Positions 1 to 36,242 of a stretch of DNA of 36,242 nucleotides are shown one piece after another. The DNA comes from Natrialba swarupiae (GTDB taxonomy: Archaea; Halobacteriota; Halobacteria; Halobacteriales; Natrialbaceae), in NCBI RefSeq assembly GCF_008245225.1, contig NZ_VTAW01000033.1, positions 1 through 36,242 of the forward strand, given 5' to 3'. Below the pieces are notes generated by a model, which did no database searches, was not told where the DNA came from, and was given only the letters and a program-made list of their open reading frames with translations. Numbering within the stretch: position 1 is the first letter of the stretch; each line of letters starts with the position of its first letter. The position numbers and the translations under genes are program-made.

Positions 1-1
1 A

Positions 2-70
2 TCCAAACGCGTTAGCTTCGCCGACGACTGGATCAAAACGTTCCTCCCGAATATTCAAAAGTTACGCTGA
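2..70 (+). CDS. possible 3' end of a gene entering from the left
   Basis: An open frame runs from the window edge to TGA at 68-70 and encodes 22 residues containing FADDWIKTFLPNIQKL. The amphipathic composition looks protein-like, but the piece is too short to assign to a family. It could also be chance. The bases after the stop hold a hairpin and then the IS6-like element, so if this is a gene end it lies just outside a region hit by mobile DNA. Confidence 0.25.
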   Translation, partial: SKRVSFADDWIKTFLPNIQKLR

Positions 71-95
71 CCACTCAAGCGTTCTGATGGGCATC

Positions 96-112
96 GCAAA
101 CCTTCGGTTTGC
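96..112. other. perfect hairpin, 7-bp stem
   Basis: GCAAACC, a TTC loop and GGTTTGC form a perfect stem-loop. It has no following T-run, so it is not a classic terminator. It could be a terminator for whatever ends at 70, or a subterminal hairpin of an IS200/IS605-type relic; the flanking sequence does not decide. Confidence 0.4.
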
Positions 113-165
113 TCAACGGGCGTGAATCCCACAACGCCGACACAACCACCGTTCAGCAGCAATAC

Positions 166-173
166 GAATAATT
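166..173 (+). repeat. left target-site duplication GAATAATT
   Basis: GAATAATT directly precedes the left terminal inverted repeat at 174 and recurs exactly at 549-556, directly after the right one. Eight bases is the duplication size typical of IS6-family insertion. Confidence 0.85.
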
Positions 174-268
174 GGCTCTGTTGAAATCCCCTTCTTTAGA
201 TATTTATTCGCGTGAATCTGCTGCACATTACACGTGCGAACTGAACGAATTGAGTGAACTGGATAAGA

Positions 269-276
269 CATATATT
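269..276 (+). promoter_or_regulatory. TATA box of the element-borne small gene
   Basis: CATATATT lies about 25 bases before the ATG at 298, the spacing expected for a leaderless haloarchaeal transcript. Its location inside the miniature element means the promoter travels with the gene. Confidence 0.55.
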
Positions 277-297
277 CAGTTAGACTAACAGTAGTAT

Positions 298-471
298 ATG
301 GACACCCCCTCCGACAAACGGCTCTTTGCGATGTGCCTGATTTCGGCACTTACAGGGTTTATCGCTTGGCGTGTCTTCGGAACTGACTACGGCGGGGGAC
401 TAATACTATTCATCGCAATAGCAGTCTTTGCCGTACTGATGTTTGCTGACGGATACAAACAGACTGCGTAG
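298..471 (+). CDS. 57-residue membrane protein carried by the miniature element
   Basis: The ORF opens with ATG at 298 and ends with TAG at 469-471. The product has a short charged start (MDTPSDKRLF), a hydrophobic helix at about residues 10-27, a GTDYGGG turn at 28-34 and a second hydrophobic helix at about 35-50, then a short DGYKQTA tail. That is a two-helix hairpin membrane protein. A TATA box at 269-276 gives a leaderless start. I do not recognise the family and the function is unknown. Its position between IS6-like ends makes it a passenger gene. A remnant of a larger protein is possible, but start, stop, promoter and two complete helices argue for a real small gene. Confidence 0.6.
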   Translation: MDTPSDKRLFAMCLISALTGFIAWRVFGTDYGGGLILFIAIAVFAVLMFADGYKQTA

Positions 472-548
472 AACAACGATCAATACATGCTCAGTACTTA
501 CCGCACAGGGTGCCAAAACTATCATGTTCTAAGGGTTTCAACAGAGCC

Positions 549-556
549 GAATAATT
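549..556 (+). repeat. right target-site duplication GAATAATT
   Basis: Exact copy of 166-173, directly abutting the right terminal inverted repeat. The stretch 557-766 between it and the histidine kinase stop shows no convincing gene. Confidence 0.85.
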
Positions 557-766
557 GAGTGAGATCGCCCCGTCCCATGACGTACACCGAGGTGATCACA
601 CCGCCTTTCAAACGCACAACGTCGGGACTCCGAGACCCAGAACGTTCGAGACACCCTCTCGAACCGCTGTGCTGTCTCGGTTACAAGACACCTCCGAGTC
701 TCCTGTCGGGATAGAAGTAACGGCGGTGTGGTCCGATTCGACCGGCAGTCGACGCGTGGCGGAGTA

Positions 767-1912
767 CTAGTTGTTCTGCCCTGATAGATCGAGCCCAGAA
801 ATCTCAAATCGAGCACCACCGTCCTCACTTTCAGCCAGTTGGATATCCCAGCCGTGCGTAGTAACGATTTCTTCGACAATAGCGAGGCCAAGGCCGGTCC
901 CATCCTGTTGTGTCGAGTACCCGCTCTCGAACACGGCGTCCCAGTCGTCTTCGGGAATTCCAGAACCATCGTCGGCGACGTAGAATCCATCGTCGCTGGT
1001 GAGATCGCCGACCGTGACCGTCACGGTTTCGTCCCCATGCTCGACAGCATTCCGAAAAAGATTCTCGAGAAGTCGCTGAAGGCGTCCCCGGTCAGCGGTA
1101 ATAGTTTGGGTCGTTTCGACGACGAGATCGGCTTTCTCTGTCGTAACATTCCTCCAACACTCTTCAGCGATCTCCTGAAGATTAACGGACCTCACCTCAT
1201 CAATGTGGGATCCGGTCCGTGCAAGCGTGAGGAGATCCTCGATGAGGGCGTCCATCCGATCATGTGCTGTTGCGACTTCCGTGAGGTGATCGCTCTCGCA
1301 GTCAGCTCGTGCTAATTCCAGATGCCCTTTCGCCACGCTCAGTGGGTTCCGTAAATCATGTGAGACAAAATTAACAAATTCCTCAAGTCGATCGTTCTGT
1401 CGGAGAAGTTCCTCTTCCCGATTTTGGAGTTGTCGGGTTCGCTCAACCTGTTCGAGGGCTGTAACTGTGTTGGCAGCCAAAATCTCGCCAAGCGTTTTGT
1501 CCCCGCTATCAAACGCATCGGTCGATGGGGAGGTGGCGATCAAAATTCCGTGCTCATCGAGCGGGAAAAAGAGTTCACCACGAACAACAGTGTCCAGATT
1601 GTGAATGTCTGGATCAGTTCTGACGTCATCGATCGCCACTGAATTGCCCTGTGTGTAGACCCGCCACGCAATACTATCACCCTCGGTGAATGTCGGTGGA
1701 TCTCCAATCAATTCATTTGCAACATCCGTTTGTGCGACAGGAACGAGCCCCGAAACCTCTCCATCATAGAGATGAATCGCATTTGCTTCCAATTCGAGAA
1801 TATCACGCGCTGCTTCGACAGCAGTATTGGCAACTTCTTTACGGGACTCAGATGCCATTAACTCCCGAGTAGCCTGGTTGAGCACCTCGAGTTGGTGTTC
1901 TTTATTCGACAT
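767..1912 (-). CDS. GAF-domain sensor histidine kinase
   Basis: A cytoplasmic two-component sensor kinase of 381 residues with no membrane segments. Residues about 10-160 form a GAF-type ligand- or redox-sensing domain. The linker at 155-180 looks helical. The HisKA dimerisation helix carries the phospho-acceptor H185 in VSHDLRNPL. The HATPase_c domain shows the N box around LLENLFRNAVEHG (281-293), G1 box DDGSGIP (314-320) and G2 box GTGLGLAI (338-345). All catalytic motifs are present, so it should be active. No response regulator is adjacent, as is common for haloarchaeal orphan kinases. It lies 124 bases downstream of the flavin oxidoreductase gene on the same strand, with an AT-rich stretch between, so it may have its own promoter. 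The signal sensed cannot be told from sequence. Confidence 0.92.
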   Translation of the reverse strand: MSNKEHQLEVLNQATRELMASESRKEVANTAVEAARDILELEANAIHLYDGEVSGLVPVAQTDVANELIGDPPTFTEGDSIAWRVYTQGNSVAIDDVRTDPDIHNLDTVVRGELFFPLDEHGILIATSPSTDAFDSGDKTLGEILAANTVTALEQVERTRQLQNREEELLRQNDRLEEFVNFVSHDLRNPLSVAKGHLELARADCESDHLTEVATAHDRMDALIEDLLTLARTGSHIDEVRSVNLQEIAEECWRNVTTEKADLVVETTQTITADRGRLQRLLENLFRNAVEHGDETVTVTVGDLTSDDGFYVADDGSGIPEDDWDAVFESGYSTQQDGTGLGLAIVEEIVTTHGWDIQLAESEDGGARFEISGLDLSGQNN

Positions 1913-2036
1913 CTGTTGTGAGAGGTTGCAAATCGTTCGAGTAACCCGTGGGGACTCGTTGCAGGCAGTCCCGATCTGTCGTTGTACAATCTCACTATGT
2001 AATGGTGTATATTAACAACGATTTTTATTGGGATGA

Positions 2037-2996
2037 TCACTCGAGTGCGGGAAGCACCGTTTCTCCGAACGTCTCGATGAACGCCCGTTGATTCGTGTTG
2101 ACGTTGTGGACGAAGATCCTGTCGACGTCGAGTTCGCGGTCTGTCTCGAGCCAGTCGACGTGATCTTCGAGCGTCCCCGACACGCGGACGTTCTCCTCGA
2201 CGTGATCCGTCGTGATCTGTTCGCCGAGTTCGTCGTACTCCTCGGGAGTCCTTAGCTCCTGGGTCACCGTCCCCGGCACGCACTGGGTACGCCACTGTTC
2301 GTACGCCCCCTCGAGTGCGGCGTCGTCGCTTTCGTCGTAGGAGTGTTGTGCCTTGAGGTAGACCGGCTTCTCCGGGGCGTTCTCGCGGAACGCCTCGACG
2401 CGGTCCGCGTCGGCCTCGTGGTCTGGCGTCGCGATGGTGATCATGCCGTCGGCCCACTCCGCGAGCCACGCTGCCGTCTCCTCGGAGAGCGCTGCACCGA
2501 TCACTGGCGGCGGCGTCTCCGGGCGTGAGTACAGCATCGCTTGCTCGACGTCGATGCGTCCGTGGTGGGTCACCTCTTGGCCGTCCCAGAGCCGCCGCAT
2601 TACGTCCGTACACTCCTCGAGTCGTGCGTTTCGCTCCGATTTGACCGGCCAGTCGACGCCCGTAACTCCCTCGTTGAGTAGCTGGCCGCTTCCGACGCTG
2701 AGCCAGAACCGTTCGGGATACATCTCACGCAGCGTCGCGGCGGCCTGGGCGACGATCGCGGGGTGGTAGCGATAGCCCGGTGCGTTGACCGTCCCGAACG
2801 TCAGGTCGGTCGCCTCCATCGCCGATCCGAGCCAGGACCAGACGAACCCCGACTCGCCCTGTTGTTCGCTCCAGGGATGAAAGTGATCGGAGGCGAGTGC
2901 GTGTTCGAACCCGTGGCCGTCGGCGAGTTGGACCCACTCGAGGAGGTCACTCGGCGCGAACTGTTCGTGTGAGGCGTGGTAGCCAATCGCTGTCAT
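2037..2996 (-). CDS. LLM-class flavin-dependent oxidoreductase (TIGR03885-like, probable non-F420)
   Basis: A luciferase-like (LLM) TIM-barrel oxidoreductase using a flavin or deazaflavin. I chose the ATG at 2996 (319 residues) because MTAIGYHASHEQF is the natural family N-terminus; the upstream in-frame extension to 3119 is basic and unlike the rest. Family landmarks are SDHFHPWSEQQGESGF near residues 36-51, VNAPGYRYHPAIVAQAAATL, and SVGSGQLLNE. This pattern fits the group named probable non-F420 flavinoid oxidoreductase, sister to the F420-dependent glucose-6-phosphate dehydrogenase group. Haloarchaea make F420, so cofactor choice is open. The substrate is unknown. It may be the first gene of a transcript running into the histidine kinase. 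Confidence 0.88.
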   Translation of the reverse strand: MTAIGYHASHEQFAPSDLLEWVQLADGHGFEHALASDHFHPWSEQQGESGFVWSWLGSAMEATDLTFGTVNAPGYRYHPAIVAQAAATLREMYPERFWLSVGSGQLLNEGVTGVDWPVKSERNARLEECTDVMRRLWDGQEVTHHGRIDVEQAMLYSRPETPPPVIGAALSEETAAWLAEWADGMITIATPDHEADADRVEAFRENAPEKPVYLKAQHSYDESDDAALEGAYEQWRTQCVPGTVTQELRTPEEYDELGEQITTDHVEENVRVSGTLEDHVDWLETDRELDVDRIFVHNVNTNQRAFIETFGETVLPALE

Positions 2997-3454
2997 CGAC
3001 GAACCAACTCCATACTCTCCGTCCCGAAATCCGATCGCGCTTCGCTTCGGGATTCGGCCGTCGTCTCGAGTGTTCGTACGTTTGGTGGTGACACGATGTA
3101 TTACTCCCGAAATACTCACTTAGGTTCACAGCAAGCACATGCCTGATCGACCCGTCTCCGCTCGGCTTCGGACCATGGTCGTTCGGAAACGTTCCGACAA
3201 CTGGTGGACAAATTGCCGGAGTCATTGAACGTTCTTCCATTCTCGACCGGGAGTAACTACCTGCTGACGGCCAATTCGACCTGTCTTCGGGGGTAGTTAC
3301 GACCGGTGTGTTTCTTGGGTTAGTTGACATTGATTCTCGAGTTTGATGGCATTATAAATTTACTATGACACGACGAATTGACGCCGCTTCACCTTCCGTT
3401 TCGACGGTCGTCAGAGATCGATGAATACCGGCTTTGGAACGCGAAAACAACAGC
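2997..3454. other. divergent intergenic region
   Basis: This stretch separates the leftward flavin oxidoreductase from the rightward membrane protein gene. A TATA-like CATTATAAATTTA lies near 3349-3361 and could start a rightward transcript. An open frame reaches upstream from the membrane protein gene to a TTG near 3378, but its composition is basic and unlike the body of that protein. No separate gene is supported here. Confidence 0.5.
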
Positions 3455-3478
3455 ACTTAAGAAAGTGCGGTTCGGAGG
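3455..3478 (+). promoter_or_regulatory. promoter element and ribosome binding site that fix the 3486 start
   Basis: A TATA-like ACTTAAGAAA lies at 3455-3464, about 26 bases before the ATG at 3486. GGAGG at 3474-3478 sits seven bases before that ATG. Together they support 3486 over the more upstream TTG near 3378 and the downstream ATG at 3513. Confidence 0.5.
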
Positions 3479-3485
3479 AGGCTTC

Positions 3486-4394
3486 ATGTCACCACAACTA
3501 GGCTCTAGTCGCATGGGGTTTTTCGATCGTCTCAAGACTGGCTGGACGCTCACGAAAGATAGTATTGGCGTCATCCGAAACCATCCACAGTTGTTGTTGT
3601 TCCCCCTCCTCGCGGGAATGACGAGCATCGCGTTCTTCGTGCTCTTTTTCTTCCCGCTGCTGATCGCAAATCTCGTCGGGACCGGCCTCGAGTACGCCGT
3701 CCTGTTCGTCCTGTACTTCATCACGACGTTCTTCAGTACGTACTTCTCGGCCGCGCTCGTCTACGGGGCGAACGAGGCGTTTCACGGTCGCGAACCCGGT
3801 GTCGTTGACTGCCTGAAAGCCGTCAGCGATCGCATCGGTCCGATCGTCGTCTGGTCGCTCATTTCGGCGACCGTAAGCGTCATCCTGAAATCCCTCGAGG
3901 AATCGGACAACCCGGTCGCATCGATCCTCGCCTCGCTGTTCGCGGTCGGCTGGTCGATCATGACCTTCTTTATCGTTCCGGTGATCGTCTTCGAGGACGT
4001 CTCGGTGACGTCGATGTTCAAGCGCAGTGGGGTGACGTTCAAAGAGACCTGGGGGGAGACCCTGGGTGCCGGATTCGGTATCACGCTGATCGTGACGGTA
4101 CTCGGCATCGTCCTTGCCGCCCTCGCACTCGTGGTGTCGGTACCTGTTGCGGCCGTCTTCCCCGGTCCCGGCATCTTTCTCGCCGTGGTCTTGGTCGGTG
4201 GTGTGATGGTCTTTACGTACTTGCTCAGCCAGACGATCTGGGGAATCGCCAAGACCGCACTCTACGTCTACGCCGCCGAAGGCGTAACTCCCGAGGAGTT
4301 CGACAACTTCGACTTCGAGACGCTCGGCGGCCGAACCGAACGGTCCGCCTCGCCCGACTCGAGGCGCACGTCTGAGCCGTGGGCTGACGACTGA
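3486..4394 (+). CDS. DUF6159-like polytopic membrane protein
   Basis: A 302-residue integral membrane protein. After a soluble N-terminus (GFFDRLKTGWTLTKDSIGVI) there are about six hydrophobic segments, near residues 36-64, 68-98, 116-140, 150-175, 196-230 and 232-262. A conserved-looking loop follows (VFEDVSVTSMFKRSGVTFKETWGE) and an acidic cytoplasmic tail (EEFDNFDFETLGG). The opening GW..L..S..VI..HP.L..FPL pattern matches the DUF6159 group, whose function is not known. It is flanked by its own promoter and the IclR gene, with no operon partner. The start is set by the GGAGG before 3486. Confidence 0.75.
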   Translation: MSPQLGSSRMGFFDRLKTGWTLTKDSIGVIRNHPQLLLFPLLAGMTSIAFFVLFFFPLLIANLVGTGLEYAVLFVLYFITTFFSTYFSAALVYGANEAFHGREPGVVDCLKAVSDRIGPIVVWSLISATVSVILKSLEESDNPVASILASLFAVGWSIMTFFIVPVIVFEDVSVTSMFKRSGVTFKETWGETLGAGFGITLIVTVLGIVLAALALVVSVPVAAVFPGPGIFLAVVLVGGVMVFTYLLSQTIWGIAKTALYVYAAEGVTPEEFDNFDFETLGGRTERSASPDSRRTSEPWADD

Positions 4395-4706
4395 CCGGGT
4401 CTGTCGGTACTGTTTGGTTCCGTCGTCGCTCGCTGTCGGTGCGTTGACTGCTCAATTCCTGGCGGACAGTCCCACCACGACGAGCAACGCGTTTCCTCGA
4501 ACTCCTGTTTTTCGGTGAGCCAATGCGAGATACCGGTCTCAGAACGTCGAGCGGCATAATGAGCTACACGAGAACGTCGTTTTCGTGGACGTTGGCTGGT
4601 TTCGCTGATACGGTTTCCTGTCAGCTCGTCGTCTGTCTTCCTCTATATGGTTCTCTGTCCAATATTATTGGATATTTTTACAAGGGAGAGTATCGTAGTA
4701 CCGTTC
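4395..4706. other. intergenic region with promoter of the IclR gene
   Basis: No gene is supported. The right half is AT-rich; GGATATTTTTAC near 4670-4681 is the likely TATA region for the regulator starting at 4707. Confidence 0.45.
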
Positions 4707-5480
4707 ATGGGTGAGACGAACTCCAACGGGCGGATCGGTGCAGTCGAGACCGTCTTCGACGTCGTTGACGTACTCGAGGGGTCTGAGTCGGTCGGCGTTT
4801 CGGATGTCGCGGACCAGTTGGATATGCCGAAGAGCACGGCACACGTCTACCTCAAGAGTCTCGAGTCGGAGGGGTATGCGATAAACGACGACGGCACCTA
4901 TCGCCTCAGCCTCCGCTTTTTGAAACACGGTGGGAAAGCACGAAACCGCTTAAAATTATACCGCTCGGCGAAGAATCACGTGGACAAGCTCGCAAACGAC
5001 ACTGGTGAAGTCGGAAACCTGGGTGTCGAAGAACGCGGTCGACGCGTTCTCGTCTACAAATCGGAGGTCCCGGACGCGATCTACGACAACACTCCGACTG
5101 GCGAGCACACAAATATGCACTGGACGGCGCTTGGGAAGGCGATTCTCGCTCACCTCCCGCCCGAACGGGTCGACGAAATCATCGATAGACACGGGCTGCC
5201 TGCGCGGACGCCGGCGACGATAACTGATCCGGACACGCTGAAGTCGGAGCTCGAAACTGTACGAGAGAAGGGGTATTCGGTGGAGAGAGAAGAGCGCCGG
5301 GATGGTGTCGTCGCTATCGCAGTTCCTATTCAGGACAAAAGCGACGACGGAACGGTTCACTCCGTCTCTATCTCCGGACCGAAAAAACGGATTACCGGAG
5401 AGAACGGTATCAAAACGGATCTCGTCGATGCGGTCAAACAGACTGCGAACGTCATCGAACTTCAGTACAATCACTATTAG
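4707..5480 (+). CDS. IclR-family transcriptional regulator
   Basis: A DNA-binding regulator of 257 residues, normal for the family. A winged helix-turn-helix fills about residues 8-70 (VETVFDVVDVLEGSESVGVSDVADQLDMPKSTAHVYLKSL, split across helices), followed by the IclR effector-binding domain at about 85-250. Recognisable are the HWTALGKAILAHLP segment (138-151) and GYSVEREERRDGVVAIAVPI (209-228). I start at ATG 4707 because MGETNS..GRIGAVETVFDV is the family-like N-terminus; the frame extends upstream to 4647 into promoter sequence. IclR proteins usually control nearby catabolic genes and bind small organic acids. The binding-protein, dehydrogenase and transporter genes starting at 7383 are the obvious candidates, though about 1.9 kb lies between. 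Confidence 0.92.
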   Translation: MGETNSNGRIGAVETVFDVVDVLEGSESVGVSDVADQLDMPKSTAHVYLKSLESEGYAINDDGTYRLSLRFLKHGGKARNRLKLYRSAKNHVDKLANDTGEVGNLGVEERGRRVLVYKSEVPDAIYDNTPTGEHTNMHWTALGKAILAHLPPERVDEIIDRHGLPARTPATITDPDTLKSELETVREKGYSVEREERRDGVVAIAVPIQDKSDDGTVHSVSISGPKKRITGENGIKTDLVDAVKQTANVIELQYNHY

Positions 5481-5561
5481 CAAATGGTCGTCTTGGAACC
5501 AGGACATCCCATCTGCTCCCCGGCCGACGCGCCCGTTCGTCAGGTTCGTATGACCGATGGT

Positions 5562-5580
5562 CTCTCCTTCTCACGGAGAG
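5562..5580. terminator. hairpin after the IclR gene
   Basis: CTCTCC and GGAGAG form a 6-bp stem with a 7-base loop about 80 bases past the IclR stop. No T-run follows, so terminator function is uncertain. Confidence 0.35.
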
Positions 5581-5581
5581 C

Positions 5582-5617
5582 AGGTCAGTTGACCTCGAGT
5601 GACTCAGGGTGAGGTCA
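5582..5617. promoter_or_regulatory. cluster of AGGTCA inverted repeats
   Basis: AGGTCAGTTGACCT (5582-5595) is a dyad with six-base arms, and TGACCTC (5590-5596) pairs again with GAGGTCA (5611-5617). Three copies of one half-site in 36 bases suggest either a protein-binding site or a complex terminator. It directly follows the IclR gene; no gene starts nearby. Confidence 0.35.
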
Positions 5618-5620
5618 CTT

Positions 5621-6365
5621 ACACGTTGTTCGGACAGATTCTTGCCGCCGAATCGGTACCGTTGTCAGAACGACTGGCCAGCCAGATCAACTTCGCCTCG
5701 AGTGATAAGGTAGTATACAACTAAATCAACTACTAATCCATCTGATTATTTCTTCACTGGTGGCAACCTGCTTCGAGTGTGACGTACCGAGACGCAAGTT
5801 ATGGTGGTATTCTGTACAATATACTAAACAACCATCTGGTAGCAACGTTTGGCCTCGAGAGCGGAATAATTGCTCGTCTCTCTCGAAGTGACCAACCGAT
5901 CACGTGAAGCCATGCGACGAGTACCCTAACTGGTGGTATCCGTTCCTGGCTCATGAGGTCGTTTTTATAACTCTTTTCTGGAGGATATGGCGATGATGGT
6001 GATATAATACACAGATCATCCAATTAATTAACTGGCCTACCTGATACTCTCCTGGGCTGACTCTGTAGTTGAACCGGTCAACACTCTCGTATTCGCCCAC
6101 GTGATTTCGGTTTGGAACGTCGATCACCCATCTCTCACGGAGAACATTCATATATCATATATGTATTTGAGAATGGTTTTTCTTCACACACCCTCGAATA
6201 TCTGGCTCTACCAGTCATCGTTCAGGCGGCTGTTCGACAGTTCTCGAATCAATGGGTCTCGAATCACTCAACTTCGAGGCGGTTCACTTGTCGAATCGGC
6301 CGTGCTTACGCCTCGGCCGGATCGCTCCGTCGAGCGCGCCGACAACGATTTCCCCTCGATGGATT
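5621..6365. other. gene-poor stretch with an AT palindrome
   Basis: Several open frames exist on both strands, but their compositions are poor in acidic residues and I can support none. AT-rich patches lie near 5700-5760, 5990-6040 and 6140-6180. A perfect palindrome CATATATCATATATG occupies 6149-6163 and could act as a bidirectional TATA region. I recognise no gene remnant. Confidence 0.4.
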
Positions 6366-6560
6366 TCAGCTATCGTCACCCGATACGCGATCCACGAGAA
6401 TAACGAGGGCGATTGGAACGACGACGATGACTGCGGCAACGACGGCGAGCTCCGTTCGCGTCAATCCGAGTTCTTCGTCTACGTTACCAAACCAGACGGA
6501 TCCTGCAAGCAGGGTCGCGAGCAACAGCAACGCGAGGAGGTTCGTCCTCGAGATTCCCAT
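6366..6560 (-). CDS. 64-residue two-helix membrane protein
   Basis: Starts at ATG 6560 with MGISRTNLLALLLLATLLAG and has hydrophobic helices at about residues 8-25 and 37-57. An acidic loop (NVDEELGLTRTE) separates them and the tail is DRVSGDDS. The ORF reads like a small haloarchaeal integral membrane protein and has haloarchaeal codon use, unlike the surrounding noncoding DNA. It stands alone in a long gene-poor stretch, with no operon partner. The function is unknown. Confidence 0.6.
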   Translation of the reverse strand: MGISRTNLLALLLLATLLAGSVWFGNVDEELGLTRTELAVVAAVIVVVPIALVILVDRVSGDDS

Positions 6561-7349
6561 GTGTCCCTAGATGTGTGTAGGAAATATGTAGATTTGGTTT
6601 GTTACACGGACGGTTTTATTGCTGGTGATCCAATCCCGCAGTCGATCCAACATTATTGAACGAGTGGTCCATTTGTTGTTGTTCGAGATATTGATTTAGC
6701 TCGTTGAATTTACGGAAACCCCTCAGTAGACTAGTGGAAATAGTCTCGTCACGTTTCCACCGGTAGAGATTATTTTGGAAAATTTTTGTGAGATACTATC
6801 TGTCTATGCCGTGGAAATCCTCGTAGTTATTTGTCTGTCTTGTTCCTCAACGTGTCTCGTCGCTCGCTCAGTATGGTCGAATATGGATCGATTTGGACCT
6901 AAACTATTGAATATTATATTCGTGAGTTGAACCGAAAATGACCCGAATCGATCGATTCCGTCCGATCGTCGACCGTCGATTTCTTCTGACTCGAGTGAGC
7001 AACGCGACCCTCGTTTTGTCTGGCTCGTCTACATCGTGTTACTGGCTCCCATTCGATATCGTTGGAGGCACTATTTTACGTGTGTACCGGTGTAATCCAC
7101 GTCTCACCTACGGAGCGTTTCGTGTTCTTCACGGACTAATACGCCAGAAATAACCCATTCCATCTTTCACTTGATATTTGGTAACGCTCCACGCTTCGAG
7201 CCATCCCATCCAACCAAATTGGACGGTAGTATTTTCGGCGTTACGAATTGGTGTACTTCGACCGGTGGGTGCTCGCCGATCTGCGTCCGACCACTGAGTG
7301 GGTTGGCACACCTCATAACTACTCATATCAATCATGAAGTCCGAAATCT
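6561..7349. other. gene-poor region before the binding-protein gene
   Basis: No gene is supported. An open frame at 6938-7153 is preceded by an AT-rich AATATTATATTC, but its product is rich in Arg, Ser and Cys with no acidic bias or recognisable motif. The region is more AT-rich than its neighbours, especially 6650-6925. Confidence 0.4.
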
Positions 7350-7356
7350 ATATATA
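7350..7356 (+). promoter_or_regulatory. TATA box of the solute-binding protein gene
   Basis: ATATATA-like sequence centred near 7353, about 30 bases before ATG 7383, consistent with a nearly leaderless transcript. It also argues against the GTG at 7371 as the start. Confidence 0.5.
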
Positions 7357-7382
7357 GTATCGTAAATAACGTGACGGTTGCC

Positions 7383-9044
7383 ATGTCAAGTTATACCAGG
7401 CGGCACGCGCTGAAAACCGGTACGGCAGCGGCTGTCGGCCTGAGTCTGGCTGGGTGCACAGGTGACAACGGAGCGGACGCCGACGTCGTCTCCGATCCTG
7501 ACGGCGACCCCGTCGAGGAGATCACACTTCTGAGTATCGCACAAGGTGATGCGCCGGCTCGGTACGAGTACGGACAGCTGTTCGCGGACAATCTCGAGGA
7601 GGTCGGCTTCGAGGTGGAGTACGACGCACAACCGACGGTCGAGTATCTCGAAGCGAGAGCCGAGCCGCCGTACCCGTGGGACATCCAGGTTCGCCGTGCG
7701 GGCGATGGCTTCGAACCGGCGGAAGCGATTTTCAGGGGGTTCTTCCACTCGAGCAACATCGGTCCCGGTGACTCGAACCTGTACGCCTACGAAAACGACG
7801 AAGTCGACGAACTGATCGACGAACAGGCCAGTGAGATGGATCCCGATCGACGGACCGAGATCATTCACGAAATTCAGGAACATCTCCGTGAGGATATGCC
7901 GATTGTTCCGTTGCTGGTCCAGGAGCGGATCATGCCGTACAACCAGGAACGGTTTCAGAACCCGGTTCCGATCATCGAACAGGGCCTCGGTTCGTTCTGG
8001 AACTACCTCAACATCGAGCCAGTTGGGGACGATGCCCACCTTCGAACCACGATGGCGGAGGACATCAACGCGTTGAACCCGCTGGACCAAACTGCTCGAG
8101 GGGACCGCGAGATGCTCCGACTGGTTTACGACCGGCTCGTTCGCGTCTCTCCCGACCTCGAACCGGAGCCGTGGGCCGCATCGGACGTCGAGACGGTCGA
8201 CGACACGAGGATCGAAGTCTCCCTTCGCGAGGGAATGACGTTTCACGACGGTGAGCCGGTCACCGCCGAAGACGTTCAGTTCTCTTTCGAGTACGGTGCC
8301 GAGCACTCTCCGACGAAGGAAACCCGTGCGGAACCGATCGAGAGCATCGACGTGGAGACCGATCTCGATCTCGTCTTCAACCTCGAAGAGCCCAACGCAC
8401 CGTTTCTCACCAACGCGCTCGGCCGTGTCTTCATTATTCCACAGCACATCTGGGAGGACGTTCCCGACGACGTGGAAGCAGAGACCCCGATCGATTGGCA
8501 GAATGCGGAGGCGATCGGCAGTGGTCCGTTCCAGGTCGAGAGTGCGGACTTCGCCGAACAGATTCAGCTCAGTGCGTACGAGGATCACTTTCAGCCGCCG
8601 AACGTCGACCAGCTCACTCGAGCGGTCGTCTCGGACGTCCGTGCCGGCATCCGGGCGTACGAAGACGACGCGGTCGACATGATGAGCTGGGAACTGCCGG
8701 TCGACGATCTGGAACGCTTCGAGCAGGAAGAGGAAACTGCACTCGAGAGTTCGTTGATGATGTCGATTCACCACATGGGGTACAATCTTCGTGAGCCACC
8801 CTTCGACGACGTCGACGTTCGCCAGGCCGTCGCACACGCCGTTCCTCAGGAGACGATCATCGGCACCATTTACGGCGGCACAGGAGAGATCATCCACAAC
8901 CCCATATCGCCCGGCTTCGACGAGTGGTACTTGGACGACGTCGACGCGTTCGAGTCGGAGACCGACGTCACGATGCAGATGTTAGACGACATCGGATTCC
9001 AGTGGGACGACGATATGCGGCTTCACTACCCACCGGACTACTGA
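7383..9044 (+). CDS. ABC transporter substrate-binding lipoprotein, family 5, with swapped lobes
   Basis: An extracellular solute-binding protein of 553 residues for a Dpp/Opp-type transporter. The Tat signal (TRRHALKTG, residues 5-13) leads to a lipobox LAGC with C25 as lipid anchor. Residues about 46-200 then match what is normally the C-terminal lobe: EITLLSIAQGD, FADNLEEVGFEVEY, FRGFFHSSN, NDEVDELIDEQ and DMPIVPLLVQER. Residues about 219-553 match what is normally the N-terminal and middle part: LRTTMAEDINALNPLD, VYDRLVRVSPDLEPEPW, LREGMTFHDGEPVTAEDV (281-298), GSGPFQVE and VDVRQAVAHAVPQETI. It ends in LDDIGFQWDDDMRLHYP, where ordinary family members cross into the C-lobe. So each lobe appears once, in reversed order. 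The dehydrogenase and permease genes follow on the same strand. Confidence 0.9.
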   Translation: MSSYTRRHALKTGTAAAVGLSLAGCTGDNGADADVVSDPDGDPVEEITLLSIAQGDAPARYEYGQLFADNLEEVGFEVEYDAQPTVEYLEARAEPPYPWDIQVRRAGDGFEPAEAIFRGFFHSSNIGPGDSNLYAYENDEVDELIDEQASEMDPDRRTEIIHEIQEHLREDMPIVPLLVQERIMPYNQERFQNPVPIIEQGLGSFWNYLNIEPVGDDAHLRTTMAEDINALNPLDQTARGDREMLRLVYDRLVRVSPDLEPEPWAASDVETVDDTRIEVSLREGMTFHDGEPVTAEDVQFSFEYGAEHSPTKETRAEPIESIDVETDLDLVFNLEEPNAPFLTNALGRVFIIPQHIWEDVPDDVEAETPIDWQNAEAIGSGPFQVESADFAEQIQLSAYEDHFQPPNVDQLTRAVVSDVRAGIRAYEDDAVDMMSWELPVDDLERFEQEEETALESSLMMSIHHMGYNLREPPFDDVDVRQAVAHAVPQETIIGTIYGGTGEIIHNPISPGFDEWYLDDVDAFESETDVTMQMLDDIGFQWDDDMRLHYPPDY

Positions 9045-9170
9045 ATAGGCCTGTTCGATTGGTACTGGTGACTTTTTCCAATTCGATGGCGGAGGTCGTG
9101 GTCTTCTTCCGGTGGTACTGTCCGTGGAAACTCGTCTCTCTCGAATACGTTCGCTATCGAAAGGAGAGTC

Positions 9171-9180
9171 ATATTTATAA
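9171..9180 (+). promoter_or_regulatory. TATA box before the hydroxyacid dehydrogenase
   Basis: ATATTTATAA is centred about 40 bases before ATG 9216, giving a short leader of roughly 15 bases. It suggests this gene has its own promoter besides read-through from the binding-protein gene. Confidence 0.45.
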
Positions 9181-9215
9181 TGGTTACCGCACAATGTATC
9201 GACGGAAGTGTAATA

Positions 9216-10277
9216 ATGGCTGGTCAGAAAAATGTCAGTCGTGTTGATTATCGGGAGTTAGAAACGTTTGCCCACGATGTTCTTACTGCGGCAGGGGTAA
9301 CGGAACCACACGCGGCAACCGTTGCGGAGGCGTTGGTACGGGCCAATCTTCGCGGGGTGGACTCACACGGCGTCGCACGCCTCACTGCGTACGTGAACAA
9401 GTTCCGTGAGGGTGGATTCAAGCCGGACCCGGAGATGACGATCGAATCCGGTCCGTCTCGAGGGACGTTCTCGGTCGATGGTGACGGTGGGCCAGGCCAG
9501 ACTGCGGGACAAACCGCTATGCAGACTGCAATCGAACGCGCGGCGGAGATGGGGATGGCGGCTGGCGTGGTTCGAAACAGCAACCACTTCGGTACGGCGG
9601 CGTTCTACACGGAACTGGCGGCGGAACACGATTGTATCGGCATCGCGATGACGAACGTCGGGCCCGACGTCGTTCCATTTAATGGGACGAAACCGTACTT
9701 CGGCACGAATCCGATCTCGTTTGCGATCCCGACACACCGATCGTATCCGATCACGCTCGATATGGCGACGAGTGTCGTCGCGATGGGGAAAATCGATCAC
9801 GTGGCGAAAGAGACCGATGCGTCGATTCCCGATCACTGGGGGGTAGACGACGATGGGGTGCCGACTACCGATCCCCACGAGGTCAATGCGCTTCGCCCAT
9901 TGGGTGGCCCGAAAGGGTACGGACTCGCCCTCGTTGTCGACATCCTAGCTGGCGTTCTCTCCGGGTCGGGGCCGAGCCCGACCGTCAATCCGCTGTACGA
10001 CGAGTACGACCGGCCGATGGATCTTGGACACTTCGTTGCCGCCGTCGATATCTCGGCGTTCCGTGATACGACCGAGTTCAAAGACGACGTGGATACGATC
10101 ATCTCCGATATCAAAGCGATGGAGCCACGGGACGACGCGGAAGAATTGATGTTGCCTGGGGAAATCGAAACGAAGCGAAAAGAAACGCGGAGTTCGGACG
10201 GGATACCCGTTCCGAACAGCGTGGTAGAGTCTCTCCAGGAGTTAGGTGATGACTTTGGCGTTCAGTTGCCCCGGTGA
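9216..10277 (+). CDS. Ldh2/MDH2-family NAD(P)-dependent 2-hydroxyacid dehydrogenase
   Basis: A cytoplasmic oxidoreductase of 353 residues in the malate/L-lactate dehydrogenase type 2 family, which also holds ureidoglycolate, sulfolactate and 2,3-diketogulonate (YiaK) enzymes and interconverts 2-hydroxy and 2-keto acids. Family landmarks are DSHGVARL with S50, H51 and R55, NSNHFGTAAFY with the catalytic-type H124, NVGPDVVPFNGTKPYFGTNPI at about 147-167, LDMATSVVAMGKI, and PLGGPKGYGLALVVDILAGVLSG at about 228-250. Length is normal and no key residue is missing. The first ATG of the frame (9180) lies in the TATA region, so 9216 is preferred. Sitting between binding protein and permeases, it probably acts on the imported compound or its oxidation product. 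The exact substrate cannot be read from sequence. Confidence 0.9.
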   Translation: MAGQKNVSRVDYRELETFAHDVLTAAGVTEPHAATVAEALVRANLRGVDSHGVARLTAYVNKFREGGFKPDPEMTIESGPSRGTFSVDGDGGPGQTAGQTAMQTAIERAAEMGMAAGVVRNSNHFGTAAFYTELAAEHDCIGIAMTNVGPDVVPFNGTKPYFGTNPISFAIPTHRSYPITLDMATSVVAMGKIDHVAKETDASIPDHWGVDDDGVPTTDPHEVNALRPLGGPKGYGLALVVDILAGVLSGSGPSPTVNPLYDEYDRPMDLGHFVAAVDISAFRDTTEFKDDVDTIISDIKAMEPRDDAEELMLPGEIETKRKETRSSDGIPVPNSVVESLQELGDDFGVQLPR

Positions 10278-10553
10278 GGAGTTCTCGGAGCCACGTCGTC
10301 GGTCACCGACGGGTATCGACGGCGCTGACCGACCCAGTCGGCGGTAGCCGTACCCGGAGCGTTCGAACCCGAACTGCTCGATCGTTCCCCGAGCCGAGAT
10401 CAGTCGACTCGAGATCGTAACGAACGTTCTGTCGCAGGGATGGTGGGTCTACTGTCATCTGATAGGAGACTGTCTCGATCGACATAGTAATCGAACAGCC
10501 TGCGGTTCTCGCCACCTCGTTTTCACTGGTCGTCTCCGATTTCCGTCTGCTCA
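10278..10553. other. intergenic, left part
   Basis: No gene is supported. An antisense frame (10303-10587) crosses the palindromic site at 10566 and has no family resemblance. Confidence 0.4.
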
Positions 10554-10606
10554 CGGGTATGGTGTGCCCGTATACGGGCCGTTTCATACGGGTTGCTGTA
10601 TACCGG
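10554..10606. promoter_or_regulatory. candidate operator: four ATACSGG-type half-sites
   Basis: CGGGTAT (10554-10560), the perfect 14-bp palindrome GCCCGTATACGGGC (10566-10579), CATACGGG (10585-10592) and GTATACCGG (10598-10606) crowd into 53 bases. They lie about 190 bases before the permease start. This looks like a multi-site regulator-binding region upstream of the transporter genes. The IclR protein is one candidate binder, by context only. Confidence 0.4.
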
Positions 10607-10751
10607 CGAACCCCTTACGGATCGTGGATTCGTCGGCAACGATTTACAAGGGTCCGTATCAGCTGTATGACCTGGTGCGGAGTGACTATTCTCTTCGGTT
10701 GTCTGATCTCTTGGCCGCCGGTTCGACCGATTGACCCCTCCTATTATTCAT

Positions 10752-10764
10752 CCAAAAATATTAT
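10752..10764 (+). promoter_or_regulatory. TATA region of the transporter operon
   Basis: CCAAAAATATTAT is about 35 bases before ATG 10793, placing transcription start a few bases before the gene. The four transporter genes follow without gaps, so one promoter could serve all. Confidence 0.45.
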
Positions 10765-10792
10765 GTGGTGTTACACGCTACCATTGGCCTGT

Positions 10793-11767
10793 ATGAGGAA
10801 ATTCATCGTTCGAAGGGTGGCGTACCTGATCCTTACGTACTGGGCATTCATAACTATATTATTTCTCATATTTCGGGTCACGCCGGGTGATCCGACGACG
10901 CTTTACATTCCGGAAGGAATGTCGCAGGCGGAACGTCAGGCGACCCTCGAACGATACGGCCTTACGGACCCGCTTTACGTTCAGTACGTCGATTATCTTC
11001 GAATGTTGCTCTCGGGCGATCTGGGGACGTCGTATCGGTACAACGCACCCGTCTGGGACGTTTTGACGACGAAATTCTGGAATACGATCTTTCTCATGGC
11101 GGGTGCGATGACGATCGCGTACACGTTCGGTATCGCGTTTGGGGCGTACATCGGCTGGCTCCGTGGGACGGCCAAAGAGAAGTACGGCATGGTCCTGGCG
11201 CTGATAGCCCGATCGTCGCCCGAGTTCTGGATCGGAATCGTGTTGCTCTCCATCTTCGTCTTTCAGCTCGGTTGGTTCCCGTGGGGTGGGATCAGAGAAA
11301 TCGGTGCCGAGGCACCCGCGTCGTTCTTCGATCGGTACGTCAACTGGGGCTTCGTCTATCATCTGGTGTTACCCGTTCTCACGGGTGCGATATACTACAT
11401 GGCCCAGCCGATTCTCCTGATGCGAAGCAGTATGATTAGCGTTCTCAACACGGACTACATCGAAATCAAGAAAGCGGAGGGGCTCTCGAACTATACGATC
11501 CTCTACAAACACGCCGCGAGAAACTCGATCCTGCCGATGGTCACGGTCGTTGCGCTCGTCGCTGGCCTCTCGGTCGGCGGATCACTCGTCATCGAGACGG
11601 TGTTCAGCTGGCCCGGCATGGGGAGAGAGATGGTCGAATCGGTCCATCACAACGATTACCCGATGGCTCAGGGGGCGTTCTTCCTGATGGGGAGTGTCGT
11701 GATATTCATGAACTTTATCGCTGATATCGCGTACGCGTTTCTCGATCCACGAGTGAGGTACGAGTAA
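10793..11767 (+). CDS. ABC transporter permease, DppB/OppB type
   Basis: Inner membrane permease of 324 residues. It opens with MRKFIVRRVAYLILTYWAFI, the first membrane helix typical of DppB, followed by the conserved FRVTPGDP motif. The extracytoplasmic loop contains the LERYGLTDPLYVQYVDYL and LLSGDLGTSYRYNAPVWDVL signatures. The EAA-type coupling loop is in YIEIKKAEGLSNYTILYKHAARNSILPMVT, and the C-terminus is the family-typical FLDPRVRYE. About six membrane helices are visible. I take ATG 10793 because the upstream extension to 10559 covers the operator and TATA region. The next permease gene starts two bases after its stop, so the two are co-transcribed. Confidence 0.95.
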   Translation: MRKFIVRRVAYLILTYWAFITILFLIFRVTPGDPTTLYIPEGMSQAERQATLERYGLTDPLYVQYVDYLRMLLSGDLGTSYRYNAPVWDVLTTKFWNTIFLMAGAMTIAYTFGIAFGAYIGWLRGTAKEKYGMVLALIARSSPEFWIGIVLLSIFVFQLGWFPWGGIREIGAEAPASFFDRYVNWGFVYHLVLPVLTGAIYYMAQPILLMRSSMISVLNTDYIEIKKAEGLSNYTILYKHAARNSILPMVTVVALVAGLSVGGSLVIETVFSWPGMGREMVESVHHNDYPMAQGAFFLMGSVVIFMNFIADIAYAFLDPRVRYE

Positions 11768-11768
11768 C

Positions 11769-12686
11769 ATGTCGACTAACCAATCAACCATCACGACAGC
11801 CACGGAATCCGCTCGGAACAGCGTCGCGACCGCCTACTCGAAATCCCGTTCGATTCTCGAGGGTGAGCGGTTGGCACAGTTCGGCGTGATCGTCCTCGCG
11901 GTGTTTATCTTCGCGGGACTGTTCGCTCCGTTTATCGTCCCCCACGATCCAGGTAAGATCAACCACGGCGAAGACGGCGACGTGCTCCGTCTGGCGGAGC
12001 CGACCGCGGAGCATCCGTTCGGGACGACTCACCTCGGACGTGACGTCATGTCACAGGTGATGATGGGTGCGCAAGTCTCGCTCATCGTGGGCCTCACTGC
12101 GGCAGCGATCGCAACTGTCGTCGGGACGAGCGTCGCGTTGGTCGCGGGGTACTACGGCGGAAAGATCGACAACATCCTCATGCGACTCGTCGATATCGCG
12201 TACGGTCTGCCGTTTCTCCCGTTCGTCATCGCACTGGTGTTCATCTTCGGCTCCAGTCTCTACAACATCATCCTCGTGATATCGTTACTGATGTGGCGCT
12301 CGAGTGCACGCGTTATCAGATCGGAGGTGTTGACACAGAAAGAGCGGCCGTACGTTCAGTCGGCGAGGGCGGCAGGTGCGAGTGACTTCCGTATCATGTT
12401 CCGGCATATCCTCCCGAACGTGCTCCCGCTCGTCGTGTTGTACCTCACGTTCGGTGTCGCGTGGGCCGTCATCTACGAAGCCAGCATCGCGTTCCTCGGC
12501 TTCGGTGATCCGGATATGTACTCCTGGGGAACCATCCTCTACGAGGCGTACATCAACGGTGCGATCCGGTACGCCTGGTGGTGGGTTATTCCCCCAGGAG
12601 TGAGCATCATGCTGTTCGTGATGTCGGTGTTCTTCATCGGCCGGAGCCTAGAAAAGGTTACCAACCCGGACCTACGACACAACTAA
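11769..12686 (+). CDS. ABC transporter permease, DppC/OppC type
   Basis: Second permease, 305 residues. A hydrophilic N-terminus of about 35 residues leads to the first helix (FGVIVLAVFIFAGLFAPFIV). EHPFGTTHLGRDVMSQVMMGAQVSL is the standard DppC motif before helix two. The coupling loop is YVQSARAAGASDFRIMFRHILPN, and the protein ends with LEKVTNPDLRHN, the usual DppC ending DP.LR. It forms the heterodimeric channel with the preceding gene product. The start is two bases after the previous stop, and the following ATPase begins three bases after its own stop. Confidence 0.95.
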   Translation: MSTNQSTITTATESARNSVATAYSKSRSILEGERLAQFGVIVLAVFIFAGLFAPFIVPHDPGKINHGEDGDVLRLAEPTAEHPFGTTHLGRDVMSQVMMGAQVSLIVGLTAAAIATVVGTSVALVAGYYGGKIDNILMRLVDIAYGLPFLPFVIALVFIFGSSLYNIILVISLLMWRSSARVIRSEVLTQKERPYVQSARAAGASDFRIMFRHILPNVLPLVVLYLTFGVAWAVIYEASIAFLGFGDPDMYSWGTILYEAYINGAIRYAWWWVIPPGVSIMLFVMSVFFIGRSLEKVTNPDLRHN

Positions 12687-12688
12687 CA

Positions 12689-13747
12689 ATGCTCGAAATA
12701 TCCGACCTCGAAGTCAGGTACGACACGGAACACGGCGAGGTCCACGCAGTCAACGGACTGAGCGTGGACTTAGCGGAGAACGAAACGCTCGGCCTCGTCG
12801 GCGAGAGCGGCTGTGGGAAGACGACCACAGCGAAGTCGCTCATTCGCCTCCTCGAGAGTAACTGCACGATCGCCGGTGGATCGGTCGAACTCGACGGCAG
12901 AGATCTGACCGACCTCAGCCTCAAGGAGCTGAAACGGGAGGTTCGATGGAGCGAAATCTCGATGATTCCACAGAACGCGATGAACGGGTTCGATCCGGTG
13001 TACACCGTCGGCGAGCAGATCGTCGAGGTCGTTCAAGCCCACGAGTCCGATACCTCCAAAGGCGAGGCACGAGAGCGTGCGAGAGAGCTGTTCGAGAAAC
13101 TCGGGATCGACGGCGATCGGATCGACGACTACCCACACCAGTTTTCCGGTGGAATGGCCCAGCGGGCGATGGTTGCACTGGCACTCGCACTCGATCCGAA
13201 GGTAATCCTGGCCGACGAACCGACGACGGCACTCGACGTCGTTATCCAGGATCGACTACTCGACGTCATCCAGGACCTCCAGGACGAGATGGACGTCGCC
13301 ATGTTGCTTATCACCCACGACATGTCAGTCGTCTCTGAACGATGTGACAACATTGCGGTGATGTACGGCGGACGCATCGTCGAGTATGCGGATGCGGAGA
13401 CGATCATCAAGTCACCTCGTCATCCCTACACGCTGGGGCTGCGGAACTCGTTCCCGGACATTACCGAGGACTCACAGGATCTGATCTCGATTCCAGGTGC
13501 ACCGCCGACGTTGGTCGATCCTGACGAGATGTGCCAGTTCGCCCCTCGGTGTCCGTTCGCCGAAGAGGAGTGCTGGGAGGTTGCACCCGAGCCGGTGGAG
13601 TACGGAGACGGACACCGTGTCGAGTGTCACCGGGCCGACGAGGTCGAGTATCTCCGGTCGGAGGCGGAGAAACACGAGACGTGGACCGAACTCGAATCGA
13701 CGGAGACCGACGACGAACTCACCGAAACGGAGGTCAAAAATGACTGA
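12689..13747 (+). CDS. ABC transporter ATP-binding protein, DppD/OppD type
   Basis: Cytoplasmic ATPase, 352 residues. Walker A is GESGCGKTT (38-46), the Q-loop is in MIPQNAMN, the signature is FSGGMAQRAMVAL near 152-164 (a common DppD variant of LSGGQ), Walker B is VILADEP (172-178) and the switch histidine is H210 in LLITHDMSV. The C-terminal cysteine-bearing oligopeptide-transporter extension is present (MCQFAPRCPFAEEECW, then VECHR). The acidic tail after it is long. The start at 12689 follows the DppC stop by two bases. The last codons overlap the next gene by 8 bases, indicating translational coupling. Confidence 0.95.
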   Translation: MLEISDLEVRYDTEHGEVHAVNGLSVDLAENETLGLVGESGCGKTTTAKSLIRLLESNCTIAGGSVELDGRDLTDLSLKELKREVRWSEISMIPQNAMNGFDPVYTVGEQIVEVVQAHESDTSKGEARERARELFEKLGIDGDRIDDYPHQFSGGMAQRAMVALALALDPKVILADEPTTALDVVIQDRLLDVIQDLQDEMDVAMLLITHDMSVVSERCDNIAVMYGGRIVEYADAETIIKSPRHPYTLGLRNSFPDITEDSQDLISIPGAPPTLVDPDEMCQFAPRCPFAEEECWEVAPEPVEYGDGHRVECHRADEVEYLRSEAEKHETWTELESTETDDELTETEVKND

Positions 13748-14750
13748 GAGGAAGATACAAGTCCGAGACGTCAAGAAACACTTCCCGGTCGACGACGGAG
13801 CACTCTCGAACTTATTCGGGTTCGGTGAAGACCAATCCGTCAAAGCGGTCGACGGCGTCTCGTTCGACATCGACGAGGGTGAAGCGTTTGGAATCGCCGG
13901 CGAGAGTGGGTGTGGGAAGACGACACTCGCCGAGACCATCCTGCAACTCGAGGAGCCCACGGACGGGGAGATAACGATCGACGGCCGTGACGTCACCGAG
14001 ATGGACAAAGGAGAAATAAACGCGCTCCGGAGTGACGTCCAGATCATCCAGCAGGATCCCTACCAATCGTTGAACCCGCGGTTTACGGTCGTTCAGTGGG
14101 TTCAGGAGCCACTCGACATTCACGATATCGGCCCGAAAGACGAACGCCGCGAGACGGTGCGGGAGACGCTCGCCGAGGTCGGACTCCGCCCACCGGAGAA
14201 CTACATGGACGAGTACACCTCCGAACTGAGCGGTGGTGAGCGCCAGCGCGTCGGGATTGCGCGGGCAATCGTCTCCAATCCGTCGTTCGTCGTCTGTGAC
14301 GAACCGGTGAGTATGCTCGACGTGAGCATTCGTGCGAGTATCCTCCGGCTGCTCGACGACCTCCGGACGGAGAAGGGGATCTCGTTTATGTACATCAGTC
14401 ACGACCTCTCCTTGCTGAAACACGTCTGTGATCGGATCGGGATCATGTATCTCGGCAGATTCGTCGAGACCGGTCCGTCGACGCAAGTGATCAACGACCC
14501 CCAACACCCCTACACACAGGCGCTCGTCTCTTCGACACCGATAATCAACCCCGACGTCGAACGGGATCGGATCGAGCTCTCGGGTGAAGTTCCTGATCCG
14601 ATCGATCTCCCCAGCGGATGTCGGTTTGCGCCGCGGTGTCCAGAGGCGTCGGAGGAGTGTCGTGAAGGGGAGCCACGAATGTACGATGTCGCCGCCGATC
14701 AGCGATCGCGTTGTATTCTTCACGACGACCAGTACGATCTATCCTCGTAA
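13740..14750 (+). CDS. ABC transporter ATP-binding protein, DppF/OppF type
   Basis: Second ATPase, 336 residues. The DppF hallmark segment KKHFPV precedes a loop (GALSNLFGFGEDQSVKAVDG). Walker A is GESGCGKTT (54-62), the Q-loop is IIQQDPYQSLNPR, the signature is LSGGERQRVGIARAI, Walker B is FVVCDEP and the switch histidine is in YISHDLSLL. The C-terminal extension (SGCRFAPRCPEASEEC, RCILHDD) is intact. ATG 13740 overlaps the DppD end by 8 bases. With the two permeases and the other ATPase this completes an importer; the binding protein at 7383 is the likely fifth component. Confidence 0.95.
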   Translation: MTERKIQVRDVKKHFPVDDGALSNLFGFGEDQSVKAVDGVSFDIDEGEAFGIAGESGCGKTTLAETILQLEEPTDGEITIDGRDVTEMDKGEINALRSDVQIIQQDPYQSLNPRFTVVQWVQEPLDIHDIGPKDERRETVRETLAEVGLRPPENYMDEYTSELSGGERQRVGIARAIVSNPSFVVCDEPVSMLDVSIRASILRLLDDLRTEKGISFMYISHDLSLLKHVCDRIGIMYLGRFVETGPSTQVINDPQHPYTQALVSSTPIINPDVERDRIELSGEVPDPIDLPSGCRFAPRCPEASEECREGEPRMYDVAADQRSRCILHDDQYDLSS

Positions 14751-14774
14751 GCCGATCGAGTTCGACCTCTTCAC

Positions 14775-14790
14775 CGTCGTTCGAACGACG
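14775..14790. promoter_or_regulatory. perfect 16-bp palindrome between convergent genes
   Basis: CGTCGTTCGAACGACG is self-complementary over all 16 bases and lies between the ends of the DppF gene and the leftward SDR gene. It may be a bidirectional termination structure or a protein-binding site; there is no T-run. Confidence 0.35.
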
Positions 14791-14934
14791 ACTCCTTTGG
14801 TGACCGTTCGGTCGCTGTCGAGTCGTCGCCATCCCGTGTCTACTGACCTCGAGAACGAGCGTCTCTCGGATTCGGTTCGGTGTACACGAAATCGGTACTT
14901 CGCTCGATCGGTGCTCGATTTGCCGGTCGTGCTT

Positions 14935-15699
14935 CTACGACGTCGGTCCCCAGGAGTTCGCTAACCACCCGCCGTCGGCCTGGAGCACTTCGCCGGTGAT
15001 GAAGTGATCGCCGGCCGCGAGAAACGAGACGCAGTTTGCCATCTCCTCGAGTGTCCCGTACCGCCCAAGCGGCGTCCGGTCACGAATGTCGTCGTCGGTG
15101 TAGCCAGCCGATTCCTGGGTCTGTTCGGTGATGTCCGTCTTGATGAACCCCGGTGCGAGCGCGTTGACGTGAATGCCCTCGTCCGCCCACTCGACCGCGA
15201 GACATCGTGTGAGGCTGTTGATTCCCCCCTTCGCGGCGGCGTACGGTGTCCGTTTGGCGAGACCCTGTCTGCTGAGTAGGCTCGAGATACTGATGATCTG
15301 GCCGCCGTCTCCCTGCTCGATCATCCGAGTCCCGGCCGCCTGCGAGCAGTAGAACGTACCGTTGAGATTGACGTCGATCACGCGGCTCCACTCCTCCGGA
15401 TCGAACGTCTCGGCGTCGTCGATGATGGTCATTCCGGCGTTGTTGACGAGGACGTCGACGCGCTCGAACTCGTCGGTCGTCTGCTCGAGCAGTGCCTCAA
15501 CCTCGTCGTACTCGGTGATGTCTGCCTCGATCGGAACGACGGTCCGGCCGTCACCACCAATATCCTCGGCAGCGGCTTTCGCACGCTCGCGGGATCGAGA
15601 GTTGACGACGACGTTCGCGCCGTCGTCGGCGAGGCGTTTCGCCACCGCTTTGCCGATTCCTGAACTCGATCCGGTCACTATGGCTGTCTTACCGTCCAT
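14935..15699 (-). CDS. short-chain dehydrogenase/reductase, FabG-like
   Basis: Classical SDR of 254 residues with a Rossmann fold. The cofactor motif TGSSSGIG is at 9-16 and NNAG at 86-89. The catalytic triad reads S140, Y153 and K157 (TPYAAAKGG). The end of beta-2 (VVVNSRSRERA) has N33, S34 and R35 and no acidic residue, which suggests NADP(H). ATG 15699 is preferred because GGGAG lies five bases before it and a TATA box at 15731-15740 fits; a GTG four codons upstream is the alternative. It is transcribed leftward, convergent with the transporter operon and divergent from the other SDR. The substrate is unknown; such enzymes often oxidise sugars or hydroxy acids. Confidence 0.92.
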   Translation of the reverse strand: MDGKTAIVTGSSSGIGKAVAKRLADDGANVVVNSRSRERAKAAAEDIGGDGRTVVPIEADITEYDEVEALLEQTTDEFERVDVLVNNAGMTIIDDAETFDPEEWSRVIDVNLNGTFYCSQAAGTRMIEQGDGGQIISISSLLSRQGLAKRTPYAAAKGGINSLTRCLAVEWADEGIHVNALAPGFIKTDITEQTQESAGYTDDDIRDRTPLGRYGTLEEMANCVSFLAAGDHFITGEVLQADGGWLANSWGPTS

Positions 15700-15730
15700 G
15701 GGTTCTCCCACGTTTCGTCATCCGTCTATC

Positions 15731-15740
15731 TCCAAATAAA
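15731..15740 (-). promoter_or_regulatory. TATA box of the leftward SDR gene
   Basis: On the minus strand TTTATTTGGA lies about 35 bases before ATG 15699, leaving a short leader that contains GGGAG. Confidence 0.45.
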
Positions 15741-15820
15741 GCTATCGTCCACGCCCTGTCGGTAGGTGACCGATCGTCGTCGGTGTCCAAACACCAACAC
15801 CGGTTCGTGCGGATTGCGCC

Positions 15821-15912
15821 GAGTCTGTCCCGGTCGATCGGACATCGGCGAGCGATCGACCGGCAATCAGGTACAGCAGACCGTCTCACACACTGATCGT
15901 CGACATCTCTGG
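15821..15912 (+). repeat. copy 1 of a roughly 90-bp imperfect direct repeat
   Basis: The core AGCGATCGACCGGCAATCAG (15851-15870) recurs exactly at 19510-19529. Similarity extends left to GAGTCTGTCC...GGTCGAT and right through CAGCAGAC...CACTGAT, with small gaps. Copy 1 lies in the spacer between the divergent SDR genes. Confidence 0.6.
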
Positions 15913-15971
15913 CGGTCAGATGTGCAACGACGTGCAGCGGCTACTGTAGCGAATGTGTCTGTCATCGATAC

Positions 15972-15981
15972 TTTTTTATCC
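15972..15981 (+). promoter_or_regulatory. TATA box of the rightward SDR gene
   Basis: TTTTTTATCC is centred about 26 bases before ATG 16003, the standard arrangement for a leaderless haloarchaeal mRNA. Confidence 0.6.
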
Positions 15982-16002
15982 TAAGAAACGGTTGGCTCTG
16001 GT

Positions 16003-16767
16003 ATGTCGACTCCACTGACAGAGCAGGATGTACTCGTCGTCGGCGGCGCTTCGGGTATCGGGCGAACGGTCGCTCGGGCCTTCGCGGACGAGGGTGCCCG
16101 TGTTATGATCGCTGATCTGCAAGAAGAGCCAAAGTCGGACGGCGACCCGACGCACGAGGTTATCACCGCAGAAGGGGGCGATGCGTCGTTCGTCGACATC
16201 AACCTTCGCGATATGGCATCGGTCCAGGCAGCGGTCGACGCGACCGTCGACGAGTTCGGCGGGATCGATACGGTGTTCAACAGCGCGGGTGCCATAACGA
16301 GGGGGCGCATCGAAGACACCGACGAGGAGGCGATGGAACTCGTCGTCGACGTCAATCTGACTGGCCCGATGCGGCTGGCGAAAGCCACTCTCCCGGTACT
16401 CTCTGAGAGTGAGGGGGCGCTGATCAACATCTCATCTGAAGCCGCCGAACGGGCGGTTCCAGACCTGCCAGTGTACTGTGCCAGCAAGGGCGGGGTCAAC
16501 CAACTCACCCGTCAGTTGGCCGTCGAGTACGGCGACGAGACGGTCAATATCAACGCGATTGCTCCGGGGACGACCAAGACGGCGATGAACGAGGAGGTTC
16601 GTGAGAACGATCCCGAGTGGGTTGAACGCCGCCAGGACGCGATTCCGATCGGAAAACTGAACGAACCCGAGGATATCGCGAATCTGGCGACGTTTTTGGC
16701 CTCCGAGAACGGGGCGAAGATCCACGGAACGGTGGTGAACATCGACGGCGGGACGACGGCACAGTAA
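16003..16767 (+). CDS. short-chain dehydrogenase/reductase, probably NAD-dependent
   Basis: Classical SDR of 254 residues. The cofactor motif VGGASGIG is at 13-20, with V in place of the usual T at its head. NSAG is at 93-96, and the triad reads S145, Y158 and K162 (PVYCASKGG). The beta-2 end VMIADL places D38 where NAD-preferring SDRs have Asp, in contrast to the neighbouring leftward SDR. The C-terminal GTVVNIDGG motif is intact. It has its own leaderless promoter, and the aldehyde dehydrogenase follows 135 bases later on the same strand without an obvious TATA box, so the two may form an alcohol-to-aldehyde-to-acid pair. The substrate is not determinable. Confidence 0.92.
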   Translation: MSTPLTEQDVLVVGGASGIGRTVARAFADEGARVMIADLQEEPKSDGDPTHEVITAEGGDASFVDINLRDMASVQAAVDATVDEFGGIDTVFNSAGAITRGRIEDTDEEAMELVVDVNLTGPMRLAKATLPVLSESEGALINISSEAAERAVPDLPVYCASKGGVNQLTRQLAVEYGDETVNINAIAPGTTKTAMNEEVRENDPEWVERRQDAIPIGKLNEPEDIANLATFLASENGAKIHGTVVNIDGGTTAQ

Positions 16768-16902
16768 CCGTGGGCAACGACGTATCGTCGCGGATCTGTC
16801 CCTTTCGTTCACGTCGTTTCGAACGGACCGGCTGATCCGGCAACTGGTTGCGAGCGTTCGGTTCGTGCTCGCTCGAATCGTCCACTAACGAACCGATTCC
16901 GT

Positions 16903-18372
16903 ATGACGACCCAACAAACCAACCATCAGGTAACCGTGTACGCTGGCGGAAACTGGATCGAAACTGACGAGTCGAGTTCGGTTTTGGATCTGGCCGACGG
17001 GGGAACTATCGCGGACGTCGCGTCGGCGACTCCTGCGGACGCTCGAGGTGCACTCGCTGCCGCTACCGACGTCGAAGCGACGATGTGCCGAACGTCGGTC
17101 GTCGAGCGCGCGAGGTGGTGTGAGGCGATCGCCGAGGGTGTCACAGAACGCCAGGCCGAACTCGCAGAAATCATCGTTCGCGAAGCCGGAAAACCGATTG
17201 CGTCGGCACGAAGCGAAGTCGAGAGCACCGTCGAGCGATTTCGGAGAGCGGCCGACGAAGCGCGACTGATCGCGAGCAACGGAGAGTATCGTGAGGGATT
17301 TACGACCGGACACGAGGGGTGGCAGTCGATCGTTAAGCCCGAACCGATCGGGACGGTGCTGTGTATCACACCGTACAACTACCCCCTCGCGACCGCGGCA
17401 CTCCAGGTCGCTCCCGCTCTCGCCGCCGGAAACAGCGTCGTCCTCAAACCTGCCAGCGCTGCCCCCGTTTCCACTGCCGTTCTCACCGAGATCGTCGACG
17501 ACGTCGACGGCGTTCCCGATGGGGCGTTCAACTACGTTCCCGGGTCCGGGAGCGTGATCGGTGACGTCCTGGCCGGTGATCCCCGTGTCGACGCCATCGC
17601 AATGACGGGTTCGTCCGACGCCGGCCGCCATATCGCTCGAGAGAGCGGTATCGTCACGCTCCACATGGAACTCGGCGGGAACGCGCCAGCGATCGTCTTC
17701 GAGGACGCCGACGTTCGATCGGTCGCCGAGAGCTGTGCCGGCGGGGCTCTCAAATACGCGGGGCAACGCTGTTCCGCCGTCTCTCGAATTCTCGTCGACG
17801 ATGCCGTCCACGACGAGTTAGTTGCACGACTCGATCGGGAAATGGAGACGTGGGACGTGGGCCCGCTGTTCGACGACGAAACTGCAATCGGCCCGCTGAT
17901 CAGCGAGGATCACGTCGATCGAGTCGAAACGCTCGTCGACGACGCCGTCTCGAGGGGTGCCTCGCTCGTTCGAGGGGGGTCCCGCGACCCACCGATTCAC
18001 GCACCGGCGGAGCTCGAACCGCTGTATTTCCAGCCGACGCTCCTGGCAGACGTCCCGCCCGATGCCCGAATTCTCTCTGAAGAGCAGTTCGGTCCCATCG
18101 CCGCTGTCACGAGGTTCGACGACCGTTCGGAGGCGGTCGACCGGGCGAACGACTCGGAGCTGGCACTCGACGCTGCCGTGTTCACCCAGGCGTACGAACG
18201 GGCCCTCGAGGTCGCGGACCGTCTCGACGCGGGGTGCGTCCGAATCAATGGAGCGCCAAGTCACGGCCTCGGTGACGTCCCGTTCGGGGGCAACGGCGAC
18301 TCCGGGATCGGCCGCGAGGGTATCGACACCTCGATCCACGACCTGATGCGAACCAAGAGTATCGTTCTGTAA
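16903..18372 (+). CDS. NAD(P)-dependent aldehyde dehydrogenase
   Basis: ALDH-superfamily enzyme of 489 residues that oxidises an aldehyde to a carboxylic acid in the cytoplasm. The cofactor and active-site residues are in place: N159 in ITPYNYPL, K182 in VVLKPASA, the TGSS motif at 235-238, the general base E256 in MELGGNAP and the nucleophile C290 in GQRCSAVSR. The C-terminal FGGNGDSGIGREG motif is also present. GQRCSAVSR and the overall pattern recall GapN-like and lactaldehyde-type subgroups, but I cannot fix the substrate. Full length with no disruption. It lies downstream of the rightward SDR, probably co-transcribed, and fits a role oxidising a product of the imported compound. Confidence 0.93.
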   Translation: MTTQQTNHQVTVYAGGNWIETDESSSVLDLADGGTIADVASATPADARGALAAATDVEATMCRTSVVERARWCEAIAEGVTERQAELAEIIVREAGKPIASARSEVESTVERFRRAADEARLIASNGEYREGFTTGHEGWQSIVKPEPIGTVLCITPYNYPLATAALQVAPALAAGNSVVLKPASAAPVSTAVLTEIVDDVDGVPDGAFNYVPGSGSVIGDVLAGDPRVDAIAMTGSSDAGRHIARESGIVTLHMELGGNAPAIVFEDADVRSVAESCAGGALKYAGQRCSAVSRILVDDAVHDELVARLDREMETWDVGPLFDDETAIGPLISEDHVDRVETLVDDAVSRGASLVRGGSRDPPIHAPAELEPLYFQPTLLADVPPDARILSEEQFGPIAAVTRFDDRSEAVDRANDSELALDAAVFTQAYERALEVADRLDAGCVRINGAPSHGLGDVPFGGNGDSGIGREGIDTSIHDLMRTKSIVL

Positions 18373-19479
18373 CTGCTCGAGTGTGGGTTTCGTTCGACTC
18401 CAGTTGTCGTGAACTGTTTCGTGGTCAACTGCCACCGTTCCAACTGCATCGACTGGTGTAGACTGCTGTCCGAATGTCCCGGTGGCCGCAGAACGCACCC
18501 GATTTGGCGGCCCGAGTTACAGTAGTTTGTCTGACACACCGACCGCACGCTGGTTGTTCGATTCGCTTGTACTGCCTTTAGTCGTTGTCACTACTTGGGC
18601 GCTCGTCTCTTTCCAAGTGTGGCCGTTCGTTCCCTTCTGGCGGGGTTCCCTGCTAGTACTCCGACAAGCTCGACCCCAGGGTCGGACCGGACCACACCAC
18701 CGCATTCGACCCTGCAGTGCAGGCTTGCCAAAGCATTAGTGAACCCCTGATTCATCCATCGATTTCGAATTTTCGTTCACCATCGTAGGACGCGACTATA
18801 TTTCGAACGATGTGGTGAAAAGCAATGAAGAATAATTAAGTATATGGGGGTAACGGCTGGATGCCTGTTCACGATAGTTGAATCGATCGTCGACTGGCGT
18901 AGGATTACATGCGTACGACAGTAATACAATGGCTGTGTTCTACTGGAGATAGTCCATTTCTGGACATAACAGTATTAGGATAGTATGCATGATATTTAAT
19001 ATAATAATCATTAACTCCGGGACTGATGTAGCGTTATTTCCCTCAATAAGCGTGGTGTAATCAGTCTATTTGGGTGATTTACTGGAAATGCTGACTGTGT
19101 GAACGACAGAACGACTGTCAGCTGTGTTTGCGCAATTCACCAGGCTGAATCGACCTACAATGTGTTTTCGGCTGCTTTGATCCCATCCAATCGTCTGAAT
19201 CACTCGAATCCGATCGAACGCTATTTTTGGCGTCGTAGGTTTTGTCGTCGATTAGCTGCGGTGGGACTGTAATCGAGACAGTGACTGCGCTAGTATATCA
19301 GTACAGTAGGCATTCTTGGCAAAAAATGTGGTATTTAAAACATATTTGAATGCTAGTATGTGGGTCTATCAATAATTTCGAGTCCAGTTGTGATCTAACT
19401 CCTGTATGCTGTGCACTCGCATGGCAAAGACGGACGGGATCGTCCTCTTTTTATTTCACCGGCTAATCCGGACTGCTAC
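18373..19479. other. 1.1-kb gene-poor, AT-rich region
   Basis: No intact gene is supported. Short open frames (for example leftward 18517-18705, with KGTNGHTWKET) have the basic composition sometimes left by transposase relics, but I cannot match one. AT content rises sharply in 18770-19080 and 19280-19400. The whole stretch ends at the second copy of the 90-bp repeat, so it may be old mobile-element debris. Confidence 0.4.
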
Positions 19480-19572
19480 GAGCCTGTATCCGTCGATTGC
19501 GAAACGGCAAGCGATCGACCGGCAATCAGTCACAACAGACAGTTAATCAATTCACTGATATCGAGACCTCGA
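19480..19572 (+). repeat. copy 2 of the roughly 90-bp imperfect direct repeat
   Basis: Contains the exact 20-bp core AGCGATCGACCGGCAATCAG at 19510-19529, preceded by GAGCCTGTATCCGTCGATTG and followed by CAACAGAC...CACTGAT, as in copy 1 at 15821-15912. Both copies are in noncoding DNA and in the same orientation. Confidence 0.6.
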
Positions 19573-19662
19573 GTATAGGTGCGGGGGTGTTCTCTCAGAC
19601 AGAAGTTGCTCGGTGTGTTTTACCGTCTACGAGAGCGACTGTGTTTCAAAGGGAGGATGGGA

Positions 19663-19755
19663 ATGGACGAAGCAACGCAAGAGGACGTCGAAGAAGCCAT
19701 TCACGAACTCGAGCAAGAGGCGGAGTCAGACGATATCATCATTGCTGACGAGTAG
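19663..19755 (+). CDS. possible 30-residue acidic microprotein
   Basis: ATG 19663 is preceded by GGAGG at 19652-19656 with a six-base spacer; an in-frame ATG at 19657 is too close to that site. The product begins MDEATQEDVEEAIHELEQEA and ends DDIIIADE. It is highly acidic and probably helical, which is haloarchaeal in character, whereas the flanking DNA is noncoding. The family is unknown. It could be a real microprotein or the tail of a decayed gene. It lies 200 bases before the TorD-type gene on the same strand. Confidence 0.4.
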   Translation: MDEATQEDVEEAIHELEQEAESDDIIIADE

Positions 19756-19957
19756 GAAGCCGGACTCTCACAACCGTTGGCGGTCCTATTCTGGTGGCGA
19801 AACTGTTGCGATCCGTCTCACGACCGATACTGTCGACTTGACGATCACGGGAGTACCTCGATACCGTCGTCGAGAATTGATAGGGAGTACCGTCCCCACC
19901 CGACGGCCTCGGCGTCCCGTTGGTCGTGGCTGTCTGTCGATTCGTCGCACGAACACG

Positions 19958-20308
19958 ATGACTGATGCGGACGCAGAACTGACGGAGATCGGCTTGCTGC
20001 TGGCACCGGCATACCGCGTGCTCGGCCAGCCGTATCTCGGGCCACCCGAAGAACGTACGATCTCTGCGATCCAGCAGTGGTGTGAGCTGTTCGCCGACGA
20101 GTCGATGTACGTCGACGATATGCTCAACGGTCCGAGCACGACCGAGGTCGAGGCGGTCTACGTCGAGATGGGAGTTGACCTCGCCGTCGAGGACGAGCTG
20201 ATCGATCACGCCGGATACGAGCTTTCCTTCCTCGCAGAGCTGTGTGAACGCGGCGCTCGAGACGCACAGCTCGGGTTTATTCGAACCCACATCGGTGCTT
20301 GGCTGGGT
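19958..20308 (+). pseudogene. TorD/DmsD-family chaperone, 3'-truncated
   Basis: Cytoplasmic chaperones of this all-helical family fold and load cofactor into molybdopterin enzymes. From ATG 19958 the frame reads MTDADAELTEIGLLLAPAYR, then the family core GPSTTEVEAVYVEMGVDL, the HAGYELSFLAELCERG segment (a D-H-x-x-x-E-L-x-F-L type motif), and GFIRTHIGAWL. Family-like sequence then stops at about residue 116, where members normally continue with a P and another 35-60 residues. Downstream in the same frame the product becomes an Arg-rich shadow of the next gene, up to a stop at 20935. The region normally carrying the LF-G-P segment also looks short. I conclude that the gene lost its 3' end in a deletion that fused it out of frame to the polyferredoxin gene. 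Confidence 0.7.
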
Positions 20309-22121
20309 CCACGACGAGGACGCGGCGACCGAGAAGACGGCACGGCTGGTCAACGCCGCCCGTGCGGGACTCGACGTCGACAGCGAGCCCACTTCGATTG
20401 GCGAAACCGTCGGGCAGTCCGTCGCCGTCGTCGGCGACGCGCAACTGGCCGCGGCCATGCCCGAATCGGCCGACGTCACCCTGATCGCCGACGGTCGGGA
20501 GTTCGACGACGTCGGCGCAGACCTCTCGGACGTCCGAGTCGAGCGCGGCCGCGTGATCGACGTCTTCGGGTCGCTCGGGGATATCGAGCTCACGCTCGAG
20601 GCGCGAGTCACCGACGACTGTATCGACTGCATGGAGTGTGTCCGTGCCGGTCCCGACGACGCGGTCACGCGGACGCCGGTCGACGTCGATCCCGCCGCCA
20701 CTGGTGGCGAGTGGATCGACGTCTGCCCGACCGACGCGATCGATCTCGAGGGCGTCCGGCGAACCGTCTCGTTCGATCAGGTCGTCCATCCCGACGGCGA
20801 GGACGACGCCCCCGGCGGGACGACCGGCTACCACACCGACGCCGACCTCGGGACGATCGCGGCCGTCAGCGACCTACTCGACCCCGATCGATCGTCGTTT
20901 CTCGACCTCGAGATGGACGTCTGTGCGTCGGGTGACTCCGGACAGGAGGGGTGTCGAGCCTGTTACGACGCCTGTCCCCACGACGCGGTGTCGAAGCCCG
21001 CACCACACGAGGTCAGCTTCGACCGTTCGTCCTGTCAGAACTGCGGGGCCTGTACGAGTTCTTGTCCGACCGGGGCGGTCGACCTCGCGGACCGATCCAA
21101 CGAGCGGATCGCCCGCGAGGTCGAGGCACTCGTCGACGAGGAGCCAAACGGTGGGCTGCTCGACTGGTCGTCGTCGGCTGCGGTCGACCCGCAGATCGTC
21201 GCGTTTGTCTGCTCCGAGCGGGCCCAGACGGCGCTGTCGCGATACGGGCAGCTGGCTGCGAGCGGCCGGGAGGAGGTCTCGTATCCCCCGATCCTTCCCG
21301 TTCGCGTCAACTGTACGGACACGGTCGGGCAGGCACACGTCCTCCACGCGCTCGCAGCGGGTGCCGACGGCGTGACGATCGTCGGCTGTGGCTCTGACTG
21401 TGCCCACTCCGGCCCCGACCCGAAAGCCGAGTTAGTCGAGCGACTCAACGCCGCGACGACCGACCTCGGGATGGGCGAGCGCGTGGCGTTTCTCGCCCCC
21501 GACCCCGACGCGCCGCATGCGTTCGCAGACGAGCTGTCGGCGTTCGTCGACGAGCTTACCGAGACGCCGATTCCGGCGGACGAACACGAGGCCTCGGGGA
21601 CGTCACTCACTGCCGACGACGACCTGCCCGCCTACGGCAATCGCGTCTGGAGTCTCGAGAGCATCCGGACGATCCTAGAGCACGTCGAACCCGAGCGCGA
21701 GACGATCCGCGGCCTCGAGAACTTCGGGACGATGTCGGTCAGCGAGGCCTGTGGCCTGACGCCGACCTGTGAGAACCTCTGTCCGACTGGGGCGATTCGT
21801 CGTGATGGGGGCGATCTCGAGTTTAGCCACGAGCGATGTGTCGACTGTGGCCTCTGTGAAACCGGCTGCCCCGAAAGCGCGATTACGATGGACACTGGGC
21901 TCGATCTGGGGCTGTTGCCGGAGGAAAACGACGGCGACGCCTGGACGACTGTCCACGAAGCGGAGCTGTTCGAGTGCCGTCGCTGTGGCGCGGTCGTCGC
22001 CAGCGTCTCGACTGTCGAGGATCTCAAAGCACAGCTTCCGGATGGCCAGATGGATACCGTCGAGGGCCACATGGCGGAATACTGTAGCGACTGCAAAGGC
22101 GATCTCGTCTTCAACTCATGA
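20244..22121 (+). CDS. 5'-truncated HdrA/MvhD-like polyferredoxin (hydrogenase iron-sulfur subunit type)
   Basis: An electron-transfer protein with several [4Fe-4S] sites. Family-like sequence begins abruptly at GWVHDEDAATEKTARLVNAAR (from 20301), which matches the C-S-W-V-H...ATEKA..LV..A stretch of HdrA/QmoA proteins; the preceding N-terminal part is absent. The following segment (VAVVGDAQLAAAMPESADVTLIADG) looks like a degenerate dinucleotide fold. Cysteine sites are CIDCMEC plus a distant CP, CRACYDACP, CQNCGACTSSCP, CENLCP and CVDCGLCETGCP. Between them lies an MvhD/FlpD-like domain (VCSERA, PVRVNC, GADGVTIVGCGSDC). The tail has CRRC and CSDC, a zinc or rubredoxin-like pair. The only starts are GTG codons at 20244 or 20295 inside the TorD remnant, so expression is doubtful. 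The stop overlaps the next start (ATGA). Confidence 0.8.
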   Translation: MNAALETHSSGLFEPTSVLGWVHDEDAATEKTARLVNAARAGLDVDSEPTSIGETVGQSVAVVGDAQLAAAMPESADVTLIADGREFDDVGADLSDVRVERGRVIDVFGSLGDIELTLEARVTDDCIDCMECVRAGPDDAVTRTPVDVDPAATGGEWIDVCPTDAIDLEGVRRTVSFDQVVHPDGEDDAPGGTTGYHTDADLGTIAAVSDLLDPDRSSFLDLEMDVCASGDSGQEGCRACYDACPHDAVSKPAPHEVSFDRSSCQNCGACTSSCPTGAVDLADRSNERIAREVEALVDEEPNGGLLDWSSSAAVDPQIVAFVCSERAQTALSRYGQLAASGREEVSYPPILPVRVNCTDTVGQAHVLHALAAGADGVTIVGCGSDCAHSGPDPKAELVERLNAATTDLGMGERVAFLAPDPDAPHAFADELSAFVDELTETPIPADEHEASGTSLTADDDLPAYGNRVWSLESIRTILEHVEPERETIRGLENFGTMSVSEACGLTPTCENLCPTGAIRRDGGDLEFSHERCVDCGLCETGCPESAITMDTGLDLGLLPEENDGDAWTTVHEAELFECRRCGAVVASVSTVEDLKAQLPDGQMDTVEGHMAEYCSDCKGDLVFNS

Positions 22122-22207
22122 ACACGACTGACCAGACGACCCGACTGCCGACGGATCGACCGACGATCGACGACCAAGTCCGTGTCCAGGGGGTGAACGA
22201 GCGATGA
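22118..22207 (+). CDS. 29-residue ORF with ATGA overlaps at both ends
   Basis: ATG 22118 overlaps the polyferredoxin stop, and its own TGA at 22205-22207 overlaps the Mrp-type start at 22204. Both junctions are the ATGA arrangement used for translational coupling. The product starts MNTTDQTTRLPTDRPTIDDQ and is hydrophilic with no motif. Without it there would be an 82-base untranslated gap inside an otherwise tight operon, so it may be a true small gene, a leader that passes ribosomes to the ATPase gene, or a shrunken gene. Confidence 0.5.
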   Translation: MNTTDQTTRLPTDRPTIDDQVRVQGVNER

Positions 22208-23508
22208 CGGTCTCCGAATCACAGCTTCGCGAACGGCTCCGGACGGTCGAAGATCCGGCACTCGGCATCGATATCGTCTCGCTTGGACTGGTCACGGATA
22301 TCCGTATTGCGGACGGCGTCGCGAACATCACGCTCGCGTTCAACGCCCCCTATGCGCCCGACGAGATGGCGATGGGCGATCGAATCCGTGAGGTCGTTGC
22401 CGACCTCGGCCTCGAGACCAGACTGTCGGTGACCATTCCTCAGCGCAACTCCGCCGACCCGCTTCCCGGTGTGCGCAACGTTATCGCCGTCTCCTCCGGG
22501 AAGGGCGGCGTCGGAAAGACGACTGTCGCGACGAACCTCGCGGCCGGGCTAGCCGACGCGGGCGCCCGCGTCGGCCTGCTCGACGGCGACATCTACGGGC
22601 CGAACGTGCCGAAGATGATCGGTATCGACGGCGAACCGGGGATGACCGACGACGGGACCCTCGTACCGCCGGAAGCCTACGGCTTGAAAGTCATCAGTAT
22701 GGCGTTTCTCACCCGCGAAGACGACGATCCGGCCGTGTTGCGAGGGCCGATGGTCGACAAGATCCTCATCCAGCTCATCGAGGAGGTCGAATGGGGGAAC
22801 CTCGACTATCTCGTGGTCGACCTCCCCCCTGGAACAGGTGACGCCCAGCTGACGCTGCTCCAGACGCTCCCGGTCACCGGTTCCGTCGTCGTGACGACGC
22901 CCGAAGAGGTCGCTACCGACGACGTTCGAAAAGGTATCGAGATGTTCCGAAACCACGACACCCCAGTGCTCGGCATCGCCGAGAACATGAGCGCGTATCA
23001 CTGCCCCGACTGTGGGGGCGAACACGCGCTGTTCGGCAGCGGTGGCGGCCGGGAAGTCGCCGAAACGTACGACGTCCCGTTGCTCGAGGAGATCCCGATG
23101 AACCCCGAGATCAGAACACGCAGCGACGATGGCGCGCCGGTCGTGCTCTGGGAGACCGAGGCCTCGGAGCCGTTCGAGGACCTCGTCGAGTCGGTCACCA
23201 ATCGAGTCGGTGCGATCAACCGCGCCGATGTCGCCGGAATCGATCCCGACGATCCATCGCGGGACGAGCTGACGACACCGACAGCATACGGCGGCCTCGA
23301 GAACGGGGACGAAACGCCGTCGGCGACCGACCACGACGGGGCGTCCGCTGTAGACTCTCTCGAGGCGACACCTGACGCGGTCGAAGACGACGACGAACCG
23401 CTTGATGACGGCGACGAGCGCGTGACCGCTGACAAGGACGAACGAGATGGCGATGAGGAGGATGAAACACGTTCGTTCGGCGGCCTCGACGTGTCCGATA
23501 GACGGTAA
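22204..23508 (+). CDS. Mrp/ApbC-type Fe-S cluster carrier ATPase
   Basis: A cytoplasmic P-loop ATPase of 434 residues that binds and hands over Fe-S clusters. Residues 1-75 form a MIP18/DUF59 domain (VEDPALGIDIVSLGLV). The deviant Walker A SSGKGGVGKTT is at 97-107, DGDIYGPNVPKM follows, then the Walker B region VVDLPPGTGD and the cluster-binding CPDCGG. After the catalytic part an extra tail of about 85 residues is extremely acidic and low-complexity, ending RSFGGLDVSDRR; usual family members stop near 350 residues. Coupled downstream of a multi-cluster polyferredoxin gene, it probably helped mature that protein or a lost molybdoenzyme partner. Confidence 0.92.
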   Translation: MTVSESQLRERLRTVEDPALGIDIVSLGLVTDIRIADGVANITLAFNAPYAPDEMAMGDRIREVVADLGLETRLSVTIPQRNSADPLPGVRNVIAVSSGKGGVGKTTVATNLAAGLADAGARVGLLDGDIYGPNVPKMIGIDGEPGMTDDGTLVPPEAYGLKVISMAFLTREDDDPAVLRGPMVDKILIQLIEEVEWGNLDYLVVDLPPGTGDAQLTLLQTLPVTGSVVVTTPEEVATDDVRKGIEMFRNHDTPVLGIAENMSAYHCPDCGGEHALFGSGGGREVAETYDVPLLEEIPMNPEIRTRSDDGAPVVLWETEASEPFEDLVESVTNRVGAINRADVAGIDPDDPSRDELTTPTAYGGLENGDETPSATDHDGASAVDSLEATPDAVEDDDEPLDDGDERVTADKDERDGDEEDETRSFGGLDVSDRR

Positions 23509-23509
23509 G

Positions 23510-23516
23510 AATATAT
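23510..23516 (+). promoter_or_regulatory. TATA box of the HxlR-type regulator gene
   Basis: AATATAT starts two bases after the Mrp-type stop and is centred about 26 bases before ATG 23539, indicating a separate leaderless transcript for the regulator. Confidence 0.5.
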
Positions 23517-23538
23517 CGTCTCTCTTCCGACCCTGTGC

Positions 23539-24366
23539 ATGGAGAGACCCGACGTTCCAGTTCCACCTGACAACCGAGTCGCTCTCGAGGCCCTTTCGGT
23601 GCTCTCGAACAAGTGGGGGCCCGTCGTGATCGTTATCCTACTGGAGTCGGATTCGCTTCGCTTCAGCGAACTCGAGCGATCGATCCCCGAAATCTCCTCG
23701 AACATGCTCTCGAAGACGCTCGAGGCGCTCTCGGAGCAGGGACTCGTCGACCGACGCGTGCTCTCCGAATCGCCCCTGTCGGTGGCGTACGAACTGACGG
23801 ATGCCGGATACGAGCTGCAACCGGTGTTCGACTCACTCGCGGCCTGGGGGGACGAACACGTCGACTCCGTGCAGCCGACGGTCGTACTCGGAGACCGTGA
23901 CCGTCGACTCGCCGACCTCTACGGCAGCTGGTTACAGGACCGATTCGACACGGTCACGGTGAGCGATCAGGAACAGCTTCGTCGGACGCTCGCGGAGACG
24001 CCGGACGTCGTCGTTTTCGATATGGATCTGTGGGCTGACGATCCGGCGACACTCGAGACGCAGTGTCCCGACGTAACTCGCTGTATCGCCCTCGTCGGTG
24101 ATCGCCCCGATCCGTCGCTCTGTGCGTGGCCGTGTGACGACATCCTGCGGAAGCCCCTTCTCAACGACGAGTTGATCGCAGCCGTCGCCCGGCAGGTCGA
24201 TCGGCTGGGTCAGCCAGATGCGATACGGGAACGCGAGGCGATCGAATCGAAGCTCTCCTTGCTCGAGTCGATCCACTCGGCGCCGATCCTCGAGGCGGAC
24301 GAGCGAGTCGTACGGCTGTACGACCGCCTGTCAACCCTCGACACGGAGGCAGTTAGGGAAAGCTAA
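23539..24366 (+). CDS. HxlR winged-helix regulator fused to receiver and HalX-like domains
   Basis: A three-domain regulator of 275 residues. Residues about 12-105 are an HxlR-type winged helix (LSNKWGPVVIVILLESDSLRF, then ISSNMLSKTLEALSEQGLV, split across helices). Residues about 113-222 look like a response-regulator receiver: acidic D119 and D121 in LGDRD, candidate phospho-acceptor D161 in VVVFDMDLW and K205 in LRKPL, while the usual Thr/Ser switch position is replaced (ALVGD). Residues about 225-272 form a HalX-like helical hairpin (REREAIESKLSLLESIHS). Haloarchaeal receivers often carry HalX, but an HxlR DNA-binding head in front is unusual to me. It follows the Mrp-type gene on the same strand and probably controls the redox block or the giant surface protein gene. 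Confidence 0.85.
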   Translation: MERPDVPVPPDNRVALEALSVLSNKWGPVVIVILLESDSLRFSELERSIPEISSNMLSKTLEALSEQGLVDRRVLSESPLSVAYELTDAGYELQPVFDSLAAWGDEHVDSVQPTVVLGDRDRRLADLYGSWLQDRFDTVTVSDQEQLRRTLAETPDVVVFDMDLWADDPATLETQCPDVTRCIALVGDRPDPSLCAWPCDDILRKPLLNDELIAAVARQVDRLGQPDAIREREAIESKLSLLESIHSAPILEADERVVRLYDRLSTLDTEAVRES

Positions 24367-24373
24367 CCTAGTC

Positions 24374-24402
24374 GCTTTACCTAGCGTAAGCAGAAGCTTA
24401 TC
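24374..24402 (+). promoter_or_regulatory. promoter of the giant surface protein gene with imperfect dyad
   Basis: GCTTATC at 24396-24402 is about 27 bases before ATG 24426 and is the likely TATA box of a leaderless mRNA. Directly upstream, GCTTTACCTAGCGTAAGC (24374-24391) is an imperfect dyad around CTAG, a candidate regulator site next to the HxlR-type gene. Confidence 0.4.
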
Positions 24403-24425
24403 AGCTCCTGAATTTTCTCTTCCGC

Positions 24426-27400
24426 ATGGTAAATCAGGGGCAGGGCACGACCCGGCGGGGACTGGGCGTGCTCATCTGGATCGGAATCGTGGGAATCTGC
24501 GGACTGTGTGTTGTCGGTGGTGTCGCCGGGATCGCAGCTGCAGACGCTGGCGACGGATCGGAAGCGGATCGAATCACACCGACGCAGTTCGACAGCGACG
24601 AGGGCGACGTGCTCTGGGAGACCGACGAAGACCTCACCACCGGGGGAGCCCCGACGGTCGTCGACGGGATTCTCGTGACGACGACCGGCGACACTGGCGC
24701 AGACGCGGCCGTCACTGCGTACGACGTCGGGACGGGTGAGACGCGCTGGACGACCGAGGTCCCGACCGACGGATCGCCGACGGTCGTCGACGAGACGGTG
24801 TACGTCACCGGCACGGACGGCGTCTGGGCGCTCGACCTCGAACTCGGGACGCTCGAGTGGCACGTCGAGTTCGACGACGGGACGAGTTCATCGCGGGCAC
24901 TCGGCGTCGACGGCGACTACGTCTACGTCGGCGAGTCGATCGACGCGACCACGGATCGACTGTACGCACTCGACGCCGACGATGGAAGCGAGCAGTGGTC
25001 GACGGAGACGGCGACCATCTACAGCGGCCCGACGGTCGTCGACGGGACGGTCTACGTCGGTACGGCCGACAAACTGGTCGCGGTCGATGCGTCTGACGCT
25101 GAAGAGCAGTGGACGTGGGACGACTACGGCGTCCTCGAGGATCGGTCGGCTATCTCGGAGCCGACGGTGTCCGACGGCCTCCTCTACGTCAGCCTTCGGG
25201 AGGGAACCGAACAGGGCGGCTACGATCGCTCCACCGTGGCGATCGACATCGAGACAGGCGAGGACGAATGGACGCACGCGTTCGATGGTCCCTCGGGGGG
25301 AGACGTCTCCCAGACGCCCACGACACCAACAGCCTCGGGCGAGAGCGGTGAGGCGACGGTTTACGTCGCATTCGACGGACTGTACGCCCTGGACGCGACC
25401 GACGGCAGCGAACGGTGGATCGACGAGACGACGGTGTGGGACGCGCCGACGGTCGCCGACGGAACGCTGTTCGTTCCGCAGTCGACGGATTCGGGAGCGC
25501 TACGAGCGCTCGACGTCACCGACGAAGGAAGCGAGCTGTGGTCAGTCGAGACCGGCGATCGCAGCGACGTCATCGTCGTCGACGGCGTCCTCTACGTCGC
25601 GGTGCAAGTAGACGAAACGGGCGAGACACGCCTGATGGCGATCGACGCCGGCGTCTCGGGCTCCAGTAGCGACGCTCGCGTAATGGTCGGCGTACAGAAC
25701 AACCACCACGAGTGGACCGGCACGGTGGCGGAGACTGATCCGCGCGTCGTCGACGTCGCGTTCGACGAGGGCGTCCTCGTCGAGGAGGATGTTTCGGTCA
25801 CGGTGACGGCGAGAAACGATCGGGGGCAGGCGAGTACTGCGAGTTTCGACCTCGAGCTCGGCGGCGAGACGGAGACCGTGACCCTCGAGGTTCCGGCCTA
25901 CGGGACGAACACCGTCGACTCGTCGATATCCGCACCCGCAGCGGCGGGGACGTACGACCTCGAGGTCGATGACGCGGTCGTCGGGACGGTTACCGTCGTC
26001 GACGAGTCCGACCCGATCGTCCGAGTCGTGCACCCGTTCTACGAGACGTGGCTCGAGGGCGACTCGGTACAGATCGCCTACGAGGCGACGAACCTCGGAA
26101 CTGAATACGTTGATGAGAACACAACCCTGTCGCTTGAAGGGCCGGCGTTTGACGGTCGCGAAGATGTCGCGTTCGTGGACGCTGAAGGACCTTTGCCGGG
26201 TGAAGAACGAACGTACTTCCTTAATACCGACGAGATTACCGACCCTGGAACGTACACCGCATATCTCGAGGGCGAGGAGATCGGGACGATCGTGGTAGTT
26301 TCGGACCCGGTCTACCTGGCCGACACTAACCGACTGCACGACTCGATCATCAGCGGTATCGAAGCGCCCGTCGATCCGAGCGCTGCGGGTGAGGCGAGCG
26401 TCGACGTTCGCTACGAGAATCTCGTCGATGGAGGCCAGAGCGTCGAGAGCGAGCTGGTCGCCTACGACGGGGGGAACGAGGTTGCAAGCGTCACCGACAC
26501 AGTCTCTGTCGGCGGCGAAAGTGCCGAAACAGAGCGATTGAGTGTCACGCTTGCTGAAGCCGGTACGTACGATCTCGAGGTCGACGGCCAGTCCGTCGGT
26601 GAGGTCGAAGTACTCGTCGACGGCGTTCAGGATGGTGACAGCATCCAGGATGCGATCGACGCGGCCCAGCCGGGCGAGACGATCCTCGTCGGGAACGGCA
26701 CCTACGAGGAGTCACTCACGATCGACAAGCCGCTGACGCTGCGGTCGGTGTCCGACGGTGGTGCCGTTCTCGACGGGGAGGGCAAACTCGAGCGTGCGAT
26801 CACGGTGGACGCAGCGGACGTGACCGTCGACGGGGTCCGGATCGAGGGGTATTCCGGCGGAGGCGAGGCTGTCTTCGTCGGTGACGATCGGTTCACACTT
26901 CGAAATACCGCTATCGTCGACAACGACGGTGGCGCACTCACAATCGACCGAAACAGTGACGAATTCAGTATCGATCGCAACGAGATACGCAGAAACGATG
27001 CTGGTATCGTCGACGGTGATAGTTGGTACCCCTCCGATGACGGTACGATTACGAACAACACGATCGAAGACAACCAGGGTCTCGGGATCGACCTTGCAGG
27101 GGACGATCACGGTATCGCAAAGAACAACGTGAGCGGCGACGGCGACGCCATTTCTGCAACCGGATCAGATTTGGAAATTTGTCAGAACAACGTAACGGCG
27201 ACAGACGGCATCGCCATCCAGATCCGGGGCGATTCGGTCGTGGTGGACAATACGATCGAGGATGCCGAATGGGGGATCCACCGGGACGGTACTATCTCCA
27301 TGGACGGGACAGCCATTGAGGGAAATACCTTCCGCGATGTCTCCCACGCAATCCCGCACGCGGGTGATGATACGATCGTCCGTGACAACGAGTTTTCGGG

Positions 27401-30400
27401 GACTGACATCGACCTCGTGCTCGACGGTGCGATCAACGCGACGGTCACAGACAACGCATTCGTCACGGGCATTCAGCTCGACGGCGTTCCCGAAGACCTC
27501 GACGCGAATCCACACGAGATGTCCGAAAACACCGTCGGTGGTGACCCGCTCGTGTACGCCGTCGACGAAGACGCCCCCGCGATCGATCCTGGTGCCGGAC
27601 AGGTCATCCTCGTCGACGTCTCGAACGTCGAAATCGACGAGCACTCGTTCTCGAACGTGAGTGCAGGGGTGCAAGTGACCCACTCCGATAGCGTCGATAT
27701 CATCGGCGGCGAGTTCACCGATATCGGTGGCAGCGCGATCAGCGTTTGGCACTCGTCGTCGGTGTCCGTCGATGAAGTCGACGTGATGGACGCAGAATAT
27801 GGATTGGACGTTTTCGACAGTGACGGCGTGACGGTCTCGAATGTGGACTTCACAGCTGTCGGTCGTACCGCGATTCACGTCGAACACGTCGAGGGGCTCT
27901 CGATCGTCGGGAACAGCATCCAGGACGCCAACCGCGGTCTCCACGTACTCACGGCAGACGAGGTAACAGTGACCGACAACGTCATCGAGGACTCGAGTAC
28001 TGGCGTTCAGTTCGGTTTGCTGTCGCCCGGAGGTCTGGCCACCACCGAAAACCTCACGTTCATGAACAACACGATCACCGGAAGTAGCGGTGACGGCGTG
28101 AAGATGGATTGGGGTTCACTCACCGGCGTGGTGACGGTTCGCGATTCCACCGTTCGTGACAACGGCGGGGTCGGAATGGACCTCGACATCGACGGTGTGG
28201 ATGCGCTGATCAAGAACAACACCGTCAGGGACAACGAGGGCGACGCCGGATTCGTCCTCGATGTAGAGAGTGAAACGGCGACAATCTCGGACAACGTCGT
28301 CACCGACAACAGCGGTGCTGTCGGATTCGATATTCACGTCGACACCGCTGATGGCACGATCGAATCGAACACCGTACGACACAACGAGGACGGCCTCGTC
28401 GTGACCGGCAACGGTGAGTACGGTCTCGAAAACGCCACGATCACGCAGAATATTATCGAGGACAACACCGGAATCGGACTCACTGTCGGCGGGGACCAGA
28501 ACGTCGTCGTCACCGAGAACTCGATCGCTGGTAATGGCGACGGTCTGTTGTACACCAATGGCCTCGAGAACCTCGACGCGCGAAACAACTGGTGGGGTGC
28601 GGTTGACGGGCCAAGCGGCGGTGAAACCGATCCGGAAACAGGTGCTGTTGCAGACGGGAGCGGCGACTCACTCGACACAGCCGGTGGTTGGGCAGATTAC
28701 GTGTTGTTCGACGAGTGGCTCGAGGCCCCACTCCTCGAGACTGGGACGATCACTGGCACTGTCACTGACGCGGACTCCGAGGACTCGCTCGACGGGGCGA
28801 CTGTCGTCGTCACCGACGACGCCGGAGTTACTGAGACCGCCGAAACCGACGAGAACGGAGTGTACGAGCTCGTCGTTCCCGTCGGGACGTACGACCTGAC
28901 GGTGAGCGCCGACGGCTACGCCGAGGCCGAAGAGACCGCCCTCGAGGTGGCTGACGGCGGTGTACTGACGACGGACGTTAGCCTCCACGTGGGTGAAGCG
29001 TCGATCAGCGGGACGGTCGTCGACGCCGAAACCGGCGATCCGGTTCCAGACGCGGAACTCGAGGTGGTCGAACAGGTCGACGTTGGCCAGACGGATCCCG
29101 CCCCGGACGGATTTGCGACGACTCTCTCGACCGACGCGAACGGTGCGTTCGACCTCGACGTCCCACCGGGGGTCTACGAAATCACCGTCGAAACACTCGG
29201 ATACGCGAACGGAGGCCGTCAGAACATCGAACTCGAGACGGGTGAACAACAATCACTCGACGATATCGAACTCGCTTCGGTTCCGGTTCTGAGCGGCACC
29301 GTAACGGATTCGGAGACGGACGAACCTATCCAGGGGGCCGAGATCGAATCGCGGTTCTTCGCGAGTGACCCGTTGTACACAACGACGACGGATGCCGATG
29401 GCGAATACGCGATCAACCTCCCGGAACATCACTCGCAAACGCCGTCGGTCGAATTCGCCGCTGATGGGTACTTCTCGAACACAATCACCGCTGACGACGA
29501 CCGTCTCGCGGACCCCGCGGGCGGCGACGTCGAACTTACCGTCGAACGTGAACCGGGAACCGTCACCGGCCAGGTTACGACGGAGACCGACGACCCGGTG
29601 GCGTCCGCCCACGTCACCACCAGTGACGGAAGCGGATCCGCGTGGACGAATGCGACCGGATACTACAATCTTCATCTCCAACCGGGGACGTACACGCTCG
29701 AGGTGACGACCGAGGAAGCCGTGCCACAGTCCGGGACGGTCGACGACGTCGAAGTGGTCGAAGGGGGAACCACCACGGCGGATATCGTCGTCTCCCCGGG
29801 ATCACTCGAGCCGCCGTCGGCGAACGTATCCGTCGAGATTCAACCGACAGCGAGTACGACCAGCGCCACCGAGGGTGAGAACCTGACCGTCGTCGCCGAC
29901 ATCGATAATTCCGGGACGGGGTCGACAGATTCGATAGTCGTACTGGGAGTCGAGGAACTGGAATCGTCGGAATCTCTGTACGAGGCGGAACCCCGTTCGG
30001 TCTCTCTCGAGGCCGGCGAACACGTGACCGAGACGTTCACCTTCGAGTCGGAACTCGAGTTCGACGGTGCTGAGGCGGTCGTCGCTGCGTTCCCACCAGG
30101 ATCGGACGAACCCGACGACGTCGACGAGATCGAACTCTCGGTTTCGGAAGCCGATGCCGATCGGGAACTCGAGTCGCTGTCGCTTTCGATCGACGAGACG
30201 ACGATCTCCGAGGGATCGGCGACGTCGGCGACGGTGATCGCGACGTTCGACGACGGAACGACCGAGGACGTCACCGCCGAGACTCACTTGGCGAGTGATC
30301 CCGTGGATGTCGTCGCCATCGCTGGCTCGACGGTCGTCGGCGAGGAAACCGGAACGGCGACGATCACCGCCGATTATCAGGGCGAGACCGATAGCGTCGA

Positions 30401-33400
30401 GATGACGGTAGCGGCCGACGAACAGCCACCATCTGATCCAGAACTCGGGTCGCTGTCGCTTTCGGTCGACGAGACGACGATCTCCGAGGGATCGGCGACG
30501 TCGGCGATGGTGATCGCGACGTTCGACGACGGAACGGCCGAGAACGTCACCGACGGGACGAGTATCGAGAGCAACAGCACCGACGTCGTCTCCGTCGACG
30601 GTTCGATGCTCGTCGCCGAGGGTCCCGGCGTGGCGACGGTAACCGCCACGTACGACGGCGAGACCGATAGCGTCGAGATGGCCGTCGAGGCGGACGAACA
30701 GGAACTCGACCCCGAAACCGAACTCGACGTCCTCGAGGCGACCGTGACGCCGACACAGCTCGAGGCCGGCGAGGAGGCGACGATCGAGGGGACGATCGCA
30801 AACGTCGGCGAGGGTGACGGCGAACTACTCGTTCCACTCGAGATCGGCGGCGAGGAGGTCGAGAGTTCGACGGTCACGCTCGACGCGGGTGAGAGTACGG
30901 ACGTCGCGTTCGCGTGGACGTTCGAAAATGCCGGTGAGTTTCAGGTCGGCGTCGGCGGCGTCGACATTGGAACCGTCACCGTCGTCGAGGACGCCGACGC
31001 GGACGTCCTCATCTACGGCGCAGATATGAGCCAGTCCGCGGTCGTCATCGGCGAGACCGTCACCGTCACCGGCGACCTGCTCAACGACGGCGGAGCTGGC
31101 ACCGTTGCCGTCGACCTGAACGTCGACGGTGAACGCGTCGACACCATGACCGTCGAGGTCGGACCGGGTGCGACGCCCGGCGGCGTCGAGTTCGAGTGGA
31201 CGCCGACCGAAGCCGATCTCCCCGCCGGAGAAGACGAGGCGAACGTGACGATCTCACTCGACGGCTTCGTCGTCGGTACGGTCCACGTCGAACACCAGTA
31301 CTCCGACATCCAGGTCGTCGCGGCCTCGGCTTCGGAGACCGAACTCGTCGAGGGCGAGGAGGCGTACGTGATCGGAAGCGTCTACCAGGCGGGCAACGTC
31401 GAGGGAACGGAGGAGATCGAACTCACGGCAACCCACCAGGAGACTGGCGAGGAGACCGTCGTCGGCAGCCAGGAGGCGACGATCGCGCCTGGATACTACC
31501 ATCTGGGTGCGATCAACATCACGTACGTTCCCGAGGACGCGGGCACCTACGACCTCGAGTTGGGCGACCGGGCGGCGGGAACGATCGAGGTGGAGGCGGC
31601 CGAAAGCGACGTCCAGGTGATCGCGGCTTCACCCTCTGAACTCGAACTGATCGAGGGCGAGGAGATGCACGTGATCGGGAGCCTGTACCAGGCGGGCAAC
31701 GTCGAGGGAACCGAAGAGATCGAACTCACGGCGACGAATACGGCGACCGGCGAGACGACCGTGGTGGGGAGTCAGGAGATGACAGTCGCACCCAACGTCT
31801 ACCACCTCGGTGCGATCAACATCACGTACGTGCCCGAGGACGCGGGCACCTACGACCTCGAGTTGGGCGACCGGGACGTGGGAACGATCGAGGTGGAGGC
31901 GGCCGAAAGCGACATCCAGGTGATCGCGGCCTCCCCATCCGAGATCGAGCTGATCGAGGGTGAGGAGATGTACGTGGTCGGAAGCGTCTACCAGGCTGGC
32001 AACGTCGAGGGCCCTGAAGAGATCGAGCTCACGGCAACGAACGCCGAGACCGGTGAAACGTCGGTCGTCGGCAGCCAGGAGATGACGGTCACACCCAAGG
32101 TCTACCATCTGGGTGGGATCAACATCACTTATGTGCCGGACGAAGCCGGCGACTACGACCTCGAGCTGGGCGACCGGGACGTGGGAACGATCGAGGTGGA
32201 GGCGGCCGAAAGCGACATCCAGGTGATCGCGGCTTCACCATCCGAGGTCGAACTGATCGAGGGCGAGGAGATGCACGTGGTCGGAAGCGTCTATCAGTCG
32301 GGCAACGTCGCCGGACCGGAGGAGATCGAACTGACGGCGACGAACACCGAGACCGGCGAGACGACCGTGGTTGGGAGCCAGGAGGTGACGGTCGCGCCCA
32401 ACGTCTACCATCTTGGCGCGCTCAATTTGACGTTCGCTCCCGATGCGGGAACGTACGACCTCGAGTTGGGCGACCGGGCGGCGGGAACGATCGAGGTGGA
32501 ACCGGCCGAAAGCGACATCGAGGTGATCGCGGCCTCACCCTCCGAAGTCGAGCTGGTCGAGGGCGAGGAGATGTACGTGGTCGGAAGCGTCTATCAGTCG
32601 GGCAACGTCGCCGGATCGGAAGAGATCGAACTGACGGCGACGAACGTCGAAACCGGCGAAACAACTGTGGTCGACAGCCAGGAGGTGACGGTCGCACCCA
32701 ACGTCTACCACCTCGGCGGGCTCAACGTCAGCTACGTGCCGGCGGACGCCGGCGACTACGATCTCGAGCTGGGCGGCCGGGACGTCGGGATGGTTACCGT
32801 CGACGAACGCATCACCGATATCAGGGTCGTCGGCGCATCGCTCTCGACCGCCGAGCTGATCGAGGGTGAAGAGCTGTCGGTCACAGGGAGCGTCTACCAG
32901 AACGGCAGCCACACGGCGACCGAAGAGATCGAACTCACGGCCACGGAGACCGAGACGGGCGAATCGACCGTCATCGGCAGCCAGGAGGTAACGCTCCAGC
33001 CGGGGTACTACCATCTGGGTGCGATCAATATCACCTACGTTCCCGATCCGGGAACGTACGACCTCGAGTTAGGCGACCGAGACGCGGGAACGATCGAGGT
33101 CGAAGCGGCCGAAAGCGACATCGAGGTGATCGCGGCCTCACCATCCGAGATCGAACTGATCGAGGGCGAGGAGATGTACGTGGTCGGAAGTGCCTACCAG
33201 GCTGGCAACGTCGAGGGAACCGAAGAGATCGAACTCACGGCGACGAACGTCGAAACCGGCGAGACGACCGTGGTCGACACACAAGAGTTGACGGCCGCGC
33301 CCAACGTCTTCTACCTCGGTGGACTCAACGTGACGTACGCCCCCGAGGACGCCGGCACCTACGACCTCGAGTTGGGCGACCGGGATGTGGGAACGATCGA

Positions 33401-35726
33401 GGTCCAGGCGGCCGAAAGCGACATCGAGGTGATCGCGGCCTCACCCTCCGAATTCGAGCTGGTCGAGGACGAGGAGATGTACGTGGTCGGGAGCGTCTAC
33501 CAGGCTGGCAACGTCGAAGGAACGGAGGAGATCGAACTCACGGCGACGAACGTCGAAACCGGCGAGACGTCGGTCGTCGGAACGCAGGAAGTGACGGCCT
33601 ACCCCAACGTCTACTATCTGGGCGCGCTCAACGTCAGCTACGTGCCGGCGGACGCCGGTACCTACGACCTCGAGTTGGGCGATCGGGACGCGGGAACGAT
33701 CGAGGTCCAGTCGGCCGAAAGCGACATTCAGGTCGTCACCGCCTCGCCGTCGACCGTGGAGGTTACAACGGGCGAGGAGATGCACGTGATCGGAAGCGTC
33801 TACCAGGCTGGAACCATCGCAGGGACCGAAACGATCGAACTCACGGCGACGAACACGGCGACCGGTGAGACGACCGTAGTCGACACACAAGAGATGACGG
33901 TCGCGCCCAACGTCTACCACCTCGGCGGGCTCAACGTCAGCTACGCGCCGGCGGACACCGGCACCTACGACCTCGAGTTGGGCGATCGGAACGCCGGCAC
34001 GGTCGAGGTCGTCGAACCGACGGTCGCCCCCGAGATCGTCGCCGTCGAGGGACACACCAGCGCGTTCGATCCCGAAACCGAACAAGTGTACGCGAGCGAG
34101 GACGTCCCCGTCACCGTCGAGATCGATGCGGACCTCGATCTCGGGACGGTGAACGTGTTGGTACAATCGCTCGAGACGAACTACGTTCGCGCGTTCGAAG
34201 CAAGCCACGACGGTGCCAACAGCTGGACGGCGACGGTGTCACCCGACGCCATCGAAGACGACGGTCGCTACGACGTGTCGGTTGTTGCCGTCGATTCGGC
34301 CGGCAACGCCGGGACTGACTCCGCCGGCAGACCACTCGTGATCGACCGCGAACCACCTCGCCTCTCGGCGACCGTAGAGGACGTCGACGGCGAGGGAGCA
34401 ACGGTCGTCGTCGAGAGCGACAAACCCCTCGTAGAGCCGCCGGACGTAGACGGCGTGTTCACCGCTCCCGACGGGGCCTCGACCGAGAGCGGGTCGGTCT
34501 CACTGCACCCTGTCGGCAGAAGTGACACCGACTTCACCGGCTCTTTCGCTACCGGCGAGACCGGCAGCTACGAGATCACGAGCGTCGGCACTGACCGCGC
34601 CGGAAACGAGGGATTCGACACCGCATCGGTCACCGTCGACACCCGATTTACGCTCGAGGACGGCGTCATCGAGATCGACGAGACGGGCACCACCATCGAG
34701 TTCGAGGTCGCAGACGGAGCCGACGAAGCGGTCCTCACCCAGGATCTCTTCGTCTCGCTTTCAGAGACGACTGCCAACGCGAACCTCGACGACGACCAGC
34801 TCGGGGTCGGCTTCATCACCGCGGATCTCGACAGCCTTCTCGAGTACCACCTCGATCAAGGCACCGTCGAGAGCGCGTCGATCTCGATGGCGATCGACGA
34901 CGAGACCCTCCCCGACGGGGCAGTCGCCGACGACGTCGAACTCCACTACTACGACGACGAGAGCGGGGACTGGGACCCCGTGGTAGGATCGACCGTCACG
35001 GAAATCGACAGCGATCCGTTCCTCACGGCGTCGGTCTCCGGGTTCTCGACGTACGGTGCGTTCGTCCCTGATACCGAACCACCCGAGATCACGACCGCGA
35101 CACCCGCCGACGGGGGCGTGTTCGCCGCCGGTACCGAAACCGTCGACCTCCGCCTCGAGTACGACGACCCCTACTCGGGGATCGACGCGAGTTCCGTCCG
35201 CCTCGAGATCGATGGCGTCGACCGGACTGATCACGAGAACACCTCGATAACGTCGTCGGGGATCGAGCATACGCTTTCCGTCGCGGACGGAGCCGACTAC
35301 GACGTGTGGCTCTCGGTTGCCGACGAAGCGGGCAACGAAGCGACACACGCCACGTCGTTCGAGGTTGGGTCGTCGTCGACCGGATCCTCGGGCGGTGGCG
35401 GGGGCGGGGGCGGAGGCGGAGTGTCTCCGCCGGTAGCTGGCGACGGTGGATTCGATTCCGACGACACAGCGACTGCGGACGACCATGGCTCCGCCGTCGA
35501 CGATCGTGACTCCGGTTCCGACGACGCTGACGTCCCTGTGGCGGCCGATGATTCGACCGCCGGCGCGGACGACGATGAACTGGATCCCGTCGACGAGACG
35601 CCGGTCGATACTGACGATTCGACGACCGACGACTCAGATGGCGTTCCCGGATTCGGCACGGGAGCCACAGTTCTCGCGGTCTTCCTTTCTCTTACACTCC
35701 TCTTGGGACGCGCACACGGTCGATAG
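24426..35726 (+). CDS. giant multidomain cell-surface protein with PGF-CTERM-like tail
   Basis: A 3,766-residue exported protein. The N-terminal hydrophobic signal (RRGLGVLIWIGIVGICGLCV) is followed by a PQQ-type beta-propeller at about 50-415 (repeated VVDG.VYV and ALDA.DGSE..W motifs). Three CARDB-like domains run to about 733, then a NosD-like right-handed beta helix at about 734-1435 opening DGDSIQDAIDAAQPGETILV and ending NNWWGAVDGPSGG. Four carboxypeptidase-regulatory-like domains span 1439-1795, another CARDB 1796-1910, two BIG2-like domains 1913-2092 and two more CARDB-like units to 2292. Nine tandem repeats fill 2293-3199. Ig-like and PGF-pre-PGF-like domains follow, then decaglycine (3656-3665), an acidic stalk and PGFGTGATVLAVFLSLTLLL ending in RAHGR, an archaeosortase A-type anchor. 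It is probably an adhesin or stalk-like surface structure. The reading frame is intact. Confidence 0.9.
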   Translation: MVNQGQGTTRRGLGVLIWIGIVGICGLCVVGGVAGIAAADAGDGSEADRITPTQFDSDEGDVLWETDEDLTTGGAPTVVDGILVTTTGDTGADAAVTAYDVGTGETRWTTEVPTDGSPTVVDETVYVTGTDGVWALDLELGTLEWHVEFDDGTSSSRALGVDGDYVYVGESIDATTDRLYALDADDGSEQWSTETATIYSGPTVVDGTVYVGTADKLVAVDASDAEEQWTWDDYGVLEDRSAISEPTVSDGLLYVSLREGTEQGGYDRSTVAIDIETGEDEWTHAFDGPSGGDVSQTPTTPTASGESGEATVYVAFDGLYALDATDGSERWIDETTVWDAPTVADGTLFVPQSTDSGALRALDVTDEGSELWSVETGDRSDVIVVDGVLYVAVQVDETGETRLMAIDAGVSGSSSDARVMVGVQNNHHEWTGTVAETDPRVVDVAFDEGVLVEEDVSVTVTARNDRGQASTASFDLELGGETETVTLEVPAYGTNTVDSSISAPAAAGTYDLEVDDAVVGTVTVVDESDPIVRVVHPFYETWLEGDSVQIAYEATNLGTEYVDENTTLSLEGPAFDGREDVAFVDAEGPLPGEERTYFLNTDEITDPGTYTAYLEGEEIGTIVVVSDPVYLADTNRLHDSIISGIEAPVDPSAAGEASVDVRYENLVDGGQSVESELVAYDGGNEVASVTDTVSVGGESAETERLSVTLAEAGTYDLEVDGQSVGEVEVLVDGVQDGDSIQDAIDAAQPGETILVGNGTYEESLTIDKPLTLRSVSDGGAVLDGEGKLERAITVDAADVTVDGVRIEGYSGGGEAVFVGDDRFTLRNTAIVDNDGGALTIDRNSDEFSIDRNEIRRNDAGIVDGDSWYPSDDGTITNNTIEDNQGLGIDLAGDDHGIAKNNVSGDGDAISATGSDLEICQNNVTATDGIAIQIRGDSVVVDNTIEDAEWGIHRDGTISMDGTAIEGNTFRDVSHAIPHAGDDTIVRDNEFSGTDIDLVLDGAINATVTDNAFVTGIQLDGVPEDLDANPHEMSENTVGGDPLVYAVDEDAPAIDPGAGQVILVDVSNVEIDEHSFSNVSAGVQVTHSDSVDIIGGEFTDIGGSAISVWHSSSVSVDEVDVMDAEYGLDVFDSDGVTVSNVDFTAVGRTAIHVEHVEGLSIVGNSIQDANRGLHVLTADEVTVTDNVIEDSSTGVQFGLLSPGGLATTENLTFMNNTITGSSGDGVKMDWGSLTGVVTVRDSTVRDNGGVGMDLDIDGVDALIKNNTVRDNEGDAGFVLDVESETATISDNVVTDNSGAVGFDIHVDTADGTIESNTVRHNEDGLVVTGNGEYGLENATITQNIIEDNTGIGLTVGGDQNVVVTENSIAGNGDGLLYTNGLENLDARNNWWGAVDGPSGGETDPETGAVADGSGDSLDTAGGWADYVLFDEWLEAPLLETGTITGTVTDADSEDSLDGATVVVTDDAGVTETAETDENGVYELVVPVGTYDLTVSADGYAEAEETALEVADGGVLTTDVSLHVGEASISGTVVDAETGDPVPDAELEVVEQVDVGQTDPAPDGFATTLSTDANGAFDLDVPPGVYEITVETLGYANGGRQNIELETGEQQSLDDIELASVPVLSGTVTDSETDEPIQGAEIESRFFASDPLYTTTTDADGEYAINLPEHHSQTPSVEFAADGYFSNTITADDDRLADPAGGDVELTVEREPGTVTGQVTTETDDPVASAHVTTSDGSGSAWTNATGYYNLHLQPGTYTLEVTTEEAVPQSGTVDDVEVVEGGTTTADIVVSPGSLEPPSANVSVEIQPTASTTSATEGENLTVVADIDNSGTGSTDSIVVLGVEELESSESLYEAEPRSVSLEAGEHVTETFTFESELEFDGAEAVVAAFPPGSDEPDDVDEIELSVSEADADRELESLSLSIDETTISEGSATSATVIATFDDGTTEDVTAETHLASDPVDVVAIAGSTVVGEETGTATITADYQGETDSVEMTVAADEQPPSDPELGSLSLSVDETTISEGSATSAMVIATFDDGTAENVTDGTSIESNSTDVVSVDGSMLVAEGPGVATVTATYDGETDSVEMAVEADEQELDPETELDVLEATVTPTQLEAGEEATIEGTIANVGEGDGELLVPLEIGGEEVESSTVTLDAGESTDVAFAWTFENAGEFQVGVGGVDIGTVTVVEDADADVLIYGADMSQSAVVIGETVTVTGDLLNDGGAGTVAVDLNVDGERVDTMTVEVGPGATPGGVEFEWTPTEADLPAGEDEANVTISLDGFVVGTVHVEHQYSDIQVVAASASETELVEGEEAYVIGSVYQAGNVEGTEEIELTATHQETGEETVVGSQEATIAPGYYHLGAINITYVPEDAGTYDLELGDRAAGTIEVEAAESDVQVIAASPSELELIEGEEMHVIGSLYQAGNVEGTEEIELTATNTATGETTVVGSQEMTVAPNVYHLGAINITYVPEDAGTYDLELGDRDVGTIEVEAAESDIQVIAASPSEIELIEGEEMYVVGSVYQAGNVEGPEEIELTATNAETGETSVVGSQEMTVTPKVYHLGGINITYVPDEAGDYDLELGDRDVGTIEVEAAESDIQVIAASPSEVELIEGEEMHVVGSVYQSGNVAGPEEIELTATNTETGETTVVGSQEVTVAPNVYHLGALNLTFAPDAGTYDLELGDRAAGTIEVEPAESDIEVIAASPSEVELVEGEEMYVVGSVYQSGNVAGSEEIELTATNVETGETTVVDSQEVTVAPNVYHLGGLNVSYVPADAGDYDLELGGRDVGMVTVDERITDIRVVGASLSTAELIEGEELSVTGSVYQNGSHTATEEIELTATETETGESTVIGSQEVTLQPGYYHLGAINITYVPDPGTYDLELGDRDAGTIEVEAAESDIEVIAASPSEIELIEGEEMYVVGSAYQAGNVEGTEEIELTATNVETGETTVVDTQELTAAPNVFYLGGLNVTYAPEDAGTYDLELGDRDVGTIEVQAAESDIEVIAASPSEFELVEDEEMYVVGSVYQAGNVEGTEEIELTATNVETGETSVVGTQEVTAYPNVYYLGALNVSYVPADAGTYDLELGDRDAGTIEVQSAESDIQVVTASPSTVEVTTGEEMHVIGSVYQAGTIAGTETIELTATNTATGETTVVDTQEMTVAPNVYHLGGLNVSYAPADTGTYDLELGDRNAGTVEVVEPTVAPEIVAVEGHTSAFDPETEQVYASEDVPVTVEIDADLDLGTVNVLVQSLETNYVRAFEASHDGANSWTATVSPDAIEDDGRYDVSVVAVDSAGNAGTDSAGRPLVIDREPPRLSATVEDVDGEGATVVVESDKPLVEPPDVDGVFTAPDGASTESGSVSLHPVGRSDTDFTGSFATGETGSYEITSVGTDRAGNEGFDTASVTVDTRFTLEDGVIEIDETGTTIEFEVADGADEAVLTQDLFVSLSETTANANLDDDQLGVGFITADLDSLLEYHLDQGTVESASISMAIDDETLPDGAVADDVELHYYDDESGDWDPVVGSTVTEIDSDPFLTASVSGFSTYGAFVPDTEPPEITTATPADGGVFAAGTETVDLRLEYDDPYSGIDASSVRLEIDGVDRTDHENTSITSSGIEHTLSVADGADYDVWLSVADEAGNEATHATSFEVGSSSTGSSGGGGGGGGGGVSPPVAGDGGFDSDDTATADDHGSAVDDRDSGSDDADVPVAADDSTAGADDDELDPVDETPVDTDDSTTDDSDGVPGFGTGATVLAVFLSLTLLLGRAHGR
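28740..29808 (+). repeat. four carboxypeptidase-regulatory-like domains
   Basis: Each unit opens with a G.V.D.....P..GA pattern: ITGTVTDADSEDSLDGATV, ISGTVVDAETGDPVPDAEL, LSGTVTDSETDEPIQGAEI and VTGQVTTETDDPVASAHV. Each contains a D..G.Y/F......PG.Y core. They are diverged at DNA level, so this is an old domain duplication and not recent DNA amplification. Confidence 0.75.
30163..30700 (+). repeat. pair of BIG2-like domains with near-identical DNA
   Basis: Two units of about 90 residues start at 30163 and 30439. Both contain SLSLS.DETTISEGSATSA followed by VIATFDDGT, and the DNA over the first 90 bases is nearly identical. That points to recent duplication or gene conversion, in contrast to the older domains upstream. 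Confidence 0.75.
31302..34022 (+). repeat. nine tandem repeats of 100-101 codons
   Basis: Units start at 31302, 31605, 31908, 32211, 32511, 32814, 33114, 33417 and 33720; the spacing is 300 or 303 bases throughout. Each encodes a CARDB-like beta-sandwich of the form SDIQVIAASPSE-ELIEGEEM-VIGSVYQAGNVEGTEEIELTAT, then TGETTVVGSQE, VYHLGAINITYVP and AGTYDLELGDR--GTIEV. The junction GCGGCCGAAAGCGACATC recurs nearly unchanged. Unit 6 (TDIRVVGASLSTAELIEGEE) is the most diverged and unit 9 marks the edge with altered residues. Confidence 0.9.
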
Positions 35727-36071
35727 CCTCGCGTCGTCTCTGTCCGGATCGGTTTCCAGAACGCTGCGGACGTGGGATTTTCTCTCGTGACTCTCTCGAG
35801 ATTGTCGAACTAGTACGTCCCCGACCAGACTTTTCGAATATGGATCTCCTACAAACGAGTGAAAGCCATCCGCAAATTAGAATCCGAATATTCGGGCTGT
35901 AATAAAAGGAGTGTTCAAACTCGTCACAGGATATGATACTGATATGGTATGCAAGTGTGAATTAAAAGTGTGCGAAAAACAGCTATCGCTCAGGGCATCC
36001 GTCTTTAGCTAAACCAAGAACCGCATGACAGCGGCGGCTTATCGGAGCTACTTCTCGGAAGGAATGAGGAG
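35727..36071. other. AT-richer region after the giant gene
   Basis: No gene is supported. AT-rich patches at 35875-35970 lead into the transposase-like fragment that starts at 36072. No inverted repeat that could be the element's end was identified. Confidence 0.4.
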
Positions 36072-36194
36072 GTGACAGCTGTACACACCGAAACCTCCTC
36101 ACGTCACATTGAACGCCGTCTCACTAACCTCCTTCCCTCTGAAGCGCTCGAGGACCACGCCGATGTAATGAGTACGAAAACTTTTGTGAGTTAA
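36072..36194 (+). pseudogene. probable N-terminal fragment of an IS4/ISH8-like transposase
   Basis: From GTG 36072 the frame gives TAVHTETSSRHIERRLTNLL followed by PSEALEDHADV, then diverges (MSTKTFVS) to TAA at 36192. The pattern ..IERRL..LLP...LE.HA.. resembles the start of haloarchaeal IS4-family (ISH8-group) transposases, which continue for about 400 residues. Here it stops after roughly 32 family-like residues, so it is a remnant. The assignment is from memory of the family pattern and is moderate. Confidence 0.45.
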
Positions 36195-36210
36195 GATCGA
36201 TGAGCAAGTA

Positions 36211-36242
36211 ATGGAACGCTCACGTCGAAAGGAGATTAAGCG
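36211..36242 (+). CDS. possible start of a gene running off the right edge
   Basis: ATG 36211 opens MERSRRKEIK and the frame is still open at the window end. The AT-rich AAACTTTTGTGAG upstream (36178-36190) could hold a TATA box. Ten residues are too few for any family call. Confidence 0.2.
   Translation, partial: MERSRRKEIK

Follow-up and report, generated by a model that had tools for sequence, protein, structure and literature searches.

The 553-residue protein P0001, encoded in the window (the whole 36,242-nucleotide stretch of Natrialba swarupiae DNA that was analysed), belongs to the family 5 (SBP_bac_5, cluster C) solute-binding proteins and has its segments in circularly permuted order. 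The order is conserved among relatives, the gene lies in an operon with DppBCDF-type genes, and permuted proteins co-segregate with a permease lineage of their own. With a probability of roughly 0.86, we propose that P0001 is the working binding lipoprotein of the adjacent importer. Family 5 binding proteins form a very large textbook family and are some of the most frequent nutrient receptors in prokaryotes, and to our knowledge the dozens of solved members all share one topology.

The permuted order is evident from matches to ordinary family members in two stretches of swapped order. The Pfam profile SBP_bac_5 (PF00496) recognises P0001 at 8e-54 (183.6 bits against a cut-off of 32.4) in two stretches rather than in one collinear match over the whole protein, the main stretch pairing residues 260-544 with profile positions 1-283 of 368. 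The first two thirds of canonical members correspond to residues ~219-545 of P0001, and their last third to residues ~46-190. Phmmer searches of the PDB align residues 232-540 with AppA (1xoc) 36-345 and residues 33-191 with AppA 349-502, and 5u4o and 5isu show this out-of-order pattern too. Likewise, a profile built from 25 permuted relatives matches 1xoc (AppA), 8efz (CcNikZ-II) and DppA in two stretches of swapped order, with domain-2 i-values of 1e-14 to 1e-16, and its positions 55-192 correspond to mature DppA 353-489. Every significant Pfam, NCBIfam and PDB match of mature P0001 belongs to family 5 or cluster C. No solved structure among these is permuted, the best stretch being the canonical N-terminal part in 60 of the 60 PDB matches listed, and in none of them the whole length of the permuted protein. 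The segment profiles find each segment only once in P0001, which rules out a truncation or a tandem duplication. An earlier note on this DNA had proposed a circular permutant with single-copy segments, whose order would recur in haloarchaeal orthologues. The swapped segments against AppA, OppA and DppA, the segment profiles and the full-length collinear relatives in many haloarchaea bear out these proposals.

The open reading frame of P0001 runs uninterrupted from an ATG at 7383 to a stop codon at 9042-9044, and an alternative GTG start at 7371 would add four residues. Its N-terminal sequence combines a twin-arginine pair with the lipobox LAGC; in 25 relatives the arginine pair is invariant and the lipobox cysteine nearly so. 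Both the secretion signal and the membrane tether expected of family 5 proteins outside the Gram-negative periplasm are therefore present. The stretch that joins the two segments carries EQGLGSFWNYLNIEP (residues 199-213), which is kept in nearer relatives (GLGSFWN...EP), and the gap between the two segment profiles measures 12-14 residues in close relatives.

Table 1. Positions in the window of the P0001 gene, its parts and its neighbours.
Feature	Position	Strand	Evidence
IclR-family regulator upstream, candidate operon regulator	4647..5480	+	PF01614 8e-39
P0001, circularly permuted family 5 solute-binding lipoprotein, 553 aa	7383..9044	+	profile and PDB alignments
Tat signal peptide and lipobox, residues 1-25 (RR at 6-7, Cys25)	7383..7457	+	sequence; relatives
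Residues 44-181, last two thirds of domain III (lobe 2), the terminal part of ordinary members	7512..7925	+	alignments
Predicted second hinge strand (residues 174-187), leading from lobe 2 into lobe 1	7902..7943	+	AF2 strand; mature DppA ~472-485
Residues 188-218, old C-terminal tail fused to old N-terminus	7944..8036	+	segment profiles
Residues 219-454, lobe 1 (domains I and II), the opening part of ordinary members	8037..8744	+	alignments
Predicted first hinge strand (residues 452-467), leading from lobe 1 into lobe 2	8736..8783	+	AF2 strand; mature DppA ~256-270
Residues 468-553, first third of domain III (lobe 2), new C-terminus after helix QMLDDIGF	8784..9041	+	alignments
Ldh_2 (malate/L-lactate dehydrogenase family) oxidoreductase, between binding-protein and permease genes	9180..10277	+	PF02615 1.3e-118
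DppB-type permease; start deduced by alignment (longest ORF from 10559)	10793..11767	+	
DppC-type permease	11769..12686	+	
DppD-type ATPase with oligo_HPY; actual start possibly further downstream	12578..13747	+	
DppF-type ATPase with oligo_HPY; actual start possibly further downstream	13497..14750	+	

Alignment places the break at OppA ~356, that is, mature DppA ~341. In OppA, domain III (lobe 2) comprises residues 270-486, and residues 487-517 are back in domain I (PMC6305025). The chain is thus broken ~80-90 residues inside lobe 2 and not, as the earlier note had it, at the entry into the C-lobe; mapping onto OppA and DppA rules out a break at the hinge. The same note was right that the chain end near the lipid anchor belongs to the second lobe, but nothing points to the altered hinge motion that it envisaged as possible, since a break inside lobe 2 leaves both hinge strands in place, as in the AlphaFold2 (AF2) model. 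Lobe 1, which is discontinuous in normal members, would become one continuous stretch (~188-454), the two ends of the chain would together form lobe 2, and the lipid anchor would have shifted from lobe 1 to lobe 2. The break loop is shared by two of the permuted groups described below, clade A and group B, in which the segments end at canonical ~107-109 and start at ~109-120: the C-terminus lies just past the helix that reads xxARELLEEAGY in normal members, and the N-terminal part restarts at the strand following it.

The predicted structure of P0001 is consistent with this geometry. The AF2 model of the whole protein (pTM 0.74, mean pLDDT 71.8), made from a 24-row alignment that consists mostly of half-protein fragments of normal members, contains the pair of long strands that a hinge should show (Table 1). 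In a Foldseek search of the PDB, the best matches of this model are family 5 proteins (NikA, NikZ, AppA and DppA, with E down to 2e-16), in alignments of only ~350 columns with TMq ~0.4-0.5. Such short alignments fit a sequential aligner applied to a permutant, but are no proof of one. Residues 42-214 folded alone give a weak model (pLDDT 59, pTM 0.49), for which family 5 tops the Foldseek list, but only at E >= 0.04. Judged from these models, a two-lobed cluster C fold is likely for P0001.

How might such a protein work? We propose that the original chain ends, which both lie in domain I of lobe 1, would have been linked by a short loop (~188-218), and that new termini would have been opened in a surface loop of lobe 2, after the helix xxARELLEEAGY. 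The chain would then begin within lobe 2, pass through the hinge into lobe 1 and along all of it, and return through the hinge to finish within lobe 2. The two-lobed fold, the cleft and the two hinge strands would be kept intact, with the anchored terminus on lobe 2 instead of lobe 1, and P0001 would capture its ligand and deliver it for transport as DppA does. In E. coli, DppB contacts both lobes of DppA via a scoop motif (PMC12136057), and the permutation would remove none of the surfaces that the scoop touches. As for the ligand, DppA D408 binds the peptide amine (PMC8566422); P0001 D108 aligns with D408, and the position of DppA R355 is occupied by alanine. From these residues an amine-bearing ligand is plausible, which may be peptide-like, and binding of the carboxylate in the standard dipeptide fashion is not assured.

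Perhaps the new order was itself selected, because a tether on lobe 2 improves docking or capture where binding proteins are membrane-anchored. With lobe 2 holding both new termini, the N-terminal lipid of P0001 and the C-terminal membrane anchor of its relative L085 both attach there, and the authors of the structure of TpMglB-2, another natural permutant, raise the same idea for their protein (PMC4990184). However, normal and permuted lipoproteins exist side by side in one genome, and two permuted Bacillota proteins (L120 and L121) have no lipobox in their sequence. We regard such selection as tentative and rather doubtful.

The proposal that P0001 serves its neighbouring importer draws on the genetic link between P0001 and DppBCDF-type genes at its locus (Table 1). 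DppBC genes also neighbour permuted binding-protein genes in most of the relatives examined, and a homologue of the IclR-family regulator, 54% identical, lies near one other permuted locus (L100). In a tree of DppB, 13 of the 14 partners of permuted binding proteins group together in one clade (100/99) that excludes the eight partners of normal binding proteins. The 16 kb around two further permuted genes of the same genome (L051 and L052, neighbourhoods L153 and L154) contain no DppBC genes, so that not every permuted binding protein need serve a neighbouring importer. Within the P0001 operon, the placement of the Ldh_2 gene suggests that catabolism is coupled to the imported compound. Farther along the window and on the same strand lies a gene for an FlpD or multiple 4Fe-4S protein (20244-22121, +) that resembles partners of heterodisulfide reductase, here in a haloarchaeon, followed by one for an Mrp/NUBPL-type P-loop protein (22204-23508). 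A 3766-residue open reading frame (24426-35726, +) appears by eye to encode a secreted protein with PQQ-like and parallel beta-helix-like parts, many near-identical repeats of ~90 residues and a C-terminal PGF-CTERM-like anchor.

To classify the relatives, separate profiles were made for the two segments and their order was scored in every fetched protein. Segment order splits the relatives cleanly into 85 distinct permuted and 33 normal proteins. The permuted set is mainly haloarchaeal, and it also includes Bacillota (e.g. L118-L137), Actinomycetota (L142 and L143) and, from outside the haloarchaea, a family of their phylum (L085-L088), which rules out a confinement of permutants to haloarchaea. 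Several Bacillota and Rubrobacter proteins (L032-L037, L039 and L040) have the normal order, so that segment order tracks lineages and not phyla. The genome that encodes P0001 holds both kinds: among its 14 SBP_bac_5 matches, at least five are permuted (P0001, L047, L049, L051 and L052) and at least six are verified as normal (L041-L046), counts that are lower bounds because the census was built from family search matches and further members are possible. One match (L050, G000:C58:11162-11716) has an internal TAG stop, which may reflect a broken gene or an effect of the contig edge. A search of viral contigs found no relatives.

Did the permutation arise once or repeatedly? When the segments are put into canonical order, the tree separates the permuted proteins into three clades with normal ones between them: clade A, which contains P0001 and comprises haloarchaea, Bacillota and Actinomycetota; clade B, with L085, L086 and Bacillota; and clade F047, a second permuted kind of the P0001 genome with orthologues in its family. 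A single clade of all permuted proteins is rejected (p-AU 2.4e-5) once orthologues are added that shorten the L047 branch, was not rejected with an earlier row set (p-AU 0.059), and the union of A and B is rejected only marginally (p-AU 0.033), all of these values flattering separate origins because the groups were named after the tree had been seen. The L047 family, moreover, seems to be cut about one helix earlier than A and B, as judged partly by eye. At least two independent origins are probable, and three are possible. In L047 itself (G000:C22:20811-22427) and its orthologues (L156-L167), the N-terminus apparently keeps the helix that is C-terminal in group A. Several of the orthologues end in DPxFEAxI..EY, which by eye may be a second copy of the helix and a possible relic of duplication.

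It is possible that one ancient permutation was inherited or transferred, and that the scatter in the tree reflects saturation and a long-branch artefact. The common break loop of A and B would fit this, as would the survival of a single clade with the first row set and the marginal value for A and B. On the other side stand the firm rejection after orthologues were added (of a group named in hindsight), the apparently earlier cut in the L047 family and the DppB of L047, which groups with partners of normal binding proteins. We therefore consider a single origin unlikely. The family may instead have been permuted independently at least twice, probably three times, in the same stretch of lobe 2, with the products spreading across several lineages of archaea and bacteria together with a permease clade of their own, a scenario for which we see an even balance of arguments. 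If origins were repeated in this way, a chain opened in lobe 2 and tethered by that lobe would be a functional alternative, arrived at repeatedly, to the textbook topology.

For the route to each permutation, the earlier note suggested a tandem duplication after which the outer halves were lost. This is plausible, and we infer it rather than observe it, given that the expected intermediate, a three-segment protein, does not occur among the 118 classified proteins. One candidate for it, a 1336-residue open frame (L089), turned out to be an ordinary permuted protein behind low-complexity open-frame translation. The missing intermediate and the many family 5 paralogues per haloarchaeal genome could also speak for domain shuffling, in which pieces of two different family 5 genes were fused. 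Such a fusion is improbable, however, since the two segments make up one complete, non-overlapping family set with the same break loop in A and B, and their concatenation in canonical order yields a coherent tree. An assembly error, a frameshift or a pseudogene as the source of the order in P0001 is refuted by the intact reading frame with its Tat signal, lipobox and operon context and by dozens of independent genomes with the same order, full-length collinear orthologues excluding chance and mis-assembly.

A widespread permutant means that standard annotation, which reads 'SBP_bac_5' only, hides segment order. Genomes with both normal and permuted receptors also provide natural pairs with which it is directly testable whether the tethering lobe matters and why the fold tolerates, perhaps repeatedly, being opened at one site in lobe 2. 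The earlier note knew of no described example in family 5, and the open-licence literature, which defines the scope here to the exclusion of subscription papers, likewise yielded no description of a family 5 or cluster C permutant; one paper contains both 'SBP_bac_5' and 'circular permutation', with the terms unconnected. It is likely, though not certain, that circular permutation is new for cluster C, with TpMglB-2 of cluster B as the precedent.

Among known systems, DppA, OppA, AppA and NikA of cluster C are closest to P0001, sharing homology over both segments and the setting of a lipoprotein beside DppBCDF-type genes; they differ from it in their canonical segment order and in having their termini in lobe 1, whereas those of P0001 lie in lobe 2. 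The E. coli DppABCDF system (PMC12136057) has permease and ATPase subunits homologous to those of the P0001 operon, but its DppA is of normal order. TpMglB-2 (Tp0684) of Treponema is a membrane-tethered ABC binding protein that is naturally permuted and has kept its two lobes and ligand-induced closure; the permutant is widespread in relatives, and its authors proposed the names Type Ic and Cluster Bc (PMC4990184). Unlike P0001, TpMglB-2 belongs to cluster B (glucose/galactose type), and thus represents a separate family and a separate permutation.

Follow-up and report, generated by a model that had tools for sequence, protein, structure and literature searches.

HdrA, subunit A of the CoB-CoM heterodisulfide reductase, is the closest described counterpart of the electron-transfer gene considered here; in methanogens it has an FeS cluster-binding domain at its N-terminus (PMC9012536). 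End joining in wild-type Haloferax volcanii produces microhomology deletions of 6–977 bp with 3–5 bp repeats (PMC2700283). A literature search found nothing direct on a haloarchaeal HdrA-TorD operon. Of the intact loci, the closest is carried by a plasmid of Natronorubrum bangense (NZ_CP031306.1, 685184–695464), with the gene order mobA, ArsR, molybdopterin oxidoreductase, FeS subunit, NrfD/PsrC, small protein, TorD (200 aa), HdrA/FlpD (701 aa), Mrp, arsD, and arsA. The gene set from ArsR to Mrp is also present in genomes G141, G051, G017, and G024, giving five intact operons including that of N. bangense. In all five, TorD and HdrA are separate genes, adjacent or slightly overlapping. The N. 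bangense HdrA/FlpD gene is listed as a 'hydrogenase iron-sulfur subunit'.

The window analysed here is a stretch of 36,242 nucleotides, one entire contig (C42) of a single draft genome of Natrialba swarupiae (4.2 Mb, 99 contigs). The segment from 19955 to 23508 is very probably a decaying operon remnant, namely the deletion-scarred tail of a molybdoenzyme operon (Table 1). TorD, HdrA/FlpD, and Mrp are arranged in the same order as in N. bangense, and the proteins are 90% (HdrA part) and 88% (Mrp) identical. In contrast to the window, the N. bangense genes are all intact, and that locus has an additional 135 bp and 402 bp, the molybdoenzyme genes upstream, and arsD-arsA downstream.

Table 1. 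Features of the operon remnant and its left flank (window positions).
Feature	Position	Strand	Remarks
Dispersed repeat	18653–18741		More than 20 copies in the genome, mostly 84–92% identity; within a low-GC non-coding stretch
Dispersed repeat	19875–19962		Six genome matches including itself; stops at the left edge of TorD homology
Left junction	19955–19958		Homology to the intact operon begins here, at the TorD start codon
TorD-family chaperone remnant (pseudogene)	19958–20305	+	45 codons lost internally and about 38 at the C-terminus
Scar of internal TorD deletion	20097–20104	+	135 bp, in frame (ADES/MYV); microhomology ACGAGTCG
TorD/HdrA out-of-frame junction	20300–20304	+	TGGCT microhomology; N. 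bangense has 402 bp more here
HdrA/FlpD-like electron-transfer protein	20301–22121	+	Residues 96–701 of 701 kept; N-terminal Cys-rich domain missing
First Fer4 (4Fe-4S) pair	20949–21080	+	Pfam
FlpD/MvhD-like domain	21195–21560	+	PF02662, E=2.3e-19
Second Fer4 (4Fe-4S) region	21768–21890	+	Pfam
Mrp/NBP35 Fe-S carrier ATPase	22204–23508	+	Intact last gene of the relic; N. bangense homology ends at its stop codon

Both flanks of the TorD-HdrA junction align to the intact N. bangense locus at about 87–93% DNA identity and break at the junction, where separate BLAST pieces stop and resume at identical bases. Thus, the junction is not a chance reading. Specifically, the DNA between two TGGCT copies is lost, comprising the last ~38 TorD codons and the first 95 HdrA codons, together with the gene boundary between them. 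The five bases are common to both breakpoints, forming a direct repeat at each end, of which one copy is retained. An earlier note on this DNA placed the end of the TorD-like sequence at GAWL (~20305) and, in a different frame, the beginning of the HdrA-like sequence at GWVHDEDAATEK (20301); both Pfam and the N. bangense alignment confirm this. It also attributed both losses to a single deletion and proposed alignment to intact haloarchaeal orthologues as the way to size the missing segment; the alignment to N. bangense gives one 402-bp deletion between the repeats. Both partners are truncated at the junction as the note described, but neither has lost the adjoining half (~38 codons of TorD and 95 of 701 HdrA residues). 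The account of a single scar was incomplete, because it overlooked the second TorD deletion, the absence of the molybdoenzyme genes upstream, and the left-breakpoint repeat: the operon remnant has at least three junctions, of which the TorD-HdrA scar is one.

A conserved joined TorD-HdrA arrangement, the possibility that the note had set against a deletion, is rejected: all 38 other family genomes that hold the gene have a full-length HdrA of ~700 aa, matching from within the first eight residues, and the joined form occurs in none of them; only the window copy begins at residue 94–96.

The TorD-like reading begins with the ATG at 19958, ends with ...THIGAWL, and matches the Pfam family Nitrate_red_del (E=4.6e-10). 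Beyond the junction its frame stays open to 20935, merely as an arginine-rich out-of-frame reading. Alignment to N. bangense locates the internal loss of 45 codons between ADES and MYV, and the lost segment includes TRLLQGVSYGESTPPPY, which is nearly identical in all five intact sequences. The 8-bp ACGAGTCG retained at this scar corresponds to a repeat in the intact genes, because relatives G051 and G017 carry GACGAGTCG on the left side of the deletion and four of the five comparators carry TACGAGTCG on the right side; the left copy is inferred from G051 and G017. The window copy does not make up a complete Nitrate_red_del/TorD domain, whereas an intact orthologue covers positions 3–135 of the 136-position profile. 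A search of the genome found no second intact TorD copy.

The open frame of HdrA extends upstream as far as a GTG at 20244, and its opening residues are out-of-frame TorD. The intact relatives of this gene share the Fer4 pairs and the FlpD domain with an HdrA carrying a fused MvhD/FlpD, and their N-terminal Cys-rich stretch is a weak match to it; the window copy differs in having no such domain. The score against the HdrA model is far under the cut-offs (111.6 versus 1100 bits), and Pfam reports no FAD-binding thioredoxin-reductase domain in the window copy or in an intact relative. By weak alignment to the methanogen protein, the N-terminus of the haloarchaeal HdrA-like protein may bind an FeS cluster. 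This N-terminal domain is absent from the window copy, as the first 95 residues are gone. Five cysteines (12, 14, 18, 42, and 66), each kept by 90% or more of 34 relatives, are lost with it. The remaining 27 of 27 conserved cysteines are retained and none of the 154 invariant columns is broken, so no decay of HdrA is visible beyond the truncation. The genome was searched for a second HdrA copy or relative elsewhere, and none was found. The product probably no longer works as it does in relatives. In other genomes, more distant HdrA/FlpD relatives (about 53–57%; loci L049, L050, L051, L052, and L041–L043) lie beside a different molybdopterin oxidoreductase in opposite orientation, and sequence matching found no TorD adjoining them.

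At the left edge, homology begins at 19955, three bases ahead of the TorD start, and the end of the adjacent dispersed repeat has about (A)CGATGAC in common with that start. The stretch to the left, from about 18500 to 19950, has a GC content of 0.45–0.55, versus about 0.65 in the surroundings; inspection of 18373–19957 by eye in six frames found no recognisable gene remnants. Within it, a third repeat family at 19459–19543 is also common in a sister species (G003), and a possible 32-codon ORF (MGMDEATQEDVEEAIHELEQEAESDDIIIADE) at 19657–19755 has a weak DNA match elsewhere (C18:86985–87132, 70%). Further to the left, a 160-bp stretch at 576–734 is 87% identical to N. bangense plasmid DNA (L086, positions 3896–4055) and to one other site in the genome (C61:2375–2531). 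To the right of Mrp, an HxlR-type regulator (23539–24366) adjoins a giant protein of 3766 aa (24426–35726); their N. bangense homologues (49% over the full length and 67% over 1557 aa, respectively) are on the same plasmid as the intact operon, some genes beyond it.

The catalytic subunit of the molybdoenzyme has no match on any contig of this genome. As a positive control, the same search detected it at 84–100% identity in the five genomes with intact operons; relocation within the genome is therefore rejected for the catalytic subunit, the one subunit that was searched for separately. The lost enzyme is presumably the client of TorD. Arsenate respiratory reductase (Arr) was considered as its identity and rejected, because the N. 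bangense subunits score far under the ArrA and ArrB cut-offs (110 of 1600 and 148 of 450 bits, respectively). The best solved-structure match for the N. bangense molybdoenzyme is ArrA, but it is weak; the arsenic-linked neighbours there are ArsR, arsD, and arsA.

Selection was analysed with a codon model on six species, comparing the window branch with the sister branch. For TorD, dN/dS is 0.31 on the window branch, against a sister-branch value of 0.014 (p=0.025; small sample), with 5 nonsynonymous and 4 synonymous changes versus 0 and 9 (p=0.03), and the window branch is compatible with neutrality (p=0.26). Constraint on TorD is relaxed, a signal that rests on few changes. For HdrA, the window branch (0.17; about 0.10–0.31) exceeds the sister branch (0.073; p=0.03), is near the background (0.15), and rejects neutrality (p=9e-6); a simple parsimony count finds no difference between the two branches (p=0.69). 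Most HdrA changes arose under constraint. Mrp is strongly constrained on both branches (0.048 and 0.058). Relaxation is slight or absent in the HdrA and Mrp frames. Probably, therefore, either HdrA was cut recently or selection still acts on what is left. The earlier note reached the same pair of options from a frame clean for 600 codons. The options agree with the codon analysis, but the clean frame itself is weak evidence and says nothing about function, because only about 1.2 stop codons are expected without selection (from ~47 changed codons, at a nonsense fraction of 0.025).

These observations suggest an order of events. An ancestor would have carried the operon ArsR, molybdopterin oxidoreductase, FeS subunit, NrfD/PsrC, small protein, TorD, HdrA/FlpD, and Mrp, similar to the N. 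bangense plasmid operon. The Natrialba swarupiae lineage would then have lost the enzyme genes that preceded TorD, with the break at the dispersed repeat. TorD, left with no presumed client, would have taken the 135-bp in-frame deletion, and the 402-bp deletion would have fused its leftover to HdrA codon 96 in a different frame. The order (enzyme genes, then TorD, then the cut in HdrA) is suggested by the gradient of constraint. The short direct repeats at the ends of both small deletions (8 and 5 bp) fit microhomology-mediated end joining or slippage. As in H. volcanii (PMC2700283), the deletions are of up to hundreds of base pairs, with short repeats at both ends and one copy kept; the window deletions differ in being known from sequence alone, and the 8-bp repeat exceeds the 3–5 bp reported there. 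Microhomology-mediated end joining may thus account for both deletions, and the sequence is also compatible with replication slippage.

The enzyme genes could also have vanished in another way. It is quite possible, though short of probable, that the genome received by horizontal transfer just the TorD-HdrA-Mrp end of an operon borne on a plasmid, and that the two small deletions followed or came along with it. Three sister species of the genus were searched and lack the gene, the closest relative is plasmid-borne, and homology runs from the TorD start to the Mrp stop; yet no sequence separates this course from acquisition of the whole operon and subsequent loss. It departs from the decay of a complete operon solely in how the enzyme genes disappeared, and the small deletions are the same either way. 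An assembly or sequencing artefact, in which the contig was joined wrongly at short repeats while an intact TorD-HdrA pair exists in the organism, would be consistent with a single contig of one draft assembly, with junctions at short repeats, and with the lack of independent reads. However, there are two separate junctions, the operon upstream is missing as well, no contig carries the catalytic subunit, no second TorD or HdrA fragment is available as a candidate for the lost pieces, and the TorD remnant shows excess amino-acid change, all of which make such an error highly improbable.

Operon decay is compatible with a truncated HdrA/FlpD that still works from a new internal start, lacking the N-terminal domain and serving together with Mrp as an Fe-S electron carrier; this proposal disputes solely the death of the HdrA part, and we consider it unlikely. 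The rejection of neutrality for HdrA, the dN/dS near background, the undamaged cysteines and invariant columns, and the strong constraint on Mrp speak for it, as do HdrA homologues of ANME archaea that naturally have no N-terminal domain (PMC9012536). However, the constraint may all predate the deletion, dN/dS exceeds that of the sister branch, and the sole listed start upstream of codon 96 is the out-of-frame GTG inside TorD. In addition, the ANME forms presumably operate together with a partner HdrA, and a second relative was not detected in this genome. The more specific proposal that HdrA/FlpD, deprived of its N-terminal domain and molybdoenzyme, has been kept with Mrp as a stand-alone Fe-S unit starting inside the dead TorD is distinctly unlikely.

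A second relic of the same operon, more decayed than that of the window, is present in a different genus (genome G015, genus g13; contig C35, locus L053, 8449–9020, minus strand). All that is left there is the end of HdrA, its frame broken, and pieces of Mrp, which is cut by a deletion of about 580 bp. Its breakpoints differ from those of the window, and the operon therefore appears to have decayed independently there.

The relic in the window implies no new system. It is ordinary operon decay through short-repeat deletions, caught midway: the catalytic genes are gone, two cuts have hit the chaperone, the electron-transfer gene has lost its start, and the final gene is whole. Automatic annotation could list a short or fused 'hydrogenase iron-sulfur subunit' here as a normal gene. 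With both intact and more decayed copies at hand for comparison, the locus provides a well-resolved case of the stepwise loss of a haloarchaeal respiratory operon.
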